A stretch of 64,000 nt of DNA from Williamsia sp. DF01-3. Lineage in GTDB: Bacteria; Actinomycetota; Actinomycetes; Mycobacteriales; Mycobacteriaceae. Positions 1 to 64,000 of the stretch are shown here, one piece after another. The stretch spans positions 1,550,001 through 1,614,000 of the forward strand of contig NZ_JALKFS010000005.1 of NCBI RefSeq assembly GCF_023051145.1, in the 5' to 3' direction. A program made the translations under genes and the position numbers. The notes beneath the pieces are model-generated. The model made no database searches. It saw nothing but the letters and a program-made list of their open reading frames with translations, and was not told where the DNA came from. Each line of letters starts with the position of its first letter. Position 1 is the stretch's first letter.

Positions 1-1
1 G

Positions 2-258
2 ACCACCGCTCCCGCGGCGGTGGGGATCACCAAACAACTGGCGTACGAGCTGCTCGGTGAGACCGATCGCGAAGCTGCCTTCGCACGGGAATGGGAAACA
101 TTTCGGTGGATGGGGTCTCACCCCGACTCGGCGGAGGGCGTTGCCTCTTTCGTGGAGAAGCGCCCCCGGAATTTGCACAACCGAAGAACGTCGAGGTGCC
201 GGAGTTCCCGGCGGGCTGGAGGAATGGTGATGGCTGCGACAGTTCGTTACAACGCTGA
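2..258 (+). pseudogene. Enoyl-CoA hydratase, C-terminal end, with apparent -1 frameshift
   Basis: This is the 3' end of a crotonase-family gene that begins before the window. Residues read from base 2 (ITKQLAYELLG, then SPDSAEGVASFVEKR in the family; here SHPDSAEGVASFVEKR) are the usual last helices of an enoyl-CoA hydratase. After EKRP the frame drifts. Adding one C to the five-C run at 163-167 restores PPEFAQPKNVEVPEFPAGW and a stop at 256-258. Without that base the frame runs on into the next gene and gives an artificial 332-residue fusion. Either the gene is broken or one C was missed in sequencing. Confidence 0.7.
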
Positions 259-1018
259 CGATTCAGGTGCGGTGCTGCTGACCCTGAGTCGTCCAGAGCG
301 GCGCAACATGTGGACAGCTCAGATGGAACTCGAGTTCTACGACGCGCTGGACACCGCGGCGGCCGACGAAAGTGTACGTGCGATCGTGGTCACCGGAGAA
401 GGCACGTCATTCGTGCCGGGTTTGGATCCGACAGTGCTCGACGAGCTGCGAGCGGGCTCAACCTACACGGCCAACCGTCGTCCGCAGACCTATGCCACGA
501 CGATCCCGAAACCGATCATCGGGGCGATCAACGGCACTTGTGCCGGCATCGGTTTGGCACAGGCCTTGAACTTCGACTATCGATTCGCCGCTCGCGGTGC
601 GAAGTTCAGTACTGCGTTTTCCAAACGCGGTCTGCCTGCCGAGGATGCAAGTGCCTGGGTTCTCACCCGGCTGGTCGGTCCGGCACACGCATTCGACCTA
701 CTTGCCACCGGGCGCGTATTCCTGGCAGAAGAAGCTTTCGACCTCGGTGTGGTGCAGCAGCTTTCGGACCCCGAAGTTGTCGTCGCCGACGCGTTGTTGT
801 TCGCTCACACCTTGGCAGAGAACGTCTCGCCTGTAGCGATGGCAATGATCAAGTCGCAGGTGTGGCGGGACAGCGAGAGCACGCTGGAAGCGGCGCGTGT
901 GCGGGCACAGTATCTGCTGACCGTCGCTAAGAAGCAGACAGATTTCGACGAGGGTGTTCGGAGTCTGGTCGAACGTCGCCAACCGCAGTTCGATCCCTAC
1001 ACACCGCTTCACTTCTAG
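230..1018 (+). CDS. Enoyl-CoA hydratase/isomerase family protein
   Basis: A crotonase-fold protein of 262 residues, expected to act on a CoA thioester in beta-oxidation. The start at ATG 230 lies 7 bases after GGAGG (218-222); ATG 224 is too close to that site. The oxyanion-hole segments are visible as GTSFVPGLD and NGTCAGIGLA. The two catalytic glutamates of classical hydratases are not evident in the usual positions (the segment after the second hole is Glu-poor), so an isomerase, thioesterase or non-classical hydratase is possible. The next acyl-CoA dehydrogenase begins 13 bases downstream, so it is the start of an operon-like run of CoA genes. Confidence 0.85.
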   Translation: MAATVRYNADDSGAVLLTLSRPERRNMWTAQMELEFYDALDTAAADESVRAIVVTGEGTSFVPGLDPTVLDELRAGSTYTANRRPQTYATTIPKPIIGAINGTCAGIGLAQALNFDYRFAARGAKFSTAFSKRGLPAEDASAWVLTRLVGPAHAFDLLATGRVFLAEEAFDLGVVQQLSDPEVVVADALLFAHTLAENVSPVAMAMIKSQVWRDSESTLEAARVRAQYLLTVAKKQTDFDEGVRSLVERRQPQFDPYTPLHF

Positions 1019-1031
1019 AAGAGACGAACCC

Positions 1032-2219
1032 ATGGATTTTGACATTGCTCCCGACCTCGTCGAATTCCGCGACGAGATCCGCACCTGGCTCTCGGAGCAC
1101 CTTGTCGGCGACTTTGCCGAACACCGTGGAGTCGGTAGCCCTACCGACGATACCGCCTGGGATGTGCGGGTCGCCTGGGAGAAAGAGCTCTCGGCAGGGC
1201 AGTGGCTCGGCATCAGCTGGCCGGAACAGTACGGTGGCAGGAACGCCTCGCTGGCCCACGAGATCGTCTTCGAGTATGAATATGCGCGGGCGGCGGCCCC
1301 TGCGCGGGTCAACACCCAGGCGCTCGAGTTGTTGGGTCCAACACTGCTGGCGTACGGGACCGATGAACAGAAAGACCGGTTCCTACCGCCGATTCTGGCG
1401 GTCGAGGAAATGTGGGGTCAGGGATTCAGCGAGCCAGGTGCCGGATCGGATCTGGCCTCGGTTCGGACGAAGGCCGTGCTCCGAGACAACGAATGGTGCG
1501 TTGACGGACAAAAGGTGTGGACCACCTTCGGAAGTCACGCCGATTGGCTATATGTGTTGTGCCGAACCGATCCCGACATCTCGCGCCGCCACAAGGGGTT
1601 GACGCTTCTTTTGGTCGCCGTAGATCAGCCCGGATTGCAAATCCATCCTATCGAAAATCTGGCAGGCTCCACCGAATTCAGTGAGTGCTTTTTCAACGGT
1701 GCGCTCACCCCAGCCGATCACGTCGTGGGGTCCGTCGACGGAGGGTGGGAAGTGGTGATGGCGACGCTGGGAATGGAACGTGGCAGTGCTCTCATGCCAC
1801 TTCAGCTGTCGATGCAGCGTGAGGTCTCGGAACTGATCGACTCAGCGAAAATGTCTGGAGCTGTTGATGACCCTCAGATTCGCCACTCTTTGGTCGACGC
1901 CTACATCGGTGTCAACCTGATGCGGTCGACCAATCTACGTGTTGTCGGCGATCTCCTCGACACCCAATCGACGAATCCGGGCGTTGCCACCGCAGCTGCC
2001 GCCACGTGCAGCAAGTTGTTCGCTTCGGTGCAGCATCAGAAGATCGGTGAACTCGCGGTGGAACTATATGGAGCCGAGGCGTTGTTCGAGTCCGGACGCA
2101 GGGGTGCTGCCGCAGCGCGCAAGCTGTTCCTCAACTCCCGTGCGGAGACCATCTACGGGGGGACCTCCGAGATACAACGAAACATCATCGCCGAACGAGT
2201 GCTCGGACTGCCGCGTTGA
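1032..2219 (+). CDS. Acyl-CoA dehydrogenase (FadE-like, 395 aa)
   Basis: A flavin-dependent acyl-CoA dehydrogenase that would introduce the alpha-beta double bond. The FAD/substrate motif GFSEPGAGSD is near residue 135, and the C-terminal signature ETIYGGTSEIQRNIIAERVL is complete. In short- and medium-chain enzymes the base is the Glu of IYEGT; here it is Gly, so the base must lie elsewhere (helix G in long-chain, isovaleryl and many actinobacterial FadE proteins) or in a partner chain. ATG 1032 (MDFDIAPD) matches the family N-terminus. A second, shorter FadE at 5084 may be its heteromeric partner, as in ChsE-type steroid enzymes. Confidence 0.9.
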   Translation: MDFDIAPDLVEFRDEIRTWLSEHLVGDFAEHRGVGSPTDDTAWDVRVAWEKELSAGQWLGISWPEQYGGRNASLAHEIVFEYEYARAAAPARVNTQALELLGPTLLAYGTDEQKDRFLPPILAVEEMWGQGFSEPGAGSDLASVRTKAVLRDNEWCVDGQKVWTTFGSHADWLYVLCRTDPDISRRHKGLTLLLVAVDQPGLQIHPIENLAGSTEFSECFFNGALTPADHVVGSVDGGWEVVMATLGMERGSALMPLQLSMQREVSELIDSAKMSGAVDDPQIRHSLVDAYIGVNLMRSTNLRVVGDLLDTQSTNPGVATAAAATCSKLFASVQHQKIGELAVELYGAEALFESGRRGAAAARKLFLNSRAETIYGGTSEIQRNIIAERVLGLPR

Positions 2220-2264
2220 TCTAGTCGAACCAGTTGTGCAACAGAAACTTAAGAAAGGACCAGG

Positions 2265-3035
2265 ATGAACATCTCAGAATCAGTTGCCATCGTCACCGGT
2301 GGTGCCGGAGGTCTCGGCGAAGCCGTCGTGCGTCGGCTGCATGCGGCCGGCGCTCACGTTGTCGTCGCGGATCTCGCAGAGGAGAAGGCACATTCGCTGG
2401 CCGAAGAGCTGGGTGAGCGAGTGGTGTACTCCGCCACCGATGTCACCGATGAGGACAGTGTCGCCGCGACGATTGCGCTCGCGAACGGGCTGGGTCACCT
2501 GCGCGCGGCCGTTATAGCGCACGGCGGTTGGGGTGTTGTCGAGAAAGTAGTGGGCCGGGACGGGAGCCCTGCAAGTCTGTCGGGGTTCACCAAGACCTTA
2601 GATCTGTATCTTACCGGAACGTACAACGTGTTGCGTTTGGTCGCAGCTCAGATGGCAACGTTGGACCCAGACGGCACCGGCGAGCGGGGAGCGGTTGTGG
2701 CCACCGCGTCGATCGCGGGTTATGAGGGACAAATTGGCCAAACTGCTTATGCAGCCGCCAAAGCCGGTGTCATCGGACTCACCATCGCTGCAGCCCGTGA
2801 TCTGAGTTCTGTTGGTGTGCGGTTCAACACGATCGCACCCGGAACCATGCGCACGCCAACCATGGAGTCGGTGGGCGAAGAGGCTATTGCTAAGTTCGCC
2901 GCCAACGTTCCATTTCCGAAGAGGCTCGGTGAACCAGATGAGTTTGCCGACACGGCAATGTTCCTGCTTCAGAACGGCTACGCGAACGGAGAAGTCATAC
3001 GTCTTGACGGTGCGCAACGTTTCGGACCTCGATAG
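2265..3035 (+). CDS. Short-chain dehydrogenase/reductase (3-hydroxyacyl-CoA type)
   Basis: A 256-residue classical SDR. The NAD(P)-binding TGGAGGLG is at residues 11-18, and Ser149, Tyr162 and Lys166 (YAAAK) form the catalytic triad. An acidic residue after the second strand (VVVADL) favours NAD. The central NNAG motif is replaced by AHGG, as in some 17-beta-HSD10-like enzymes that oxidise 3-hydroxyacyl-CoA. A Shine-Dalgarno site (AAGAAAGGA) precedes ATG 2265. By position between hydratase, dehydrogenase and thiolase genes it is likely the third beta-oxidation step of the same pathway. Confidence 0.88.
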   Translation: MNISESVAIVTGGAGGLGEAVVRRLHAAGAHVVVADLAEEKAHSLAEELGERVVYSATDVTDEDSVAATIALANGLGHLRAAVIAHGGWGVVEKVVGRDGSPASLSGFTKTLDLYLTGTYNVLRLVAAQMATLDPDGTGERGAVVATASIAGYEGQIGQTAYAAAKAGVIGLTIAAARDLSSVGVRFNTIAPGTMRTPTMESVGEEAIAKFAANVPFPKRLGEPDEFADTAMFLLQNGYANGEVIRLDGAQRFGPR

Positions 3036-3041
3036 AGCTTC

Positions 3042-3488
3042 ATGACCAACCTCAAAAGGAGTTTCAGCCATGCGACGGATCACATCATGACTCGGCAACC
3101 GATTGCGGAGAATCTGTTTGTCGAAGATGGGGACGAGGTTCGGCTCTTGGTGTCCACGTCGTCGACGTCGCCTCATCTGGTCTTTCCTGCCGAGCCGGGG
3201 CGAGACGTGATTTCGCTGAATACCGAAGGACGGCTCTATACCTGGACCAGTCAGGAGTTTCGGCCGCCCGCGCCGCCGTACATAGGCCCCGAACAGTTCA
3301 CCCGATTCGGAGTCGGGTACGTCGACTTTCCCGAGGGGGTCCGGGTAGAAGGTCGGTTGACCACTTGCGACCCGGCCGAGCTCGCCATCGGGCAACGGAT
3401 GCGCACAGTGGTGATCCCGTTTGGTGAAGCTGTCACGTTCGCGTTCGAACCGGTCGAGGACTCGAACCAGGCGAGGAGTACTCGATGA
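3042..3488 (+). CDS. DUF35 OB-fold protein, partner of the next thiolase
   Basis: A ChsH2/DUF35-like acyl-CoA-binding OB-fold protein. The N-terminal segment PIAENLFVEDGDEVRLL followed by LVFPAEPG is the family pattern, but the four zinc-ribbon cysteines normally found there are absent, so this copy lacks the rubredoxin-like zinc site. The C-terminal OB part has GVGYVDFPEGVRVEGRL. ATG 3087 (MTRQPIAENL), which fits the family N-terminus, is an alternative to ATG 3042; AAAGGAG at 3055-3061 does not decide between them. The stop overlaps the thiolase start (ATGA at 3485), typical of coupled DUF35-thiolase or DUF35-aldolase pairs that form one complex. Confidence 0.8.
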   Translation: MTNLKRSFSHATDHIMTRQPIAENLFVEDGDEVRLLVSTSSTSPHLVFPAEPGRDVISLNTEGRLYTWTSQEFRPPAPPYIGPEQFTRFGVGYVDFPEGVRVEGRLTTCDPAELAIGQRMRTVVIPFGEAVTFAFEPVEDSNQARSTR

Positions 3489-4630
3489 GTGGCGTATCAA
3501 TCATCGGGGTCGGGTTGCATCCTTTCGGCCGGTTCGCCGGGAAGCAGGCGCTCGATATGGGTGCCGAGGCAGCCAAACTCGCACTCGCAGATGCCGGCGT
3601 GGAATGGCCCCGCGTTCAGATCGGCTTCGCGGGCAGCCTTGAGGTCTCGAATCCGGATGCGGTGGTGGCGAAACTTGGTTTGACGGGGATTCCTGTCTAT
3701 GGCGTCTTCAACGGGTGCGCCACGGGCAACACCTCGATCAGCATGGCGGCGAAAGCCATCGAGCACGGCGAAGCGGATGTGGCGATCGCGATGGGTTTCG
3801 ACAAGCACCCCAAGGGCGCGTTCTCCGCCGATCCGGCGGTGCTGGGACTACCCGAGTGGTACGCCCAGACAGGATTGTTCCTCACTACGCACTACTTCGG
3901 CATGAAGATCAATCGCTACATGCAAGAGTTCGGCATCTCGCGCGAGACTCTTGCGCGCGTGGCTGCAAAGAACTTTCGCAACGGTGCCCGGAACGATAAG
4001 GCCTGGCGTCGGCGAGAGATGTCAGAGCAGCAGATACTGGATGCTCCATATCTGAACTACCCCTTGACGCAGTACATGTACTGCGCGCCAGACGAAGGTG
4101 CTGCGGCGGTGGTGCTGTGCCGTCGCGATCTGGCCGCCCAGTTCTCGAACGCACCGGTACATCTCGAGGCCAGCGTCCTACGCACCCGACGTGACGGGGC
4201 CTTCGAGATGCAAAGTCCTTCCCTGCCGACTGAAGCTGTGGCAAGTCCTTCCGTGGACGCCTCGCGCGCAGCTTTCGAAATTGCCGGGATTGGACCTTCC
4301 GACGTCGATGTCGCGCAACTACAGGACACAGATGCAGGTTCTGAGGTGATCCATATGGCAGAGAATGGTTTCTGCGGGGACGGGGAACAGGAGAGATTGA
4401 TCGGCGAAGGCTACACGGAAATCGACGGCACTTTGCCGGTGAACACAGACGGTGGGCTGATGGCCAACGGCGAGCCGATTGGTGCATCGGGGCTGCGGCA
4501 GATCCACGAGATTGTTGTGCAACTTCGTGGCAGAGGCGGTGCCCGGCAGGTGCCGGGGGATCCAAGGGTCGGTTACACACATCTCTACGGTTCGCCGGGC
4601 ACTGGAGCGGTCACGATTCTGACTCGGTGA
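3485..4630 (+). CDS. SCP-x/Ltp2-type thiolase or aldolase
   Basis: A thiolase-fold protein of 381 residues, coupled to the DUF35 gene by an ATGA overlap. It would cleave a 3-ketoacyl-CoA, or act as a retro-aldolase as Ltp2 does with its DUF35 partner in steroid side-chain removal. Cys78 (FNGCATGN) is in the nucleophile position. The catalytic His of the GHP motif is replaced by Glu330 (ANGEPIGASG), and the C-terminal Cys-Gly motif by YGSPG (about 368-372). The normal Cys-His-Cys set is therefore incomplete, favouring an aldolase-like or altered mechanism. Tyrosines near the C-terminus (GYTHLYG) could serve instead, as proposed for Ltp2. That last point is inference. Confidence 0.82.
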   Translation: MSGVSIIGVGLHPFGRFAGKQALDMGAEAAKLALADAGVEWPRVQIGFAGSLEVSNPDAVVAKLGLTGIPVYGVFNGCATGNTSISMAAKAIEHGEADVAIAMGFDKHPKGAFSADPAVLGLPEWYAQTGLFLTTHYFGMKINRYMQEFGISRETLARVAAKNFRNGARNDKAWRRREMSEQQILDAPYLNYPLTQYMYCAPDEGAAAVVLCRRDLAAQFSNAPVHLEASVLRTRRDGAFEMQSPSLPTEAVASPSVDASRAAFEIAGIGPSDVDVAQLQDTDAGSEVIHMAENGFCGDGEQERLIGEGYTEIDGTLPVNTDGGLMANGEPIGASGLRQIHEIVVQLRGRGGARQVPGDPRVGYTHLYGSPGTGAVTILTR

Positions 4631-4639
4631 TCCACAACG

Positions 4640-4984
4640 GAGAACGGTCCAGAACCTTGAAGACACACGGCACTCACCTTTGCCGCTCAACGCAGCGGGC
4701 AGTACTACGTGGTGGTGAACACGCATCTGGCGCCTGCGAAGGCACAATACATTTCGGCAGATTCGGGCGCGAGTGTTCTGGTGACCTCAGAATCGTGCAT
4801 AGCTCTGTTTCCTGAGGACGGCGTTGTCGATTATCGAATAATGCTGGACGAGTCAGCTACACCCGGGTGGGCGATCTTCGAGTACTCGTCCTGCCCCCGG
4901 CCTCGATGGCGGACCAATCGGAAGGGCTTTCTCCTCTACTCGTCAGGCACGACTGGACCCCAACGGGAAGTTGCGAAAGGTTGA
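4640..4984 (+). pseudogene. Acyl-CoA synthetase (FadD-like) internal fragment
   Basis: One reading frame holds a clear internal piece of an acyl-CoA ligase: ALTFAAQRSGQYYVVVNTHL (from 4670), DSGASVLVTSE, and the AMP-binding motif YSSGTTG near 4945. An in-frame TGA at 4658, the missing N- and C-terminal thirds, and the abrupt stop after EVAKG show that it is a relic. It probably activated the substrate of the surrounding CoA pathway before decay. No start codon or ribosome site fits. Confidence 0.8.
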
Positions 4985-5083
4985 GCTCGAGCTCTGACCA
5001 GCCACGTCTGTGCTAAGCACTCTGATATGGTACTTGAATTACACTATATAGATCTCGCGCCTACGTCGCGGGTCAGGAGAGAG

Positions 5084-6226
5084 ATGGCACTCACAACGAC
5101 CGCCGAGCAAGAGGCACTGCGCGACGTAATGCGTGCGTATCTTGCCAAATTCTCGAGTGAGGACGACGTTCGAAAAGTTATGGATGGCGACTTGGGCTAC
5201 GACCCCAGGGCGTGGACCGCGCTCGCGGAGCAAATTGGTGTGCAAGCTTTGGCGATTCCCGAGCAGTACGGCGGCGGTGGCTTCGGGTTCGACGATCTCG
5301 CGGTAGTGATGGAAGAAGCCGGACGGACATTGTTTCCGGCTCCGTTGCTGTCCACAGTCGTGCTGTCTTCCAGTGCGCTCTTGCTTTCCGGCGATGAACA
5401 AGCTTGCGCGACCTTTCTGCCCCAGATCGCATCAGGCGAGTTGATATCGACTGTCGCTGTGGCAGAGAAGAAGGCGCAATGGCAAGAGGATGATATCCAG
5501 ACTGTGGCGCGACGTTCGGGCGCCAGCTGGAGGCTGACAGGCGCAAAGCCGTATGTCCTCGACGGCTTCGAGGCCCGCCTGCTGATAGTCGCCGCCCGTA
5601 CCGACGCCGGCGTCTCGCTGTTCGGCGTGAACGCGGACGCCGCAGGTGTCGGCGTAGATCGACACACCTCGATGGACATGACTCGGCGGCATTCGGCAGT
5701 CACCCTGGAAGACACACAGGCAGACCTCCTGGGCAAAGATGGCAACGGATGGCCCGTACTGAAAGAGCTGTACGACCGGGCTCTGGTGGCTCTTGCCGCA
5801 GAGCAGGTCGGCGGTGCTGCTGCCGTATTGGACTCGACAATCGACTATCTCCGGTTACGACACCAGTTCGGCCGCCCGATCGGCTCGTTTCAAGCGATAA
5901 AACACCGGTGCGCCGATTTGCTCGTTGAACTCGAGTCGGCCAGATCGGCGGCCGCGTACGCGATTGCCGCGATCAGTTCGGGTGCCGATGACGTAGCGGT
6001 TGCGGCTTCGATCGCCAAGACATATTGCTCGCGCACTTTCTATCACGTTGCAGCAGAGAGTATTCAGATGCACGGAGGTATTGGGTTCACCTGGGAACAC
6101 CAGGCACACCTCTACTTCAAGCGTGCGAAGAGTTCCGATGTGCTATTTGGTTCTCCGGCGTTTCACCGGGAGCGGATTGCAAAAGCCATCGGGCTGTTCG
6201 AAGGCGGTGCTCTTGCGGGTGTTTAG
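5084..6226 (+). CDS. Acyl-CoA dehydrogenase (FadE-like, 380 aa)
   Basis: A second acyl-CoA dehydrogenase, 380 residues from ATG 5084 (MALTTTAEQE), preceded by AGGAGAGAG. It has the C-terminal FadE pattern QMHGGIGFTWEHQAHLYFKR rather than the TSEIQ ending. That type often forms an alpha2-beta2 enzyme with a TSEIQ-type subunit such as the one at 1032. Pairing is inferred, not shown. Its stop overlaps the next gene (MaoC hydratase), so the two are likely co-translated. Confidence 0.88.
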   Translation: MALTTTAEQEALRDVMRAYLAKFSSEDDVRKVMDGDLGYDPRAWTALAEQIGVQALAIPEQYGGGGFGFDDLAVVMEEAGRTLFPAPLLSTVVLSSSALLLSGDEQACATFLPQIASGELISTVAVAEKKAQWQEDDIQTVARRSGASWRLTGAKPYVLDGFEARLLIVAARTDAGVSLFGVNADAAGVGVDRHTSMDMTRRHSAVTLEDTQADLLGKDGNGWPVLKELYDRALVALAAEQVGGAAAVLDSTIDYLRLRHQFGRPIGSFQAIKHRCADLLVELESARSAAAYAIAAISSGADDVAVAASIAKTYCSRTFYHVAAESIQMHGGIGFTWEHQAHLYFKRAKSSDVLFGSPAFHRERIAKAIGLFEGGALAGV

Positions 6227-6671
6227 TTCGGCCGACGATCTCAAGGCTGCGGTGGGCGAAACCTTGGGTGCCAGTGATTGGTTGGCGGTTACGCAGGAAC
6301 GTGTGAACCAGTTCGGCGCAGCAACGGGTGACAACCAATGGATCCATGTGGACGTCGAAAGAGCTCAGGCCGAGAGTCCATTCGGTGGTCCTATCGTCCA
6401 CGGATATTTGACCCTCTCGCTTTTGCCGATGTTCGGCGCGCAGGTCTACAGCATCGAGGGTGCCAAGATGGGCATCAACTATGGGTCCAACAGAGTGAGA
6501 TTCCCGGCGCCCGTTCCCGTTGGAGCGCAAATCCGCCTGCTCTCGACGCTCACCGATGTCGCTGATATCAAGGACGGGTCGCTGCAACTGACCGTCGAGC
6601 AAATCGTAGAGATAAAGGATGCCCCGAAGCCCGCGCTCGTGGCCGAGATCTTGAGCAGGGTGGCATTCTAA
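6219..6671 (+). CDS. MaoC-like (R)-specific enoyl-CoA hydratase
   Basis: A hotdog-fold hydratase of 150 residues. The hydratase-2 motif is visible: FGAATGDNQWIHVD with the catalytic Asp-His pair, then SPFGGPIVHGYLTLSLLP. It would hydrate a 2-enoyl-CoA made by the preceding dehydrogenase, with which it overlaps by 8 bases. GTG 6219 is my start choice; TTG 6213 is also in frame and better spaced from AAGG at 6201. Similar single-domain proteins include mycobacterial HtdZ (Rv0130). Confidence 0.85.
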   Translation: MFSSADDLKAAVGETLGASDWLAVTQERVNQFGAATGDNQWIHVDVERAQAESPFGGPIVHGYLTLSLLPMFGAQVYSIEGAKMGINYGSNRVRFPAPVPVGAQIRLLSTLTDVADIKDGSLQLTVEQIVEIKDAPKPALVAEILSRVAF

Positions 6672-6945
6672 CATTTATCCAGTCGGCGGATGTGGGCTCA
6701 CGGCGGCCGCCCGACTGCCGACCGTACCCAGACATCGGCGATGACCCCATTGTAGGCAGGCGGGATGATTGCTCCCGATGCTGATCCCGCGATCTCGAAT
6801 TGGTGCTCGAAGCCTATGACCGAGTTCGGATCCCGCGTTCATCTTCGGGACAGGGTCGGAACACCAGGAGTTGTTGACTAGTTTGTTAGATTCATGCGAC
6901 ACTGGTGACAGAGACCTGAGTCACACCCTGGATGGAGAGGACGCC

Positions 6946-8169
6946 ATGACCGAGAGTCACCTGAACGAGGCACCGATCTTCGACGCCGACACGCACATGT
7001 ACGAGACGCCGGAAGCGCTGACGAAGTATTTGCCAGAGAAGTACAAGGAGGCTGTGCAGTTCGTGCAGGTCGGGAAGCGCACGCGCATCTCCATCATGAA
7101 CAAGATCACCGAGTACATTCCGAACCCGACCTTCGACCGTGTCGCCGCTCCGGGGTCACACGAGAAGTTCTATGCCGGTGAGAATCACGAAGGACAGACG
7201 CTGCGCGAGATGACCGGCGAGGCTATCGACGCACCGCCCGCGTCGCGCAATCCGGTGGACCGGATCAAGGAGATTGATCGTCAGGGCGTGCAGGAGGCGC
7301 TCGTCTACCCGACGCTGGCGAATCTGGTGGAGCATTCCGCCGCCGAGGACCCAGAGCTCGTGGTCGCAATGATCCACGCGCTGAATCGGTGGATGCTCGA
7401 GCATTGGCAGTTCACCTACGAGGACCGGCTGTTCATGACTCCGGTCATCAGCTGTGCCCTCGTCGACGACGCTCGACGTGAACTCGAGTACCTCGTCGAG
7501 AACGGTGCGAAGGTGGTGCTGATCAAGCCGGCCCCGGTCAAGGGGCTGCGTGGGTGGCGTTCGCCCGCGCTACCCGAGTTCGACCCGTTCTGGAGTGATG
7601 TGCAGGACGCCAACATGCCGGTGGTGCTGCACGCCAGCCAGCCGCCACTCGATGAGTACATCAACAAGTGGGAGCCGCCGAACACCAATAACTTCATGGC
7701 GATGAGCTCCTTCCGCTGGCTCGCGCTCGGCCACCGCGAAATCGCCGACATGATCGGCAGCTTGATCTGTCACGGAACATTGACTCGATTCCCGAAGCTG
7801 CAGATCGCGAGTGTCGAGAACGGTTCTGCGTGGATCCATCCGCTCTTCCATGACCTCGAGGACGTCCACAAGAAGATGCCGCAGAACTTTCCCGAACATC
7901 CCCTTGACGTGTTCCGTCGCAACATCTGGGTCAGCCCCTTCTGGGAAGGCTCGGTCTCCGATGTGGTCAACACCGTCGGCTGGGACAAGGTCATGTTCGG
8001 CTCGGACTACCCGCACCCAGAGGGACTCACCGAGCCCAGGGGATTTGCGAAGTACGCCGAAGGAATGGACAAGCGTCGAACGTACGACTTCATGGGCGAC
8101 AACGCCCGTCGATTCCTCAAGCTGCCGATCGCCAACCCAGACCCATCGGCGGCGGCCCCCCGGTATTGA
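6946..8169 (+). CDS. Amidohydrolase family 2 protein
   Basis: A 407-residue metal-dependent TIM-barrel protein of the ACMSD/amidohydrolase-2 family, which contains decarboxylases and hydrolases of cyclic or aromatic acids. Metal-binding motifs are visible: FDADTHMYE near the N-terminus (DxH), VLHASQPP (His) and FGSDYPHPEG (catalytic Asp) near the C-terminus. GGAGAGG at 6934-6940 places the start at ATG 6946. It is followed by a related gene at 8529, and the pair belongs to the catabolic cluster. The 270-base gap before it probably contains the promoter. Confidence 0.87.
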   Translation: MTESHLNEAPIFDADTHMYETPEALTKYLPEKYKEAVQFVQVGKRTRISIMNKITEYIPNPTFDRVAAPGSHEKFYAGENHEGQTLREMTGEAIDAPPASRNPVDRIKEIDRQGVQEALVYPTLANLVEHSAAEDPELVVAMIHALNRWMLEHWQFTYEDRLFMTPVISCALVDDARRELEYLVENGAKVVLIKPAPVKGLRGWRSPALPEFDPFWSDVQDANMPVVLHASQPPLDEYINKWEPPNTNNFMAMSSFRWLALGHREIADMIGSLICHGTLTRFPKLQIASVENGSAWIHPLFHDLEDVHKKMPQNFPEHPLDVFRRNIWVSPFWEGSVSDVVNTVGWDKVMFGSDYPHPEGLTEPRGFAKYAEGMDKRRTYDFMGDNARRFLKLPIANPDPSAAAPRY

Positions 8170-8232
8170 CAGGTGCCGACGCCTGATGGGCGGTCCTGGC
8201 CTGCGGTTCAGGTGTTGCGGCGCGGTGTGCCT

Positions 8233-8409
8233 TTATAGCCGAAGAACGACCTGGTCCTCAGGCGCACCTGTCGAGTCCAGGTCGTGAAGCAACTTCCGCT
8301 GATTCGTCACTTCTGTAAAAACACGCACCCCCGCCTCGCTGTAAGTCAGGAGATCGTGGTCGTCGGACTCCTCGCGGCGAGGCGCGGGATCGGAACTATG
8401 GTCTGCCAT
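8233..8409 (-). CDS. Small acidic protein, 58 aa, function unknown
   Basis: A short minus-strand gene inside the gap between the two amidohydrolase genes. It encodes MADHSSDPAPRREESDDHDL and continues LTYSEAGVRVFTEVTNQRK to a natural stop. A good Shine-Dalgarno sequence (GAGGAG) lies 9 bases before the ATG. The DDxDLLTYSEAGVR segment looks like a helix-forming conserved core and not random sequence. It is opposite in direction to all the catabolic genes and could be a small regulator or partner. I do not recognise a function. Confidence 0.6.
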   Translation of the reverse strand: MADHSSDPAPRREESDDHDLLTYSEAGVRVFTEVTNQRKLLHDLDSTGAPEDQVVLRL

Positions 8410-8528
8410 CGCATGTGCTCCTCATCTGAAGACCGTCTGACAAGAGTCAAACGGGATCTGTCCTTTATATCGAAGATCGCCGACGTAGACGAACATCGTC
8501 GGGAACACCGAGTAGATCGGAATTAGTT

Positions 8529-9701
8529 GTGCCGCTTCAGGATCACCACAAGATCGTCTCCGTGGACGACCATCTGATCGAACACCCCCGCGTCTGGCAG
8601 GATCGATTGCCGGAAACGTTCCGCGACCGCGGGCCGCGGATCGTCGAGGCGAACGGCAACCATGTCTGGAACTACGACGGCACCGCCTTTCCGACCGTGG
8701 GATTGAACGCAGTTGCCGGCAAGCCCCCAGAGGAGTGGGGTATGGATCCAGTCCGGTACGAAGACATGATTCCGGGTTGTTACGATCCATCTGCACGGCT
8801 AAAGGACATGGACGTCGACGGTGTCGAGGCCGCCTTGTGCTTCCCATCCTTCCCCGGCTTCGGTGGAGGAGTCTTTCAGCGCGCCCAGGACAAAGATCTG
8901 GCCCTCCTTTGTGTACGAGCGTGGAACGACTTCTATATCGACGAATGGTGCGCTACAGATCGGTCGCGGTTCGTCCCGCTGTCGATCGTCCCTACCTGGG
9001 ATCCTCAACTCGCGGCCGCCGAAGTACGGCGCACTGCTGCGATGGGTTCCAGGACGATCTCGTTCCCGGACAGTCCGGTACCGCTGGGACTGCCGTCCTT
9101 CCACAACTCCCACTGGGACCCTTTTTGGCATGCGTGTGAAGAAACCGGCACTGTCATCTCACTCCACTTCGGTTCTGGTGGTTTCGTTCCCGGGTTCTCG
9201 TTTTCGGGGACCAAAGCGATAGCAGGGGAGATGGCGCTTCCTGACGCGCCATTCGCAGTTGCCATCGCGACCTTTTCCACGAACCTGATGTGGAGCACCA
9301 TCGATCTTCTGTTCTCCGGCGTACTTCAGAAGCATCCGAAGCTTCAGTTCTCACTGGCAGAGGGTGGCATCGGGTGGATTCCCTACATCCTAGAGCGGAC
9401 GGACTTCGTCTGGGAGCGACACCGCCATTATCAGGAGATTGATTTCGATACCCGCCCCTCGGACCTGTTTCGAGAGCACTTCTGGGGATGTTTCATAGAT
9501 GACGACTTTGGGGTCGAGAACCGCCACAAAGTCGGAATTGATCGCATCATGCTCGAGATCGACTACCCGCATTCGGATTCAAACTGGCCCAACAGCCGGA
9601 AGCGTGCAGCAGAAGTCCTCGTTCATGTGCCGGATGACGAGTGCGAAAAGATCTGCGAGACGAACGCGCGGACCATGTTGAACTTTCCGGCACCGGTATA
9701 A
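8529..9701 (+). CDS. Amidohydrolase family 2 protein, second copy
   Basis: A 390-residue amidohydrolase-2 protein, distantly related to the one at 6946. VSVDDHLIEHP carries the N-terminal metal motif, SLHFGSGG supplies the barrel histidine, and MLEIDYPHSDSNWP the C-terminal Asp-containing motif. This subgroup is common in actinobacterial steroid, terpenoid and cyclic-acid degradation clusters. The start is GTG 8529; no strong ribosome site precedes it, so the exact start is uncertain. The substrate cannot be read from sequence. Confidence 0.85.
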   Translation: MPLQDHHKIVSVDDHLIEHPRVWQDRLPETFRDRGPRIVEANGNHVWNYDGTAFPTVGLNAVAGKPPEEWGMDPVRYEDMIPGCYDPSARLKDMDVDGVEAALCFPSFPGFGGGVFQRAQDKDLALLCVRAWNDFYIDEWCATDRSRFVPLSIVPTWDPQLAAAEVRRTAAMGSRTISFPDSPVPLGLPSFHNSHWDPFWHACEETGTVISLHFGSGGFVPGFSFSGTKAIAGEMALPDAPFAVAIATFSTNLMWSTIDLLFSGVLQKHPKLQFSLAEGGIGWIPYILERTDFVWERHRHYQEIDFDTRPSDLFREHFWGCFIDDDFGVENRHKVGIDRIMLEIDYPHSDSNWPNSRKRAAEVLVHVPDDECEKICETNARTMLNFPAPV

Positions 9702-9743
9702 CTCGGAATCCCGAATCAGCGACTCACGACGAAAGGTAGAACG

Positions 9744-9908
9744 TTGTCAGGCTTGGACAACAGTCAGAACGTGACCGACCAGGTAAGTCTCGAGAATACA
9801 GTGATCCCAGCGAACCAGCGTCCGACAGAGACCACCCCTGACGCACGCGACGACGAGCACCGCGACGACCCGGACGATCTCGCAGATGCGACCCCCGGTC
9901 CACGGTAA
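9744..9908 (+). CDS. Possible small acidic protein, 54 aa, TTG start
   Basis: An open frame from TTG 9744, 7 bases after AAAGG, to TAA 9906. It encodes LSGLDNSQNVTDQVSLENTV followed by an acidic tail rich in Asp, Glu and Pro (DARDDEHRDDPDDLADATPG). It follows the second amidohydrolase by 42 bases. The ribosome site supports it; the low-complexity tail and non-ATG start argue caution. Function unknown. Confidence 0.35.
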   Translation: MSGLDNSQNVTDQVSLENTVIPANQRPTETTPDARDDEHRDDPDDLADATPGPR

Positions 9909-9951
9909 GCGTTCGCGATGTGTTCCAGATGGCCGAGCCGCAGGGTGCGTC

Positions 9952-10173
9952 ATGTCGGGCGGTACTTACTTTCGTCGGACATTTCTCGTGAATGAACGCC
10001 TGCGGCGGCTGGCCGACCAGTGGCGGCTGCGGGTGACGGCGAGATCGCTGTTTTGCAGAGAATGCGGTACCGAGCTGATCACGCGATTACCCTACTTACG
10101 TGGACTATGCAGCGAGGTCTGTGCAGATAGGCGATGGGACGAGCGGTGTGCGCGCGCGATGCTGTACGTCTAG
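9952..10173 (+). CDS. Possible small zinc-ribbon-like protein, 73 aa
   Basis: From ATG 9952 the frame encodes a basic 73-residue protein with FCRECGTELITRL and LCSEVC, two cysteine pairs spaced like a treble-clef or zinc-ribbon knuckle. No strong Shine-Dalgarno sequence is seen. It overlaps, on the opposite strand, only the outer edge of an excisionase relic. Real but unrecognised gene, or chance; confidence is low. Confidence 0.3.
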   Translation: MSGGTYFRRTFLVNERLRRLADQWRLRVTARSLFCRECGTELITRLPYLRGLCSEVCADRRWDERCARAMLYV

Positions 10174-10194
10174 CGCATCTCAGTTGTTCTAGCC

Positions 10195-10339
10195 CAGCGG
10201 TGACGGCTCGGCCATGCGACATCGCCTCGACCACGCGCTTGAGGACCTGATGGAGGTTCTTGGGCAGCTCGATTCGGTCGTGCTCGTCGACACCGACCAG
10301 GGCGTATGAGGCTGGGCGGTAGTCCCGCTGACCGTTCAT
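10195..10339 (-). pseudogene. Excisionase/antitoxin-type protein, N-terminal fragment
   Basis: The minus strand from ATG 10339 reads YALVGVDEHDRIELPKNLHQ and then VLKRVVEAMSHGRAVT. This matches the start of small excisionase-family DNA-binding proteins (usual pattern: LPEELYEVLRQVVEAMQ.GQAVTV, then a helix-turn-helix). After GRAVT the sequence no longer matches and the helix-turn-helix is missing. It is a remnant, possibly of a toxin-antitoxin or phage module. Confidence 0.55.
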
Positions 10340-10553
10340 GGGCTTGCAGGAAATTCGGCACCAGCGCAAGCTGCTCAGCACCTATCGGAATGTCCGTGAG
10401 ACACGGCGGTACGACGCCATCGCTGCGACATCGGTACCCCATCAACGCCAAAGGCTCCCATCGCGGCCAGTGTCGATATGTTCAGGTCTTAAGTGATGGT
10501 TGAGCGCCGGACGCCGGCGCTGCGCTCGTTGAGCATTCGCTGGTCCAGAGGGT

Positions 10554-10616
10554 AATCAGGCCAAGTGGATCACCGGCACCGAGATCAAGGTGGATGCGGG
10601 GTTCAGTCTCAAGTAG
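10554..10616 (+). pseudogene. SDR C-terminal tail, remnant
   Basis: Twenty codons ending at TAG 10614 read NQAKWITGTEIKVDAGFSLK, which is the standard C-terminus of short-chain dehydrogenases (family pattern WITGxxIxVDGGxSL). No SDR core precedes it, so this is a scar of a deleted gene. Together with the excisionase relic it marks 10.2-10.7 kb as a decayed junction. Confidence 0.65.
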
Positions 10617-10780
10617 GCCGACAAGTCGCGGATTCGCCGCGGGGTTGGCACTCGACATAAATACCGGGCACGTCTGACACCTAGTTTCCTACGTCAGTAT
10701 GGTGTACGCAGACGTACCGACGTGACTGTGAGTAGCTGGTCACGAGTGAGGCGGGCGAGGTTCCGCAGATTGGACCATTT

Positions 10781-11299
10781 ATGAAGGTTGTGCGCTCGAT
10801 GGCTCGAGGCAGTTCAGATACCGCGGGTGCCGCCTTGCTGCTCCGCGTCGCAGTGGGCGGAACCATATTGGCGCACGGGCTGAAGCACGGCAGGTCCCTT
10901 GACGGTACTGCCGGTTGGTTCCAATCGATCGGCTTTCGGCACCCCACGTCGCAGGCCCGCGCCAGCGCGGTCGTCGAAGTGGGCGCGGGCGCGGCGATCC
11001 TCGCAGGTGCCGCCACACCTGTGGCCGCAGCCGCTGTTGTCGGCACTATGGCGGTGGCCGCTCGTTCGGTGCACCTGTCGAACGGGTTCTTCATCACGGC
11101 AGAGGGATGGGAGTATGTCGCGAACATGGCCGTCGGAGCGGTGGCTCTTGCGGGCATTGGTCCAGGCCCCTGGAGTGTTGACAAGGCTCTTGGACTCGAA
11201 CCGAAGTTCAGCGGCAACTCCTCAGCGGCCCTGGCGGCTGGTGTGGGAATCGCCGCCGCCGCCGCGCAGTTGGCCCTGTTCTACCGCCCTTCCAAATGA
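10781..11299 (+). CDS. DoxX family membrane protein
   Basis: A 172-residue integral membrane protein with about four hydrophobic segments. The DoxX pattern is seen as ALLLRVAVGGTILAHGLKH near residue 20, then GWFQSIGFRHP, and VEVGAGAAILAG. DoxX proteins sit in the cytoplasmic membrane and are linked to redox homeostasis; no enzymatic residue set is known. ATG 10781 is the first start in frame, with no strong ribosome site. It stands alone between remnants and the next gene on the same strand. Confidence 0.75.
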   Translation: MKVVRSMARGSSDTAGAALLLRVAVGGTILAHGLKHGRSLDGTAGWFQSIGFRHPTSQARASAVVEVGAGAAILAGAATPVAAAAVVGTMAVAARSVHLSNGFFITAEGWEYVANMAVGAVALAGIGPGPWSVDKALGLEPKFSGNSSAALAAGVGIAAAAAQLALFYRPSK

Positions 11300-11401
11300 G
11301 TCCAGTCATGGGCAGATAGAAAATGAGCACCGTGGTGCGGTAGCAGCGCCCCGGTAGTCTGACTGTCCGGCTGTTCGGCACTCGATCAGGGGAGGCCCAG
11401 T

Positions 11402-12394
11402 GTGACAGGTGATTTGACGGTCGTCGATCTCATCGATCCGGCTGTTCCCGCGGTGGGGGAGTGGTCGCTGCCCGGTGTGGTGGTGGGTGTGTGCCGAGGT
11501 GGCGTCCCGCGCTCCGACAGCGCAGACCGGTGGCTCGATGTGAGTACCTTCACTGTGACCGACACGGCGTCTGATGATCGACGGGTGGTGCCGGTCTCGG
11601 ACCTCGACGAGACCATTACCTTGTTGTCCGACAGGGTCGCGGCGCGGCCGGTCGCGGCGGCCATCTGCGATGACGTCTTGCGGGCCGGGTCGCCTACCGG
11701 TAGCACCTCCGGTGGGTTGATCGCCGAGTCGCTGGCCTACTCGACCTTGCAGGCCGGCGCCGAGTTCGGTGGGTGGCTCGCAGCCCAGGGTCCGCGGCGT
11801 CGTCACGAGCAGAATGATGCGGTGGTGTTGTCTCGCAATGGTTCAGACATGGACATCACCTTCAATCGCTCGGATCGTCATAACGCCTTCAGCAATGCCC
11901 TGCGCGCCGGGTTAATCGATGGCTTGACGGTGGCACTGGCGGACCCTTCGGTCGAGTCGGTGAGGTTGAGTGGTCGGGGCCGCTCCTTCTGCAGCGGTGG
12001 TGACCTCTCGGAGTTCGGGATGTTCTCCGATCCCGCCGACGCCCACCTCGCCCGTACGCGGCACAGCCCGGCATTGCTCCTCGACGCCCTGACTCATCGA
12101 TTGGGCGCACGTTGTCGGGCTAATGTTCATGGCGCTGTTCTGGGCAGTGGGATGGAGATGGCGGCCTACTGCGGTGTTGTTGCCGCGCATCCGGATACGG
12201 TGTTCGGCCTACCGGAGTTGAACCTGGGGTTGGTTCCGGGTGCCGGTGGCACGGTGAGCATTCCTCGGCGGATCGGCCGCTGGCGTACCGCTTACCTCGT
12301 CCTGACCGGGCGCCGGATCGACACGGCCACCGCGCTGCGATGGGGCTTGGTCGATGAGGTGAGTGAGAGTTCTCGGACGGTACCTCCGTCATAG
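11402..12394 (+). CDS. Enoyl-CoA hydratase/isomerase family protein with N-terminal extension
   Basis: A 330-residue protein starting at GTG 11402. The C-terminal 180 residues are crotonase-like: ITFNRSDRHNAFSNALR, then GRSFCSGGDLSEFG (first oxyanion-hole motif), HGAVLGSGMEMAAYCG (second, with a Glu in the usual catalytic region) and FGLPELNLGLVPGAGGT. The first 145 residues are not crotonase consensus; SLPGVVVGVCRGG and GSTSGGLIAESLAYSTLQAG suggest a degenerate duplicate of the fold. Its last six bases overlap the converging amidohydrolase relic. Substrate unknown. Confidence 0.75.
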   Translation: MTGDLTVVDLIDPAVPAVGEWSLPGVVVGVCRGGVPRSDSADRWLDVSTFTVTDTASDDRRVVPVSDLDETITLLSDRVAARPVAAAICDDVLRAGSPTGSTSGGLIAESLAYSTLQAGAEFGGWLAAQGPRRRHEQNDAVVLSRNGSDMDITFNRSDRHNAFSNALRAGLIDGLTVALADPSVESVRLSGRGRSFCSGGDLSEFGMFSDPADAHLARTRHSPALLLDALTHRLGARCRANVHGAVLGSGMEMAAYCGVVAAHPDTVFGLPELNLGLVPGAGGTVSIPRRIGRWRTAYLVLTGRRIDTATALRWGLVDEVSESSRTVPPS

Positions 12395-13189
12395 GTCGAC
12401 GCTGTGACGGACGCGTCCGTCGATGACCGTGGCCGCAACCAGTTCGGCGGAGAGTTCGGCGAGGACGGCGTCGGGCCCGGCGGACATGAGGCACAGATCG
12501 GCGCGTTCTCCCGCGACCAGGTCGCGCGGTCGTGCCGGAGTGTGCGGATCGCCGAGGAACACCGCCAATGCTGTTGCCGCGGAAACACGTTCGTCGGGCG
12601 AGAGGAGAGTTCCCGATGTGGTGAGCCGGTCTCTGGCCGCGCGCATGGACGCCCACGGATCCAGGTCGCCGAAGGGCGCATCGGTACTTCCCGCGACCGG
12701 CACACCCGCCCGATACAGGCTTGCGACCCTCCACAACTCGTGCTGCTCGGCGGCGGGTACGTCGACGACGTACTCCTCGCCCCGTTCGGCGACGAAATTG
12801 GGTTGTGTCACCACGGTGATTCCGAGACCGGCCAGATCGTCGAGCATGTCGCCCGGCACCATCGCCGCGTGCTCGATCCGATCGCCCGTACGTACACCTG
12901 CAGTTCGTAGGGCGGTGAGGGCGACGACGAGTTGCACGACCGTCACGCAGTGCAGGGCCACCGCGTGAGCGCTTGAGTGTTGCCGGGCCACCCACAGCGT
13001 CAGTTCGTCGAGGTCGAGTGAGTTGTCGTCGAGGATCCGTTTGGTCGGCCCGAACTCGAGCCGCGAAAAGCGCTGTCCCTCAGCGCGCGAGAGCACCATC
13101 ACTCGCTGTGGAAGTTGCCCCGTGTGCACGGCGGCGTCGAGGGCCTCGAGCATGTGACGCGCTGGAGCCGAAAGGTGTTGTGGCGTGAC
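12389..13189 (-). pseudogene. YtcJ-like amidohydrolase, 5' half missing
   Basis: The minus strand encodes the C-terminal half of a YtcJ/amidohydrolase-3 protein: AVALHCVTVVQL, RIEHAAMVPGDM (metal His) and VAGSTDAPFGDLDPW (catalytic Asp), ending with the composite-domain strand. Full-length relatives are near 500 residues; about 265 remain. Homology stops near 13189, where the plus-strand recombinase gene begins at GTG 13185. The frame stays open a little further upstream only as a recombinase shadow. Insertion of the recombinase module most likely cut the gene. Confidence 0.75.
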
Positions 13190-14342
13190 GGAGTTACTGT
13201 CATCCGCTGCTCCTGGTCCGGCGCCTGATTTGGTGGTGTCGGCGGAGGTGCGGCGGCGGGTGGACACCTCGCTGCTCGATACCCGGGCACCGTCCACGCG
13301 CCGGAACTACACGCGGGCGTGGGCGGTGTTCGAAAAGTACTGCGACCAGCACGGGCATCGGGCGTTGCCGGCACATCCGCATGTGGTGGCCGATTACCTT
13401 CTCGCGCTGGAGAACACCGTGGACGCCCGCGGGAATGCGGCGTATTCGATGTCGGCGATCGAGGGCGCGGCAGCGGCGATCAAGTTCGTCCACAAAGCCC
13501 ATGCGCCCCAACAACAATCGACGCCTGATGAGACACCGTTGTGGCTCAGTCCAGTGGTCGCGGGCACCTTGTCAGCAATCCGCCGCCGCGGCGCGGCGAG
13601 TGGGCGCCGGCCCCGCCAACCCGAAGACCCGCTGGATTTGGTGGATTTGCGGGCGATGGTGCACACCGCCCGCGCCTCGGCGACGACGTGGCGCACCAAG
13701 CTGCGGGAGCGCCGCGACACCGCCGCGTTGGTGCTGGGGTGGGCCGGTGCGATGCGCCGCTCAGAAATCGTCGGACTCGCAGTCGGGGATGTCCGGCGGA
13801 CCCGCGACGGCTGGATCATCACCGTCCGCAAATCGAAAACCGACCAAGACGGCACCGGTCAACGCAAAGCCCTCCCGACCGGGGAACATTTGGAGACGTG
13901 CGGACCGTGCGCGTATGTGCGGTGGCTGCACTGCCACAATGCGTTTGACCGGTTAGGGCGGGCCGGGCTGATCCGACTGCTGGCTGCCGACCGCCCACAC
14001 GACCACCATGTCTGCGCCGGCCCGCTTCCGGAGGTGCCGGCAGGGTCGGACCTGTTTCGGTCGGTGACCGCGGCCAGTGACCTCGCCGACACCGCACCGG
14101 TCGGGCAACTCATCCACACCCTGGTCCGCCGACGCCTGGCGGCGGCCCGCCCGGATCTGGACATCACCCGCTACGGCGCCCACAGTCTGCGTGCGGGGTT
14201 CGTGACCGAAGCGTTCCGCACCGGCCACGAACCGACCACGATCATGAAGCAGACCGGCCACAAATCCGTCGAGTCGCTGCTGAACTATGCCCGGGACAAC
14301 AACATTCACGTCCAGAACGCCGCCACCACCATCGGCATGTAA
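13185..14342 (+). CDS. Tyrosine recombinase (site-specific integrase), catalytically complete
   Basis: A 385-residue tyrosine recombinase. An N-terminal SAM-like core-binding domain (about 25-130, STRRNYTRAWAVFEKYCDQH) precedes the catalytic domain. The full active site is visible: Arg191 (GAMRRSEIVGL), Lys218, His333 and Arg336 (HSLRAGF), His359 (TGHKS) and nucleophile Tyr368 (LLNYAR). GTG 13185 follows AAAGG by 9 bases. The next gene begins 6 bases after its stop and encodes a related but inactive protein. The pair probably mobilises, or once mobilised, the surrounding island. Confidence 0.9.
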   Translation: MTELLSSAAPGPAPDLVVSAEVRRRVDTSLLDTRAPSTRRNYTRAWAVFEKYCDQHGHRALPAHPHVVADYLLALENTVDARGNAAYSMSAIEGAAAAIKFVHKAHAPQQQSTPDETPLWLSPVVAGTLSAIRRRGAASGRRPRQPEDPLDLVDLRAMVHTARASATTWRTKLRERRDTAALVLGWAGAMRRSEIVGLAVGDVRRTRDGWIITVRKSKTDQDGTGQRKALPTGEHLETCGPCAYVRWLHCHNAFDRLGRAGLIRLLAADRPHDHHVCAGPLPEVPAGSDLFRSVTAASDLADTAPVGQLIHTLVRRRLAAARPDLDITRYGAHSLRAGFVTEAFRTGHEPTTIMKQTGHKSVESLLNYARDNNIHVQNAATTIGM

Positions 14343-14347
14343 CTCCG

Positions 14348-15391
14348 ATGACCAGCCACCAACCATCGCTCGCTGGGCCTGACAGCGAGCTGGCTTATCG
14401 GTTGCCGCGGTCCTACCGCGGGGATTGGCAGCTCTACATCGACTGGTGCACCGCCTTTGACCTTGACCCAATCGGGTCGTCGCCGATCACGACAGCCCGA
14501 TACTTAGCTTTTGAGCCCGGGCTGTCGCGGGCCACGCTGCGCCGCCGGGTCTCGGCCATCAACACCGCCCACCGCCTCACCGGACGGACGCCGCCGGGCA
14601 CGATCACCGCGGTGCGGGCTCTGCTGTCCACCCGAGAACGCCACCAACACAACGCAGTACAGGCGATAACGCGGTTGCCGACGCATGGGTGGCCGGCCGG
14701 GTTGTTCGGCCGCCGCGACGCCCTCATCCTCACCCTGGTCTGCCAGTTGGGTGTCCCAGTCGGGGAGGTGGGGGAGTTGCGGTGCGGAGACATCGCCGTC
14801 GACCCCGTCGACGGCACTGTGCACATTGGCCGACACCACCACATCACCGCCGCACCCAATCTCGATGATCGATATGGGCTGTACGCGGTCTGGACACGCT
14901 GGGCCCTGCTCCGAGACCTCACCCTCCGCCGACCCTCACCCTTGTCCTGGGCACCGGTTCTCCATCAGGCCCCCGCCCGACCACCCGCACCCAGCCTCGT
15001 CGCCTATGAACCTGCCGATTCCGACGCTGTGTTGTTGCCAGCGTTCGATCGGTGGGGCAACCCGACTGCACCCATCGGCGACACCACCACCGGCCTGTCA
15101 CCGCGGGCGGTCTCGGCGATCCTGCACACCCACCTACGCGCGAGCGGCAGACCCGTCACCGACCGCGGACTGTGGGCACAAACACTGGCCGATCGCCACG
15201 CCACGCCCACCGAAAACGATAGCCCCGCAATGCCTGTCGTTGATCTGCCCGACACCTACGACGACGGGGTTTCCGCGCGCCACCGCGCTACAGCTGACCT
15301 GGGCGACCTCGACGACATCTTCACCGCCCTCGACCAGCAAACCGCTGAGCTCCTGGCGCGCACCGAACACCTCCTCTCCCAGATTGTCTGA
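14348..15391 (+). CDS. Degenerate tyrosine-recombinase-like partner protein
   Basis: A 347-residue protein immediately downstream of the active recombinase. Residues 20-75 (SYRGDWQLYIDWCTAFDLDP, then TTARYLA and LRRRVSAINTAHRLTG) match the core-binding domain. The following segment LILTLVCQLGVPVGEVGELR aligns with the first catalytic helix, but the Arg is gone, and no HxxR or nucleophile Tyr box follows. It likely binds DNA or the active partner without cutting. This is inference from missing residues. Gene order and spacing imply one transcript. Confidence 0.7.
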   Translation: MTSHQPSLAGPDSELAYRLPRSYRGDWQLYIDWCTAFDLDPIGSSPITTARYLAFEPGLSRATLRRRVSAINTAHRLTGRTPPGTITAVRALLSTRERHQHNAVQAITRLPTHGWPAGLFGRRDALILTLVCQLGVPVGEVGELRCGDIAVDPVDGTVHIGRHHHITAAPNLDDRYGLYAVWTRWALLRDLTLRRPSPLSWAPVLHQAPARPPAPSLVAYEPADSDAVLLPAFDRWGNPTAPIGDTTTGLSPRAVSAILHTHLRASGRPVTDRGLWAQTLADRHATPTENDSPAMPVVDLPDTYDDGVSARHRATADLGDLDDIFTALDQQTAELLARTEHLLSQIV

Positions 15392-15911
15392 AAGACAACA
15401 CCATTGCGTGGACGCGGTGGGCGCTGCTACGAGTGAGGTGGTAGTGACGCCTGGGTGTGTGATGTCGCGCTTAGATTTTTCGCCTGCAGGGCATGGCTTT
15501 CCCTGTCTACGTGTTCAAAGGTGAATGCGCGCAAGTCGGGCTAGAGCCGTGTGAGGTTCGGGCGTCTCAGACGTGGCGTCCACGGAGAGGGATTGGCGTT
15601 GTCGTCGTCGGTGAGCTTTCAGTGGCGTGGGCTGTTGCGGGGATATAACGATGGTGACGCGCCGCTCACCGGTGTCGAGTTCGATATCGCCACAGGGCAA
15701 TTGGCGCTCTAGCTATCTCGTGATGGCACCCGAGTCCCGCCACAAAGGGGCGCCACTAGCATGGCGGGAGAGTAAAGCCGCGTAGCACCATCGGCGGCAT
15801 TTTTTGAACGAGTGCGCGGCTGTGGCGCCGCGGCCGGTATGTTCGGGAAAGGAAGAGACGTTCCGCCCACTCGGGAGTGGAGCGCGATTATCAAGACTTG
15901 AGGTAGGCATT
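15392..15911 (+). other. Intergenic region between recombinase pair and Lsr2 gene
   Basis: About 520 bases with no convincing gene on either strand; the open frames seen lack ribosome sites and domain matches. It must hold the promoter of the Lsr2-like gene at 15912, and could hold an attachment site for the recombinase pair, but I could not identify repeats that would define one. Confidence 0.5.
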
Positions 15912-16268
15912 GTGGCACGCACGACCATCGAACAGATCACCGACGATTTTGACGGTTCGGATCTCGACCCCGCCGAGGTGACGGTGGCAATGTTCACTGT
16001 CAATGGTGTGGACTACTCCCTCGACCTGGGCGCTAACTCGGCCGAGAAGTTCAACAAAGACATGGGTAAATGGATCGACAAGGCCACCAAGATCGGTGGC
16101 CGACAGAAACGTTCCACCAGCAGGCAGGCCGCTGCTGTCTCGGCGCCGCGTACCGACAAGGCGCAACTGGCAGCAATTCGGGAGTGGGCACGCGCCAACG
16201 GGTATGAAGTGTCAGACCGCGGCCGCATCCCGAACGCGATCGTCGACGCCTACAACGACGCTAGCTAA
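15912..16268 (+). CDS. Lsr2 family nucleoid-associated protein (copy 1)
   Basis: A 118-residue Lsr2 homologue. The N-terminal oligomerisation domain has [20 protein letters not shown] and VDYSLDLG; the C-terminal DNA-binding domain ends [20 protein letters not shown], with the RGR that enters the AT-rich minor groove. Lsr2 is a bridging xenogeneic silencer. GTG 15912 gives the family N-terminus ([11 protein letters not shown]). This copy is next to recombinase and nuclease genes; two further Lsr2 homologues lie at 40684 and 54518. Confidence 0.9.
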
Positions 16269-16416
16269 GCAGCCGGGCGCAAGCCGGCTGGGGCCAGGTG
16301 TTGTCGGTATGGGTTCAGCAAACGGGTTGTGGCGCTGACGATGTCGACGACGCGATGTTCTTCACACGTCGTCGCGAACGTCTAATGTGCTTGGCCGGGG
16401 CGCGTCGGGCGGCTGG

Positions 16417-17481
16417 TTAGGTGTGCGAGTCGAGGTTAGTGATGGTTTCGGCGACGGCGGTGGCGAGGTCGTCGTCGGTGGGGACGAGCTCGCGGACCGG
16501 GGCGGGCAGGGTGTCGTAGGTGTAGTCGGCCACTGCCAGTGGGGCGGTGGTTCCGGCCAGGGAGTACCGCACGACCTGGTCGTTGCGGCCGGCGCAGAGC
16601 AGGATCCCGATGGTGGGGGCGTGCTGGGTGTGGTCGCGCAGATTGTCATCCACCCAGGACACGTAGAAGCCGAGTTTCCCGAGGTATTCGGGTTCGAACT
16701 TGCCGACTTTGAGTTCGACGACGACGAATCGTGACTGGATCCAGTTGAAGAACAGCAGGTCGATATAGAAGTCGTCGCCGCCTGCGGTGAAGTGGTATTG
16801 GCGGCCGGCGAAGGCGAATCCGTGGCCGAGTTCGAGGAGGAAACGTTGGAGCCGGCTCATCAGTGCGGCTTCGAGTTCGCGTTCCGCGACGCGTTCATTG
16901 ATGTCGAGGAAGTCGAACACGTACGGGTCGCGGACCAGTTGATGGGCCAGGTCCGAATCGCCTGGTGGTAGATGCTCGTTAAAGTTCGTTGGTGCCGCAC
17001 CGACCCGGCGGTCGAGTTGGGTGCGGATCTGATGGGTCAACACTGCCCGGGACCAGCCATGATCGACCGCAGCAGCGGCATACCAATCCCGCAGGGCCGG
17101 GTCGTCGAGTTTGTCGATGAGGGTGGTGATGTGGCCCCACGGAAGTTGTCCAACAGGCTGTTGGACAAATGCCTCCCGCGACCAACTGCCGGCGGCGGTG
17201 CGCATGTAGTGCAGGTTGCTGCGGGAAAACCCCCGCATATCCGGGAACTCGGCCCGCAGGTCGGCGGCGAGGCGTTCGACCACTTTGGTGCCCCACCCCT
17301 GGGCGTCCTGGCGGTCGAGGATCGCACGGCCAATGTTCCAGTACAACACCAACAATTCGGTGTTGACCGCCCGAGTGGCCTTGAGGCGAGCACCACGCAC
17401 GTGCGCTTTGAGCTGGGCAAGAAGATCGCCGTACCCATCCGGTGTCAGACCCGCCTCACTCACCTCCCCATCTTCTCCCAT
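16417..17481 (-). CDS. YhcG/DUF1016 PDDEXK nuclease family protein
   Basis: A protein of about 354 residues of the YhcG family. The N-terminal DUF1016 helical domain is seen in KATRAVNTELLVLYWNIGRA and GFSRSNLHYM, and the C-terminal PDDEXK nuclease domain in DDFYIDLLFFNWIQSRFVVV followed by ELKVGKFEPEYLGKL (Asp, Glu-x-Lys). Family members occur in restriction and defence islands and in toxin-like contexts. The start is uncertain: ATG 17481 is chosen, and the frame extends upstream to 17529. It stands between an Lsr2 gene and a broken PLD gene, both typical of accessory DNA. Confidence 0.85.
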   Translation of the reverse strand: MGEDGEVSEAGLTPDGYGDLLAQLKAHVRGARLKATRAVNTELLVLYWNIGRAILDRQDAQGWGTKVVERLAADLRAEFPDMRGFSRSNLHYMRTAAGSWSREAFVQQPVGQLPWGHITTLIDKLDDPALRDWYAAAAVDHGWSRAVLTHQIRTQLDRRVGAAPTNFNEHLPPGDSDLAHQLVRDPYVFDFLDINERVAERELEAALMSRLQRFLLELGHGFAFAGRQYHFTAGGDDFYIDLLFFNWIQSRFVVVELKVGKFEPEYLGKLGFYVSWVDDNLRDHTQHAPTIGILLCAGRNDQVVRYSLAGTTAPLAVADYTYDTLPAPVRELVPTDDDLATAVAETITNLDSHT

Positions 17482-17639
17482 CCGCGCGACACGTCGACAG
17501 CCAGCCGACCTGACAATCATTTTCGGCACCCGGTGGATGACGGCCGTCGCTGGATATCGCCATCATTTCAGCGGGGGTTGCTGCCGCGTACGCCCGCGCG
17601 GCAATAGTTACGGGTCTGGTTGCGCGATGACAATTGGGG

Positions 17640-18580
17640 GTGGAGGCTGACTCGTACGGTGCGATACCGACACACGGAGGGGGACTGGGTCGTGGGGATT
17701 GCGGTAGGGGAATTGAGCTGTTCATGGGTCCACCGGTACTGGGTGGGCCCGACGATGTGGATGCGGTCATCCGGGAGTTCATTGCCGGGGCGAAGCACTC
17801 GCTGGCGATCGCGGTGCAGGAGTTGGATTCTCGCTCGATCGCCGAGGCAATAGTCGCCGCGAAAGCCGCTGGTGTGCGGGTCCGGGTCATCCTCGAAGGT
17901 GACTACCTGGTCGAGAAACCCCCACAGACCGATCCATGGACCGCCGGCGGCGGCAACGAGGACAACCGGGTGATCTATGCAGCGTTGCTGCGTGCCGGTA
18001 TCGACGTCATCACCGATCTGAACCCGGAGATCTTCCACCAAAAGTTCGTGGTCCGCGACGCCGGGGAGGCCAGTGCTGCGGTCCTGACCGGGTCGACGAA
18101 CTTCACCCTCACCGACACCGGCATGAACACTGAGAGCTCGGGGTCGGTGCGCGGCAACAACCTCAACCATGTGCTGATCTTGCGGGGCAAACGAGCCGCC
18201 GCGCAGTATGGGGTGGAGTTCGAACGGATGCGTGCGGGCACGTTCGGGGCGTTGCGGGAACGAGTCGAGCCGCGGCCGCAGGAGTTTACGCTCGGCACCG
18301 TGCGGGTCAAACCGTTGTTTGCCCCCGGCACGGGCCGGAAATGGAAATCATGAAACAGATGCTCAAAGCGGCGACCAGTGTCGACTTCGCGATGTTCACC
18401 TTCTCCCAGTCCTCAGGTATCGACGACACCATGATCCGGCTGGCACCAGAATTGACCCGGCTCCGCGGTGTCCTCGACCGCGGCCAAGGCGCCCAGGATT
18501 GGGCGGCGACCGGGCCGCTGGTGCAGGCCGGTGTGCAACTGCACCACAACCAGACCGGAACCGGCGTCACACAGATATAG
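17640..18580 (+). pseudogene. Phospholipase D-like protein, frameshifted and 3'-truncated
   Basis: A PLD-superfamily (nuclease/phosphotransferase) gene. The first HKD motif is intact: HQKFVVRDAGEASAAVLTGS TNFTLTDTG. At 18322-18326 a run of five C seems one base short. Adding it joins KPLFAP to RHGPEMEIMKQMLKAATSVD and keeps the frame to 18580. The protein then ends at QLHHNQTGTGVTQI, just before the second HKD motif, so it is also truncated. Start is one of several GTG/TTG codons near 17634-17640. The frameshift may be a base-call error; the missing second HKD is a real loss. Confidence 0.7.
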
Positions 18581-18880
18581 CACCCAGAGAGCTATCCGTT
18601 ACACGTTGTCTCAAACTTGGTCAGCCCTCGTTTTCCGATCGCGTGTGTAGCCCGTCGGTAGTGACGGCGTGGAGGTCTGCCAACCTCCGCAGCGCGGATC
18701 GGTAGCGGCTATGAGTCAAACGCGGCATACAACAGACTTGAGGGCTGCGCCAACGGGGCGAACGAAGTGTCTGAGGGGGTCCCGGAGATAGTTTGATTTC
18801 GCTAACTAAGCCGGTCGCGGCGTCGACGATCGAATACAGTTAGTCTCATCGTTGGATTCGGTCAGCGGAAGGCTCGAAGC
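18581..18880 (+). other. Intergenic region before truncated GAF gene
   Basis: Three hundred bases without a supported gene. The sequence around 18640-18720 is not clearly related to any family. It includes the upstream region of the GTG 18881 gene. I see no terminator with a clear T tract after the PLD relic. Confidence 0.4.
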
Positions 18881-19333
18881 GTGGGCAGTGATCACAGTGA
18901 CGTGTATAAGCAGATCGCTGCGCTGGCACGGGAGATGAATGAACATCTGCCGGAGAGTTCGGTGACCGCTTTCGACGAACTGGTCTCCAACGCAGTCGTG
19001 CATATCGCCGGAGCTCAATACGCCGGAATCACCGTGGTGGCGCGCCGCGATGAGGTTGCCACCCCGGTCGCCACCCATGAGCATGCGCGCACGCTCGATT
19101 CCATCCAGGCAAAGCTCCGGCAGGGCCCTTGCTTTGATGCGGCGATCGGGCACGACAGTTATTTCGTCAGCAACCTGGTGACCGAGGCGCGGTGGCCGGA
19201 CTTTCGTGTCGAGGCGCTGGCCCAGACTCCCATCCGTTCGATCGCCTCGTTTGAACTGTTCACCACCGGCGACTCAGTCGGCGCCCTGGTAGTCATGGCC
19301 GTCCAGCGTGGGCGATGGAACGCCCCGTGTTGA
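18881..19333 (+). CDS. GAF-domain protein, truncated (GAF-ANTAR type)
   Basis: A 150-residue protein from GTG 18881. The GAF domain core is clear: VSNAVVHIAGAQYAGITVVA, then LDSIQAKLRQGPCFDAAIGH and RWPDFRVEALAQTPIRSIAS, as in actinobacterial GAF-ANTAR anti-termination regulators. The ANTAR RNA-binding domain is missing; the protein ends at RGRWNAPC, 13 bases before copy A of the 36-base palindromic repeat (19347). An intact GAF-ANTAR protein of the same kind is at 44161. The end of the gene was probably lost at a recombination junction, so it may no longer act as an anti-terminator. Confidence 0.75.
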   Translation: MGSDHSDVYKQIAALAREMNEHLPESSVTAFDELVSNAVVHIAGAQYAGITVVARRDEVATPVATHEHARTLDSIQAKLRQGPCFDAAIGHDSYFVSNLVTEARWPDFRVEALAQTPIRSIASFELFTTGDSVGALVVMAVQRGRWNAPC

Positions 19334-19346
19334 CAGGCTCTCTGAA

Positions 19347-19382
19347 TTTCATCATTGGTGACGAAATGTATTGTGCTGCTAT
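19347..19382 (+). repeat. 36-base palindromic repeat, copy A
   Basis: TTTCATCATTGGTGACGAAA, a slightly imperfect copy of the palindrome TTTCGTCACTGGTGACGAAA, followed 3 bases later by ATTGTGCTGCTAT, matching the second conserved block ATTGTGyyGCAAT. It lies at the truncated end of the GAF gene. Confidence 0.75.
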
Positions 19383-19450
19383 CAATGCGCCGATTCATCG
19401 TCATGTCAGGCTGCGTCCTGGTTGATCGTTGGTAGCGGTTGTTCGAGTTG

Positions 19451-20185
19451 CTACGTAGCTAGTTCTGCTGATTCAGGCAGTTTGAGCCAGGCTGTAGAGA
19501 CGGTTGACCACTCGGCAACCCCGGCAACGTTTGGTGGCAGGTTGGGCGGGTGCGCGGTCAGCAGGCCGGTGATGGTCAGGTAGACAGCGTCATACTTTCT
19601 GGCGGCGGCGGGCCAGTCGGGGACGATGGTGCCTGACAGCATGGCCGGGAACTCGTGCACAAGTGCTCCCCAGCTCCTGGGCGAATCGATCACTGCGACA
19701 TTGACATCGGCTGCAGAGAAGTGGAACACATGGCGGTCGCCTAGGAGGAGATCACCTTCGTAGAGGCTCCAGGTGTCGGTGTCGTGGTCGATTACGTCTG
19801 CAGTCCAGAACGCTCCCCTGGGAAGTGATGTCGGGTGTTCGAGTGACGGCGGGTGAATTACAGGCGGACGCAGCTGGTCTACGTAACCGTGGTGAATCTG
19901 TGGAGAACTCAGCTGATGCTGGTCAACTTCGGCCAGGCGCGCGGCGAGGTGTGAGCAGAAGTCCTGGAAAGCGGGGCTATCTTCGATAGACGATGGCGCG
20001 GGCCCGTGGAGATATTGTAGGACTGCGTGTTGGGCGATTTCGACAGTGGTTCGTCGGGTGGTGCGTTTGAGGTACTGCTGCTGACTCTGGGTGTGCAGTT
20101 GTTGTGAGGCGACGTAATCGGCATAGAGCTGGTGGCAAAAATATTGGCCCGGTGCGGTTGCGTTTAGGCTCGTTGAGTAGGGCAT
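19451..20185 (-). CDS. Hypothetical protein, 244 aa
   Basis: No family recognised. The start is ATG 20185, spaced 5-6 bases from GAGG; GTG 20191 is also in frame. The first half is polar and helical (QLYADYVASQQLHTQSQQQY LKRTTRRTT). The second half has a compact, hydrophobic pattern: GDRHVFHFSAADVNVAVIDS, PRSWGALVHEFPA, DWPAAARKYDAVYLTITGLL and GVAEWSTVSTAWLKL. It could be an enzyme or toxin-like fold, but no catalytic motif is evident. Codon use appears AT-richer than the flanking catabolic genes. It lies between palindrome copy A and the dif-like site at 22713, with two exported-protein genes. Confidence 0.6.
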   Translation of the reverse strand: MPYSTSLNATAPGQYFCHQLYADYVASQQLHTQSQQQYLKRTTRRTTVEIAQHAVLQYLHGPAPSSIEDSPAFQDFCSHLAARLAEVDQHQLSSPQIHHGYVDQLRPPVIHPPSLEHPTSLPRGAFWTADVIDHDTDTWSLYEGDLLLGDRHVFHFSAADVNVAVIDSPRSWGALVHEFPAMLSGTIVPDWPAAARKYDAVYLTITGLLTAHPPNLPPNVAGVAEWSTVSTAWLKLPESAELAT

Positions 20186-20274
20186 CAGCACCTCGCAGCA
20201 CCAGATTGGGTCACCAGGTTGCTGCGGGGCGCTGATTGCACGGCCTTGACTCTACGTGATGCTGCGGGCGGCCG

Positions 20275-21579
20275 TCACGGCATTTTGTCGCATTTGACCT
20301 CCCTTTTGTTTGACGTCAGCAGTCCGGTCGCTGTGCTCGGCTTCCATCCGGGAGTGGTGCGAATGGTGTAGGCAACAAATGCTTGGTATTGCCCAGGGAC
20401 GCATTTTGTTCCCACATTGAACTTGGTGGTGCCAGAGGTGTTTCCTTGGACCGTTTTTGTTTGAGGGCTTGGTGAGACCACGCGGGTCCCATCTCGGAAA
20501 AGCTGGAAAGAAACGGTGTAGGTAAATCCGATGCTGTTCTCTTTAGGAGCGCAGGTGATGGTCATCTCTGCATTCGCGGTGCCTCTGCGGTGGCTGGAGT
20601 CATGAGGGTCGTGCGCTGTCAGATTGCATGCCACGGTTCTGGTTGCACGCTGAGCATCGGGCGCTCCTGGTTCGAGGGATTCTGCCGGCGGCTGTGGCGA
20701 TGATGGAGCAACTGTGGTGTCAGATGTCGGCGGGTTGAGCGTCGTTGTTGTTGCTGCAGGTGACCGTGGCTGCATGACGCCCGACGTCGGCTCCTGGGGT
20801 TCGGAAGACTCAGCAGATGCCGGCGTTTGCGGGGTTGGTTGAGACGTGTCGCTCTGGCCGGGGGTTGTTGTTTCGGCGGGTGGAGGGGCCGTGCGTGCAT
20901 CCACGTCGCTTGGCTCGAAACTGAGACTTTGGGTCACGCCTGTTGTGTCGTCGGTGAGTCCGTCCTCGACGTCCATTGCGTTCCAGCTGATGTGGCCGCC
21001 TTGAAAGTCCTGCCGTTTGCCTCCGTTGTAGTCGTATTCGTCGGACGTAGGGAATCCCAATGGGCCGGCTTCCCAGTCTGAGATCGCCCAGGAGTCTCGG
21101 ATCTCGCCCCATACGGAATGGGCGCCGGTGGCAGTGGACCAGTACACCGACCCGCCTTGGAAGTGATTGAACCGTCCGGGCACTCGTGTCGGGCGCTCAC
21201 GAGTGGTCGGGTATCCGAGCGATCCGCCTTCGTAGCCAAGCTCACCCCACTTATCGCGGATCAGTCCCCCAATCTGGTTCGCGTGGCCACCTGACACATC
21301 ACGGTGCCAGTAGATAGAGCTGCCCTTTGCAAAGGGCTGCCACCGTCCACCGTTGAGGGCTGGTAGCTCGGTGTTCGTCGCGTTCCCGAAGAATCCGAGG
21401 CCTCCTGCCTGGTTGAACTCCTCGAGGATTTTGCCGCCGACGCAGTACCCATAAAAAGGATCGTTGTTTTGGCAGCGCGGATCGCCAGAGGCGGGTGCTG
21501 TCAATGCGGCTGACGCGACGAGTGCGGTCACCGTGGCTGCTATCGATCGGCTGACGTATTTCTTGAGACGAACGCTCAT
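20275..21579 (-). CDS. Secreted LGFP-repeat cell-wall protein
   Basis: A 434-residue exported protein. The signal peptide (MSVRLKKYVSRSIAATVTAL then VASAALTAPASG) follows ATG 21579, which has a GGGGGA site. Residues 50-200 carry three to four LGFP repeats (GGLGFFGNATNTE, GSLGYPTTRER, GPLGFPTSDEYDY, each followed by an aromatic FxxGSIYW/FQGGSVYW motif). A Pro/Thr/Ser-rich linker then leads to a C-terminal domain with three or four cysteines (VACNLTAHDP, ITCAPKEN, GTKCVPGQY, EVKCDKMP). LGFP modules are thought to anchor proteins in the mycolic-acid cell wall, which supports a mycolata host. Confidence 0.85.
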   Translation of the reverse strand: MSVRLKKYVSRSIAATVTALVASAALTAPASGDPRCQNNDPFYGYCVGGKILEEFNQAGGLGFFGNATNTELPALNGGRWQPFAKGSSIYWHRDVSGGHANQIGGLIRDKWGELGYEGGSLGYPTTRERPTRVPGRFNHFQGGSVYWSTATGAHSVWGEIRDSWAISDWEAGPLGFPTSDEYDYNGGKRQDFQGGHISWNAMDVEDGLTDDTTGVTQSLSFEPSDVDARTAPPPAETTTPGQSDTSQPTPQTPASAESSEPQEPTSGVMQPRSPAATTTTLNPPTSDTTVAPSSPQPPAESLEPGAPDAQRATRTVACNLTAHDPHDSSHRRGTANAEMTITCAPKENSIGFTYTVSFQLFRDGTRVVSPSPQTKTVQGNTSGTTKFNVGTKCVPGQYQAFVAYTIRTTPGWKPSTATGLLTSNKREVKCDKMP

Positions 21580-21811
21580 CAAAATCCCCCAAATGTCAGC
21601 TCTTGCGACGACAAGTGCCTTGTGCGTGCGTGAAGTGATACGACGACTTCCGTGGTCGTCTGAATTTGTATATCCATCACTTGAACCCCTCAATATCAGA
21701 TGATGTCGGAGCTCTTAGCTGATCAAACTGGTGGGTAATAGGCCCCCGTTGCAAGGTGATTGTTACCTTAACGTTATCTGCGAATCGGTGTGTCTAGATG
21801 TATGTGAAAGG

Positions 21812-21837
21812 GGGTGTCCCCAGAAATGGGGTCACCC
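21812..21837 (+). terminator. Strong hairpin between divergent genes
   Basis: GGGTGTCCCC pairs with GGGGTCACCC (nine of ten bases, one T-T mismatch) across a 6-base loop. It lies in the 489-base gap between the LGFP gene (minus) and the lipoprotein gene (plus). It has no T tract, so it may insulate transcripts or be a regulator site rather than a classical terminator. Nothing else in 21580-22068 is supported as a gene. Confidence 0.45.
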
Positions 21838-22068
21838 GCTTTAGGGGCGAGGTTTGCGCTGCCAATATCGGACAAACACGACCGCGGCCGAGGAATCTCG
21901 GAATTTGCCACCCCGCACATTCTCTTTGACCCAAAGTCGATCGCGTACGGACAACAAAGGACGGACGGTTGCCGGGTTAACGCTGCTAAGGTTGACTCCA
22001 ACGTTGAGGTGTGGGCGGTTTTAGCTATTGCACATTTGTGGTTGGGATTCCTGGATTGTAGGGAAGAC

Positions 22069-22533
22069 GTGGGCGTAAAGCGCATTTTAGTGTTTCTGGC
22101 AGTTGGCTTTCTGGTAAGCGGGTGCGCATCGTCGAGTCAGGGGGAACTGCGGCAGCAGCCGCAATCACCGGCGGCGTCGGGTGAGTGGGCTCGCATAGAC
22201 CCAGACGCGCTGACGGTCTCGAAAGTGCTTTCAGGGGATGCGTTGCGTGTGACTGTCGACGGTGATGACGTTGAGGTTGCGATCATCGGTATAAAGGCGC
22301 CCCGCGTCGACGCGGTCGATGCGGTCGAGCAGTGTCTCGGGAGACTGTCGACTGCGCATCTTCGGGACAAGGAGGCAGGCGGCGGAGTTCGCCTCTTCTT
22401 CGACCCAAGTCAAGCGCGGACGGACGACAAAGGCAGGCGGTTTGCACACGTGCGGCTCCTGGCCACGGGCACGCAGGCGGGGGCGGAACAGTTGCGAGCG
22501 GGGTATGCCGAAACGATTCATCGCGGCGACTAA
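22069..22533 (+). CDS. Lipoprotein with staphylococcal-nuclease-like (SNase) domain
   Basis: A 154-residue protein from GTG 22069 after AGGGAAG. The N-terminus is a lipoprotein signal with lipobox LVSGC (VGVKRILVFLAVGFLVSGCA). The mature part follows the SNase pattern: VSKVLSGDALRVTVDGDDVE VAIIGIKAPRVDA, then EQCLGRLSTAHL, GGGVRLFFD and DDKGRRFAHVRL. In true thermonucleases the residues are Asp in GDT, Asp in DAPE and the Arg of GR; here GDA, KAPR and KGRR partly keep them, so activity is uncertain. It would be anchored outside the cytoplasmic membrane. Confidence 0.72.
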   Translation: MGVKRILVFLAVGFLVSGCASSSQGELRQQPQSPAASGEWARIDPDALTVSKVLSGDALRVTVDGDDVEVAIIGIKAPRVDAVDAVEQCLGRLSTAHLRDKEAGGGVRLFFDPSQARTDDKGRRFAHVRLLATGTQAGAEQLRAGYAETIHRGD

Positions 22534-22712
22534 CACGAACAGGAACTGAACTACGGCAGCGACGAAAACGAAGCGAAACAGAGCCACGTTGGGATATGGG
22601 ACGAGCGCCTATGCAGATCCCCGGGCTGACCCAGGGATCTCGACAGCAAAGTGAGTGCTCAGTGCGATTACGTCGCCAGTCCGCGAAAACTGTTGGCATG
22701 CAATATATTTAG

Positions 22713-22740
22713 CGCGCCGATAATCTATATTACGTTAAGT
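22713..22740 (+). other. dif-like XerC/XerD recombination site 1
   Basis: The site reads as an 11-6-11 architecture: CGCGCCGATAA, centre TCTATA, then TTACGTTAAGT. This closely follows the actinobacterial dif layout (CCGATAA arm; TTATGTCAAGT arm). The right arm also supplies the stop codon of the amide-sensor-like gene on the minus strand. Two related sites are at 43440 and 58942, sharing the left arm CGCCGATAA. Confidence 0.7.
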
Positions 22741-23829
22741 TGGGGTGGTTGATTCTGTCGAGTACGTCGAATTCGAGTCCGTCGGCTTGTGCGATGTAGA
22801 TGTCTTGGTTTATTTGGTTGCCGGTGAGGGTGGTTCGTCCGCGGGGGGATTCGAATACTCGGTCGTGTGGGGGGTTGTTGGGTGGGGTTTGTAGGGCGGC
22901 GAGGAGCATGATTGCTTCGTAGCAGGATTCGCCGATGCTGTTGAGTCGGGGGAGCGGTCGCCGTAGGTGTTTTGGTAGGTGGTGGCGAAGTCGAGGGCTT
23001 GGCTGGTGAGGAGGGTGTCGAAGTAGCCGGCGCTGGCGTAGAGGTTGTGGTTGCTGTTTGAGTCGGTGGCCAGGAGGACGTTTTCTTCGATGATGGGGCT
23101 GAATCTGGCTATGTCGCTGGTGAGTCCGGCGTTGGTGAATGCTCGGCTGAAGGACACTGAGTCTTGGCCGACGAGGAGCATGATGACTCCGTCGGGTGGG
23201 TTGGTGGTGAGGTCGTGGACGACGGTGTCGTAGTTGTCTGTTCCGAGGGGTACGTACTTTTCGCCGGTGATGGTGAGGTTGTTGGTTCGGGTGTAGTGGC
23301 GGACGTACTGGGCGGTGTTGTGGGGCCAGATGTAGTCGTTTCCGACGATGGCCCAGCGTTGAAGTCCCATTTCTGTGTGTAGCCAGTGGAGGGCGGGTCC
23401 GATTTGCATGGCGGGACTTTCGCCGGCGTAGACCACGTGTGGGCTTAGTGTCCCTCCTTCGTGGAGCGCGGCGTAGACGTAGGGGATGCGGCTTGCGGTG
23501 GTGCGTGCTACCTCGGCTCGTACGGTGGAGATGTGCCACCCGGTGATGGCGTCGATGGCGCCTTGTGTGATGAGGGTGTCGACGTGGTGGGCGACCTGGG
23601 GCGGGGTGAGGCCTCCGTCGATGGGTACCAGTTCGACTGGTCGTGAGCGTATTCCGTCGGTTGCGTTGAGTCTGTCGACGGCGAGTTGGCCGCAGGAGTG
23701 GCAGGAGGGGCCGTAGATGCCGGCCGGTCCTGATTGGGGGTAGATGTAGCCGATGCGATACGACTGGCCTGGGTGGTTGGGTCTCGAATGTGCCGATCCT
23801 CGGGTACGTTCAACAGGAGGGTGGTTCAT
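22730..23829 (-). pseudogene. AmiC/FmdD-like amide-binding protein, apparent -1 frameshift
   Basis: A periplasmic-binding-fold protein of the branched-chain amino acid/amide group (AmiC, FmdD, UrtA). It begins at ATG 23829 without a signal peptide, as in the cytoplasmic amide sensor AmiC. RIGYIYPQSGPAGIYGPS, IDAITGWHISTVRAEVART and RWAIVGNDYIWPHNTAQY are typical. At G-run 22948-22952 (five G on the plus strand) one base seems missing; adding it restores RSPRLNSIGESCYEAIMLLA and a stop inside the dif-like site. It diverges from a MarR gene and lies near an amidase, so it probably senses the amide substrate. A sequencing error would make it intact. Confidence 0.75.
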
Positions 23830-23883
23830 GTGCGATCAGCCTCGGCAGTTGTTGGTTCGGACCAGTATCGGGGGAGGGCAGGC

Positions 23884-24321
23884 GTGAGTTCGGCGGTCAA
23901 GATCACCTCTGATCCTAGTTTGTTGCTGGTGCTTGCACAGTGTGAGCGCGCGCTTTTTGGGGCGCTGCGGTCCACCAGCGACGTTGAGGGTGTCTCGCCC
24001 GAGCAGTGGCGCATCGTGGGTGCGTTGCGCGAGCATGAGGTTCTGCCTATGACCGAGCTGGCGCAGATCGCTGCCCTGCCGGCGGCGTCGTTGACGAGAA
24101 ATCTGGACCGGTTGGTGTCCTCGGGGGTCGTTATTCGCCAGATCGATCCCTTCGATCGGCGCAAGGTCGTGGCACTGTTGACCAAACCTGGCGCTGAGCT
24201 CGCTGCCCGTCTGCACTCGGCTGAAGCCCGCGTTCTCACGCAGCTCCCGCAGGCAGACACCCGGGCGGTGAGGGCTCTGGCCGAGTTACTCGCGTCAACG
24301 GTGCCCGCCTCCATCAGGTAG
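23884..24321 (+). CDS. MarR family transcriptional regulator
   Basis: A 145-residue winged-helix regulator from GTG 23884, after GGGGGAGGGCAGG. MarR features: VSPEQWRIVGALREHEVLPM (first helices), TELAQIAALPAASLTRNLDR (recognition helix) and RRKVVALLTKPG (beta wing with the conserved Arg-rich turn). It is transcribed away from the amide-sensor gene and ahead of the amidase, so it likely controls the amidase operon. A perfect inverted repeat at 24479-24499 is a candidate operator. Confidence 0.85.
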   Translation: MSSAVKITSDPSLLLVLAQCERALFGALRSTSDVEGVSPEQWRIVGALREHEVLPMTELAQIAALPAASLTRNLDRLVSSGVVIRQIDPFDRRKVVALLTKPGAELAARLHSAEARVLTQLPQADTRAVRALAELLASTVPASIR

Positions 24322-24478
24322 CAATTCGCGGCCCCGATTCCTGCGCATGAGTGGCAGGCAACCTTGGCATTCCGCAGTGCGGTAGCTGCTGTCGACCTCT
24401 GTGCGCCTGACGCGAAACACAGTATTTACCTCGTTCGTACCTTTCGGCAATCCAGCCTATGAAATGATTCCATCTGGT

Positions 24479-24499
24479 ACTACTTCACCTGGAAGTAGT
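24479..24499 (+). promoter_or_regulatory. Candidate operator upstream of amidase
   Basis: ACTACTTC and GAAGTAGT form a perfect 8-base inverted repeat with a 5-base spacer (ACCTG), 95 bases before the amidase start. Size and place fit a dimeric MarR-type operator. Binding is inferred. The rest of 24322-24593 shows no gene. Confidence 0.5.
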
Positions 24500-24593
24500 T
24501 GGGTGGTCGATAGTCGTATCGCCGCGTCGGAGTGTGTGTTGTTCGGAGCCTGCGGGTTTCGGGTGATGCGCCTGGTCGAAAGTGAGCTCAGGT

Positions 24594-25631
24594 ATGCGCC
24601 ATGGAGATATTTCGTCGAGCCCAGACACTGTGGGTGTGGCGGTAGTCAACTACAAGATGCCTCGGCTGCACACCAGGGCCGAGGTGTTGGCGAACGCCGA
24701 GAAGATCGCCGAGATGGTTCGCGGCATCAAACAGGGCATCCCCGGCATGGATCTCATTGTGTTCCCGGAGTACTCCACTCAGGGAATCATGTACGACACA
24801 GACGAGATGTACGACACCGCGGCCTCGATTCCGGGCCCCGAGACCCAGGTCTTCGCCCAGGCTTGCCGCGATGCCAAGACCTGGGGTGTCTTTTCGCTGA
24901 CCGGTGAGCAGCACGAAGATCATCCCCATAAGCCGCCCTACAACACTCTCATTCTCATGAATGATCAGGGTGAGATCGTACAAAAGTACCGAAAGGTGCT
25001 GCCATGGACTCCTATCGAACCGTGGTACCCGGGGTCGGGCACCTACGTGTGCGATGGGCCGAAGGGGATGAAGGTCTCGCTGATCGTCTGCGATGACGGC
25101 AACTATCCCGAGATCTGGCGTGACTGCGCCATGAAGGGAGCAGAACTCATCGTTCGGGGGCAGGGGTACATGTACCCCGCCGCCGACCAGACCGTGATGA
25201 TGGCCAAGGCGATGGCCTGGGCCAACAACGTCTACGTGGCGGTCGCCAACGCTGCCGGCTTCGACGGGGTCTACACCTATTTTGGGCACTCGGCGGTCAT
25301 CGGTTTCGATGGCCGGACTCTCGGAGAGACCGGTGCTGAAGAGTACGGAATCCAGTACGCCCAGCTGTCAATTAACGAGATCCGCGACGCTCGTAAGAAC
25401 GATCAGTCGCAGAACCATCTGTTCAAACTGCTGCACCGCGGATACACCGGCGTTCACGCCGCCGGCGACGGCGACAAAGGGATCGCTGACTGTCCCTTCG
25501 ACTTTTACAAGACCTGGGTGACTGATGCGCAGAAGGCGCAGGAGAACGTCGAGGCGTTCACCCGGGACACCATCGGCGTCGCCGATTGCCCGGTGGGCGA
25601 CCTGCCGGTGGAGAAGGTTCAGGAAGTCTGA
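24594..25631 (+). CDS. amiE: Aliphatic amidase (acylamide amidohydrolase)
   Basis: A 345-residue AmiE-type member of the nitrilase superfamily, hydrolysing short aliphatic amides such as acetamide or propionamide to acid and ammonia. The Glu-Lys-Cys triad falls at the standard positions: Glu59 (FPEYS), Lys134 (KYRKVLPW) and Cys166 (VCDDGNYPE). The N-terminus [20 protein letters not shown] is the AmiE signature and fixes the start at ATG 24594. AmiE is a cytoplasmic hexamer and needs no metal. The MarR and amide-sensor genes lie upstream, and an AAA+ gene follows by 7 bases, implying one operon. Confidence 0.93.
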
Positions 25632-25638
25632 GACTGCC

Positions 25639-26676
25639 GTGTCCACCACACCAGGAACCGAGATTCACCAGCCCGAGGACCCCCTTGCTGCCCATCTGGC
25701 AGCAACGGTGATCGGGCAACACGGTGCGGTCGATGCGGTGAGCCGAGCGGTGCGCATCGCACGCGCTGGCCTGGGCCACCACGACCGGCCCTTGTCGGTG
25801 CTGTTGTTCGCCGGCCCCACCGGTGTGGGCAAGACCTCGATGGTGCGGGCGCTGGCGGGCGCACTACGAGCAGGACCCGAAGACTACTGCCGGATCGACA
25901 TGAGCGCGTTGGCTCAGGAGCACTATGCTGCGTCGTTTTCCGGTGCGCCCCCGGGATATTCCGGAAGCAAGGAGTCGACGACTCTTTTCGACAAGAGCAG
26001 GATTGAGGGCGATCCGTACACGCCGGGGTTAGTGCTCTTCGATGAGGTCGAGAAAGCGCATCCGGTCGTGATCAGGGCCTTGCTCCATGTGCTCGACAAC
26101 GGTGTGCTGCGGCTCAGTTCGGGGGCCGGGACCATCGGATTCCGGAACTGTCACGTCATCTTGACCACCAACCTGGGAAGCCGCCGATCGGTGGCGCGCC
26201 GACCGTGGTGGAGCTTTCGTTCGCCCGACGATGCCATCGGGAAGGCGATCGAGAGCTTCTTCGACCCGGAGTTTTTCAATCGGATTGACGAGGTCGTCAG
26301 GTTTGCGGCGATCGACCGCGGAGCCGCGCGTCAGATCGTTGACCTCGAGCTTGGCCGCATCACCCAGGTGCTCGCTAGACGGTACGTGCACATCGACTTC
26401 GACGACAGCCTCGTCGGTTACCTCGTCGAGCAGGGCTTCGATCCGCGGTATGGCGCACGCGCATTGCGCAGATCGATACGTCGCCATCTACTGCCGGCGA
26501 TCGCCGATGCTGTGGACGCGATTGCCGCGACACGACGCGACCCCGCCGCTCTACATGTGGTGGTCGACAGCGGCCAGATGATCGCATGCCGTCCATCACA
26601 CTCTTGCTCCCCGACGACGGTGGGGCCGGAGCAGGCCGCCGAAGGATTTTTGGTTTCACCAATGGAAGGAAAATAA
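25639..26676 (+). CDS. AAA+ ATPase, ClpA/ClpB D2-like
   Basis: A 345-residue single-ring AAA+ protein from GTG 25639. Walker A GPTGVGKTS is at 59-67, a pore-loop-like GAPPGYSGS at 102-110, Walker B LVLFDEVEKAH at 131-141, sensor 1 TTNLGS at 176-181, an Arg finger in FFNRIDEVV and sensor 2 GARALRR at 272-278. It lacks the N-domains and ClpP-binding loop of classical Clp ATPases, so it is a stand-alone remodeller. It sits between the amidase and two tubulin-like genes and overlaps the first by one base. A role in assembling or loading these proteins is inference. Confidence 0.88.
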   Translation: MSTTPGTEIHQPEDPLAAHLAATVIGQHGAVDAVSRAVRIARAGLGHHDRPLSVLLFAGPTGVGKTSMVRALAGALRAGPEDYCRIDMSALAQEHYAASFSGAPPGYSGSKESTTLFDKSRIEGDPYTPGLVLFDEVEKAHPVVIRALLHVLDNGVLRLSSGAGTIGFRNCHVILTTNLGSRRSVARRPWWSFRSPDDAIGKAIESFFDPEFFNRIDEVVRFAAIDRGAARQIVDLELGRITQVLARRYVHIDFDDSLVGYLVEQGFDPRYGARALRRSIRRHLLPAIADAVDAIAATRRDPAALHVVVDSGQMIACRPSHSCSPTTVGPEQAAEGFLVSPMEGK

Positions 26677-28226
26677 TGTCTACCTCTGGACACGACCACG
26701 GCCACGACCACGGCCATTCCCACGATGCCTGCGACAGTGAGTCTTTGGGACTGACCACCGACCTGTCCCGGATTGAAGCGCTGGTGGGTCAGGGAGTTCA
26801 CCGCATCGGCGACCACGAGGGCCCGTTCTCCCTGCACGTGTTGGGAATCGGGAAGACCGGCGCCAACGTGATCGAGAGCATGATCGCATCACATTCGGGT
26901 GGCGGTGTAGCGGCCGGCACGGATGTCGCCTTCGATGCCCTGGCCATCGACATCGGAGACGCCGAACTGACCTCGGTCACCGAGGCGCTGGCCGCTGCCC
27001 CGGACCGCGTCAGCGGACAGATCGTGAACATTCCCGCCCTGGACAACGCCACCTTGTTCAACGGGTTGCGCCGGTATCGCGAGTTCCTCAAGACCGAGTA
27101 CCCCCGCTATTACTGGAACCCCAACTACGAGCCCTGGTTGCCGAACGACCTCGACATCCCCGCCGCCGGTTCACACTTCCCGCGAGCGGTGTCCAAAGCG
27201 TTGTACGGCGTCGACTATTACACCGGCGGGGACGTTTCGGTAGCTCTTGATGGGTTCGCGGACAAGGTCCTCGACAGCAAAGACACCCCGATCGTGTGCG
27301 TGGTGTTCTCGCTCGCCGGCGGCACCGGCAGCGGCATCGTCGTGGAGCTGGCTCGTCACCTGTCCAACATCCGCCTCGGTCGACGGGCTCTGGTGTTGGG
27401 CATCGGGGTCCTGCCGTCCGACGGCGATCCGGTCGAACTCAGCGACGGGCGTACCTTCATCACCATCAACGAACTCGACTGCATGGTCGACGCCGACAAG
27501 AACAAGGGCGTCATGACGGTGTGGGGCGACCTGTACAAGAACCCCTTCACAGCAGGCTTTTTCGCCGTGCCACAAAACGCGGTGTACGAGGAGACCGGCA
27601 GCGTCGAGCAAACTCACGCCCGGATCGATCAAGGTCTGAGCGATTTTGTGCTCCGCGACGGCGGCGTGCATCTGTATGAGTCCATCAAAGCGCTCAACTG
27701 GCTCAACGTCCCGGCCAACGCCTGGCACCCGGCGACCCGCGGTGACCAGACCGACAAGTGGATCAGCCTGCTCAGCGTCGGCGCCTCCGCGGGCACCCTG
27801 CTCAGCACCCAGGAGCTGACCGACACGGCGGTGCCCGAGTTCGCGGAGGTCCGTCTCTTCGGGGCGCAAGCCGACGATTCTGCGGCATCGGATGCCGCGC
27901 AGGGTGTCACCGCTGTCGTCTCGACTCTTGTCGGTCCGACCGGACTCGGATTCGCCACCTCCGGACCCGAGGCGGTGAGTCTGTACATCCCGCGACTGAG
28001 CAAGCTGGACCTGAAGTCCTTCGTCCCGAGCCGCGTGGCCTACGACAGCCTGGAATGGGAAGAGAAGCTCATGCGCCACTCCTGGCTGTTGGATCTGGGT
28101 GTGCTGCTCTGTGAGCCCTCGACACGGTTCGAAGGTGTCGGCGGTGAATGCCTGCTCGGATGCGCGTGCTGGGTCGTTGTCCCGCACGCGGCGATTCGCG
28201 GCGAACTCGATCTCGTGGCCGGCTGA
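26676..28226 (+). CDS. Tubulin/FtsZ-like GTPase with His-rich N-terminus
   Basis: A 516-residue protein starting in a TAATG overlap with the AAA+ gene, after GGAAGGA. Residues 6-17 are HDHGHDHGHSHD, a likely Co/Ni/Zn-binding tail. A tubulin-like nucleotide domain follows: HVLGIGKTGANVIESM (T1-like loop, 54-69), AIDIGDAE (T3-like) and SLAGGTGSGIVVELARHL, whose GGTGSG at 215-220 is the tubulin signature. Later parts (NELDCMVDADKN, WGDLYKNPF, and a long C-terminal region ending in CLLGCACWVVVP) match only its paralogue at 28568. It is too divergent to call FtsZ. Filament formation is possible but unproved. Confidence 0.78.
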   Translation: MSTSGHDHGHDHGHSHDACDSESLGLTTDLSRIEALVGQGVHRIGDHEGPFSLHVLGIGKTGANVIESMIASHSGGGVAAGTDVAFDALAIDIGDAELTSVTEALAAAPDRVSGQIVNIPALDNATLFNGLRRYREFLKTEYPRYYWNPNYEPWLPNDLDIPAAGSHFPRAVSKALYGVDYYTGGDVSVALDGFADKVLDSKDTPIVCVVFSLAGGTGSGIVVELARHLSNIRLGRRALVLGIGVLPSDGDPVELSDGRTFITINELDCMVDADKNKGVMTVWGDLYKNPFTAGFFAVPQNAVYEETGSVEQTHARIDQGLSDFVLRDGGVHLYESIKALNWLNVPANAWHPATRGDQTDKWISLLSVGASAGTLLSTQELTDTAVPEFAEVRLFGAQADDSAASDAAQGVTAVVSTLVGPTGLGFATSGPEAVSLYIPRLSKLDLKSFVPSRVAYDSLEWEEKLMRHSWLLDLGVLLCEPSTRFEGVGGECLLGCACWVVVPHAAIRGELDLVAG

Positions 28227-28229
28227 CAG

Positions 28230-28547
28230 ATGGCCAGACTGGACGGCGACAAGCTCGACTGGGACATGATCGTCGCCAAATACGGGGACGGAGCCGAAGT
28301 CGACTCGTTGCCGGGAGGGGCGAAGATCTCGGTCAGCGGCGTCGACGACGAGCACATCCATGTCACACATCGACTGTGGAAAGCCTCCCTCACCCGCTCG
28401 AACCTGGAGCGGGCGATCGACATGGTCAACGCAGGCACCATGACCCGCGTCGCCAACGAGTTCATCGACCAATACCGCACCACCATTGCCGACGAGCGTC
28501 CGACGGTGACCGCCACTGTCCTCAAAGACCTCGGCTACCTGGACTAG
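28230..28547 (+). CDS. Small protein between the two tubulin-like genes, 105 aa
   Basis: An unrecognised soluble protein from ATG 28230, 3 bases after the stop of the first tubulin-like gene. MARLDGDKLDWDMIVAKYGD is followed by a likely beta segment (KISVSGVDDEHIHVTHRLWK) and helices (SNLERAIDMVNAGTMTRVAN, EFIDQYRTTIADERP). No signal peptide, membrane segment or cysteine cluster. Tight packing with the flanking genes suggests a stoichiometric partner or adaptor. Function unknown. Confidence 0.75.
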   Translation: MARLDGDKLDWDMIVAKYGDGAEVDSLPGGAKISVSGVDDEHIHVTHRLWKASLTRSNLERAIDMVNAGTMTRVANEFIDQYRTTIADERPTVTATVLKDLGYLD

Positions 28548-28567
28548 AGAGAAAGCGAGACCACACC

Positions 28568-30280
28568 ATGGCATTTTCTATGTACCACAGCGCCACCGGT
28601 AAACAATCCCCACACTGCATCAACATCGTCGGCATCGGAAAGGCAGGAGCGCAACTCATCGACGCGTTCTTGCGCACCGGCGAGATCGAAGACCTACTCG
28701 AAGATCCCCGTGCTCGATTCACCGCCTTGGCAGTGGACATCGGTGAAGGCGACATGCGCCAGCTGCGGCAGTACGCAGACTCCTTCCATTCACGCCTGGA
28801 GGAACGAGGCATTCCCTCCGAACGTGCGCAAATACGCACGGTCAGCCTCGATGTTCCCTCCGCCGACGAGCTAGCTGAGACCGTCAACCGGTTCCCTCAG
28901 TTCCTGGGCCGCGAGTTCCCGCGCTTTGACTGGAACGAGCCCGCGCCCGACACCTTCTCGTGGCTGCCGTCCACCGCGAACCTGCCCACAGGTGAGAAGA
29001 ACTACGTCGCCCAGCTCGAAGTTCCCTCTGCCGATGAGCACATTCCGCGTTCACTGGCCAAGGCCATCTACGGCCGGGCGTACTACGACGGGGACCGCCC
29101 GCTGTACACCGAGATCCGCGATTTCGCGGACAGCATCGACAAGACGGGCCTGCCGTCGATGGTCTTGGTCGCGTTCGGCATCGGCGGTGGCACCGGCAGC
29201 GGCATGGTCGTGGACCTGGCCCGGCACTTGACCAACGGCGCCTTGGGCCGCCGGGTCCCGGTGATCGGCGCGGGTTTCCTGCCGTGCTCAGGCGATCCGC
29301 AATACCAACGCGGTGCATCGGTGTACACCACGCTCAATGAAATCGATTGCATGCTCGACGAACGCAAGAACGACAAGATCACCGCGATCTGGGGTGATAT
29401 GTACAAGAACCCCTTCAACGGTGGATTCCTGGCCCTGCCCCAGGAGCAGTCGTGGGAGCGGTTGTTCCGGTACACGACGATCAAAAAGGGTGTCTTGCCC
29501 GAGGTTCGCCACCAGCAGGCTCTGCATGTCACGAACAAGTTCGTCGATGACTCATTCGCCCGGTATGTGGTCCATGACTACGGCAGGGAGATCTTCCGTG
29601 TCCTTCGCGCGGGGGGCTTTACCGGGGCGCCGCACGAACGCATCAGCTTCGGTCCCCGAAACTTCACCATCTTCAACGTCGCCAAGTTGATGCACCCTGG
29701 CGTGGAGGTGTTGCCGGGCGAGCCGATGAGCAAGTGGAGGGCCGCGATCAGCGATTGGATCGGCTATATGCCCAAGTGGATGGGCCTGCGGGAGGGATTC
29801 AAAACCGAATACCTGGAAGCGCATACCTATTCGGCACGGACCAAGTGGAATCCCACGCTCCAGCGCACACTCGAGGAAACCCTGAGCCGATACCTTCTTC
29901 CCGGCGAAGACGGATTCTTGCGGACCTCCGACCACGAGTTCTTCGACGAGCTGACGCTGTACACCAACATCATCATCCCGGGTGTTGCCAAAGCCGACCT
30001 CACCGCGTTCGCCGAGGCAAAGAAACTCTACGACGCCGTACCGACAGCCGAACGCATCGAACTGTCGTCCTGGCTGCTGGAACTGGGCATTGTTCTCTCA
30101 GAGCCCTCCGACCAGTTCGAAGGGATCATGGGACAAGCGTTGCCCGGATCGCCAGGGTGGAACACCCACCTCACTATCGAAGAGTTCGGCAACGCCGACG
30201 CTGACCTGCCCGCGACAGCGGTCGACTACACCACCGAAGTCATGACCGAGGTTGTCAAGACAGTGGTTCCCACACCCTGA
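28568..30280 (+). CDS. Tubulin/FtsZ-like GTPase, second paralogue
   Basis: A 570-residue paralogue of the 26676 protein, without the His tail. The T1-like loop is INIVGIGKAGAQLIDAF (19-35), T3-like ALAVDIGEGD, and the tubulin signature is complete as FGIGGGTGSGMVVDLARH (203-220, GGGTGSG at 206-212). Shared segments with the first copy include IPRSLAKAIYGRAYYDGD, NEIDCMLDERKNDKITAIWG and SWLLELGIVLSEPSDQFEGI. Two non-identical subunits in one operon recall heteropolymers such as BtubA/B or TubZ pairs, which is only an analogy. GAGAGAAAGCGAG precedes ATG 28568. Confidence 0.8.
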   Translation: MAFSMYHSATGKQSPHCINIVGIGKAGAQLIDAFLRTGEIEDLLEDPRARFTALAVDIGEGDMRQLRQYADSFHSRLEERGIPSERAQIRTVSLDVPSADELAETVNRFPQFLGREFPRFDWNEPAPDTFSWLPSTANLPTGEKNYVAQLEVPSADEHIPRSLAKAIYGRAYYDGDRPLYTEIRDFADSIDKTGLPSMVLVAFGIGGGTGSGMVVDLARHLTNGALGRRVPVIGAGFLPCSGDPQYQRGASVYTTLNEIDCMLDERKNDKITAIWGDMYKNPFNGGFLALPQEQSWERLFRYTTIKKGVLPEVRHQQALHVTNKFVDDSFARYVVHDYGREIFRVLRAGGFTGAPHERISFGPRNFTIFNVAKLMHPGVEVLPGEPMSKWRAAISDWIGYMPKWMGLREGFKTEYLEAHTYSARTKWNPTLQRTLEETLSRYLLPGEDGFLRTSDHEFFDELTLYTNIIIPGVAKADLTAFAEAKKLYDAVPTAERIELSSWLLELGIVLSEPSDQFEGIMGQALPGSPGWNTHLTIEEFGNADADLPATAVDYTTEVMTEVVKTVVPTP

Positions 30281-30301
30281 CCCGGCCTTGCGGCCGACCA
30301 G

Positions 30302-30333
30302 AGTTGCCAACGCCCGACGGCGATGGCAACTCG
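30302..30333 (+). promoter_or_regulatory. Long hairpin between second tubulin-like gene and cbtB
   Basis: GAGTTGCCA pairs with TGGCAACTC, and inside it CGCC pairs with GGCG around a 4-base loop, giving 13 base pairs with one A-A mismatch. There is no T tract. It could attenuate or terminate between the tubulin-like genes and the transporter genes, or stabilise the transcript end. I see no cobalamin-riboswitch consensus in 30281-30410. Confidence 0.5.
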
Positions 30334-30410
30334 GTCCGCCGTTGCATCCGCTTCACCACCAACGATCGACCCAGATCCTTGGTGAAGACACCAACCTAGG
30401 AGATATCACG

Positions 30411-30653
30411 ATGAGCACGGCTGCTGAACATGGCGCATTGCCACAGACCTTGACCAAGGGGCTGACCCTGGACACCCCGACAGTGTCGGCCATCAACGTG
30501 GCACTGATGCTGACCATGACCACTGTCCTGGCGCTATTGGCCTACTACTTCCTGGGCTATGACCAGGGGGCGGTATCGGTGTTCGGGAGCGACACTCACG
30601 TGCACGAGTTCGTCCACGATTCCCGTCACTTCCTCGGCTTCCCCTGCCACTGA
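30411..30653 (+). CDS. cbtB: CbtB cobalt transporter subunit
   Basis: An 80-residue protein with one membrane helix (NVALMLTMTTVLALLAYYFL) and the CbtB C-terminal metal motif rich in His, HVHEFVHDSRHFLGFPCH. CbtB is the small subunit of the CbtAB cobalt uptake system. CTAGGAGATATC precedes ATG 30411. The cbtA gene follows 15 bases later. Linkage to an amidase and a His-tailed tubulin-like protein is unusual; a cobalt enzyme such as nitrile hydratase, which makes amides for an amidase, could be the link, but none is in the window. Confidence 0.9.
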   Translation: MSTAAEHGALPQTLTKGLTLDTPTVSAINVALMLTMTTVLALLAYYFLGYDQGAVSVFGSDTHVHEFVHDSRHFLGFPCH

Positions 30654-30668
30654 ACAGGACCCAGCATC

Positions 30669-31472
30669 ATGGAATACAAGTTCATCCGCAGCGGCCTGCT
30701 CGCAGGCCTGCTGGCCGGGATCGCCGCATATGTGTTCGCCCGCATTGTCCTCGAACCCTTGGTGACGAAGGGGATCGATTATGAGGAGGCGCGCTCGCAC
30801 GCCGAGTCGGCTATTACCGGTGAGCACGCCCACGAACATGAGGTGTTCAGCCGGTCGGTCCAGGAGAACATCGGTGCGGGGGTCGGTTCGATTGTCTTCG
30901 GGCTGGTCATGGGCGCCTTGTTCGCCGTCGCGTTCACCGTCGTGTGGGGCTACGTCGGTCGCCGCCACCGAGGAGCCGACCCGCGGCTGGTGGCTGCATT
31001 GCTGGCAGCGGCCGGATTTGTCGCGGTGTACCTCGTGCCCTTTGCTGCCTATCCAGCGAACCCGCCCGGTGTGGGAAACGACGAGACGATCGGGGAGCGC
31101 ACCGGGGCGTATCTGACGATCACCCTGCTCTCGGTCGGGTTCGCGATCGCTGCAGCGGTACTCGGATTGTGGCTGGTGGGCAAACTCGGTGGGCTCCTGG
31201 CCGCCATCAGCGCCGGCGCGTTCTATGTGGTCGCGGTAGCAATCTCTATCGTAGTGCTCCCGTCCTACAACGACGTACCCACAGCACTCACTGACGGCAA
31301 CGAAATTCTCTTTGATGGATTCCCCGCCGCCACCCTGGCTGATTTCCGGTTCTACTCCGTCATCAACCAAGTGGTCCTCTGGACGGTCCTGGGAATCGTG
31401 TTCACACTCGCACTCACACGAATCGCACGACGCGCCAACATCAGCACCCCGGAGTCGGCGTTGGTCAGCTGA
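30669..31472 (+). CDS. cbtA: CbtA cobalt transporter
   Basis: A 267-residue CbtA with five to six membrane segments (LLAGLLAGIAAYVFARIVL, IVFGLVMGALFAVAFTVVWG, LLAAAGFVAVYLVPFAAYPA and others). The cytoplasmic-side GEHAHEHEVFSRSVQE motif after the first helix and FAAYPANPPGVG are family hallmarks. It works with CbtB to import cobalt. Its stop at 31470 is followed by a 238-base gap that contains the small palindrome GGTTGTATCAACC (31628). Confidence 0.9.
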   Translation: MEYKFIRSGLLAGLLAGIAAYVFARIVLEPLVTKGIDYEEARSHAESAITGEHAHEHEVFSRSVQENIGAGVGSIVFGLVMGALFAVAFTVVWGYVGRRHRGADPRLVAALLAAAGFVAVYLVPFAAYPANPPGVGNDETIGERTGAYLTITLLSVGFAIAAAVLGLWLVGKLGGLLAAISAGAFYVVAVAISIVVLPSYNDVPTALTDGNEILFDGFPAATLADFRFYSVINQVVLWTVLGIVFTLALTRIARRANISTPESALVS

Positions 31473-31710
31473 CCAGCTCACGCATTATCCCTGGTGGGGG
31501 AGGTCTAGTCGAGCGATAGGCGCCCCCACCAGGCTTGTGGAGTTCGTCCCGGCCCGGACTTGCTTGCAACGGCGGGGTACCTCCCTAAATGGTGGACACC
31601 TTGATCGAGGGGATTGCCCTCCATCCCGGTTGTATCAACCATGTTTCTCAGGTCGTACAGGGGAACAACACTCGTCTGTACGACTGCGCGATCGATAGAA
31701 GGAAGTTCCG

Positions 31711-32172
31711 GTGCCACATCAAGGGTGCGATTTCACACAAAAAGAGTTCCAACACTGGCTCGATCGCGTCCGCGACACTCATGACGCTGTCCGATTCACC
31801 GTCGGGCACCGCCTACATGGGGACTGGGAGCGTGCCGAGGCTGTGTCTATCCAGGTAGTCGTCGAAATGCTCGCCAAGCCCAGAGTATTTCGCTATCAAG
31901 GGCTGCCCTACTCAGGGCGCATCGGAGCTGTCGCAGAATCGATCCTCGCTGGCCCTGCAGAGCGAGCGGCCGAGCTACCAGACTGGCCCACACTGACCAG
32001 CTACCTCGAGCAGATGTCCCCGCAACTGCGGCCGGTACTCATCGGAGCATTCGTCGACGGCCTCGACGACGAACACATCAGCTCCCAGATCGGAATGCCC
32101 ACCGCGATCGTCGTGACGATGCGCAAAGAAATCGAGCAGTACCTGTCCCAATCGGCAAGTGCTGGCAGATAG
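31711..32172 (+). CDS. Sigma-factor-like regulatory protein, 153 aa
   Basis: From GTG 31711, well spaced from AAGGAAG. The N-terminal half resembles sigma-70 region 2 (TVGHRLHGDWERAEAVSIQV then VVEMLAKPRVF). The C-terminal half has a region-4-like helix-turn-helix (MSPQLRPVLIGAFVDGLDDE HISSQIGMPTAIVVTMRKEI). The match is weak, so an ECF-like sigma or related helix-turn-helix protein is my best call. It follows the cobalt genes on the same strand and might regulate them. Confidence 0.5.
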   Translation: MPHQGCDFTQKEFQHWLDRVRDTHDAVRFTVGHRLHGDWERAEAVSIQVVVEMLAKPRVFRYQGLPYSGRIGAVAESILAGPAERAAELPDWPTLTSYLEQMSPQLRPVLIGAFVDGLDDEHISSQIGMPTAIVVTMRKEIEQYLSQSASAGR

Positions 32173-32226
32173 TTGAAACTGGTGCGGGGTGCAGTCGGCG
32201 GAGGTGTTCAGAGCCATCTCTTGTAG

Positions 32227-32246
32227 TTTCGTCACGAGTGACGAAA
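32227..32246 (+). repeat. Palindromic repeat, copy B (divergent)
   Basis: TTTCGTCACGAGTGACGAAA is a perfect palindrome of the shared type with GA instead of TG at the centre. The second conserved block is poorly kept (GTTGTTGCACGC). It lies 55 bases after the sigma-like gene and before the DUF4192 relic. Confidence 0.65.
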
Positions 32247-32371
32247 AGTTGTTGCACGCAGAGTATCTGGCGGTCCCCGGCCAGGCTTGAATCACCGCTA
32301 AATCTCTCATCCGGTGGACAGGCGGAAAATTGAGAGGCTAACCGTTTGACTGATCCGGGTCGAAAGTCGGA

Positions 32372-33156
32372 TCACGTTCGATAGGTGGGGAAGTGGCCGC
32401 CGAACAGTTCATTGACCGCCTCTGCGGTGGGGATGAGGTCGGCAAGCTGCTCGGGACGGATGCCGGCGCGGATTGCCTGGTCGAGTAGCTGGGCGAGGCG
32501 TGGCAGTTCGGTGTCCTCGGCGATGTGGTCGAGAGTCACTCCGACCATTACGCCGTTTCCGCCGAGGTAGTGGCAGGCTGCTGCGAGGGGGAGCACGTTT
32601 GCGCGGTTGGCACCGCGCAGGGGGCGGGCAAGTTCGGTGAACACGGCGGCGGCGGCGCGAGTGTCGTAGGCGGCGGTGCGCAACAGGGCGTCTCGGTATA
32701 CGACGTGGCGACCGTCATCGCGGCGACCTGGGCGGAGAGCTCGCGGGGGACGTCGGTGGGCCAGTGCACCATTGCCGAGACGATGGCCTTGGCGGCAAGT
32801 TCGGGTTGCAGCTCGATGCCTTCGGTGTCGATCTCGTCGGTGGTGTCGAGGCTTGCTCGCAGATCGTCACGGGTCTGCTGGATGGGTTGCCCGTCCAGGA
32901 CTCGGTTCGCTGCGGCGAAACTGTCGCGGTAGTCGCTGCTGAGGCCGCCGGTTTCGCCTGTGATCAGGTCGCGGTAGGGGGCGGGCTGGTCGCAGCGGGC
33001 GACCACGGCGCGGTGGTCGGTCTCGATGCCGTAGCGCATGAGAGCATCGCTGACCATCCGGATCACGGACGCCAGAGGTTCCCCCGACGACTGGAGAATG
33101 CGGCGGACGAGGACGACCCTGCAAACGCCCAAGCCAGCCAGGACCACTGTGTTCAC
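32372..33156 (-). pseudogene. DUF4192 family protein, frameshifted and N-terminally truncated
   Basis: Two minus-strand frames join into one DUF4192 protein, a family common in Mycobacteriales with unknown role. The upstream part has LMRYGIETDHRAVVARC and HWPTDVPRELSAQVAAMTVA. The downstream part has YRDALLRTAAYDTRAAAAVF TELARPL and NVLPLAAACHYLGGNGVMVG. The switch of frame is near 32690-32705 and is not in a long homopolymer. The usual N-terminal DUF4192 strands are also lost, so this is likely a true pseudogene. Confidence 0.65.
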
Positions 33157-33351
33157 AACTCATGTCATGTGCTACCTGCATTTAGACGGGTGACGACCCG
33201 GGGCAAGAGTCACGGAAGCCGCAGCCCCGAAGACGAATACGGGAACTCAGGGTCATGGTGCTGCTACAGCGAGGCGGTAGGCTTCTAGCCTGGCGTCTGC
33301 GCACGCATGGCGAGCGCCAAGTCCTGTGGCCGCCGCGGGCGGCCGCTTGCT

Positions 33352-33663
33352 CTATGCGGGCTGCTTCTCCGCGACGACATCGAGCTGCTCGATCACGGGC
33401 TCCTCGAAGAGCTCACCCGTTTTCTCACCGAGCGCTTTCGCGACCTCACCCGACAGGTGCGCCTGGCGCCCGTCGTCGTCGGGAAATGCGTCAAAGATCC
33501 CGAACGACGAGGGTCCGAATTGTATCGCGAACCACCGGACGGTCTTGGGCTCACCCTCTACGATTGACAGCCCCTGGTTCAAGAAGTCGCGGACTTCGTC
33601 CTCCCTGCCGGGCAGTGCTTCGAGGCGCACCAGAAGCGCTTTGCTGACCTTTGTTGTTGCCAT
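33352..33663 (-). CDS. Antibiotic biosynthesis monooxygenase (ABM) domain protein
   Basis: A 103-residue dimeric ferredoxin-like-fold protein: KALLVRLEALPGREDEVRDF, VRWFAIQFGPSSFGIFDAFP and GRQAHLSGEVAKALGE. ABM proteins include small quinone or polyketide monooxygenases and haem-degrading proteins; the exact role is not readable. It is the last gene of a minus-strand operon that begins with the alcohol dehydrogenase at 36173. A decayed second copy lies at 34200-34439. Confidence 0.85.
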   Translation of the reverse strand: MATTKVSKALLVRLEALPGREDEVRDFLNQGLSIVEGEPKTVRWFAIQFGPSSFGIFDAFPDDDGRQAHLSGEVAKALGEKTGELFEEPVIEQLDVVAEKQPA

Positions 33664-33706
33664 CTTGAATCTATCCTTTGCTCGGTTTTGCGTTCTCTGG
33701 GATGGA

Positions 33707-34120
33707 TTAGAACGCCGCTACAGCTGCCTCGGCGACCGTCTGATCCTGCTCGCCGCTACCCCCGCTCACTCCTACCGCGCCGACGACCAGGCCGTCGCGG
33801 CGCAGTGGGATGCCGCCAGCGAAGACCATGACCCTGCCATGGTTCGAGCCCTGGATGCCGTAGAACTGCTCGCCGGGCTGAGCATTTTCGGCCAGGTCCT
33901 TGGTGGCGATGTCGAAGGCGCGCGCCGTAAAGGCCTTGTTGATCGAGATGTCGACGCTGCCCACCCACGCGTTGTCCATGCGAATGTGGGAAACTAAGTT
34001 AGCACCCGCGTCGACCACCGCAATGTTGCTCGGCGACCCGATCTCTTCCGCCTTAGCCTGAGCGGCGGCGATCACGCGCTGAGCGTCCTCGAGCGATACG
34101 GATTCGAGCCTGACGGTCAT
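33707..34120 (-). CDS. GlcG/HbpS-like haem-binding family protein
   Basis: A 137-residue GlcG/HbpS (DUF336) protein. ATG 34120 is preceded by AGGAGG, and the upstream frame extension to 34144 is not needed. Core motifs: LEDAQRVIAAAQAKAEEIGS, NIAVVDAGANLVSHIRMDNA and PIRRDGLVVGAVGVSGGS-like GGIPLRRDGLVVGAVGVSG. HbpS binds haem and senses oxidative stress; other members accompany alcohol or aldehyde metabolism genes, which fits the neighbours. Confidence 0.88.
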   Translation of the reverse strand: MTVRLESVSLEDAQRVIAAAQAKAEEIGSPSNIAVVDAGANLVSHIRMDNAWVGSVDISINKAFTARAFDIATKDLAENAQPGEQFYGIQGSNHGRVMVFAGGIPLRRDGLVVGAVGVSGGSGEQDQTVAEAAVAAF

Positions 34121-34199
34121 GAGTACCTCCTGGTTGTGTGCCAAATGCCAATCGCGTCGACCGATGGGCTAGGGCTGTCTCGCTTAAGTTCGACGTCAT

Positions 34200-34439
34200 G
34201 CCGGTGTTTTCGCCGAGCGCTACCGCCACGGTTCCGGACAGGTGGGCATCACGTCCGGCGTCGTCCGGAAAGACGTCGAAGATACCGAACGAGGTCGGCC
34301 CGAGGCGGATCGCGAACCACGCGGTGGTGGCCTGCTATCCCTCGACAAGCCCACGGCCGCTGTCAAGGAAGTCCCTCACCTCGTCCTCCTTCCCGGGCAA
34401 CGCGTCGAACCTGACCAGCAGTCCCTTTGTCACACTCAT
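34200..34439 (-). pseudogene. ABM-domain protein, inactivated by in-frame stop
   Basis: A paralogue of the 33352 gene. From ATG 34439 it reads MSVTKGLLVRFDALPGKEDE, then GRGLVEG and a TAG stop at 34335-34337. The frame beyond is still clearly homologous (TAWFAIRLGPTSFGIFDVFP DDAGRDAHLSG). In the intact copy the next codon after VEG is Glu, so one G-to-T change (GAG to TAG) explains the stop. The C-terminal third has also diverged. It overlaps the PfpI stop by ATGA. Confidence 0.75.
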
Positions 34440-35005
34440 GACGACACCTCTTCCTGTACCGAAGTGCCCGCGATTTGGGACACGATCGCGTCGCAGAACG
34501 CCGACAGATCGTCGGGCGAGCGGCTGGTGATGAGATTCTTGTCGACCACCACGTCCTGGTCGACGACGTCGGCGCCGGCGTTGCGCAGGTCCGTGCGGAT
34601 GCTCGGGAAGGACGTCAGGGTGCGACCAGTGACCACACCGGCCTCGATCAACGTCCAAGGCCCGTGACAGATCGCCGCCACTGGCTTACCGCTCTCGACG
34701 AAGTCGCGGACGAACGCGACAGCGTCTTGTTCGACCCGGAGCTTGTCGGGGTTCACCGTCCCGCCCGGAAGCACCAAGGCGTCGTAATCGGCCACCGAGG
34801 CCTCGGCCACCAGCCCGTCGACGCTGAACGTCCCCGCCGGATCCAGATCGTTATCGCGGGCCTGGATCTCGCCTTCGCCGACCGAGAGGACCTCTGTCCG
34901 GGCGCCGGCCCGGTCCAGTGCCTCGCGGGGTTGCTCGAGCTCGACGCGTTCGACCCCGTCCGCGGCGAGGATCGCGACTCTCCTGCCGTGCAGATCTGCT
35001 GCCAC
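34436..35005 (-). CDS. DJ-1/PfpI family protein
   Basis: A 189-residue DJ-1/PfpI protein. The strand-turn-helix RVAILAADGVERVELEQPRE opens the fold, and the nucleophile elbow with the reactive Cys is VAAICHGPWTLIEAG. The Glu of the first motif (GVERVELEQP) and the His next to Cys are kept. Family members act as deglycase-, glyoxalase- or protease-like stress proteins. It starts one base after the alcohol dehydrogenase stop and belongs to the same operon. Confidence 0.88.
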   Translation of the reverse strand: MAADLHGRRVAILAADGVERVELEQPREALDRAGARTEVLSVGEGEIQARDNDLDPAGTFSVDGLVAEASVADYDALVLPGGTVNPDKLRVEQDAVAFVRDFVESGKPVAAICHGPWTLIEAGVVTGRTLTSFPSIRTDLRNAGADVVDQDVVVDKNLITSRSPDDLSAFCDAIVSQIAGTSVQEEVSS

Positions 35006-35006
35006 G

Positions 35007-36173
35007 TCAGTTCGCCTTCTTTCCGCTGGACATACCTGGCTTGATGACGACCTTGGTCCAGCCCTCGGACCTGGCGTCGAAGTTCCTGTAGGCGTCGGCG
35101 GCCTCTTCCAGCGAGATCTCGTGGGAGACGATCCAGGACGGCTTCGCCTTGTCAGCCGCGATGAGGTCCCGGAGCCGGCGGTTGTACTTCTTGACCGGGC
35201 ACTGACCGTTGCCCATGGTCTGCCCCTTGAACCAGTGGGTGCCGAAGTCGATGGCCGCCTTGCCCTGCTTGGCCAAGTCGTCCTTGGCGCCTGGATCCTG
35301 GGGGACGAACACGCCGACGGTGCCGATCCCGCCGGTGAAGCGCACCGCGTTGATGAGCATGTTCAAGGTGGCAGCCGTGTCTTCGTTGCCCTGAGGATCA
35401 TGGGCCTGATAGCCCACGCACTCGCAGCCACGGTCGGCTCCGAGCCCCATCGTCTCGTCCAGCACCGCCTGCACCGGGTCGGTCTTGGAGTCGTCGATGG
35501 CGATTGCTCCGATCTGCTCGGCCAGCGCGAGCCGGTCGGGGTGGCGGTCGACCACCATGACCTTCGCGGCCCCCTTGATCGTCGCGGACAGGGCAGCCAT
35601 CAGGCCCACCGGTCCGGCCCCGGCGATCACGACGCTGTCGCCCGGGATCACGCCGGCCATCTCGGTGGCGTGGTAACCGGTGGGGAAGATGTCGGAGAGC
35701 ATGACGTAGTCGTTCTCCTTCTCCTGCGCATCCTCACCCAGGCGCAGCGCGTTGTGGTCGCCGAAGGGGACCCGGAGCAGCTCCGCTTGGCCTCCGCCGT
35801 ACGAGCCCATGTCTGCAAATCCGTATGCCGCACCGGCGGCCGACGGGTCAGGCTGCGTGGTCAGGCAGTAATTCGTGAGACCGCGCTCGCAGTTCTTGCA
35901 GAACCCGCACGAGATGTTGAAGGGCAGCACGACCCGGTCGCCCACCTTGACCTTCTCCACGCCCTGACCGACCTCCACCACCTCCCCCATGTTCTCGTGG
36001 CCGAACGTGCGGCCCTGCTCGAAGGAGGTCCGGCCCTCATACATGTGCAGGTCCGAGCCGCAGATATTGGTCGTTGTCATCTTGACTAGCACATCGGTGG
36101 GACGTTCGATCTTCGCGTCCGGAACATCTGTGACCGCGACATCTCTGGGCCCCTGATAGACGACAGCCTTCAT
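35007..36173 (-). CDS. Zinc-dependent alcohol/formaldehyde dehydrogenase family protein
   Basis: A 388-residue medium-chain dehydrogenase starting at ATG 36173 after GGAGA. Catalytic zinc ligands sit in NICGSDLHMYEG and FGHENMGEV; structural zinc cysteines are CGFCKNCERGLTNYC; the NAD-binding turn is VVIAGAGPVGLMAAL. The insertion and C-terminal IVSHEISLEEAADAYRNFDA resemble glutathione-independent formaldehyde dehydrogenase-like enzymes. With PfpI, HbpS-like and ABM genes downstream it forms a probable aldehyde/oxidative-stress operon. Confidence 0.9.
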   Translation of the reverse strand: MKAVVYQGPRDVAVTDVPDAKIERPTDVLVKMTTTNICGSDLHMYEGRTSFEQGRTFGHENMGEVVEVGQGVEKVKVGDRVVLPFNISCGFCKNCERGLTNYCLTTQPDPSAAGAAYGFADMGSYGGGQAELLRVPFGDHNALRLGEDAQEKENDYVMLSDIFPTGYHATEMAGVIPGDSVVIAGAGPVGLMAALSATIKGAAKVMVVDRHPDRLALAEQIGAIAIDDSKTDPVQAVLDETMGLGADRGCECVGYQAHDPQGNEDTAATLNMLINAVRFTGGIGTVGVFVPQDPGAKDDLAKQGKAAIDFGTHWFKGQTMGNGQCPVKKYNRRLRDLIAADKAKPSWIVSHEISLEEAADAYRNFDARSEGWTKVVIKPGMSSGKKAN

Positions 36174-36390
36174 GCGAGTCTCCAATGGTTGTGCTTGGTG
36201 AACCTCTGACTTCCTCACACTCACACTGGGACGACGCCGCGTCAAGTGAATGGAGGCCATCATCAGGCTACGCCTCACGCCGCCCAACAATCGCCACCAC
36301 CGCAACCGCCCCCGACCAGCTACCCCAAGACTCACAGTGTGAACTGAACCGCCCCAGGTTTCCCGCCGCCTCCTTTTCGAGTCGAGGAGG

Positions 36391-36565
36391 ATGGTTGTAT
36401 GGCTCCCAGAGAAGCCATACGTTGAGCAGGGTTACGCCGCATGCGATCTACTGCGTGTCGGGCACTCGGAACAAGATGTGGCCAGGGATCTGGGGGAAAA
36501 GTACAGTAGCAAGTACGGAAAGGTGCCGGAGTCGGTGCTAGAACGACATCAACGGCAGATCGCGG
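36391..36565 (+). pseudogene. Small helical protein gene interrupted by IS256-family element
   Basis: The 5' part encodes VEQGYAACDLLRVGHSEQDV ARDLGEKYSSKYGKVPESVL and ERHQRQIA. The reading frame resumes exactly after the insertion and its 8-base duplication (37963-37994: AARKHLCPGV, stop). Rejoined, the product has 68 residues and looks like the small three-helix DUF3562-type proteins. GAGGAGG lies directly before ATG 36391, too close for an ideal site, so the start is uncertain. Confidence 0.6.
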
Positions 36566-37954
36566 GGGACTATCTCGTTAACGGTGTTTCGGCCGTTTTT
36601 CATCAGTAGGTTTCTGATCCAGGCCAACGGTCCGCGAAGGTGATCGCGAAGGCGTTGAGTGCGGGCTTCCACCGTGTGATCCATCGTGCCTGACCTTTGC
36701 CGGTCGGGTCCAGCGAACGGGTCACCAGGTACAAACACTTGAGCGCGGCTTGCTCGCTCGGGAAATGGCCGCGAGCTTTGACCGCCCTCCGGTAGCGCGC
36801 ATTCAGCGACTCAATAGCATTGGTAGAGCATATGACTCGACGTATCTCCGTGTCATAGTCAAGGAACGGGATGAACTCCTCCCACGCGTTGTCCCATAGC
36901 CGGATGATCGCCGGATACCGCTTGCCCCAGTTCTCGGCAAGGTCGTCGAAAGCAGCCCGCGCCGCTGCCTCACTCGGCGCGGTGTAGATCGGCTTCAGTT
37001 CCCGCTTGAGTGCGTCCCAGTGCTGACGTGCCGAGAGCCGAAAGGTGTTGCGGATCAGGTGCACCACACAGGTCTGGACCGTGGTGGCCGGCCACACATG
37101 CTCGACAACCTCCGGCAGGCCCTTGAGACCGTCGCAGACGAGAAAGAAAACGTCTTTGGTGCCACGGTTACGGATGTCAGTGAGCACGCTCATCCAGAAC
37201 TTGGCGCCCTCGCCGCCCGTGCCGGCCCACAAACCAAGCACGTCGCGGCGCCCGTCCAGGCTCACCCCGATGGCCGCGTAGATCGGCCTGTTCGCGACCT
37301 GGCCGTCGCGGATCTTGACCACGATGGCATCGATGAAGATCGCGGCGTACACCTCATCGAGCGGACGTGCAGACCAATCCTGCATCTCCTCGATCACCTT
37401 GTCGGTGATCCGAGAAATCGTCTCCTTCGAGACCGATGCACCGTAGATTTCAGCGAAGTGCGCGCTGATCTCCCCAGTCGTTAACCCTTTGGCGTACAAC
37501 GATAAAACGATCTCATCAACGCCGTTGAGCCGACGCTGCCGCTTCTTGACGATCTGCGGTTCGAACGTCCCTTCGCGGTCTCGGGGGACTTCGATCGGGA
37601 CCTGCCCGGTGGACTCGGTCAGCACTGTTTTCGGTCGAGTGCCGTTGCGGATATTCGTTGATGCCCGATCCGGGTTGGCTTGGTTTTTGTCGTGCCCGAG
37701 ATGCTCAGTCATCTCTTCGTTCAACGCCGTTTCCAGGACTGTTTTGGTGAACTGCTTGAGCAGCCCGTCCGGGCCTGTCAGCGACAGGCCCTGCTCTTTC
37801 GCCAAGCGCACGAGCTCCGCTGCCGCCGCCTCCTCGGCCGACGGTGGTGTCGATTTCTTCTTCGTCACATCATCCAGTGTCGTCATCACGGCACCCTTCT
37901 CGCCGAGCTTTCACCCAGCGTGTCGGGCCGAAACACCGATTAAGAAACACTCCC
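36566..37954 (-). mobile_element. IS256-family insertion sequence, 1389 bp, with 8-base target duplication
   Basis: Imperfect terminal inverted repeats of about 29 bases: the left end begins GGGACTATCTCG and contains CGGTGTTTCGGCC; the right end contains GGCCGAAACACCG and ends CACTCCC. Both sides are flanked by the same 8 bases, GATCGCGG (36558-36565 and 37955-37962). The single transposase gene inside is intact. The perfect target duplication points to a fairly recent insertion. Confidence 0.92.
36603..37886 (-). CDS. IS256-family transposase (mutator type)
   Basis: A 427-residue DDE transposase. IS256 hallmarks: LNEEMTEHLGHDKNQ near the N-terminus, LSLYAKGLTTGEISAHFAEI YGASVSKETIS, first catalytic Asp in AAIFIDAIVVKIRDG, second in FFLVCDGLKGLPEVV, then CVVHLIRNTFRLSAR and the catalytic Glu region ICSTNAIESLNARYRRAVKA. 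The frame is uninterrupted, so the element may be active. GTG 37889 is an alternative start, one codon earlier. Confidence 0.95.
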   Translation of the reverse strand: MTTLDDVTKKKSTPPSAEEAAAAELVRLAKEQGLSLTGPDGLLKQFTKTVLETALNEEMTEHLGHDKNQANPDRASTNIRNGTRPKTVLTESTGQVPIEVPRDREGTFEPQIVKKRQRRLNGVDEIVLSLYAKGLTTGEISAHFAEIYGASVSKETISRITDKVIEEMQDWSARPLDEVYAAIFIDAIVVKIRDGQVANRPIYAAIGVSLDGRRDVLGLWAGTGGEGAKFWMSVLTDIRNRGTKDVFFLVCDGLKGLPEVVEHVWPATTVQTCVVHLIRNTFRLSARQHWDALKRELKPIYTAPSEAAARAAFDDLAENWGKRYPAIIRLWDNAWEEFIPFLDYDTEIRRVICSTNAIESLNARYRRAVKARGHFPSEQAALKCLYLVTRSLDPTGKGQARWITRWKPALNAFAITFADRWPGSETY

Positions 37955-38134
37955 GATCGCGGCCGCCCGGAAGCATCTGTGCCCGGGTGTGTAGTTCAGA
38001 TCGTCCGCAGGTCCCGATTGGAGCATTGGCTCCCGGTCTCTTCGGCCCTCGAAGTGCTCACGTTGTGACTTATCGAGGTGTGATCAGCGATCCCTTCAAT
38101 TCAGTGATCGTGGCCCGCGGCTAGAGACAAAGAA

Positions 38135-38170
38135 AGCAGGGGCCGGGGCACTCTGAACCCGGCCCCCGCT
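38135..38170 (-). terminator. Intrinsic terminator (minus strand)
   Basis: AGCAGGGGCCGGG and CCCGGCCCCCGCT form a 12-13 pair stem with a 10-base loop. On the minus strand it is followed by CTTTCTTTGTCT, a T-rich tract. It lies 19 bases after the stop of the gene at 38189. Confidence 0.75.
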
Positions 38171-38188
38171 ATATCGGGTCTCAAGGGG

Positions 38189-38515
38189 CTAGCGGTCGAT
38201 GTAGAGGCGTGCTGCGTGCCGTTTGGCGGCGGCTTGGTGCTCTTCGGCGGCGCGGAGTGTGTCGCGAAGGGATGCGAGGGCTTCGGTGATGCTCGCGATG
38301 GCTTCGGCGGGTGTCGTGGGTGCGCCGAGAGTGTCGACGGCTAGATCATCGCGTTGGGCGAGGTCACGGTAGTCGCGCTCGATGTTGACGAGGCTCAAGA
38401 AATATCCCCAGTGGTGCTCACCGAAATTCCCCACTCGTGAGGCGGTTCTACTGTAGCGGCCGGCGGATGGCTCCGGCAGCGGTCCGGTGGCTTTCTGATC
38501 GGGCGTGGTGGTCAC
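38189..38515 (-). CDS. Hypothetical protein downstream of istB relic
   Basis: A 108-residue protein from GTG 38515, overlapping the end of the istB relic by 68 bases. It contains GNFGEHHWGYFLSLVNIERD and a helical C-terminus (AIASITEALASLRDTLRAAE EHQAAAKRHAARLY). It may be an accessory gene of the IS21-like element or a fused host fragment. A strong terminator follows. Function unknown. Confidence 0.5.
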   Translation of the reverse strand: MTTTPDQKATGPLPEPSAGRYSRTASRVGNFGEHHWGYFLSLVNIERDYRDLAQRDDLAVDTLGAPTTPAEAIASITEALASLRDTLRAAEEHQAAAKRHAARLYIDR

Positions 38516-39295
38516 GCAGGCGGTAGGAATCGCCGTCGAGTTTGAGGACCACCGAGCGATGCAGGAGCCTATCGAGCATGGCCGCGGCGACGGTGGTGTC
38601 GCCGAGGACTTCTCCCCATTCGGAGACGCTGCGGTTGGTGGTGATCACGATTGATGTCTTCAAATACCGTTGCGCCACAACCTGAAACAACGCGGAAGCA
38701 GCCTCAGCCGGCAACGGCAGGTACCCCAGCTCGTCGATCACCAGAAGTGTCGGTCCGGCATAAAATCGCATGCAGGTGGCCCACCGGCCCTCGATCGCAG
38801 CTTTGTGGCAGCGGGCCGCTAGATCCGCCGCGGTGGTGACGTACGTGCGGTACCCGGCGTGCACCGCAGCCCGGGCCAAGCCGACCGCCAGATGCGTCTT
38901 GCTGGTCCGGGCGGACCCATGAGCAGCACATTTGTCGCTGATTCGAGGTAGCCGCAGGTCCCGAGTTCGGCGATCAGCTGGCGATCCACACCGGGGGCAG
39001 CGTCGTAGTCGAACCCATCGAGCGTGGCTGGGGTGGGCAGGCTCGCGAACCGCAACCGGCCGGCCAGGCGCCGGGCCTGATTCTCCTCGACTTCCACGGC
39101 TAGGAGTTGTTCAAGGGTGCTGGTCATCGACCACCCCTCGCCGTGGGCCCGCTCAAGCATCCCTGGCAGAGCCTCGGCGGCCGCGTGGAGCTTGAGCACG
39201 GCGAGGTGGCGGCGCAGTTGCTGATAGACCGAGATCTCGGCCTGCGGCGCCGGCTCAGAGGCCGCGTTGGTGGTAGTCGTTTTGGTGCGGGTCAT
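38448..39295 (-). pseudogene. istB: IstB-like ATPase of an IS21-family element, frameshift in Walker A
   Basis: The N-terminal part has YQQLRRHLAVLKLHAAAEAL, RRLAGRLRFASLPTPATLDG FDYDAAPGVDR and ATNVLLMGPPG. There one base seems lost (CCCGGACC instead of CCCGGnACC); restoring it gives GPPGTSKTHLAVGLARAAVH. The other frame continues with CMRFYAGPTLLVIDELGYLP (Walker B), IVITTNRSVSEWGEVLGDTT and AAMLDRLLHRSVVLKLDGDS YRLR. IstB loads the transposase on target DNA. As read, it is inactive. Confidence 0.8.
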
Positions 39296-39640
39296 CGAAG
39301 GGTGGTCCTGTTCTGTGTGGCGCGCTCGTAGGCGCTCATGTCGATCACGGTGGCGGACTCTTCGGCCGCGGCTGCCGTACGGGAGTTGTTGTTCAGCAAT
39401 AGATCTGCAGCTGCAAGTGCACTCTTACCCGGTGGGATGCGTTGTTTGCGGCGGTGCGGTGGGCCACCGGTATTGGCCGTGGCCATCGCCTCGGTATTGA
39501 GCGCGTGGACGTGGCCGTGGTCGCGGACCATCGCCCCCGACCCTTCGGCGGCGAGGCGGTGTCGGGCGATGACGATCCGCCCGCTGTGGTGGCGATATCG
39601 ATGTGGGTGGCGCCACGAGTGCCCTGCGATCAGCTGTTGA
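39292..39640 (-). pseudogene. istA: IstA transposase, C-terminal remnant
   Basis: Immediately upstream of istB and overlapping it by ATGA, the frame reads RIVIARHRLAAEGSGAMVRD, GGPPHRRKQRIPPGKSALAA and ESATVIDMSAYERAT, which resembles the C-terminal tail of IS21-type IstA proteins. The DDE catalytic core is absent, so the element cannot transpose on its own. Confidence 0.5.
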
Positions 39641-39745
39641 GGAATGTCTCGGGGCGTGCGGCCTCTGAATGACCGATACTGTTTATGAAGCGACGTCGCC
39701 CGATCATCCATTTTGGAGCCAGGGGTGCTTAACGAAGGAGAGTGC

Positions 39746-40249
39746 GTGGCTGTCGCTGACGACATCACCAGAACGGGTGGCGGCGAGTTGCCGTCGGTCG
39801 GCAGGGTGGTCGTCGACCTCGCGCAGTCGGCGGTTACAGCGTGTCCGGTTGCGGACATGATGTTGGGTGAGCGGTTCGTGCAGGCCGTCGATAGGTACGT
39901 ACATCACCCGGCCTCGGGCCAGGTCGAATTACGGCCTGAGGTGACTACGGTGTTGAGCGCGAAATACCCAACCCGTGTCGTGCTTAGCAAGGCCGATGGG
40001 CTCGCTCGCCAGCCGGTGGTGATGACGGTCCAACGGTCCGCGTCGCCGGACCTCATTATCTGTCACGTGGTCGATTACAGCGACAACGCTGTCTCGGGGG
40101 TCGACACTGCCGACCGGTTGGCGCATGCACGAGCCCGCGGCTCAGCTCGCATGATCACCGCGTTCGCCCGACGATTCGGAGTCGATGAGGTCACTGCGTA
40201 CGCAATCTTGCAGTACGACGCCGACTGGCCGTTGTCCACGAAACGCTGA
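39746..40249 (+). CDS. Hypothetical protein, 167 aa
   Basis: From GTG 39746, 5 bases after AAGGAG, a good ribosome site. Soluble and unrecognised. Notable segments: VTACPVADMMLGERFVQAVD, VELRPEVTTVLSAKYPTRVV, SPDLIICHVVDYSDNAVSGV and ARMITAFARRFGVDEVTAYA ILQYD. No catalytic motif or membrane segment is evident. It stands alone between an IS21 relic and a small minus-strand gene. Confidence 0.65.
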   Translation: MAVADDITRTGGGELPSVGRVVVDLAQSAVTACPVADMMLGERFVQAVDRYVHHPASGQVELRPEVTTVLSAKYPTRVVLSKADGLARQPVVMTVQRSASPDLIICHVVDYSDNAVSGVDTADRLAHARARGSARMITAFARRFGVDEVTAYAILQYDADWPLSTKR

Positions 40250-40382
40250 CGCCGCATCGCGGTGGTGTAGCGGCAACAGACCTGAACTCTAGGAGGCAAG
40301 GTGTACCAGGTGGCGAACAAATCGGACGCAGCCGGGCTGTGCTGCTACGCGGCTTTACCCCTAGGTTTCTGCTGCTGCGTTG

Positions 40383-40628
40383 TTATTCGTCAGTGTCAGT
40401 GGTGAAGTCGGCTCGGTCGAGGAAGATGAGGGCACCGTTGTCGAGTGCCACCGCGTAGCGGCGAGGTCGAATGAGCGTGGTGCGGTCGAGTTTGACCGTG
40501 CCGTCGGGGAGTTCACCGAAATCTTCTGCGATAAAGCCGAAACCGCCGCCGGCGCTGGAGGACACGCGGACACGCGCTCCGACGGCGACAGGTGCCGTTC
40601 CCATGGGGCGGTCGTAGGTGGGCATCAC
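40383..40628 (-). CDS. Small conserved-looking beta-rich protein, 81 aa
   Basis: VAVGARVRVSSSAGGGFGFI AEDFGELPDGTVKLDRTTLI followed by RRYAVALDNGALIFLDRADF gives the pattern of a small SH3/KOW-like barrel found in several actinobacterial hypothetical proteins. No signal peptide. Position 55 bases after an Lsr2 gene on the same strand hints at co-expression. Function unknown. Confidence 0.6.
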   Translation of the reverse strand: MMPTYDRPMGTAPVAVGARVRVSSSAGGGFGFIAEDFGELPDGTVKLDRTTLIRPRRYAVALDNGALIFLDRADFTTDTDE

Positions 40629-40683
40629 ACGATTAGATCAGACTGGATAAAGTTCGGCGATCGCTAGGCGGGCGGCCACTGGG

Positions 40684-41013
40684 TCAGCGGCGTTGGTTGT
40701 AGGCCGCAATCACCGATTCCGGTAATCGTCCGCGAACGTTGACGTCGTACCCGTTTGCTGTGGCCCAGGCGCTGATGGCGGCTGCGCCTGTGGCCGATGT
40801 AGCGGCAGGCCACCCGTTTGTCTTAGCGGTATTGTTCACCCGGCGTGAGGCGGTCAGGTATTTATCGATGGCCTTGCGAAATTGCGCAGCGTGCTCCGGT
40901 GAGGTGTCGAACTCGTAGTGCTTCCCGTCGAGCGCCCACCGAATGGTGACGAACTCCTCGAGCACCGCACCGTCGAGATCATCGATGAACTGCACGGTCT
41001 GCTTCTTCGCCAT
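40684..41013 (-). CDS. Lsr2 family nucleoid-associated protein (copy 2)
   Basis: A 109-residue Lsr2 homologue from ATG 41013. MAKKQTVQFIDDLDGAVLEE and IRWALDGKHYEFDTS form the N-terminal dimerisation domain; ISAWATANGYDVNVRGRLPE with RGR is the DNA-binding tail. It is clearly different in sequence from the copies at 15912 and 54518. The three could be cargo-specific silencers of separate mobile elements. Confidence 0.92.
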   Translation of the reverse strand: MAKKQTVQFIDDLDGAVLEEFVTIRWALDGKHYEFDTSPEHAAQFRKAIDKYLTASRRVNNTAKTNGWPAATSATGAAAISAWATANGYDVNVRGRLPESVIAAYNQRR

Positions 41014-41313
41014 AGCTACTGCTGCCTCAGAACTTCGAGTTGGAAGACTAATGAATCGGCTGTGCCGACACGAAAGATCGTAACAACGCTCCATCGCTGC
41101 ACGCCTATCTTCGTCCCGACCCCATGTGCCTGTGGTGGTGTGTGAACTCCGCACGACCGTGTGCCAATGGGAAGCGCCGCTAGTCGGCCCGCATCCACTT
41201 CGGCCGCTGATCAGGTCATTCAGGGCCTGATGAAGGCTGGTCGTAATCAGACGCCGCGAGCGGCTTCACCGAATCCCGGCCGTAGACGGCTGGGTAAGCG
41301 ATCAGTTGAGAGG

Positions 41314-41745
41314 TCAGCACCCCGCCGGGTTGTCGTCTGTATCGGCGACAACCACGTTAACGGGATCGCTCGGAAAGACAGAGACAAGCAACACCTCAAA
41401 CGGGCGGTCGGGCGACTGCCAGCACCACTCAAAGCTGGAATTGGGCTGTGCCTGCGCAGTGCGAAGCTGCAGCTCTTCGATCTGCTTTGGCGGAAGCCGA
41501 TCTCCAATCCACTTCGTCGCGTCCTCGAACTGCCAGCCAGGCAGGTCGTACGCCGCCGTAGACGCCGTTGGCTCACCGATAGCGATCGCCTCAGGCGGCA
41601 TGACAACGCCAGCTATGCCCGTATCCACTACGGCAGCCATCGGGACCTCATCTGAACCCACAACTGCCGGATCGGCCGCGTGCGTATCGCTGCCACATGC
41701 CACTAGCGATGCTGTACAGCACACACCGACTAACAATCGCTTCAT
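41314..41745 (-). CDS. Putative lipoprotein, 143 aa
   Basis: The N-terminus MKRLLVGVCCTASLVACGSD is a lipoprotein signal with lipobox LVAC. The mature part (VVDTGIAGVVMPPEAIAIGE, LPGWQFEDATKWIGDRLPPK, FEWCWQSPDRPFEVLLVSVF) has two cysteines and no known domain. It would be anchored to the outside of the membrane. Function unknown. Confidence 0.75.
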   Translation of the reverse strand: MKRLLVGVCCTASLVACGSDTHAADPAVVGSDEVPMAAVVDTGIAGVVMPPEAIAIGEPTASTAAYDLPGWQFEDATKWIGDRLPPKQIEELQLRTAQAQPNSSFEWCWQSPDRPFEVLLVSVFPSDPVNVVVADTDDNPAGC

Positions 41746-41904
41746 AGAAGTTGAATATACTAATCAATTACTCCGCCCGTGCAGGTGGCCGGTTCGTTGC
41801 CGCCTCGATAGCCCGTGCAATGGGGCCTGCTGCGGGACACCAGGTCTTCTGCGAGGCCAAGCTGGTCCGATGCGGTCATTCCGCACGAGACCCGGCGATC
41901 GTGA

Positions 41905-42387
41905 CAGGCCGTCAACGGGTGGTCAGTTTGGGCCGGCGAAGCCAACCCCAAAGCAAAGCTCTGGGCAGACATCGAACAGCACCCATCCCAACGCCTTACT
42001 GGCGCCGACCCCGGCGGCATCTACACCCAGATCCACAACGTGATGGCCGCCCGAGGCTGGACCATCACCCACCGCGAGCTCGACGGCCACACCAACGGCT
42101 ACACTACCTGCGACGGCACCCGCCAGATCGTCATCGAAACCGCCCTAGAACCTGCCCAAACCGCGAAAACGATGATCCACGAAGCAGCCCACGCCCTGCT
42201 CCACGCCGAACTCACCCGCACCGACCGCCACCAGCTACACCGAGGCATCCGCGAAGTCGAAGCCGAATCAGTCGCCTACGTCCTGGCCGGCCTTCTCGGA
42301 CTCGACACCAGCACCTACAGCATCGGCTACATAGCCGAATGGGCCGAAGCAGACACCGAGCTGGTGAGAGTGCTTCGTGCGGCGTGA
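41905..42387 (+). pseudogene. ArdC/ImmA-like metallopeptidase domain, N-terminally truncated
   Basis: The frame encodes GEANPKAKLWADIEQHPSQR, GADPGGIYTQIHNVMAARGW and the metallopeptidase motif TMIHEAAHALLHAE, then EVEAESVAYVLAGLLGLDTS. HEAAH with the distal Glu is the zinc site of ImmA/IrrE and ArdC C-terminal domains. ArdC proteins protect incoming plasmids from restriction. No start codon precedes the conserved part before GTG 42037/ATG 42040, and the ssDNA-binding half is gone. Confidence 0.6.
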
Positions 42388-42693
42388 CTTTCGAGGTGGG
42401 GCAGGAATACCTGCTGTTCGTGACCGATGGACAAGGAATCGGTCGGGCCTTCGAAACCGGTCTGTGCCACAAACCAAGCCCCCATTGGGTGTCCGACATA
42501 CGAGGGCAACTCGAACAAGTGCTGGGGCCACCCCATCCGCCTGACCTCAGCCCCGACCACAGACATCACGTGGTGGACACGGGCCACGGCCGCGGTGCCG
42601 GTGCCCCTGATGGGCCTGGCGAGTGTCGTGGTTCTCGGAGCGCTGTGGTGGACCGTCACGATCGTTCGACGACGACGCCGAACCAACCCGTAG
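42368..42693 (+). pseudogene. Netrin/TIMP-like domain and membrane anchor, remnant
   Basis: One frame reads CGVTFEVGQEYLLFVTDGQG, RAFETGLCHKP, like the end of the small TIMP/netrin-type exported proteins of actinobacteria. After about 42520 another frame gives AVPVPLMGLASVVVLGALWW TVTIVRRRRR, a membrane helix with an arginine stop-transfer. A frame switch joins them; the N-terminal half is replaced by the peptidase relic. Chimeric and very likely non-functional. Confidence 0.5.
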
Positions 42694-42746
42694 GCCAGCA
42701 TCCACTGCATGATCGTCGGTGCCATCGCGCCCGACGGCAAGGTTCA

Positions 42747-42782
42747 TTTCGTCACTGGTTACGAAACACATTGTGCTGCAAT
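42747..42782 (+). repeat. 36-base palindromic repeat, copy C
   Basis: TTTCGTCACTGGTTACGAAA, then 3 bases, then ATTGTGCTGCAAT. One mismatch from the perfect palindrome. It sits inside the 3' end of a chimeric minus-strand frame. Confidence 0.75.
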
Positions 42783-43182
42783 AGGTATCAGCGACCCATG
42801 CGGGCGTCTCGTTCGCCGGCGAGCTGCAGGAGACCATGCCGGCAGCCAACACACCGATCGCGGCAACACCTACGATGATCTTGATGTGCTCATCCTTGTT
42901 GCGGATCAGCTCTTCGAACCCGCCCTCAACGACATCCTCGAGCGAAATCCTCGCGGTGACCATGCCGGCTGGCTTGATGCGACCGTCATCGAGAGCCGAT
43001 AGAACACTGGGATGCACGCCCGCGAATCCTAGAGTCGACGCAAGCTTCTTTCCTCCCAGTACCAGCGAGTTCACGTCGAACGTGGCCGGCTTCTCCCAAA
43101 TCGCCACATTGAACGCCGTCCCCTTCGGACGGATGCTCTCGACGGCCGTCTGCAGGGTGCTGTTTCGACTATCCCGCGCCAA
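42760..43182 (-). pseudogene. Zn alcohol dehydrogenase C-terminal fragment fused to a short lipoprotein-like tail
   Basis: The minus strand reads LQTAVESIRPKGTAFNVAIW, VNSLVLGGKKLASTLGFAGV and LEDVVEGGFEELIRNKDEHI KI, the C-terminus of a 2,3-butanediol/alcohol dehydrogenase. It then runs in frame into VGVAAIGVLAAGMVSCSS, which resembles a lipoprotein signal with lipobox, and ends across palindrome copy C. The N-terminal three quarters of the dehydrogenase are missing. This is a recombination product of unrelated pieces. Confidence 0.6.
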
Positions 43183-43399
43183 TCATCGAGGGCTGGGATC
43201 GAGGTACGGCAATCTGCCCTCATTGCCAGCACGAGATCCAGGTCGGACAGAGCGTGCATCACTGGCAGGATGCGCTCTGGCACACCAAACCCTGCCCATC
43301 AACCTTGTCTGATTAGGGGCAGTTTCATAGGGGCGAAGTCGACTTTCGCGATCGTCCCACGCGAACCCAGCCCGCATGGGCTCACTCGTTCGCGTTGTG

Positions 43400-43435
43400 T
43401 TTCGTCACTGGTGACGAAAATGATTGAGTCACAAT
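43400..43435 (+). repeat. 36-base palindromic repeat, copy D
   Basis: TTTCGTCACTGGTGACGAAA, a perfect palindrome, then 3 bases and ATTGAGTCACAAT. Only four bases separate it from the dif-like half site at 43440. Confidence 0.8.
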
Positions 43436-43439
43436 GGGT

Positions 43440-43467
43440 TACGCCGATAATATAGATCAACTCGTCG
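43440..43467 (+). other. dif-like site 2 (left arm and centre conserved)
   Basis: Left arm TACGCCGATAA and centre TATAGA match the sites at 22713 and 58942. The right arm, TCAACTCGTCG, does not. That is the form expected of a hybrid junction in which one arm comes from an element and the other from its target. No gene is supported in 43468-43722. Confidence 0.55.
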
Positions 43468-43722
43468 TTGGCACCAAGAAGGCCAGTCGGCGGGATTTGA
43501 ACCGTCCGGCCGGGGTCGACAAGGCCGGGGGAGAAGCTGGCACATCATCACGGTCCAACACCACAATACCCATTTGGGAAACTAGCGAGATTGCATATCT
43601 CCCAGGATGTTTGGTGGACGTGTCGAGTATCACCTAGGTATAGCACCCACAGCTGACATCGTGACACGTTCCGTCAGCAAGGCTTTGTTACGCTGGAGAT
43701 ACCTCGCTGGTTAATATGGGCT

Positions 43723-44109
43723 TCAGCATTTGCCGGCGGTGAAGTCGCGGACGGCTCGTTCGTAGGTGTCGAGGTGGTCGGGGGTGGCGGTGGGCCACCA
43801 GCTGGTGTGTTCTTGTGCGATGAGGAAGGCGCGGGTTTGATCGTCGGGGACGCTGGCCGCTGCTGCATCAGGTTTTCCGCCCCGATGTCTGCGGTATGCC
43901 CACTGTAGGGCCTGTCTTAGTCGTAACAGTGTCTTACAGGCCTCAGGCGTCTGGTTTAGCCCGTGAGCCAGGCGCCGCCCGCCACCGACGTATGCCGCGC
44001 GGCGGCAGTGCCGACAAGGTCTGCCGCCCCATCTCCTCTGACCAACACCAAGACAGTGCGGGGTCACTCCTGAAACACGTTGCGACGCAGCGATCACGGT
44101 CACGTACAC
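43723..44109 (-). CDS. Hypothetical protein with C-terminal DxLDTYxRAVRDxxAGKC motif
   Basis: The C-terminal part is coherent: RQALQWAYRRHRGGKPDAAA, DQTRAFLIAQEHTSWWPTAT and PDHLDTYERAVRDFTAGKC. The upstream half is Arg/Gly-rich and less convincing; the only in-frame starts are GTG codons near 44097-44109. A homologous tail in the opposite orientation ends at 53254. The two fragments bracket the stress-gene island. Function unknown. Confidence 0.4.
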   Translation of the reverse strand: MYVTVIAASQRVSGVTPHCLGVGQRRWGGRPCRHCRRAAYVGGGRRLAHGLNQTPEACKTLLRLRQALQWAYRRHRGGKPDAAAASVPDDQTRAFLIAQEHTSWWPTATPDHLDTYERAVRDFTAGKC

Positions 44110-44160
44110 GGGAGTCGACGTGGAAGCGGTGATGAGGTACCGGCCGTGCCTACATGGTGT

Positions 44161-44937
44161 TCAGGTGGTGGAGTCGGGTTTGCTCTGGGCCAGTTGTTGG
44201 GCGATCTGTGCAACGGAGACGTTGGTGTCTTGGGACAGGGTGGCCAGCAGAGCAAACGCGGCCTCGGCGTCGATGTTGAAGCGTTCCATGGTGATGCCTT
44301 TTGCTTGACCGATGGAGTCGCGTGAGGTGAGCGCGCGGTGGAACTGTTCGTATCTGCGTGCGGCGTCATACGCCAGTGCCGCGTGGGCGGCGAGGGCGTA
44401 CCCGACCGATAGCGCGTCGTCGGTGATGGCGTGCGGGGCAGTGCAATACACCGTGAGCACACCCAAATTTTCGGTGTGGGTGAACAGCGGGTAGGACACC
44501 ATTGCTCTGATGGGTGAGTGCGCGGCGGCGTCGGCGGCGAGGGTGGGCCACCGATCGTCGGTGCCCAGGTCGCTGACCTCGATGGTGTACTGGCCGGCGG
44601 CGGCATCAAGGCAGGGTCCTTGCCCGCTGCGCTGCTGCAGGTGATCGAACTGGGTAGCGTGTTCGTCGGTGGCTGCCAGGGTCTCGATGATGGTGCGGCC
44701 CTTGACTGTGGTGACTGCGGCCGAGGTGGCGCCGGGGATCAGCGTCAGCGCCGCGGCGACGGCGTCGTTGAGCACTGCGAGCGGCCCGGTCCGGGTTTTG
44801 GCGTGCAGGGCGCGGGCCAGGTCAGCAAGCGCAACGTGCGCCGCCTCGGTGCCGTGGTCGCCGCCGGCGGTGGGCACAACACCCTCACTCGTGGAGGCTG
44901 ATGTCATGACGGTGTCCTTGTCGTTTTCGTCGCTCAT
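44161..44937 (-). CDS. GAF-ANTAR transcription anti-termination regulator
   Basis: A 258-residue regulator from ATG 44937. The GAF domain spans about 60-190 (ALTLIPGATSAAVTTVKGRT, HLQQRSGQGPCLDAAAGQYT, PIRAMVSYPLFTHTENLGVL TVYC). The ANTAR RNA-binding domain is C-terminal (LTSRDSIGQAKGITMERFNI DAEAAFALLATLSQDTN). ANTAR proteins bind paired stem-loops in nascent RNA and relieve termination. It is co-oriented with the Asp23-type operon that ends 167 bases upstream and may regulate it. The same GAF type, without ANTAR, is at 18881. Confidence 0.9.
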   Translation of the reverse strand: MSDENDKDTVMTSASTSEGVVPTAGGDHGTEAAHVALADLARALHAKTRTGPLAVLNDAVAAALTLIPGATSAAVTTVKGRTIIETLAATDEHATQFDHLQQRSGQGPCLDAAAGQYTIEVSDLGTDDRWPTLAADAAAHSPIRAMVSYPLFTHTENLGVLTVYCTAPHAITDDALSVGYALAAHAALAYDAARRYEQFHRALTSRDSIGQAKGITMERFNIDAEAAFALLATLSQDTNVSVAQIAQQLAQSKPDSTT

Positions 44938-45103
44938 CGGCGTAGCTGAGTAGCCCAAGTATGGATGTCTGCTAGCCTCGTGTGTACTAGTGATCCCCCC
45001 AGGGCGCGGGTCGCGGTTGACCCGGAAGCGGTTGCAGCACAGCACATTGTGGGGTACGCCCCGGAGCGAGGGGCCCGGAGAGGCTTGCGTGGTCGGGCGG
45101 GGT

Positions 45104-45283
45104 TTATGCCGCCGGGTCCTCGGTGGGGTAGGTGTCTGGTTCATGTTCATGTTTCTCGCGGCGCTGGCGTGCGCGGGCGAGGTGGACGGGCACCGGTAGT
45201 TCGAGATCGGCGGGGTTGTTTGTGGTCGCCTGTGTCTGCGCGGGGTCGCGGGCGGGTGGGGTGTGCGGCGGGGTGTTCTTCAT
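45104..45283 (-). CDS. Small Pro-rich protein of the Asp23 operon, 59 aa
   Basis: Starts at ATG 45283 inside an ATGA overlap with the preceding AmaP-like gene, which supports translation. Sequence MKNTPPHTPPARDPAQTQAT, then ADLELPVPVHLARARQRREK and an acidic end. Polar, no membrane segment. Last gene of the operon; function unknown. Confidence 0.6.
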   Translation of the reverse strand: MKNTPPHTPPARDPAQTQATTNNPADLELPVPVHLARARQRREKHEHEPDTYPTEDPAA

Positions 45284-45849
45284 GCGACGCGGCGGGCGGC
45301 GCCGGCGGAGGTGTCGATGCGCACGGTGGTGCGCGTGGCTAGGGTCGGGTCGCCGGTGGCGCGGGCGAGGTCGGCGCAGACCGCGTCGATGGCGTCGGTC
45401 AGCTCGGACAGGTTCTCCTCTGCGGCGACTGACACGGTCAGGTCCAGGGTGCGGGTGCCCCGGTCGATGACGGCTTTGCCTTTCGCGGAGCGGACATCTG
45501 GTCGCTGGGCGAGGGCGTAGGCGGCGGCGTCGACCACAGCTGTGAGGTCCACGGTGATGGTGCCGCGATCGTCCGCGTCGTGCAGCGGCAGGGGTTTGGT
45601 TTTGGCTGCCGGGGTGTGGGTGAGCAGCCATCGCACGCCGATGATCACGAGCAGGACTCCGGCGCCGGCCACGGCCCAGGGCCACCACGGTTGCGAGGTG
45701 GCGCTCATCAGCGGCGCGGCGGTGATGCGGTCAGGGAAGCCGGAGGACAGGGTGGTGTTCCAGATCAGGGCGCCGGCGCCGACCGCGATCACCAGCAGCC
45801 CGATCAGGGCGGCGGCAATGCGGTCCAGGGTGCTTGCTGTGCGGGTCAC
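45280..45849 (-). CDS. AmaP-like membrane protein of the Asp23 cluster
   Basis: A 189-residue protein from GTG 45849, overlapping the preceding gene by GTGA. Two N-terminal membrane helices (AAALIGLLVIAVGAGALIW and WPWAVAGAGVLLVIIGVRWL) are followed by a cytoplasmic alpha/beta domain (TVDLTAVVDAAAYALAQRPD, LDLTVSVAAEENLSELTDAI). This layout is that of AmaP, which anchors Asp23 to the membrane in Firmicutes. The anchoring role here is by analogy. Confidence 0.8.
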   Translation of the reverse strand: MTRTASTLDRIAAALIGLLVIAVGAGALIWNTTLSSGFPDRITAAPLMSATSQPWWPWAVAGAGVLLVIIGVRWLLTHTPAAKTKPLPLHDADDRGTITVDLTAVVDAAAYALAQRPDVRSAKGKAVIDRGTRTLDLTVSVAAEENLSELTDAIDAVCADLARATGDPTLATRTTVRIDTSAGAARRVA

Positions 45850-46412
45850 CGTTCGGCCTTTCGTACGCGGACAACAACGTTCGGTTCATTCGCCAGAACC
45901 TGAGCGACCGAGGTGCGCACGGCGTGTTGGGTCTGTGCGGCGATGTCGGGGTTGGCGGGATCGGTGGTGTGGGCGGTGATGACCAGGGTGCGGCGGGTGG
46001 CCCGCGAGGTTGCCTCGAGCACGCCGGGAACCCGGTGGGCGGTCGCCGAGGCGGCCCGGGCGAGATCGGCGGGTCTGATCCAGACCGCCGACCGGGCATC
46101 GAGTTGTAGCGCTGTGGTGCGACGCGGCCGCACCGCGCTGTACAGCATCCAAGCGCCCAGGAGCACCAGCGCGATACCGGCGGCGATCATCCAGCCGGTG
46201 AACTCGAGCCCATCGATCCAGTCGATGGCGGCGTCGATCCACAACGGGCCGCCCAGCCAGCCGGCGGCGATGCACGCATCGCGCATCGCTATGCATCCGG
46301 CGGCGATGAGCAGCACCGCGAGCAGCGCCCCGATGTATCCGGCGGCCGGCGGCGCCGCGGGCGCTCGCCCCGCAGCCGGCATGGTCTGCGAGTCGGTGGT
46401 GTCGGTACTCAT
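45846..46412 (-). CDS. DUF6286-type membrane protein of the Asp23 cluster
   Basis: A 188-residue protein with two membrane segments (AAGYIGALLAVLLIAAGCIA and TGWMIAAGIALVLLGAWMLY) and a C-terminal domain ending NPDIAAQTQHAVRTSVAQVL ANEPNVVVRVRKAER, a pattern shared with AmaP/Asp23-like domains. It overlaps both neighbours by 4 bases. Probably part of a membrane-bound complex with Asp23-family proteins. Confidence 0.8.
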   Translation of the reverse strand: MSTDTTDSQTMPAAGRAPAAPPAAGYIGALLAVLLIAAGCIAMRDACIAAGWLGGPLWIDAAIDWIDGLEFTGWMIAAGIALVLLGAWMLYSAVRPRRTTALQLDARSAVWIRPADLARAASATAHRVPGVLEATSRATRRTLVITAHTTDPANPDIAAQTQHAVRTSVAQVLANEPNVVVRVRKAER

Positions 46413-46849
46413 TGCACCCGCCTAATCGGTGCTGTGTCGTCGACCGAGAGGACGCGGGTGATGGCCACATCGACGGCGTCGACGTGCAGACCGGCGAACT
46501 GTTCGAGGGCGTCGGCGACGTTGTCTTGCAGCCGGCGTGCGACCTCGGGCAGGGCGCACGGCCAGGCCGCGGCGACCTCGAGGTGGGCGCGGACCCGGTC
46601 TCCGGCGATGACCACCCGTACCCGCGGCAGGTCCCGGCCGGTGAGCTTGTCGAGTCCGCCGGCGTGGGCTTCGATGTCGGGACTGTCCAGGGCGGCGCGT
46701 TCGGCTACCCGTTGAGCGACTTTATCGCGCACCACCAGCCGGCCCCGCTGGCCTGGTTCGGTGGCCTGCGGCGCCGCGCCGGCGGGGGCGGTGCTCGCAG
46801 GTGCGGACTCGGGTTCGGGGTCGGTAAGGGTGGCGCCGCGGCTATCCAC
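46409..46849 (-). CDS. Asp23/Gls24 family envelope stress protein
   Basis: A protein of 146 residues from GTG 46849, which overlaps the preceding small gene by 8 bases. After a Pro/Ala-rich leader, the Asp23 domain reads GRLVVRDKVAQRVAERAALD, RVRVVIAGDRVRAHLEVAAA and VARRLQDNVADALEQFAGLH VDAVDVAITRV. Asp23 proteins help maintain the cell envelope under alkaline or wall stress. One of at least three Asp23-type proteins in this operon. Confidence 0.85.
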   Translation of the reverse strand: MDSRGATLTDPEPESAPASTAPAGAAPQATEPGQRGRLVVRDKVAQRVAERAALDSPDIEAHAGGLDKLTGRDLPRVRVVIAGDRVRAHLEVAAAWPCALPEVARRLQDNVADALEQFAGLHVDAVDVAITRVLSVDDTAPIRRVQ

Positions 46850-47021
46850 GGCCGCGCCCCCGCAGCAGAGCGGACAGGTCGAGTTCGCCGTCGCGCTGGC
46901 CGCCGAGGAGGTACCCGGCAACGCCCAGGACCAGGGCGATCAGAAAACCGGTGAAGCCGCCGGCTGCGGCGGCGACACCGAGCAGCAGCCCAGCAATCAG
47001 GCCGAGTGACGAGGTGGTCAT
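46842..47021 (-). CDS. DUF2273-like small membrane protein, 59 aa
   Basis: ATG 47021 follows GGAGG. The sequence MTTSSLGLIAGLLLGVAAAA, then GGFTGFLIALVLGVAGYLLG forms two glycine-rich membrane helices and ends DGELDLSALL. DUF2273 proteins regularly accompany Asp23 and AmaP. Short but strongly supported by its ribosome site, its hydrophobic pattern and its overlap with the Asp23 gene. Confidence 0.8.
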   Translation of the reverse strand: MTTSSLGLIAGLLLGVAAAAGGFTGFLIALVLGVAGYLLGGQRDGELDLSALLRGRGRG

Positions 47022-47097
47022 AAAAACCTCCGTAAAAGGGATCGGTATGCGGCACCGGTGGGTGCGGCGAAGGGGTTGGGGTGAACCGTGTGGTCGG

Positions 47098-47361
47098 TCA
47101 GATGTCGACGTAGCGGCGCCGCCGGCGGGATCGAAGGCGGGTGCGGTGGATCCACCGGCGCAGCGGCCTGCGACGGCGGTGAAAAACGGTGACCGTCGAT
47201 GCGGGTCGAGCGGCCCGGGAGGGCCCGAGGAGGGTGTCGATGTCGGCGAAGGCGGCTATCAGCTCGGCCGGGTCACCACCCCGATCGGGATGCGAACGGC
47301 GAGCGGCCGCCCGCCGGGCGGCAGCCCGACTGCTGTAGGTGGCCCACTCGCGCTCGGTCAT
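47098..47361 (-). CDS. Truncated J-domain-like protein, 87 aa
   Basis: Starts at ATG 47361 in an ATGA overlap. The sequence AAARRSHPDRGGDPAELIAA FADIDTLLG has the HPD loop and following helix of DnaJ domains, but only the second half of a normal J domain is present. The C-terminus is Arg-rich. It may bind DnaK or nucleic acid; it is an unusual member of an Asp23 operon. Confidence 0.65.
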   Translation of the reverse strand: MTEREWATYSSRAAARRAAARRSHPDRGGDPAELIAAFADIDTLLGPSRAARPASTVTVFHRRRRPLRRWIHRTRLRSRRRRRYVDI

Positions 47362-47663
47362 CTCTTCGCGCCTTCACCCTCACCGACTGGGACGACATCT
47401 TCGACGGTCACATTCACCGCACCGTCGTGCACAGCGCTCACGGCCCGCCGTATCGCCGCGGCAGTGTCACGGATCGGCGCGCCGATCCGCACACTGACAT
47501 GGACATCGATGGCGCCCGCGTCGGCAATCCGCACTCCGGGCACCCGGCGGCCGGGCAGGTAGGTCGCGACCTCACCGAACATTCCGGCGTGCAGCCCGGC
47601 AACACCAGGCACTGCGGTGACCACGGCGGCGATCTGATCGACCTGTGCCTCGGTGCTCGTCAT
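47358..47663 (-). CDS. Asp23-family protein, short form (101 aa)
   Basis: From ATG 47663: IAAVVTAVPGVAGLHAGMFG EVATYLPGRRVPGVRI, then DVHVSVRIGAPIRDTAAAIR RAVSAVHDGAVNVTVEDVVP. This is the core of the Asp23 fold. The frame also opens at ATG 47738, coupled by ATGA to the upstream gene, which would add 25 residues; I prefer 47663 because the extension is unlike the family. Confidence 0.8.
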   Translation of the reverse strand: MTSTEAQVDQIAAVVTAVPGVAGLHAGMFGEVATYLPGRRVPGVRIADAGAIDVHVSVRIGAPIRDTAAAIRRAVSAVHDGAVNVTVEDVVPVGEGEGAKR

Positions 47664-47734
47664 GTGCCTGGGTCCTTGTGCCGGGTCACGCTGTTCGGCG
47701 ATCTCAGGCGAGCCACCGAACGGGTGGGTGGGGC

Positions 47735-48190
47735 TCATTCCACGCGCGCGGGGGTATCAGCGCTGTCGCTGTCGTCGTCGAGGTGCACATCGTGGACGGT
47801 GATGTTGACCTCGGTGACCTCAAGGCCGGTCATCCGTTCGATGGCGGCGATGGTGTTGCGGCGGATACCTGCGGCGAGATCGGCGATGGAGACGCCGTAG
47901 TCGGCGACGATGTCGATGTCGATGGCGGCCTGCTTCTCACCGACTTCCACCGACACTCCCTGGGCGTGATTGACGCTCGCGCCGGGAATCCGTTCGCGCA
48001 GCGCGCCAACCGCCCGCGTCGCACCGCCGCCCAGGCTGTACACCCCGTTGACCTCGCGGGCGGAGATGCCGGCGATCTTCGAGACCACCGTGTCCGCGAT
48101 CGATGTCTTGCCCTCGGAGGTCAGGAGCGCCGACTCACTATCGGGGGTCTTGACTGGACTGGTCGAGCTGGCTTGCTGCGTGCTGGTCAT
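47735..48190 (-). CDS. Asp23/Gls24 family envelope stress protein
   Basis: A 151-residue Asp23 protein, first gene of the minus-strand operon, from ATG 48190. The conserved core is TSIADTVVSKIAGISAREVN GVYSLGGGATRAVG, EVGEKQAAIDIDIVADYGVS and GIRRNTIAAIERMTGLEVTE VNITVHDVHL. It is divergent from the ECF sigma gene at 48361; the 170 bases between probably hold both promoters. Confidence 0.9.
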   Translation of the reverse strand: MTSTQQASSTSPVKTPDSESALLTSEGKTSIADTVVSKIAGISAREVNGVYSLGGGATRAVGALRERIPGASVNHAQGVSVEVGEKQAAIDIDIVADYGVSIADLAAGIRRNTIAAIERMTGLEVTEVNITVHDVHLDDDSDSADTPARVE

Positions 48191-48360
48191 GGACTGCCTC
48201 TTTCTGGTGCGAATGTCTACGAACTGCAGTCGCGCCAGCTGCCAGAAACCGAACGTCTCAGATGGGTGATCTACGTCACATAACTGGGCGGTGGTGTGCC
48301 CGGTTTCGATTTGGGGCATGCCTGCTCGACGGGGATCGTTCGCGGCGGGACGGGAGTGGT

Positions 48361-48939
48361 GTGCACGTGTACGACCGGACCGACCTTGCACTCACCGATG
48401 CCGGTGATGACGTGTTGCGGCAGGCGGCCCGGCTCGGTGACCGCGAAGCGTTCGAGGTGCTGGTTCACCGCTACGGTCCGGCCCTGTACCGGTACGGGGT
48501 GCAGATGCTGGCCAACGACGCCGACGTCGCGGACGCTGTGCAGGAGACGTTCATCGCCGCCTGGCGACAGCTCGACACGTTCCGCGGCGAGTCTTCGCTC
48601 AAGACGTGGCTGTTTTCGATCTGCTCCCGCAAAATTGTCGACACCTATCGGCTCAAACATGCCGCACCGATCAACGACGAGCTGCTGGCCGCGGTCCCCG
48701 ACACCGACGCCGCTCGTGACCCCTTCCTCGCGGCCGCGGGCGGGGAGTTCTTGCGCGCCCTGGACGCGGCCCTGACCGAACTGCCCGTGCGTCAACGCGC
48801 GGCATGGATAATGCATGAGGTCGAGGCAATGACGTTTCCCGAGATCGGCGCGGCGCTACGGCTCAGTCCGGACGCCGCGCGCGGGCAGCACCATCGAGCA
48901 ACCAGCAACTTGAAAGTGCGACTGCGGAGGTGGCAATGA
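48361..48939 (+). CDS. ECF RNA polymerase sigma factor
   Basis: A 192-residue sigma factor from GTG 48361 (GGGAG 6 bases upstream). Region 2 is GDREAFEVLVHRYGPALYRY then DADVADAVQETFIAAWRQLD TFRGESSLKTWLFSICSRK; region 4 is LPVRQRAAWIMHEVEAMTFP EIGAALRLSPDAARGQHHRA. No anti-sigma gene follows; instead the next gene, overlapping by ATGA, is an Asp23-like protein. It likely drives the divergent envelope-stress genes. Confidence 0.9.
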   Translation: MHVYDRTDLALTDAGDDVLRQAARLGDREAFEVLVHRYGPALYRYGVQMLANDADVADAVQETFIAAWRQLDTFRGESSLKTWLFSICSRKIVDTYRLKHAAPINDELLAAVPDTDAARDPFLAAAGGEFLRALDAALTELPVRQRAAWIMHEVEAMTFPEIGAALRLSPDAARGQHHRATSNLKVRLRRWQ

Positions 48940-49388
48940 CAAAACCCGACCCGATCCTCGACCGCGCCGCCGCCATCTTGCGATCCACACCCGACCCCGG
49001 GTGGGATGCGGCCAGCGAGAAGATCATCGCTGCCGTGCGCGCCGCCCCCCGCCACGGCTGGCCCCTGCGCAGCGCCACCCCACCAGGCCCGCCCGGCGAA
49101 GGCTCGGTCTACATCACCGACCACGTCCTGCGCTCGACGGTGGCCCGCGAACTGCGCCGCACCTACCTGTGCCAGCCCACCGCCATCGACATCGACTTCC
49201 ACGGCACCGAACTACGCGCACTGACCATCCACGTCACTGGCAGCTACGGCGCACACCTACGCACCCTGGCCGAGCGCATCCGCGCCACCACCGCCGACAT
49301 CATCACCGACCTCTACGCCCACCACGGCGCCACCGCACGCGCCCACATCGACATCATCATCACCGACGTCGCCGTCGGAGACCCCTGA
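48936..49388 (+). CDS. Asp23-like protein coupled to the ECF sigma gene
   Basis: A 150-residue protein overlapping the sigma stop by ATGA. The first 40 residues (PILDRAAAILRSTPDPGWDA ASEKIIAAVRAAPR) are helical, as in the sigma-binding part of some anti-sigma factors. The rest is Asp23-like (VYITDHVLRSTVARELRRTY, LRALTIHVTGSYGAHLRTLA, ARAHIDIIITDVAVGDP). It may combine sigma control and envelope sensing, which is an inference. Confidence 0.75.
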   Translation: MTKPDPILDRAAAILRSTPDPGWDAASEKIIAAVRAAPRHGWPLRSATPPGPPGEGSVYITDHVLRSTVARELRRTYLCQPTAIDIDFHGTELRALTIHVTGSYGAHLRTLAERIRATTADIITDLYAHHGATARAHIDIIITDVAVGDP

Positions 49389-49783
49389 CCCCCGAGACAC
49401 CACACAACTCAGCCAGGCAGACGAAATAAGCGCTGGTGCAGCATTTTCCGTTCGTTCACCCGTAGTAAACGCGCCATTCCGGCCCACCCACGTTCTGAAG
49501 GGGCCGCACAACGAGGCGAAGAAGAGCACACGCATGAGGCAGGGTCTGCACGGGGCGTGCGCGGTTCCGGACGCTGCCTCCCGCTCACGTACGCAGGCCT
49601 AAAAGTCTGAGCAACAACAGCTTTGAGTGGTCGTGCGGCGTCGTCAGGGGTGCTGGGCAGTTCTATGTCCGCATCTCAGGAAAGCATGTTTGCCCGCGTC
49701 AGACCGCGGGCACCCTGCACATGATGCGAATTGCTGTAACCCACGGCGCTCATCTTCACAGTCTTCATGGCAAGGAGCCCCTC
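49389..49783 (+). other. Intergenic region before PRC-barrel gene
   Basis: About 395 bases. I see no supported gene on either strand. It holds the upstream region of the PRC-barrel gene, with an AAGGAG-like site (GCAAGGAGCC) just before ATG 49784. Confidence 0.5.
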
Positions 49784-50544
49784 ATGAGCATCACCACCCA
49801 GCAAGCGAACGCCCTGACCTCCGCCGGTGGCAACGTCGTGTCCACCGGAGGCACCAAAATCGGCAACATCGGCCAGATCTACCTCGACTACGCCACCGAT
49901 CAACCGTCCTGGGTCACCGTCAAAACCGGGCTGTTCGGCACCTCAGAATCATTCGTCCCCTTGGCCGCAGCCACCGTCGAGGGCGATGACATCTCCGTGG
50001 ACTACGACAAGGACACCATCAAAGACGCCCCCGGGTAGAACCTGACGGCAACCTTTCACCGCAGGAAGAGAACCGTCTGTACGAGCACTACGGCCTGAGC
50101 GCACCCACCGCCGACCACACCGACACCTCGCAAGATGCAGGGGTCGTCGGACATGACACCTCCGGGCCCACCACCGACGACGCTATGACCGTCTCGGAGG
50201 AAAAGCTCCGGGTCGGAACCACCCAACAAGAAACCGGCCGAGCCCGGCTGCGCAAGTACGTCGTCACCGAAAACGTCACCACCACAGTCCCGGTCAGCCA
50301 CGAAGAGGTTCGTATCGAACGCGAACCCATCACCGATGCCAACCGCGGCGCCGCCCATGACGGACCCGCCATCAGCGAAGAAGAACACGAAGTCGTCCTA
50401 CACAGCGAAGTGCCCGTCGTCGCCAAAGACGTCGAAGCCGTCGAACGGGTCCGACTCAACACCGAAACAATCTCTGAGGAAGCCACCGTCACCGACGAAG
50501 TCCGCAAAGAACGCGTCGAACTCGACGACGACACCACAAAATAG
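49784..50544 (+). pseudogene. PRC-barrel/DUF2382 protein, apparent -1 frameshift
   Basis: The N-terminal PRC-barrel domain (KIGNIGQIYLDYATDQPSWV TVKTGLFG, then SFVPLAAATVEGDDISVDYD) is followed by a stop after KDAPG. The five-C run at 50028-50032 lacks one base; with it the frame continues as RVEPDGNLSPQEENRLYEHY GL into the DUF2382 domain (EEKLRVGTTQQETGRARLRK, EEVRIEREPITD, EEATVTDEVRKERVEL). Such two-domain proteins are common actinobacterial stress proteins. As read the gene is split; sequencing error is likely. Confidence 0.8.
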
Positions 50545-51041
50545 TCCGACCACCGTTCGCTACAGCCAGCCGCCGCTCCCGCGCTCCACGCCGGGGCGGC
50601 GGCTCGCCGCGTACCGGGGTCAATCGCACACCACGCCAGGCCCAACAACGCGATGAACACTCGAGCCGCAGGGATTTCACACACCCGTTCCTTGCATCGA
50701 AAAACTAATCACGACTACCGGCTGCATCCCGCCCCAACAATGAACGACAACTGCGTGCCGGTCGCAGCGGTGCTTGCACCGAGCGGACCCCACCACTGCA
50801 TCACAGAGCGACCGCCGCACGCCATCGATAAACTGACCGGTCCCCGGCAGGTGCCTCAGCGGATTGCGCTACCACTGACATCTGTTCGGCAACAACGTAA
50901 CTGACGACCACAGCCCACGGCGCCGCCTAGTGGCCAGGCCCCCTCATGCATGGGTTCTACGAAGCGGGGTACTCGCCTGTCAGGTCGAAGCCACCGGCCT
51001 GCTGTCCGCGCGATCGCCGAATCCGAATGCGAGTTGTTCTC
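50545..51041 (+). other. Intergenic region before DUF3618 cassette
   Basis: About 500 bases in which the open frames lack ribosome sites and recognisable domains. I see nothing beyond the upstream region of the 51042 gene. Confidence 0.45.
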
Positions 51042-51839
51042 ATGACCACTTCTAGTGGAGTTCCGTTCCCCGATCACAGCACGCCCCCACCCACTGCGCC
51101 GTCCAGCACGGGCGCCGATTCGTCGACCACCGGTGTCGCCAAGGAGCAGGCGGGTGCGGTTGCTGGTACCGCCACCGATGCCGGCAAGCATGTGGCGAAC
51201 GTGGCCGGCGATCAGGCCCAGCAGGTGGCCGGCGAAGTGAAAACCCAGGCCCAGGATCTGATCGGCCAGACCCGTGAGGAACTGACCACCCAGGCCGCGG
51301 CGCAGCAACAACGCGTCGCCGGCGGCCTGCGGGCCTTGTCCGATGAGTTCAGCTCCATGGCCGATGGCTCCGAGAACCCCGGTATCGCCACCGATCTCAC
51401 CCGCCAGGCCTCCCAGCACGCCCACACCGTCGCCTCCTGGCTCGAGGACCGCGAACCCGGCCAGGTCCTCGACGAGGTCACCCGCTTCGCCCGCCGCAAA
51501 CCCGGCACCTTCTTAGCTTTGGCTGCCGGCGCCGGCCTGCTCGCCGGACGCCTGGGCCGCGGCCTCACCGCCGCCAACAGCGATGGCGACACCACCGGTT
51601 CGGGTCCGCGTGCTGTCGCTGCGCCGCCGCACGCTGAGGACACCCCGACTGCACCCCTGCCGCCGCTGCAGACCCCGGCCGCCGGGTATGCGGCACCACC
51701 GGCGGGATACGCCACCGGACAACACGCGACCGGGGCCGGAGGAACCGGCGGACCGGTGGACTCGCCGTACACGGTGCCGCCCGCCTCGACCCCGCAACCG
51801 GGATACCCGACCCATCCGGCCCCGGGCGCGGCGCGATGA
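51042..51839 (+). CDS. Stress-associated Ala/Gln-rich protein, 265 aa
   Basis: First gene of a three-gene cassette. The first 130 residues are amphipathic helix repeats rich in Ala, Gln and Val (AKEQAGAVAGTATDAGKHVA, NVAGDQAQQVAGEVKTQAQD), like LEA or apolipophorin-type proteins. FARRKPGTFLALAAGAGLLA GRLGRGL is a short membrane segment, and the C-terminus is Pro/Gly/Tyr-rich. Its stop overlaps the next start by ATGA. Such proteins are thought to protect or shape the envelope. Confidence 0.75.
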   Translation: MTTSSGVPFPDHSTPPPTAPSSTGADSSTTGVAKEQAGAVAGTATDAGKHVANVAGDQAQQVAGEVKTQAQDLIGQTREELTTQAAAQQQRVAGGLRALSDEFSSMADGSENPGIATDLTRQASQHAHTVASWLEDREPGQVLDEVTRFARRKPGTFLALAAGAGLLAGRLGRGLTAANSDGDTTGSGPRAVAAPPHAEDTPTAPLPPLQTPAAGYAAPPAGYATGQHATGAGGTGGPVDSPYTVPPASTPQPGYPTHPAPGAAR

Positions 51840-52264
51840 CCATCCCGCCCCCACCCCAGCCGCACACCCACAGCGAAAACGACCCCCCATCGCTGGGCGA
51901 GTTACTGTCCAATGTCAGCGAAGACCTGTCCGTTCTGGTCCGCCAGGAACTCGCCTTGGCCAAAGCCGAAGCCACCCAGACCGCCCGCCGCGTCGGCACC
52001 GGATCCGGCATGCTCGTCGGCGCCGCCGTCGCCGGCTATTTCGTGCTGCTGTTCCTCTCGGTCGCGCTGTGGGCCGCTCTGGGCAGCGCGATCGGGCACG
52101 GCTGGTCCGCACTGATCGTCGTACTCGTGTGGGCGATCATCGGCGCCGTCCTCGCTGTCCTGGGCCGCTCGGCGCTACGCACAGCTAAGGGTCTGCCCCA
52201 GACCACCGACACCGTCACCAAAATTCCCGGCGCTCTGGCGCCGCATCCTCAGGAGAAGCCATGA
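51836..52264 (+). CDS. Holin-X (phage holin superfamily III-like) membrane protein
   Basis: A 142-residue protein with the PF07332 pattern: SLGELLSNVSEDLSVLVRQE LALAKAEATQTARRVGTG, then two membrane helices (MLVGAAVAGYFVLLFLSVAL and LIVVLVWAIIGAVLAVLG). Despite the name these are resident membrane proteins of actinobacteria, not phage lysis proteins. It is coupled by ATGA overlaps on both sides. Confidence 0.85.
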   Translation: MTIPPPPQPHTHSENDPPSLGELLSNVSEDLSVLVRQELALAKAEATQTARRVGTGSGMLVGAAVAGYFVLLFLSVALWAALGSAIGHGWSALIVVLVWAIIGAVLAVLGRSALRTAKGLPQTTDTVTKIPGALAPHPQEKP

Positions 52265-52884
52265 CCACCAGTAGTTCCGATCCCGACCAGATCCGCGCCG
52301 ACATCGAACGCACCCGCGCCACCTTGAGCTCGGACGTCAACACCCTGGCCTATGAAGCCAACCCGACGACGATGGCCAAACGCAAAGTCGGCCGCGCCGC
52401 CAGCACCCTCGGTAGCGTCCGCGACAAAGTGATGGGCTCAGCCACCGACACCGCCCAGAGCACCTCCGGCGCAACGAGTTCGGCGATGGCCTCGGTCTCC
52501 GAAACGGCCCAGTCCGCCAGCGACGCGGTGCAATCGGCGCCGGGCGCAGTCAAAGCCCAGACCCAGGGCAACCCGCTCGCCGCCGGGCTGATCGCGTTCG
52601 GCGCCGGGCTGCTCGTGTCGGCGCTGATCCCGGCCAGTGACCGCGAACAGCAGGCCGCTGCCGCTTTGCAGGACAAAGCGCAGCCGTTGACCGACGAAGT
52701 GACCGACATCGCCAAGCAAACCGCCCAGAAGCTGCAGCAACCGGCGCAGGAGGCGGCGGCCGCGATCAAGGACACCGCGACCGACGCCGCCGCAACGGTC
52801 AAGGACGAAGGAACCTCAGCGGCCCAGGACGTGCAAACCCACGCCCAGGACGCGACCACCACCGTCGCCGACCAGCAACGCTAA
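52261..52884 (+). CDS. DUF3618 domain protein
   Basis: A 207-residue protein. The N-terminal DUF3618 motif is DPDQIRADIERTRATLSSDV NTLAYEANPTTMAKRKVGR. A long helical region rich in Ala, Ser, Gln and Thr follows, with one short membrane segment (LAAGLIAFGAGLLVSALIPA), and the C-terminus has 11-residue-type amphipathic repeats. Third gene of the cassette with the holin-X protein; membrane-associated stress role inferred. Confidence 0.85.
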   Translation: MTTSSSDPDQIRADIERTRATLSSDVNTLAYEANPTTMAKRKVGRAASTLGSVRDKVMGSATDTAQSTSGATSSAMASVSETAQSASDAVQSAPGAVKAQTQGNPLAAGLIAFGAGLLVSALIPASDREQQAAAALQDKAQPLTDEVTDIAKQTAQKLQQPAQEAAAAIKDTATDAAATVKDEGTSAAQDVQTHAQDATTTVADQQR

Positions 52885-53911
52885 CCACCCGGGGCTACGG
52901 CAACGACACCCGAACAAGGTGTCGTTGCCGCAGCTCGTCGGAACTTGCCCCGCTGCGGAAGGTGTTGATACTTCATGTGGTTCGCCGGGTCCGACTGGAA
53001 GCCGTCTATTCGGTGTTACCGGGCGTGGCGTCCGGCGGCGCGGGCAGGCCGGCGGCGACCGCGTCCGCTGCATTCAACTGCCGACAGGCATCCAAGATCA
53101 CCGGGCGGTGCACGGGAAGGCGTTAAATGCTGCCCGCCGCGTGCAGCAGGTTTCTGCTACCAGTCGCCGTCCTCGCGGAACGAGACCGGCGCCCGCCGAC
53201 CGCCTCGACACCTATGTTCGCGCGGTCCGCGACTACGCGGCCGGAAAATGCTGACCACTTGCACCGACCCTACTAAACAGCGGTGCGTCTCACTCCGATA
53301 GTCGTGTCGGAAACAGCCATAGCGACACCTGACGGCGCCGTGCCCTGCGCGGGTCGCGCCGCGAAAACGATATTGCGCGGCCGCACAGCGACCCCATGCG
53401 CGCGATCACGGCACCCACCGCCTCTCCATGGCCCTGCCCTCGGTCAGCACACCATGCTCGTTGATCGCCATATCCACCACGGGCCACCCGTGTGCAGACG
53501 GCATTAAGATGCAAGGACTACATCGTCTAGATGAATTCTGGACGATTGGCGCTGACGGGTACACAAACACCGGCATAATGAACAGCGTGATGTTTTTAGA
53601 ATCGCCGAGGCGCCTGCACACGGGAACACCCAGGCGACGTGTGCGGCCGACGACGGCCTCGTCGCCGTTCACTCCCGTCGGCGGTGATCTGGCGATGTTG
53701 CTGACCCTCCCGGCACTCATGGGCACCATGGTCGGCCTCGCGATGCTGACCGAACTGCAATAAGTCGAACCCGGTTACTGTCCTTAGCTCAATCCTCTTG
53801 TCGGGCGACAGATGACTCGCCCGGCGATCTCCAGGCACGCGACGGGCCGGACCGTGCGCGCGAGGAATGTCATGTGGCGGATGTGGGCGCGGATAGGGCG
53901 GATAAGTCTGG
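52885..53911 (+). other. One-kilobase remnant region
   Basis: After the DUF3618 gene, an inverted repeat (CAACGACACC and GGTGTCGTTG around 52900-52927) resembles a terminator hairpin. Beyond it I find only the tail of a gene fragment ending at 53254 (next entry). A short frame near 53579-53763 ends in a hydrophobic helix (DLAMLLTLPALMGTMVGLAM), but it lacks supporting evidence. Confidence 0.45.
53156..53254 (+). pseudogene. Fragment homologous to the C-terminus of the 43723 gene
   Basis: The plus strand ends RLDTYVRAVRDYAAGKC, near-identical in pattern to HLDTYERAVRDFTAGKC of the minus-strand gene at 43723. The DNA is similar as well. Only about 20-30 codons are recognisable. The fragments are in inverted orientation on either side of the stress island. 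Confidence 0.55.
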
Positions 53912-54325
53912 TTATGGCTTCGGTGAGGCGGCCGCTGTGGCGGTGAGTGCTTCGTCCAGGGTCGGATAGAGGGCGAACGTGTGGTCAAGTCCGACCAGCT
54001 TGAGGGGGCGGGCGGTGGAGGGTCCGGCGGCGACGACACCAAAGGGTACTGGGGTGGTTGCCTCGTAGGCGGTGAACAGTGCAGTCATTCCGGCCGAGGC
54101 CAGAAACTCGGTGGCGGTGAGGTCGATGATCACACCGTGCGGTTGACTTTTAAGCGCGTCGCCTACCGCCGTGGTGAGGTGCGTGGCGGTGAGTAAGTCA
54201 AGGCTGCCGTGCACAGTGAGGATTGCGATGTTGTCGCGCTCGACGGTGAGGATCGACAACGCATCATTGCCCGTAGCGATGGCGCTGTCGGTGGTGGAAA
54301 GTCCGGCAGCTTTGTCTACATGCAC
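53912..54325 (-). CDS. STAS-domain anti-anti-sigma factor-like protein
   Basis: A 137-residue protein from GTG 54325, after GAAGGAGAGC. STAS pattern: IAILTVHGSLDLLTATHLTT AVGDAL, then VIIDLTATEFLASAGMTALF with the Ser that is phosphorylated in SpoIIAA-type proteins, and RPLKLVGLDHTFALYPTLDE AL. It would release a sigma factor from a kinase anti-sigma factor; no such kinase is in the window. Confidence 0.88.
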   Translation of the reverse strand: MHVDKAAGLSTTDSAIATGNDALSILTVERDNIAILTVHGSLDLLTATHLTTAVGDALKSQPHGVIIDLTATEFLASAGMTALFTAYEATTPVPFGVVAAGPSTARPLKLVGLDHTFALYPTLDEALTATAAASPKP

Positions 54326-54517
54326 GAGCTCTCCTTCTGTTTGCGTTCTACAGCGACCGTCATCGTACGGGGCGAATGTTCGGGAAGCGTGATGAGTGGC
54401 GGTAGCCCCGAATAGGCAACAAACCGCTGTCATTACCGGTTGGGACACGACCCGACAGTTTAGACGGAATGTCTTTTTGGTTGGGCGCGGTCGGCTGACA
54501 TTGGCTATCTTTAGTTT

Positions 54518-54898
54518 ATGGCGAAGAAGACGGTCGTGGAGTTCGTTGATGATCTCGATGGCAAGCCCATCGAGATTGATGATCTGAACACGATCGAGTG
54601 GTCATGGCGAGGCGTCGACTACGTCTTTGACACCAGCACAACCAATCTCGAGAAGATCGAGAACGGCAAGATGGCTGTCACGACGCTGCTGAGTAAGTCG
54701 ACCCGGGTGGGCGGCCGGCGGCGGTCCGGGTCGGCCCCTCGCCGAGCCGCTGGCAGTAACGGTTCCGTCGACGATGCCGGCGACCGTCCGGTCATTCGTG
54801 CATGGGCCCGCGACCACGGATATGGCGGCATCGGCGACCGCGGACGCATCGCGAAACACATTGTGGCCGCCTACTACGAGCAGGCCGGCGACCGCTAG
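54518..54898 (+). CDS. Lsr2 family nucleoid-associated protein (copy 3)
   Basis: A 126-residue Lsr2 homologue. MAKKTVVEFVDDLDGKPIEI and IEWSWRGVDYVFDTS form the N-terminal domain; the linker is Arg/Gly/Ser-rich; IRAWARDHGYGGIGDRGRIA with RGR is the DNA-binding tail. It is separate in sequence from the copies at 15912 and 40684. It overlaps the stop of the converging sigma relic by 4 bases. Confidence 0.92.
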   Translation: MAKKTVVEFVDDLDGKPIEIDDLNTIEWSWRGVDYVFDTSTTNLEKIENGKMAVTTLLSKSTRVGGRRRSGSAPRRAAGSNGSVDDAGDRPVIRAWARDHGYGGIGDRGRIAKHIVAAYYEQAGDR

Positions 54899-55175
54899 GC
54901 GCAGAGGTCCTCGCGGTCGCTGTCGGCGTGCAGCCCACGTAGCCGGACGAGCCCGTCTCGAAGGCGGCTTTTGAACGTCGGCACCGGAACGTTGAGTCGC
55001 TGTGCGCCCTGTGTGTGGGTGAGGCCAGCGAAGTACACCAGCGTGATGCTCTGCCGTTGCAGGGCGCTGAGCGCGGCTACGTGTCGGCGTACCTGACGGT
55101 GCTCCTCACGCACCAGCACCGGTTCGTCGGCTGCCGCGGCGTCTGCAGCACCGGCCGCCAGTACGCCATCGTTCA
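54895..55175 (-). pseudogene. ECF sigma factor, region-4 remnant
   Basis: The minus strand encodes RRHVAALSALQRQSITLVYF AGLTHTQGAQRLNVPVPTFK SRLRDGLVRLRG, a sigma-70 region 4 of the SigK type. Region 2 is missing. The upstream side meets a fragment of an ABM gene near 55165-55180. A deletion seems to have joined the two. Confidence 0.7.
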
Positions 55176-55398
55176 CTCCGAACCAGGATGCATCCGGTAC
55201 GTCATGCACGAGGCCGTCGACTCGACTGACTTCGTCTTCGTGGAAGAATGGGCGTCGGAGGACGCGTTAGAAACGCATATGAGCGCTCCGAGCTTGACGC
55301 GAATCGGTGCAGCACTCGATGGCAAACTCGCCAAACCGCTTGCCATTACGAGGCTGTTGGCCATCGAAGCTGGCGAGAAAGGATCTCTGCAGCTGTGA
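55165..55398 (+). pseudogene. ABM-domain protein, C-terminal remnant
   Basis: The plus strand reads EPGCIRYVMHEAVDSTDFVF VEEWASEDALETHMSAPSLT then GKLAKPLAITRLLAI, the second half of an antibiotic biosynthesis monooxygenase. The usual first strand and helix (about 30 residues) are absent and replaced by the sigma relic on the other strand. Confidence 0.65.
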
Positions 55399-55419
55399 CG
55401 CCCGGATGGAGCTGACTTC

Positions 55420-55449
55420 ATTTGTCTTTGTGACGTAATGCACTGTGAC
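55420..55449 (+). repeat. Palindromic repeat, copy F (degenerate)
   Basis: TTTGTCTTTGTGACGTAA followed by TGCACTGTGACAAC resembles the 36-base repeat with several changes. It lies 174 bases before copy E. Little else is seen in 55399-55790. Confidence 0.4.
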
Positions 55450-55593
55450 AACTGATCGCTCCGAGAGCGTTGCTAGGCCTTGGTGGTGCAGCCATGCTGT
55501 CTCAGCCAGCACGCACAGACCCACCCGAAACAGCCTGGCAGCTCTACGTTCTGTTCGTCTGACCAAGGCCCATCGTATGCGAGCATGGATGTA

Positions 55594-55629
55594 TTTCGTC
55601 ACTGGTGACGAAATACATTGTGTCGCAAT
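55594..55629 (+). repeat. 36-base palindromic repeat, copy E
   Basis: TTTCGTCACTGGTGACGAAA, a perfect palindrome, then 3 bases and ATTGTGTCGCAAT. It lies 162 bases beyond the stop of the zinc-ribbon recombinase gene, on the side away from the dif-like site. Confidence 0.85.
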
Positions 55630-55790
55630 TTCTGCTGGCAGGAGCGGGTGTTCGTAAGTCGGGAGTAGGCGATCTGATCGCGGTGTCTCGAGCGGCGAAT
55701 TACTCTGTGGCCCTCTCCACGCCGGTAACAGTACTTGTTCCCTGTTACCTATTTCCCCTGTTACCGATGGCTCGGTAATTCGCCGCAGAA

Positions 55791-57266
55791 TCACCTCTGG
55801 CCGTACTCGCGTACGGCGGCGATGTATTCGGCGTACGTACCTGCCGCGTCAACAGCGTGGCGCTCAATGGTCGATGGGTGATAGCCCAGGACATCGGCGA
55901 TGATGGCGGCCGGGGCGGTCTTGCTGAGTTCATGCAGTGTGCCGAGTCGGGCGGCGCGGGCGCTGACGAGGTGGTCTCGTAGCCGGAGGCGTAGGTGCAT
56001 CGGATCGATGTGCATGCCGGGGGAATGCCCTCTGAAGACCCAGTTGCTTCTCGGGTGAGCGGCGGTCTGATCGTGGCCAGGGTTAGCCAGGAGTTCACGC
56101 CACGGCCCGTCGAGCGGGGCGGGCAACACGATCGGGCCGCTGCCGAGCGTAATGGTCGCCAGGTCCTCGGTCACGGTGATGTCGTCCCAGTTCAGCGCGG
56201 CAATATCTTGGATCTGTTGGCCGAAGACAAGGACTAGAATCGCCGCGGCCTTGTCTCGTGCGGTCAGGGTGTCGCCGTCCACTATTCGGTCCAGGGCGGC
56301 GGCCTGGTCGGTGGCGCTGAGTGTGGTGCTGTTACCGCGGCGATGGCGGGGCACGGTGAGCCCTTGTGGGGCGTTCTTGGTGTCCATGGCCCAGCCGAGG
56401 AACCGATCGACGAGCAGTCGCGTGGTCGGCCCGCCGGCGATCCAGGCGTCAACCTCGCCCTGGCCGACGTCGGCGAGCGCGATGTCGCGCTCGCCGAGCC
56501 AGTTGAGGAAGTTGATCGCGACGGTGACGGTCTGCTTGCTGCGCAGGAAGGTGCCGTGGGGGACGGGGTCCATCTTGTTCATGCGCCGTAGATGGTGCCA
56601 GCGGATATAGCGGTCAATGACGGCCCGGTTGGTGTCCTCGGTCAGCCTCTCCAGTGCTGTGTCCGCCCAGGCTTGGTAGCGGACAAGCAGCTCATCACGT
56701 CGGGGCAGGCCACCGTGCTCGACTAGGAGCCCGCGCACGTAGTCGCGGGTGCGCGAGCGTGGAAGTGCATCGATCGCCTCGTGCGTGAGCTCCGGGAGGG
56801 TGGCCAACTGTTTCAGGAAGTCGGTCACGTGCCGCTGGCGGATCCAGGTCAGTCCACTGTTGGCGCGTTTCATCGATTTCAACGCCTCAGCCAGGGGGAT
56901 AAGCCTCTCGGCGATGGTGCCGGTGTCCGGGTTGGTCAGCAGTCCGTCGACGGTCTCGCTCAGTGCGCATGGCCAGCACAGGCCGGCGCGGTAGATCTCG
57001 TCCTCGGCGCCGCAGCGCACGCAATCGATGTTGAGGGTGATCTGGGCGCACGCCCGGCAGGCCGGGCGCCCATCTACTCGGCCCGGTAAGACGCCGATGT
57101 GGCCGCAGTCGCAGGTGCCGCGGGTGCGTTTGGCCTGCTGGTAGCAGTAGCCGCAGATCTGATCCTCCGGGCCCCAGGTGACCACCAGCGGGTAGCCCAA
57201 GCCGCAGCGATCACACGGACACACGCGACGTAGGTCCGGGTCGTCGGGTTTGCGGGGCCTGGCCAT
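55791..57266 (-). CDS. Zinc-ribbon tyrosine-recombinase-like protein, 491 aa
   Basis: The first 110 residues carry at least three zinc knuckles (CPCDRCG, CGYC, CDCG, CRAC, CVRCG, CWPC). A core-binding-like region (ANSGLTWIRQRHVTDFLKQL and later VAINFLNWLGERDIALADV) and a recombinase-like catalytic domain follow. The Arg of the first motif is lost (VFGQQIQDIAALNWDDI), while GYHPSTIERH and a Tyr near AGTYAEYI are kept. It is probably an accessory recombinase of the three-gene module. It begins 9 bases after the stop of the XRE gene. Confidence 0.72.
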   Translation of the reverse strand: MARPRKPDDPDLRRVCPCDRCGLGYPLVVTWGPEDQICGYCYQQAKRTRGTCDCGHIGVLPGRVDGRPACRACAQITLNIDCVRCGAEDEIYRAGLCWPCALSETVDGLLTNPDTGTIAERLIPLAEALKSMKRANSGLTWIRQRHVTDFLKQLATLPELTHEAIDALPRSRTRDYVRGLLVEHGGLPRRDELLVRYQAWADTALERLTEDTNRAVIDRYIRWHHLRRMNKMDPVPHGTFLRSKQTVTVAINFLNWLGERDIALADVGQGEVDAWIAGGPTTRLLVDRFLGWAMDTKNAPQGLTVPRHRRGNSTTLSATDQAAALDRIVDGDTLTARDKAAAILVLVFGQQIQDIAALNWDDITVTEDLATITLGSGPIVLPAPLDGPWRELLANPGHDQTAAHPRSNWVFRGHSPGMHIDPMHLRLRLRDHLVSARAARLGTLHELSKTAPAAIIADVLGYHPSTIERHAVDAAGTYAEYIAAVREYGQR

Positions 57267-57275
57267 CGGTATCGG

Positions 57276-57629
57276 TCAGTCCTCGTTGTCGTCCCGGACG
57301 AGTCTCACCCGGGGGGCGATCGGCTGGCCGGGTGCCACCCCCAGGTCTTCCGGCCGCTTCGGCGCCTGGGCGGTGGCCGCTGCCCGCATCTCCACGAACG
57401 GCTCGAACAACTCGCCGGGTTCGCAGTCGAGGATGTCGCAGAGCGCGGCGAACGTGCGTGCCGGGATCCGCTCTGGTGTGCCGGTCACCAGCCGGTAGAC
57501 TTGACTCTCGGACAGGTTGATGCCCCGAGCCCTCAACAACGGCACCAGTTCGGTGCTCTTCCACAGGTTGCGCTGCGCCATCTGCGTCCGCAGATTCCAG
57601 CGATACCCGATGCGTCGTTGCTCAGCCAT
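57276..57629 (-). CDS. XRE-family helix-turn-helix regulator, 117 aa
   Basis: RRIGYRWNLRTQMAQRNLWK STELVPLLRARGINLSESQV YRLVTGTPERIPARTFAALC DILDCEPGELFEP is a Cro/C1-type helix-turn-helix domain of the YozG-like subgroup, followed by a charged tail. Its start overlaps the stop of the upstream recombinase by 8 bases. It probably regulates the recombinase genes or acts as a directionality factor. Confidence 0.85.
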   Translation of the reverse strand: MAEQRRIGYRWNLRTQMAQRNLWKSTELVPLLRARGINLSESQVYRLVTGTPERIPARTFAALCDILDCEPGELFEPFVEMRAAATAQAPKRPEDLGVAPGQPIAPRVRLVRDDNED

Positions 57630-58827
57630 CAGCGTCTCCGTCCTGCTTCCTGCCGTGGCCGTCCAGCCGCGAAGCGATCATGTGCTGGATGGTTTTCTGT
57701 TTGAAATCGTTGCCGACCGAGGTGTACAGCCCGGTGACCGACGCATAGGCATGACCGACTTGAGTCTGCACGAACGCCGGGTCGTAGCCGGCCTCGATCA
57801 AGTGCGTGACGTAGGAGTGTCGCAGGCAGTGCAGTCCGAGCTCTTTCGGCAAGCCGGCGCCCTCGCGGGCGGCAGCGAAGGCATCACTCAAGCTACCCAC
57901 TCTTATCCGCTCGGCGCGCTCGCTCGGCCATAGCGCCGCCGATCGGTCAGCGGTGGCGAAGTGCCGCCGGCCACGCTCGGTGATCCAGAATCGGAGCAGG
58001 TCAACCACCCAGTCGAACTCCGGGACCGTCAACACGGTGCGTCGTCGCGGCCCCGACCCGGTGGTGCCTTTGGCCCATCGGACGGTCACCGCGCCGAAGT
58101 CGCCGTACGCAGGCACATGCGGGTTGGGGCCGAAATCCTGCACGTCCAGCATCGCCACCTCGCGACGCCGAAGCCCAAAGGCGTAGCAGACCTTGAACGC
58201 GATCGAGTCCCGCAACAGGGGAAGCCAGCGCTTACTCCCAGCAGCGAACTCACGATCGACCCGGTCGTCCACGTCATCAAAGAGTCTCTGCAGCTCCGTG
58301 GCCGTGAAGGCCCGGCGGCCAGCCGGAACAGCATCCTCGCAGGTGTGCCGCGGGGTGTTCCACTCGAACGCGATCTGCGCCGGAACATCGTCGAAGACCC
58401 GTTGGCACAGCGCACCCCACCCGTAACTCGAGCTCGAGACGTAGGCACAGAACATCGCGATGGCATTGCTGTCCGAACGCAGCGTCGTCCAGCTCACCGG
58501 CTTCTCACCCGAGCGCCGCCCAGCCATGTAGTCATCCAGATCGACCGGCCTCCACGACCACGGGAACGTCCCGGCGAACTCCTGGAACCGGCGCAGCACC
58601 CCGCAGCGCCCGTCGATCGTTGCTCTCGTCAGCCCACGCGCCAGCATCTGCGCCCGCCAACCCTCGACCATTGCTTCAAACACGCGGTCCTCGGCACGGA
58701 ACAGGCCGACCTCACCGTCGCGCAACAACCGCGGAACGAATCCCGGGACACCGTCCACGCCGACCTCCGACCCGTGGAAACCTGCATCTAATGCAAGAAA
58801 CCTACAGGGCGCTGGACCGACGCACAA
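57622..58827 (-). CDS. Tyrosine recombinase (integrase), catalytically complete
   Basis: A protein of up to 401 residues. A core-binding domain (WRAQMLARGLTRATIDGRCG VLRRFQEFAG) precedes the catalytic domain with the complete set: Arg in CYAFGLRRREVAML, Lys in RWAKGTTGSG, HxxR in LHCLRHSYVTHLIEAG, His in QVGHAYASVTGLYTSVG and Tyr nucleophile in LYTS. The exact start is uncertain (several codons up to 58827). A dif-like site begins 115 bases upstream and a tRNA-Phe fragment 560 bases upstream, so it is a good candidate for the enzyme using one of those sites. Confidence 0.9.
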   Translation of the reverse strand: MCVGPAPCRFLALDAGFHGSEVGVDGVPGFVPRLLRDGEVGLFRAEDRVFEAMVEGWRAQMLARGLTRATIDGRCGVLRRFQEFAGTFPWSWRPVDLDDYMAGRRSGEKPVSWTTLRSDSNAIAMFCAYVSSSSYGWGALCQRVFDDVPAQIAFEWNTPRHTCEDAVPAGRRAFTATELQRLFDDVDDRVDREFAAGSKRWLPLLRDSIAFKVCYAFGLRRREVAMLDVQDFGPNPHVPAYGDFGAVTVRWAKGTTGSGPRRRTVLTVPEFDWVVDLLRFWITERGRRHFATADRSAALWPSERAERIRVGSLSDAFAAAREGAGLPKELGLHCLRHSYVTHLIEAGYDPAFVQTQVGHAYASVTGLYTSVGNDFKQKTIQHMIASRLDGHGRKQDGDADG

Positions 58828-58941
58828 GCATCACATCCGCGGCGCCGACACCACGCCAGCCAACCCCGCCGCCCACCAGCGCAAACCCCATCATCCCAGG
58901 TAGACGGCAGTAACCGCACCTACCACTACTCCCGAGAGTTT

Positions 58942-58969
58942 TACGCCGATAATATATATTACGTCGGCT
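58942..58969 (+). other. dif-like XerC/XerD recombination site 3
   Basis: Left arm TACGCCGATAA, centre TATATA, right arm TTACGTCGGCT. The left arm is shared with 43440 and mostly with 22713; the right arm matches 22713 in its first five bases. It lies directly upstream of the recombinase module. No supported gene in 58828-58941 or 58970-59385. Confidence 0.65.
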
Positions 58970-59385
58970 CAAGGCTCTGGCCTTGACTGAGACGATGTCA
59001 CCGGCGAACTCGGGGCGCCCAATACGGGAGACTCTCATTCGACGCCGGTGCCCTGCGCGGACCGAGCAGGCGCTGATCGTCAACTGCGGATATCTGGGGA
59101 TGTCTGGTGGAGTATCTAGCTTTTCCCATACTTGCCCAGATATGTAGTTATTATTAGCGGAGGGCCGGCCGTTCGATGGCCGGTCGGAGCAACCCGAAAA
59201 CTATTCGACGTTACGGACGGACCCCCTGGTCAGTCGGCGGACGGCTGTCCATGGGGCATATGGGGCACCCGTCATGGGGCAAATATGGGGCGAAAATCTT
59301 GGATGAAGTGGTCCGAGGGGTCTGAACGGGCGGGTCTAGACCGGTCTGACCTGGGACAACCGGTTTCACCTGGGGTTACTTCCAT

Positions 59386-59429
59386 CTGAAAAGCGGAAGG
59401 TCGTCGGTTCGATCCCGACTCTGGCCACC
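59386..59429 (+). other. tRNA-Phe(GAA) 3' fragment, probable attachment site
   Basis: CTGAAAAGCGGAAGG starts at the anticodon loop (CTGAAAA, anticodon GAA). A perfect T-arm GTCGG/TTCGATC/CCGAC follows, then the acceptor strand TCTGGCCACC. The 5' half (acceptor, D-arm and the 5' strand of the anticodon stem) is absent; the preceding bases TTCCAT do not pair properly. Tyrosine recombinases often use exactly this part of a tRNA gene as their core site, so this looks like one end of an integrated element. Confidence 0.7.
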
Positions 59430-59830
59430 GTAAGTTATTCCAGGTCACAGGCTCAAAGCCTTCGAGTTCGGTCTCTCCATGAGGTCCCGGATTTTGGCGC
59501 TCCATGAGGCAAACACTCGTGAGCGTCCGCTGCCGGGAAGAAAGTCATCTGGTACGAAGTGGCAGTCGTCGAACCGGGTCAGCATTGTCGGTCGACGGAT
59601 GCCCACCTATTGAGGGACACCTGTCAACGGCTCATGAACGCGCCCCGAAGCAAGCACCTGTCGCTGGGTCCCCATGTAAACACGCTGGACGCTGATGCAA
59701 TATGGGTCAGTGAGAGCTGCTAGCCTGGTTCAATGCGGAGCACGTTGGCTTTGAGCGCCAACTCCCCCAGGTCTCTCGTGGCAGTCTTACGCCGCTTCGG
59801 CATCTACTCTTGTGCCCTTCGGAACTGCTG
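59430..59830 (+). other. Intergenic region after tRNA fragment
   Basis: About 400 bases with no supported gene. It separates the attachment-like site from the AT-richer operon starting at 59831. Confidence 0.4.
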
Positions 59831-60025
59831 ATGACCAAACGCCGCAAGCAGCCCAGTCCGTTGTTGCCGGGTTCTTCAAAACGCTACATAACCCGTTCCG
59901 ACGGTCGCCGAGTTCGGGTAACTGTCGCTACGTCAAGCGAGTCCCGGATCCCACGTCCTGCCTCAGCTGACGACATAGCCGCTTCGTCGGCTCAAGCAGG
60001 CCGGAAGCACAAGCAGAGCGTTTAG
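59831..60025 (+). CDS. Small basic protein, 64 aa
   Basis: ATG 59831 begins MTKRRKQPSPLLPGSSKRYI then TRSDGRRVRVTVATSSESRI, basic and without membrane segments. It lies 26 bases before the large gene at 60052 on the same strand, so the two are probably co-transcribed. No ribosome site is strong. Function unknown. Confidence 0.45.
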   Translation: MTKRRKQPSPLLPGSSKRYITRSDGRRVRVTVATSSESRIPRPASADDIAASSAQAGRKHKQSV

Positions 60026-60051
60026 ACGAGCAGTTCGAGAGAGAGCACGCA

Positions 60052-61908
60052 ATGTGTGAGTCAATTGCGCTGCCCCCGGATGAGGAATCCTACGGTGCGT
60101 TGCGGAAGCTGTGTAGTAACAGTACTGACTGCACACTCGATTACTTAGATATAGACAAGCCGAGCCTAGTACCCGAAAATGGGGGCCCAGACCGGCTTGT
60201 GAACGGCGCTAGCATCGTTGCGACGGCCGTCTTCGATACTTTCAAGGCCGCAGAGGCGGCGTACATGATGGTAGAGGATGACTATTTCGACCTCGATTAC
60301 AGAAGCGAGTACAGCGCGACGCACGAGATGATCTTCCGCGTAAGGGAACCATCTGCCGTCCGTTTGCATTTTTTCTCGCGTAGACGACCAGGGCGACTCT
60401 CGCTCAAGTACCAGAGTTTGAGTTCGTTCGGACAACAGTATCGATATCCGGACGGCCCGATTCCGTTGGCCAACCAGGGAGAGTACCTCGGGTACGTTAT
60501 AATTAGGCCGCAATCCCCGGGAATCGTCGGTCGCTCGATGATTACGACAAATGTTTGGGTTAAGGATCTCGCTGAAGGCCGGCAAACGCTCTCGCCTCAC
60601 ATCCGAACAGCGGTGACTGAGCACGTGCAGGTGTTTGGTGTCTCGATTGTAGCGGTCGGGGTGCCTTTCATGGAGCAGGATGGACACCTTCTGCGATGCG
60701 CTCACGTTAGTGCGTGGCAGTGTCACTACTCCGCTGTCTTACGTGGTCTAGTTCAGCGTCGATCTACGGCAAGCTTTCATCGGGCCGCCCAGCAATTCGA
60801 GTCGTATGGCCGTTCGTATCCTTCTAATGGATTGTCGACAAACGTCATGTGCACGGCGCTTCGACGGTTTGATTTGCCTCCCGAAGTCATTGATAGAGCT
60901 CTGTTAATCAGTTCGAGACCTACCACTTGGGCTGACAGCGAGGAGTTCAAGAAGGAGTTGCACACTATCCTAGAGGGGCCCGAAGCGAAGAAACGCGCGG
61001 AGGAGTTCTGGACTCGGGCGAATATCGGGAGCTCGGTGTGTCGATACTTGAACTCTGGCATCCCTGTCATCATTTCGCGGGATGCAGTAGAGCATACCAA
61101 GGTAATCCTCGGGTACCTTCGAAAGGAGGATCTCAAAGAAGGGAGTGGAGCTAGGTCTCTGCACTCTGATGTTGCTGAGTTCATCGTGAGCGACGATCAA
61201 AAACAACCGTACGGATTCGAGAGTGTGAACGAATTAGTCTTGCAGACCCACGAACGACGGGACTTGACGTCAATAATAGTACCGCTTTCGCATGGGCTGA
61301 TATTAGATGGCGCCACTGCAGAGCGAGCCGCAATCCGTATGATTACTGACTTGGTTAACGAGAGGATAACTGAGCAGTCAGACTGGTCGGAAATTGGAAT
61401 CGGCGAGAGTGAGCATCAAACGTATTTTTCGGCGATGACATCGCTCGCCGAAGGAACTGCCTCGGCCGAATCAAATTCCGTCACAATTCGAACATACGCC
61501 ATGCTCGGAAGGGACCTTAAAGATAATATGGCCGCCCGGGTTGACGATAAAAACCTAATCCGACGATTGAACTTGCTTCAACTTCCGAAGTATGTTTGGG
61601 TTGCAGAGGCCATAGATCGTAAACTTAGAGCAAATGACAAGCCACCAGTTGTGGCCACTATAGTTATGGACGCTAGTGACGTGACGGTAGGCTATCGCAA
61701 AGGTGTTAGCGTCAAGCCGCTCCTCGCGCAGCTACCGGGTCAAGCATCGGTGATACCTCCGGTTATTGGATGGAGTCTTGAGTTAGACGACAGTTGGTTC
61801 AAGACCTCGATCGCTCCATACCCGACGGGACGATACAGCCACACTCGGGTCGAAGTTATGTCGTCTGACCGCTTTGCTGGTCGAGCGAAATCGCTCGGCT
61901 CGTTCTGA
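60052..61908 (+). CDS. Large protein with papain/C39-like fold features, candidate defence protein
   Basis: A 618-residue protein, AT-richer in codon use than its surroundings. It begins ATG 60052 after GAGAGAGCACGCA. I recognise no named family. The middle part has LLRCAHVSAWQCHYSAVLRG (possible Cys nucleophile), YPSNGLSTNVMCTALRRFDL, and SGIPVIISRDAVEHTKVILG Y, an order seen in C39-like cysteine peptidases where a Cys is followed by a GxPVI...H strand. The C-terminal part ends with WSLELDDSWFKTSIAPYPTG. Its neighbour on the other strand is a SLATT-like membrane protein. Role in defence is inference. Confidence 0.6.
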   Translation: MCESIALPPDEESYGALRKLCSNSTDCTLDYLDIDKPSLVPENGGPDRLVNGASIVATAVFDTFKAAEAAYMMVEDDYFDLDYRSEYSATHEMIFRVREPSAVRLHFFSRRRPGRLSLKYQSLSSFGQQYRYPDGPIPLANQGEYLGYVIIRPQSPGIVGRSMITTNVWVKDLAEGRQTLSPHIRTAVTEHVQVFGVSIVAVGVPFMEQDGHLLRCAHVSAWQCHYSAVLRGLVQRRSTASFHRAAQQFESYGRSYPSNGLSTNVMCTALRRFDLPPEVIDRALLISSRPTTWADSEEFKKELHTILEGPEAKKRAEEFWTRANIGSSVCRYLNSGIPVIISRDAVEHTKVILGYLRKEDLKEGSGARSLHSDVAEFIVSDDQKQPYGFESVNELVLQTHERRDLTSIIVPLSHGLILDGATAERAAIRMITDLVNERITEQSDWSEIGIGESEHQTYFSAMTSLAEGTASAESNSVTIRTYAMLGRDLKDNMAARVDDKNLIRRLNLLQLPKYVWVAEAIDRKLRANDKPPVVATIVMDASDVTVGYRKGVSVKPLLAQLPGQASVIPPVIGWSLELDDSWFKTSIAPYPTGRYSHTRVEVMSSDRFAGRAKSLGSF

Positions 61909-61915
61909 AGTGACT

Positions 61916-62434
61916 TCATTGAGTTAAAAGAGCGACTGCCAGCGTCGCGACCAGCATAGCGCCTGCTAGGAAGAATGACGCGAACGCTGACACAGCAAAG
62001 AAAGCTTTCACTGAATTGCGCGCGGTAATATGCGCGAGCTGATCAATTCGTGCCTCCAAAATCTCGAAACTGTGGTCGATGTTTGATATCTGGGTCTCGG
62101 ACAGCATTTTCTCGAGCGTAGCGACAGGGGAAAGTGGATACTTCATTGGGAGAGCGGCGGCCACTGCACAAACTAAAGCCACGAACGATGCAATCAACGA
62201 AGTGACGAACAGGCCCGCCACCCACCCTTGATAGTCGCTCGGTGAGAGTTTGAGTTGAGTTTGAAGAACGAAATAGAGGGATATTAAAGAAATTGTGGCC
62301 ATGACGATCGAAAAGGATCGAGTTTCAAAAGAGCTTTTTCTAGCCCAAGCGTCCGATACTTCCTTATCGATGAAGTCGGATAGTATTTTGTAGTTGGCAG
62401 CGTCGGCGCCATGAACGTCGACCACGCTATTCAT
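61916..62434 (-). CDS. SLATT-like four-helix membrane protein
   Basis: A protein of about 172 residues from ATG 62434, converging with the 60052 gene (7 bases apart). Helices: FSIVMATISLISLYFVLQTQ, WVAGLFVTSLIASFVALVCA VAAAL, and a C-terminal pair in VKAFFAVSAFASFFLAGAML VATLAVALL, separated by a cytoplasmic helix (TLEKMLSETQISNIDHSFEI LEARIDQLAH). This is the layout of SLATT membrane effectors linked to nucleotide-signal defence systems. The frame extends to 62518; the chosen start overlaps the upstream small gene. Confidence 0.6.
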   Translation of the reverse strand: MNSVVDVHGADAANYKILSDFIDKEVSDAWARKSSFETRSFSIVMATISLISLYFVLQTQLKLSPSDYQGWVAGLFVTSLIASFVALVCAVAAALPMKYPLSPVATLEKMLSETQISNIDHSFEILEARIDQLAHITARNSVKAFFAVSAFASFFLAGAMLVATLAVALLTQ

Positions 62435-62615
62435 CTCCGCGTTTGCCAAACTTTTGGATCTGGCTGTCCTTGAGGCTTTCCCGGTAATCAGGCTCCGAGT
62501 CGTTAGCCTGCGCGTCACCGTTTTTTCCGTTGCCGATCGCTCCTTGCTGGTCGTTGGGGGTCGCCGTCACCTGACGGACCACTTTGTCCCGCATTCGAAG
62601 CATGAACTTGCGCAT
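62427..62615 (-). CDS. Small polar protein, 62 aa, coupled to SLATT-like gene
   Basis: MRKFMLRMRDKVVRQVTATP then NDQQGAIGNGKNGDAQANDS EPDYRESLKDSQIQKFGKRG. Its stop overlaps the SLATT-like start by 8 bases (ATGAATAG), which suggests translational coupling. Basic N-terminus, acidic middle, no membrane segment. Function unknown; the start may be ATG 62603. Confidence 0.5.
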   Translation of the reverse strand: MRKFMLRMRDKVVRQVTATPNDQQGAIGNGKNGDAQANDSEPDYRESLKDSQIQKFGKRGDE

Positions 62616-63034
62616 GACCGATTCTACCGCGTACCACGTCAGCTCCGTGGTTCATCGCTGAGTAGAACCGGTGTACGTCGATGCCGGCAAACTGGGACGC
62701 CGAGGCGAGGCAGCAGTCGTTCTTGCGTTCGCATGAGACCTGTAGGCCATCGGCAATCGATGGGGGCTCGTGCTGATAATCTACGGTCCAGCTTTCTGCA
62801 ACTTTTTGATCGCGGCTCGAAGCCCGCCGCAACCGTTGCGAGAGCACTAATCGCATGTGCGCTCGCCTAACTAAACGAATCAAGCGCGATTGCAACGACG
62901 TCGAGTTCGTCGTATAGGTCAGCGTAGATGTTGGCTGTCACCGTGATCGAAGCGTGCCCCACGCCTTCTGTAGAACTGCGCGTCGCCCCGCCATTCTGAG
63001 TCGAGCTGACTCCCTGACCTTGACTGGCCAGCCG
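62616..63034 (+). other. Intergenic region between small gene and EAL gene
   Basis: About 420 bases. I find no supported gene; the open frames here lack ribosome sites and domain similarity. A sequence GATAATCTA at 62774 recalls the left part of the dif-like sites but is too short to count. Confidence 0.4.
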
Positions 63035-64000
63035 CTATGGCCGCGCACTCGAGAGCATCGGGAAAGCGTCTGCGGGCTGCGCGGGAGACCAGTGATAGCC
63101 CTGCCCATAGCGGGCCCCGACGACGCGCGCCTGGTGTGCCTGTTCAGCGGTCTCGATGCCCTCGATGACCAGGAACTGGCCGAGCTCGGCGGTGAGTGCG
63201 GTCAAGGCGCGGGCGATCGCACGTCCGGTCGGCGTGTGTAGCGACGACCCGACGGTGCGGTCGGCTTTGAGGCCGTTGACGCCGATCGCAAGCAGGTGTT
63301 CGGCAGGTAGCCACGGCCCACCGATGTCGTCGAAGACGACGAGGTAGCCGCGCTCCCGGAGATCATCGATCACGTGGGCATCGATGAGCGCCGTGGTGGG
63401 TACGGCGACGGATTCGGTGATCTCGAGGGTGACCGATCCGGGGGCCACGCCGGCCGCTGTGGTCACCTTGTCGATCCGGTCGGCGCAGTCGGGACGGTAG
63501 AAGTGGTGGGCGGAGAAGTTGACGGCGACGCCGACGTGGTCGGCATCGGTACGTTCGCTGCGCCACCGCTGCAGATCGGCGACTGCTCGGGCCAGCATGG
63601 TCAGGTCGAACTCGATGATGAGATCGGTGTTCTCGACCAGAGGGATGAAGGCGTCGGCGGCCAGTACCCTGCGCTCAGGGTGCAGCCACCGGGCCAACGC
63701 TTCGACGGCCGTCAGCTCGCCGGTCTGCAGGTCGACGATCGGCATGTACCACGGCACGATCTGGCCGTTGTCGATCGCCGCGGCAACCTCACCGATGCCG
63801 AGCGCGGCATCGCCGTGGTCACGGGGTGTCCGGGCGTCGGTGGCTATCCGACTGCTCAGTGACCGTGCCGCGTCGAGGGCCTCACCCGCCAAGACTGCGC
63901 AATGTTGCAGTGCCACCAGATCGAAGTCCTGTGCCGCGTGCGGCGTGGTGTCGAGGACGCACAGTGTGGCGACGGGCAGATTCTCACGGCTCAGCAGGGG
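63035..64000 (-). CDS. GAF-EAL cyclic-di-GMP phosphodiesterase (partial)
   Basis: The minus-strand frame is open to the window edge, so the N-terminus is missing. The part near 64000 (LPVATLCVLDTTPHAAQDFD LVALQHCAVLAGEALDAARS) is the end of a GAF domain. The EAL domain follows with all usual residues: VEALARW (EAL), VNFSAHHF, LEITES, VVFDDIGGPW (DD), LKADRT (Lys) and IEGIETAEQA. An active c-di-GMP phosphodiesterase is expected. It is unlike the AT-richer genes before it and may belong to the host backbone. Confidence 0.9.
   Translation of the reverse strand, partial: PLLSRENLPVATLCVLDTTPHAAQDFDLVALQHCAVLAGEALDAARSLSSRIATDARTPRDHGDAALGIGEVAAAIDNGQIVPWYMPIVDLQTGELTAVEALARWLHPERRVLAADAFIPLVENTDLIIEFDLTMLARAVADLQRWRSERTDADHVGVAVNFSAHHFYRPDCADRIDKVTTAAGVAPGSVTLEITESVAVPTTALIDAHVIDDLRERGYLVVFDDIGGPWLPAEHLLAIGVNGLKADRTVGSSLHTPTGRAIARALTALTAELGQFLVIEGIETAEQAHQARVVGARYGQGYHWSPAQPADAFPMLSSARP

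Follow-up and report, generated by a model that had tools for sequence, protein, structure and literature searches.

A probable acetonitrile hydratase locus in Williamsia sp. DF01-3 whose enzyme subunits apparently belong to the tubulin/FtsZ superfamily

Acetonitrile hydratase (ANHase) of Rhodococcus jostii RHA1 is described as a cobalt nitrile hydratase for small aliphatic nitriles, whose genes are arranged in the order alpha, AnhE, beta, AnhE being a cobalt metallochaperone (PMC3511329). One Co, two Cu and one Zn have been reported as the metal content of the enzyme (PMC3766881), which, to judge from citing papers, was itself reported in 2007 and 2010. Maturation by subunit swapping is denied for ANHase in PMC3511329 and affirmed in PMC7329996; PMC3511329 is followed here. 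A table in PMC6941271 gives one nitrile hydratase for RHA1 and leaves unspecified which one. The ordinary cobalt or iron nitrile hydratases (NHases) have in common with ANHase the presumed reaction, cobalt, an activator protein and an adjoining amidase, whereas no NHase Pfam match and no C[ST]LCSC motif were found in the probable ANHase subunits, of about 55 and 63 kDa, that are compared below. In the amiE-amiB-amiC-amiR-amiS operon of Pseudomonas aeruginosa amiE adjoins amiB, which is listed as a 'probable chaperone' in a table of PMC10213629. The literature that could be searched yielded nothing on how ANHase is folded or where its active site lies, and no statement placing its subunits in the tubulin/FtsZ superfamily.

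The window analysed here is a stretch of 64,000 nucleotides of Williamsia sp. DF01-3. The following genes make up the locus.

22810..23829, minus strand: AmiC-like periplasmic-binding-type regulator (PF13458, 190.2 bits)
23788..24321, plus strand: MarR-family regulator (PF12802 and PF01047, above cut-off)
24594..25631, plus strand: AmiE, aliphatic amidase, acetamide to acetate and ammonia (NF009802, 688.6 bits; triad)
25639..26676, plus strand: single-domain ClpB-D2-like AAA+ protein, probably AmiB-type (PF07724, PF10431)
26676..28226, plus strand: AnhA, probable ANHase subunit, tubulin/FtsZ-like (75.1% identity with RHA1 pRHL2; PF13809)
28230..28547, plus strand: AnhE, probable ANHase metallochaperone, 105 aa (74.2% identity with the RHA1 99-aa protein)
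28568..30280, plus strand: AnhB, probable ANHase subunit, tubulin/FtsZ-like, with GGGTGSG (73.5% identity with RHA1 pRHL2; Foldseek)
30411..30653, plus strand: CbtB, proposed cobalt transporter subunit (PF09489, 38.9 bits)
30669..31472, plus strand: CbtA, proposed cobalt transporter subunit (PF09490, 232.4 bits)

ORF calling in the window yielded seven co-oriented ORFs on the plus strand between 24594 and 31472. This agrees with the original prediction, which had described seven genes on one strand, mostly with overlaps or very short gaps up to the second tubulin-like gene: from amiE to AnhB the spacing is a 7 bp gap, a 1 bp overlap, 3 bp and 20 bp. The gap upstream of CbtB is 130 bp, and 15 bp separate CbtB from CbtA. 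The AmiC-like copy of the window is probably frameshifted, because its last ~45 residues lie in a different frame from both Williamsia relatives (loci L010 and L011), in which the ORF is 366 aa long; the tblastn match to these loci is split at residue 294. The His-rich stretch of AnhA (GHDHGHDHGHSHD), noticed earlier as a 'tail' of one paralogue, is real, but the word misleads because the stretch is at the N-terminus. In genome and plasmid comparisons the same genes were also found grouped together in other genera; their clustering is therefore not a matter of chance.

The central genes encode tubulin-like A, the 105-aa protein and tubulin-like B, in an arrangement that matches the published alpha-AnhE-beta order. 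On plasmid pRHL2 of RHA1 the genes for A, a 99-aa protein and B are accompanied by those for MarR, an AmiC-like protein, AmiE and a NicO transporter, and the identities given above for AnhA, AnhE and AnhB extend over 92-96% of the query. For the RHA1 middle protein a mass of 11.09 kDa was computed, which fits 11.1 kDa, presumably the mass of AnhE. Gene order, size and context suggest that the genes for A, the 99-aa protein and B, at positions 163335-166915 of pRHL2, are the published anh genes. The window shares with RHA1 the gene order, the 11-kDa middle protein, the aliphatic amidase and a nearby metal transporter. It differs in having CbtBA where RHA1 has NicO, in carrying an AAA+ gene that separates amiE from anhA, and in its location on a 5.25-Mb contig, the RHA1 set being on a plasmid. 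We consider it very probable that the window contains a small-nitrile assimilation locus of the ANHase kind, with a putatively functional ANHase. The suggestion of an amide/nitrile system involving cobalt is supported by genomic context. The accompanying statement that no system with this set had been described was wrong for the core: A-AnhE-B was already known as ANHase, and what is possibly new is the tubulin/FtsZ membership of AnhA and AnhB. The small protein corresponds to the metallochaperone AnhE.

None of the 13 A and 13 B proteins matched the NHase Pfam families, the C[ST]LCSC motif occurred in none of 24 A and B proteins, and pRHL2, the only RHA1 replicon searched, carries no ordinary NHase alpha. 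According to PMC7329996, Cys-x-Leu-Cys-Ser-Cys occurs in all known nitrile hydratase alpha subunits; if ANHase was counted there, this statement speaks against the ANHase identification, because the motif is absent here.

Sixteen clusters, a subset of those that exist, were retrieved and examined; plasmid matches H2, H3, H5, H7, H8, H10, H11 and H15 were left out, as were two Shinella plasmid matches, which come without AnhE and one of which, on examination, is a 382-aa paralogue. Tallies of these 16 clusters count records, not independent events, because several are near-identical in the tree (L012/L019, L020/L021, L016/L022 and window/L010/L011). The existence of the set contradicts the idea that the genes are neighbours in one assembly only, which had been named as a ground for giving up the original prediction. 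AnhE was found between A and B in every cluster, its start codon being set by hand in some loci. The sole proteobacterial cluster comes from an Agrobacterium plasmid; the tree position of its A protein is unsure because the branch is very long. At locus L032 the neighbours of the set are the alpha and beta genes of an ordinary nitrile hydratase, together with genes for an Amidase-family protein, an acetamidase/formamidase and CobW, and within 15 kb there the tubulin-like pair is without AmiE. A scan of 84,980 species (one genome each) with short peptide patterns of window AnhB gave 17 matched stretches and 6 confirmed loci, all actinobacterial; distant relatives would escape such a scan because only these short patterns were used. 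No relatives of either subunit were found in viral contigs. The annotated plasmid records examined label the anh genes 'tubulin-like' or 'hypothetical', so that this nitrile-degrading route is hidden in genome annotation.

A cobalt-type transporter accompanies 15 of the 16 clusters (CbtBA in 7, CbiM-type in 6, NicO in 2), and the cluster without one, L033, is a 6.3-kb contig. The NicO transporters may carry nickel instead of cobalt. CbtB and CbtA of the window, earlier called clear, did pass the Pfam cut-offs, though they fell below the NCBIfam cut-offs (TIGR02459 and TIGR02458). From its family name CbtBA would carry cobalt, and the genomic context suggests that ANHase of the window may depend on cobalt.

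AmiE scored well above the cut-off of the NCBIfam aliphatic amidase equivalog (427 bits). The exact triad ascribed to it is in place: Glu59, Lys134 and Cys166, which we take to be the catalytic residues in amidase numbering, are all present. AmiE was found in the neighbourhood of 14 of the 16 clusters. The AAA+ protein matched PF07724 and ClpB_D2-small, its best NCBIfam match spanning ClpB positions 560-845, and Walker A, Walker B, the TTN sensor 1, NRID and GAR could all be located, as had been claimed.

The AAA+ gene adjoins anhA in the window, L010, L011, L013 and L014, and on the Agrobacterium plasmid a CbbQ-type AAA+ plus VWA pair comes after AnhB; elsewhere, pairs of the CbbQ/VWA type activate metalloenzymes. 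These arrangements would suit an AAA+ protein that serves ANHase maturation, by metal insertion or remodelling, and is not a partner of the amidase. We regard such a role as possible but rather unlikely. The AAA+ protein was present near only 10 of the 16 clusters, being absent from the pRHL2, L022 and Agrobacterium plasmids and from L032, L033 and L075. On the Arthrobacter sp. U41 plasmid, which was not among the AnhA or AnhB plasmid search matches, it directly follows the amidase without tubulin-like genes. Moreover, a second CbbQ/VWA pair of Agrobacterium comes after the amidase, and amiB stands next to amiE in P. aeruginosa. Because the AAA+ protein occurs with the amidase without anhAB in Arthrobacter and is absent from pRHL2, it is more likely an AmiB-type protein of the amidase operon. 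For the same reasons it was set aside as the core of a tubulin-like machine. With the P. aeruginosa operon the window has in common an AmiE gene beside a chaperone-type gene and an AmiC-type sensor nearby; it differs in that MarR replaces AmiR, and that ANHase and cobalt uptake are added. AmiS, encoded in the P. aeruginosa operon, was not found among the proteins scanned.

The glycine loops GGTGSG and GGGTGSG, reported before for the two paralogues, were confirmed in the window. The GGTGSG (T4) signature is kept in B of all 16 clusters and in A of 14, the window among them; the other two A proteins have DGTGSG and GGVGSG. With an E-value limit of 0.01, PF13809 and PF00091 were matched by all 26 proteins tested (13 A, 13 B), and no other Pfam family was. 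Window AnhA scored 27.8 bits with PF13809 (cut-off 27) and 23.5 with PF00091 (cut-off 33), and window AnhB stayed below both cut-offs (22.8 and 27.5 bits, respectively). When profiles were searched against solved structures, CetZ1 (4b46) was matched at E 5.4e-5 by the A profile and at 3.6e-5 by the combined A+B profile; the B profile alone reached CetZ only at E 0.074. Unrelated proteins appeared from E ~0.3 upward with all three profiles, and below this value tubulin-type structures were the sole matches of the A and A+B profiles. Alignment of the A and B profiles with 16 FtsZ proteins by hhalign gave probabilities of 5-37% in local and <0.1% in global mode.

The fold models were weak, with mean pLDDT of 62.4 and 58.6 and long C-terminal stretches below 50. 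The top Foldseek rows (34 for B, 8 for A) were nevertheless FtsZ, TubZ, CetZ, tubulin or chains of microtubule and gamma-tubulin complexes, where chains of about 430-447 residues were taken as tubulins. Among the matches listed, TM-scores to tubulin-type structures were 0.2-0.5 with rmsd >7 Å. The AnhA model had no match at E 0.001 or better, and Rossmann-type enzymes appeared from rank 9. The absence of a tubulin fold, which would have told against the original prediction, is not what these weak models suggest. The Pfam matches, the CetZ profile match and Foldseek on weak models indicate that AnhA and AnhB apparently belong to the tubulin/FtsZ superfamily. They resemble its members (CetZ, FtsZ, TubZ, tubulin and FtsZl1/Tubulin_2, the genes of FtsZl1 having been linked with vWA-domain genes and with the remodelling of membranes) in the tentatively predicted fold, in the T4 glycine loop and in the Pfam matches. 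They are set apart by long insertions, by a T7 motif that is not visible at its expected position and by an apparent metalloenzyme role. The FtsZ T7-type motif N-x-[DE]-x-x-[DE] was found in none of 24 proteins within the ~60 residues that follow the predicted core helix, a position taken from the weak models; it occurs far downstream in two B proteins.

The invariant GGTGSG of AnhB, and a two-subunit arrangement that recalls tubulin dimers, would be expected if the enzyme still bound GTP and assembled into filaments or rings in which the nitrile hydratase is active or is stored. This is improbable in view of the altered AnhA signatures and of the T7-type motif missing from its expected position, low in confidence as that position is. 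In our reading a nucleotide-type fold would have been turned into a metalloenzyme scaffold, and filament formation and GTP turnover may have been lost. Sequence similarity to the tubulin models is centred on the GGTGSG loop, and this, the low-confidence models with their low TM-scores and the Rossmann-type rows for A could mean that a glycine-rich loop arose by coincidence in an unrelated Rossmann-like protein. We think this very improbable, since both tubulin models and no other family were matched throughout, tubulin-type structures lead the Foldseek lists of AnhA and AnhB alike, and with the A and A+B profiles they stood alone under E 0.3. Hardly any credence can be given to a cytoskeletal, metal-binding pair that, with the AAA+ unfoldase, organises AmiE or matures an enzyme: the tubulin-like signature, the Foldseek matches and the frequent presence of AmiE would agree with it, but the orthologous pair corresponds to the structural subunits of an enzyme, ANHase, in RHA1, AmiE and AAA+ occur without the pair in Arthrobacter, the pair occurs without AmiE in 15 kb of L032, and the FtsZ-type motif was not seen at its expected position in 24 proteins.

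At its C-terminus window AnhA has the motif GECLLGCAC (residues 490-498). GECxxGCAC is present in at least one subunit of all 16 clusters (A only in 12, B only in 1, both in 3). This conservation makes the Cys-x3-Cys-Ala-Cys of AnhA a candidate cobalt site, which may have arisen by convergence towards the Cys-x2-Cys-Ser-Cys claw that ordinary nitrile hydratases possess. The chances seem to us evenly balanced that all of this holds jointly, namely that ANHase is a cobalt catalyst made of two tubulin-superfamily subunits, with a C-terminal Cys-x3-Cys-Ala-Cys metal claw in one of them that was ancestrally in both, was kept mostly in A and in Agrobacterium in B, and is convergent with the NHase claw.

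In the proposed pathway cobalt would be taken up by CbtBA and passed by AnhE to apo-ANHase. The AnhA/AnhB complex would then convert acetonitrile and similar nitriles to amides (acetonitrile to acetamide), from which AmiE would release acid and ammonia (acetate and ammonia from acetamide). Expression may be controlled by AmiC/MarR, and the AAA+ protein would have a putative role as a ClpB-D2-like, AmiB-type companion of the amidase.

The locus resembles a route by which bacteria are already known to consume the small toxic solvent acetonitrile; the surprise is that its cobalt enzyme apparently consists of two tubulin relatives. The tubulin/FtsZ placement of both subunits, together with the conserved Cys motif, makes the question of the ANHase fold and active site directly testable. 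If the placement is true, a cytoskeletal, filament-type GTPase fold would have been recruited for metal catalysis and converted into a cobalt catalyst, and ANHase would be, to our knowledge, the first member of the tubulin superfamily whose task is to act chemically on any small molecule besides GTP.

ORF calling placed seven genes, all in the same orientation, at 24594-31472 of the window. Their order and the neighboring genes are as follows:

22810-23829, minus strand: AmiC-like binding protein
Upstream of the seven genes, plus strand: MarR regulator
24594-31472, one orientation, in this order: aliphatic amidase (AmiE), single-domain AAA+ protein, 516-aa tubulin-like protein (AnhA), 105-aa protein (AnhE), 570-aa tubulin-like protein (AnhB), CbtB, CbtA

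The distances between the first five genes are, in order, 7 bp, a 1-bp overlap, 3 bp and 20 bp, and CbtB starts 130 bp beyond the fifth gene. The locus is carried by a 5.25-Mb contig, and was also found in two other genomes of the genus (G002, on a 39,419-base contig, and G007, on one of 17,064 bases). The final ~45 residues of the AmiC-like protein align with Williamsia relatives in another frame only, and the ORF is 366 aa long in both other Williamsia clusters (L010 and L011). Judged from the sequence, the AmiC-like gene of the window is probably frameshifted. A protein with LGFP repeats, a cell-wall protein family, is encoded at 20275-21693 (minus strand).

The order tubulin-like/105-aa/tubulin-like is that of the alpha-AnhE-beta genes in the passages published on acetonitrile hydratase (ANHase), the cobalt nitrile hydratase of Rhodococcus jostii RHA1 (PMC3511329, PMC3680314, PMC7193024). 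On the RHA1 plasmid pRHL2, genes for tubulin-like A, a 99-aa protein (E) and B occur together with those for MarR, an AmiC-like protein, aliphatic amidase and a NicO transporter. Identity to the window proteins is 75.1% for A, 74.2% for E and 73.5% for B. The computed mass of the 99-aa middle protein is 11.09 kDa; AnhE is a protein of 11.1 kDa. No alpha subunit gene of ordinary nitrile hydratase (NHase) was detected when pRHL2 was searched. From gene order, size and context we infer that the window cluster is an ANHase locus. Two published statements count against this identification: a passage in PMC7329996 assigns the metal ligand motif of ordinary NHases, Cys-x-Leu-Cys-Ser-Cys, to all known NHase alpha subunits, and the motif was absent from the 24 AnhA and AnhB proteins checked; moreover, a table in PMC6941271 credits RHA1 with one nitrile hydratase, there unnamed. 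In the plasmid annotations seen (NC_008270.1 and others) the ANHase subunits are listed as 'tubulin-like doman-containing protein' or 'hypothetical protein'. The ordinary NHase alpha family was matched at two other places in the window's own genome (G000:C5:320311-320862 and 242853-243425).

Sixteen fetched clusters (the window, L010-L017, L019-L022, L032, L033 and L075) were compared. They come from Williamsia, Gordonia, Mycobacterium, Tetrasphaera, Pseudonocardia, five Rhodococcus plasmids, one Agrobacterium plasmid and three further actinobacterial genomes. AnhE is located between A and B in all 16, and AmiE is present in 14. A cobalt-type transporter, assigned by Pfam or record annotation, accompanies 15 clusters (CbtBA in 7, CbiM-type in 6, NicO in 2), the exception being L033, a 6.3-kb contig. 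L032, one of the two clusters lacking AmiE, has in its place ordinary NHase alpha and beta, acetamidase/formamidase, an Amidase-family protein and CobW alongside; the first four and a protein with a CbiX domain are encoded next to the cluster at 872-6467.

Among 72,556 plasmid records, AnhE was detected in 13 (12 Rhodococcus, one Agrobacterium), and A or B in 15, namely the same 13 and two from Shinella. The genes were rare in sampled genomes: A was found in 3 of 61 relatives, and B in 3 of 396 genomes of the phylum and 2 of 397 of the order (own genome counted in each). The Agrobacterium plasmid and one Shinella plasmid encode an AnhB paralogue shortened to 382 aa (L017 13592-14740; L018 8968-10116). 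The Agrobacterium copy clusters in the tree with AnhB of its own plasmid, and this Shinella plasmid gave no match to AnhE. In L075 (genome G683) two additional AnhE-like tblastn matches (5113-5466 and 14417-14707) lie on either side of AnhA-AnhE-AnhB; the ORF called at the latter is on the opposite strand.

Downstream of CbtA, a 153-aa ORF (31711-32172, plus strand) resembles by eye small proteins near other ANHase clusters (L010 13098-13562; L013 4350-4928; L015 8178-8687; L019 11669-12121; L032 7931-8452; L033 4169-4687). When five of these proteins were scanned, sigma-70 region 4 was matched above the cut-off by that of L015 and below it by those of L019 and L032; the window ORF and the L013 copy matched no family. 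The small protein is possibly a regulator of the cluster.

The AAA+ protein is similar to the second AAA domain of ClpB. Its gene is near 10 of the 16 clusters, and no match was found in searches of pRHL2, the L022 plasmid or the Agrobacterium plasmid. A plasmid of Arthrobacter sp. U41 was found to carry AmiE followed by the AAA+ protein without anhAB, and a table in PMC10213629 places amiB, a 'probable chaperone', beside amiE in P. aeruginosa. We read the AAA+ protein as an amidase-operon protein; the rival explanation is that it acts in ANHase maturation. The Agrobacterium plasmid carries two CbbQ-type AAA+/VWA pairs, one behind AnhB and the other behind the amidase (L017 10727-13545 and 17899 onward).

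The GGTGSG signature is retained by B in all 16 clusters and is altered in A in two. Of 24 proteins searched, none showed an FtsZ-type T7 motif within ~60 residues past the predicted core helix; in two B proteins a T7-type match that looks like chance lies far downstream. The His-rich N-terminus of A is accessory, as it is absent from Agrobacterium, L032 and L033. At least one copy of GECxxGCAC is present in every cluster (16/16), near the C-terminus of A only in 12, of B only in one (Agrobacterium), and of both in three (L032, L033, L075). That three clusters have it in A and B alike suggests an original presence of the motif in both subunits. We propose Cys-x3-Cys-Ala-Cys as the candidate cobalt claw of ANHase. 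In the tree A and B rows were split with 100/100 support, with the root not known and the Agrobacterium A row on a long branch.

Each of the 13 A and 13 B proteins tested matched PF13809 (Tubulin_2) and PF00091 (tubulin/FtsZ) at E 0.01, and these were the only Pfam families hit at that level. Against solved structures the A profile matched CetZ1 (4b46) best (E 5.4e-5), ahead of gamma-tubulin (0.038), FtsZ (0.058) and TubZ (0.24), with unrelated proteins starting at 0.38. CetZ1 scored 3.6e-5 with the combined A+B profile and 0.074 with the B profile alone; single-sequence searches gave E 0.005 and 0.011. Comparisons of A and B profiles with 16 FtsZ proteins were weak (5-37% local, <0.1% global). 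The AlphaFold models, built on 14-row alignments, were weak (pLDDT 62.4 and 58.6, pTM 0.72 and 0.64). In Foldseek, ranks 1-34 for the B model (best E 2.5e-5) and ranks 1-8 for the A model (best E 4.2e-3) were all FtsZ, TubZ, CetZ, tubulin or chains of microtubule or gamma-tubulin complexes; TM-scores to tubulin-type chains were low with these weak models (0.2-0.5). AnhA and AnhB are thus likely members of the tubulin/FtsZ superfamily.

A literature search, with most subscription journals outside its range, found nothing linking nitrile hydratase with tubulin-like proteins, or the tubulin superfamily and FtsZ with nitrile. In the main text of the paper on two new FtsZ-like families (PMC2875224) neither 'Rhodococcus' nor 'amidase' occurs. 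For the specialist, the surprise would be the tubulin-superfamily nature of the enzyme of the ANHase locus, which is directly testable.
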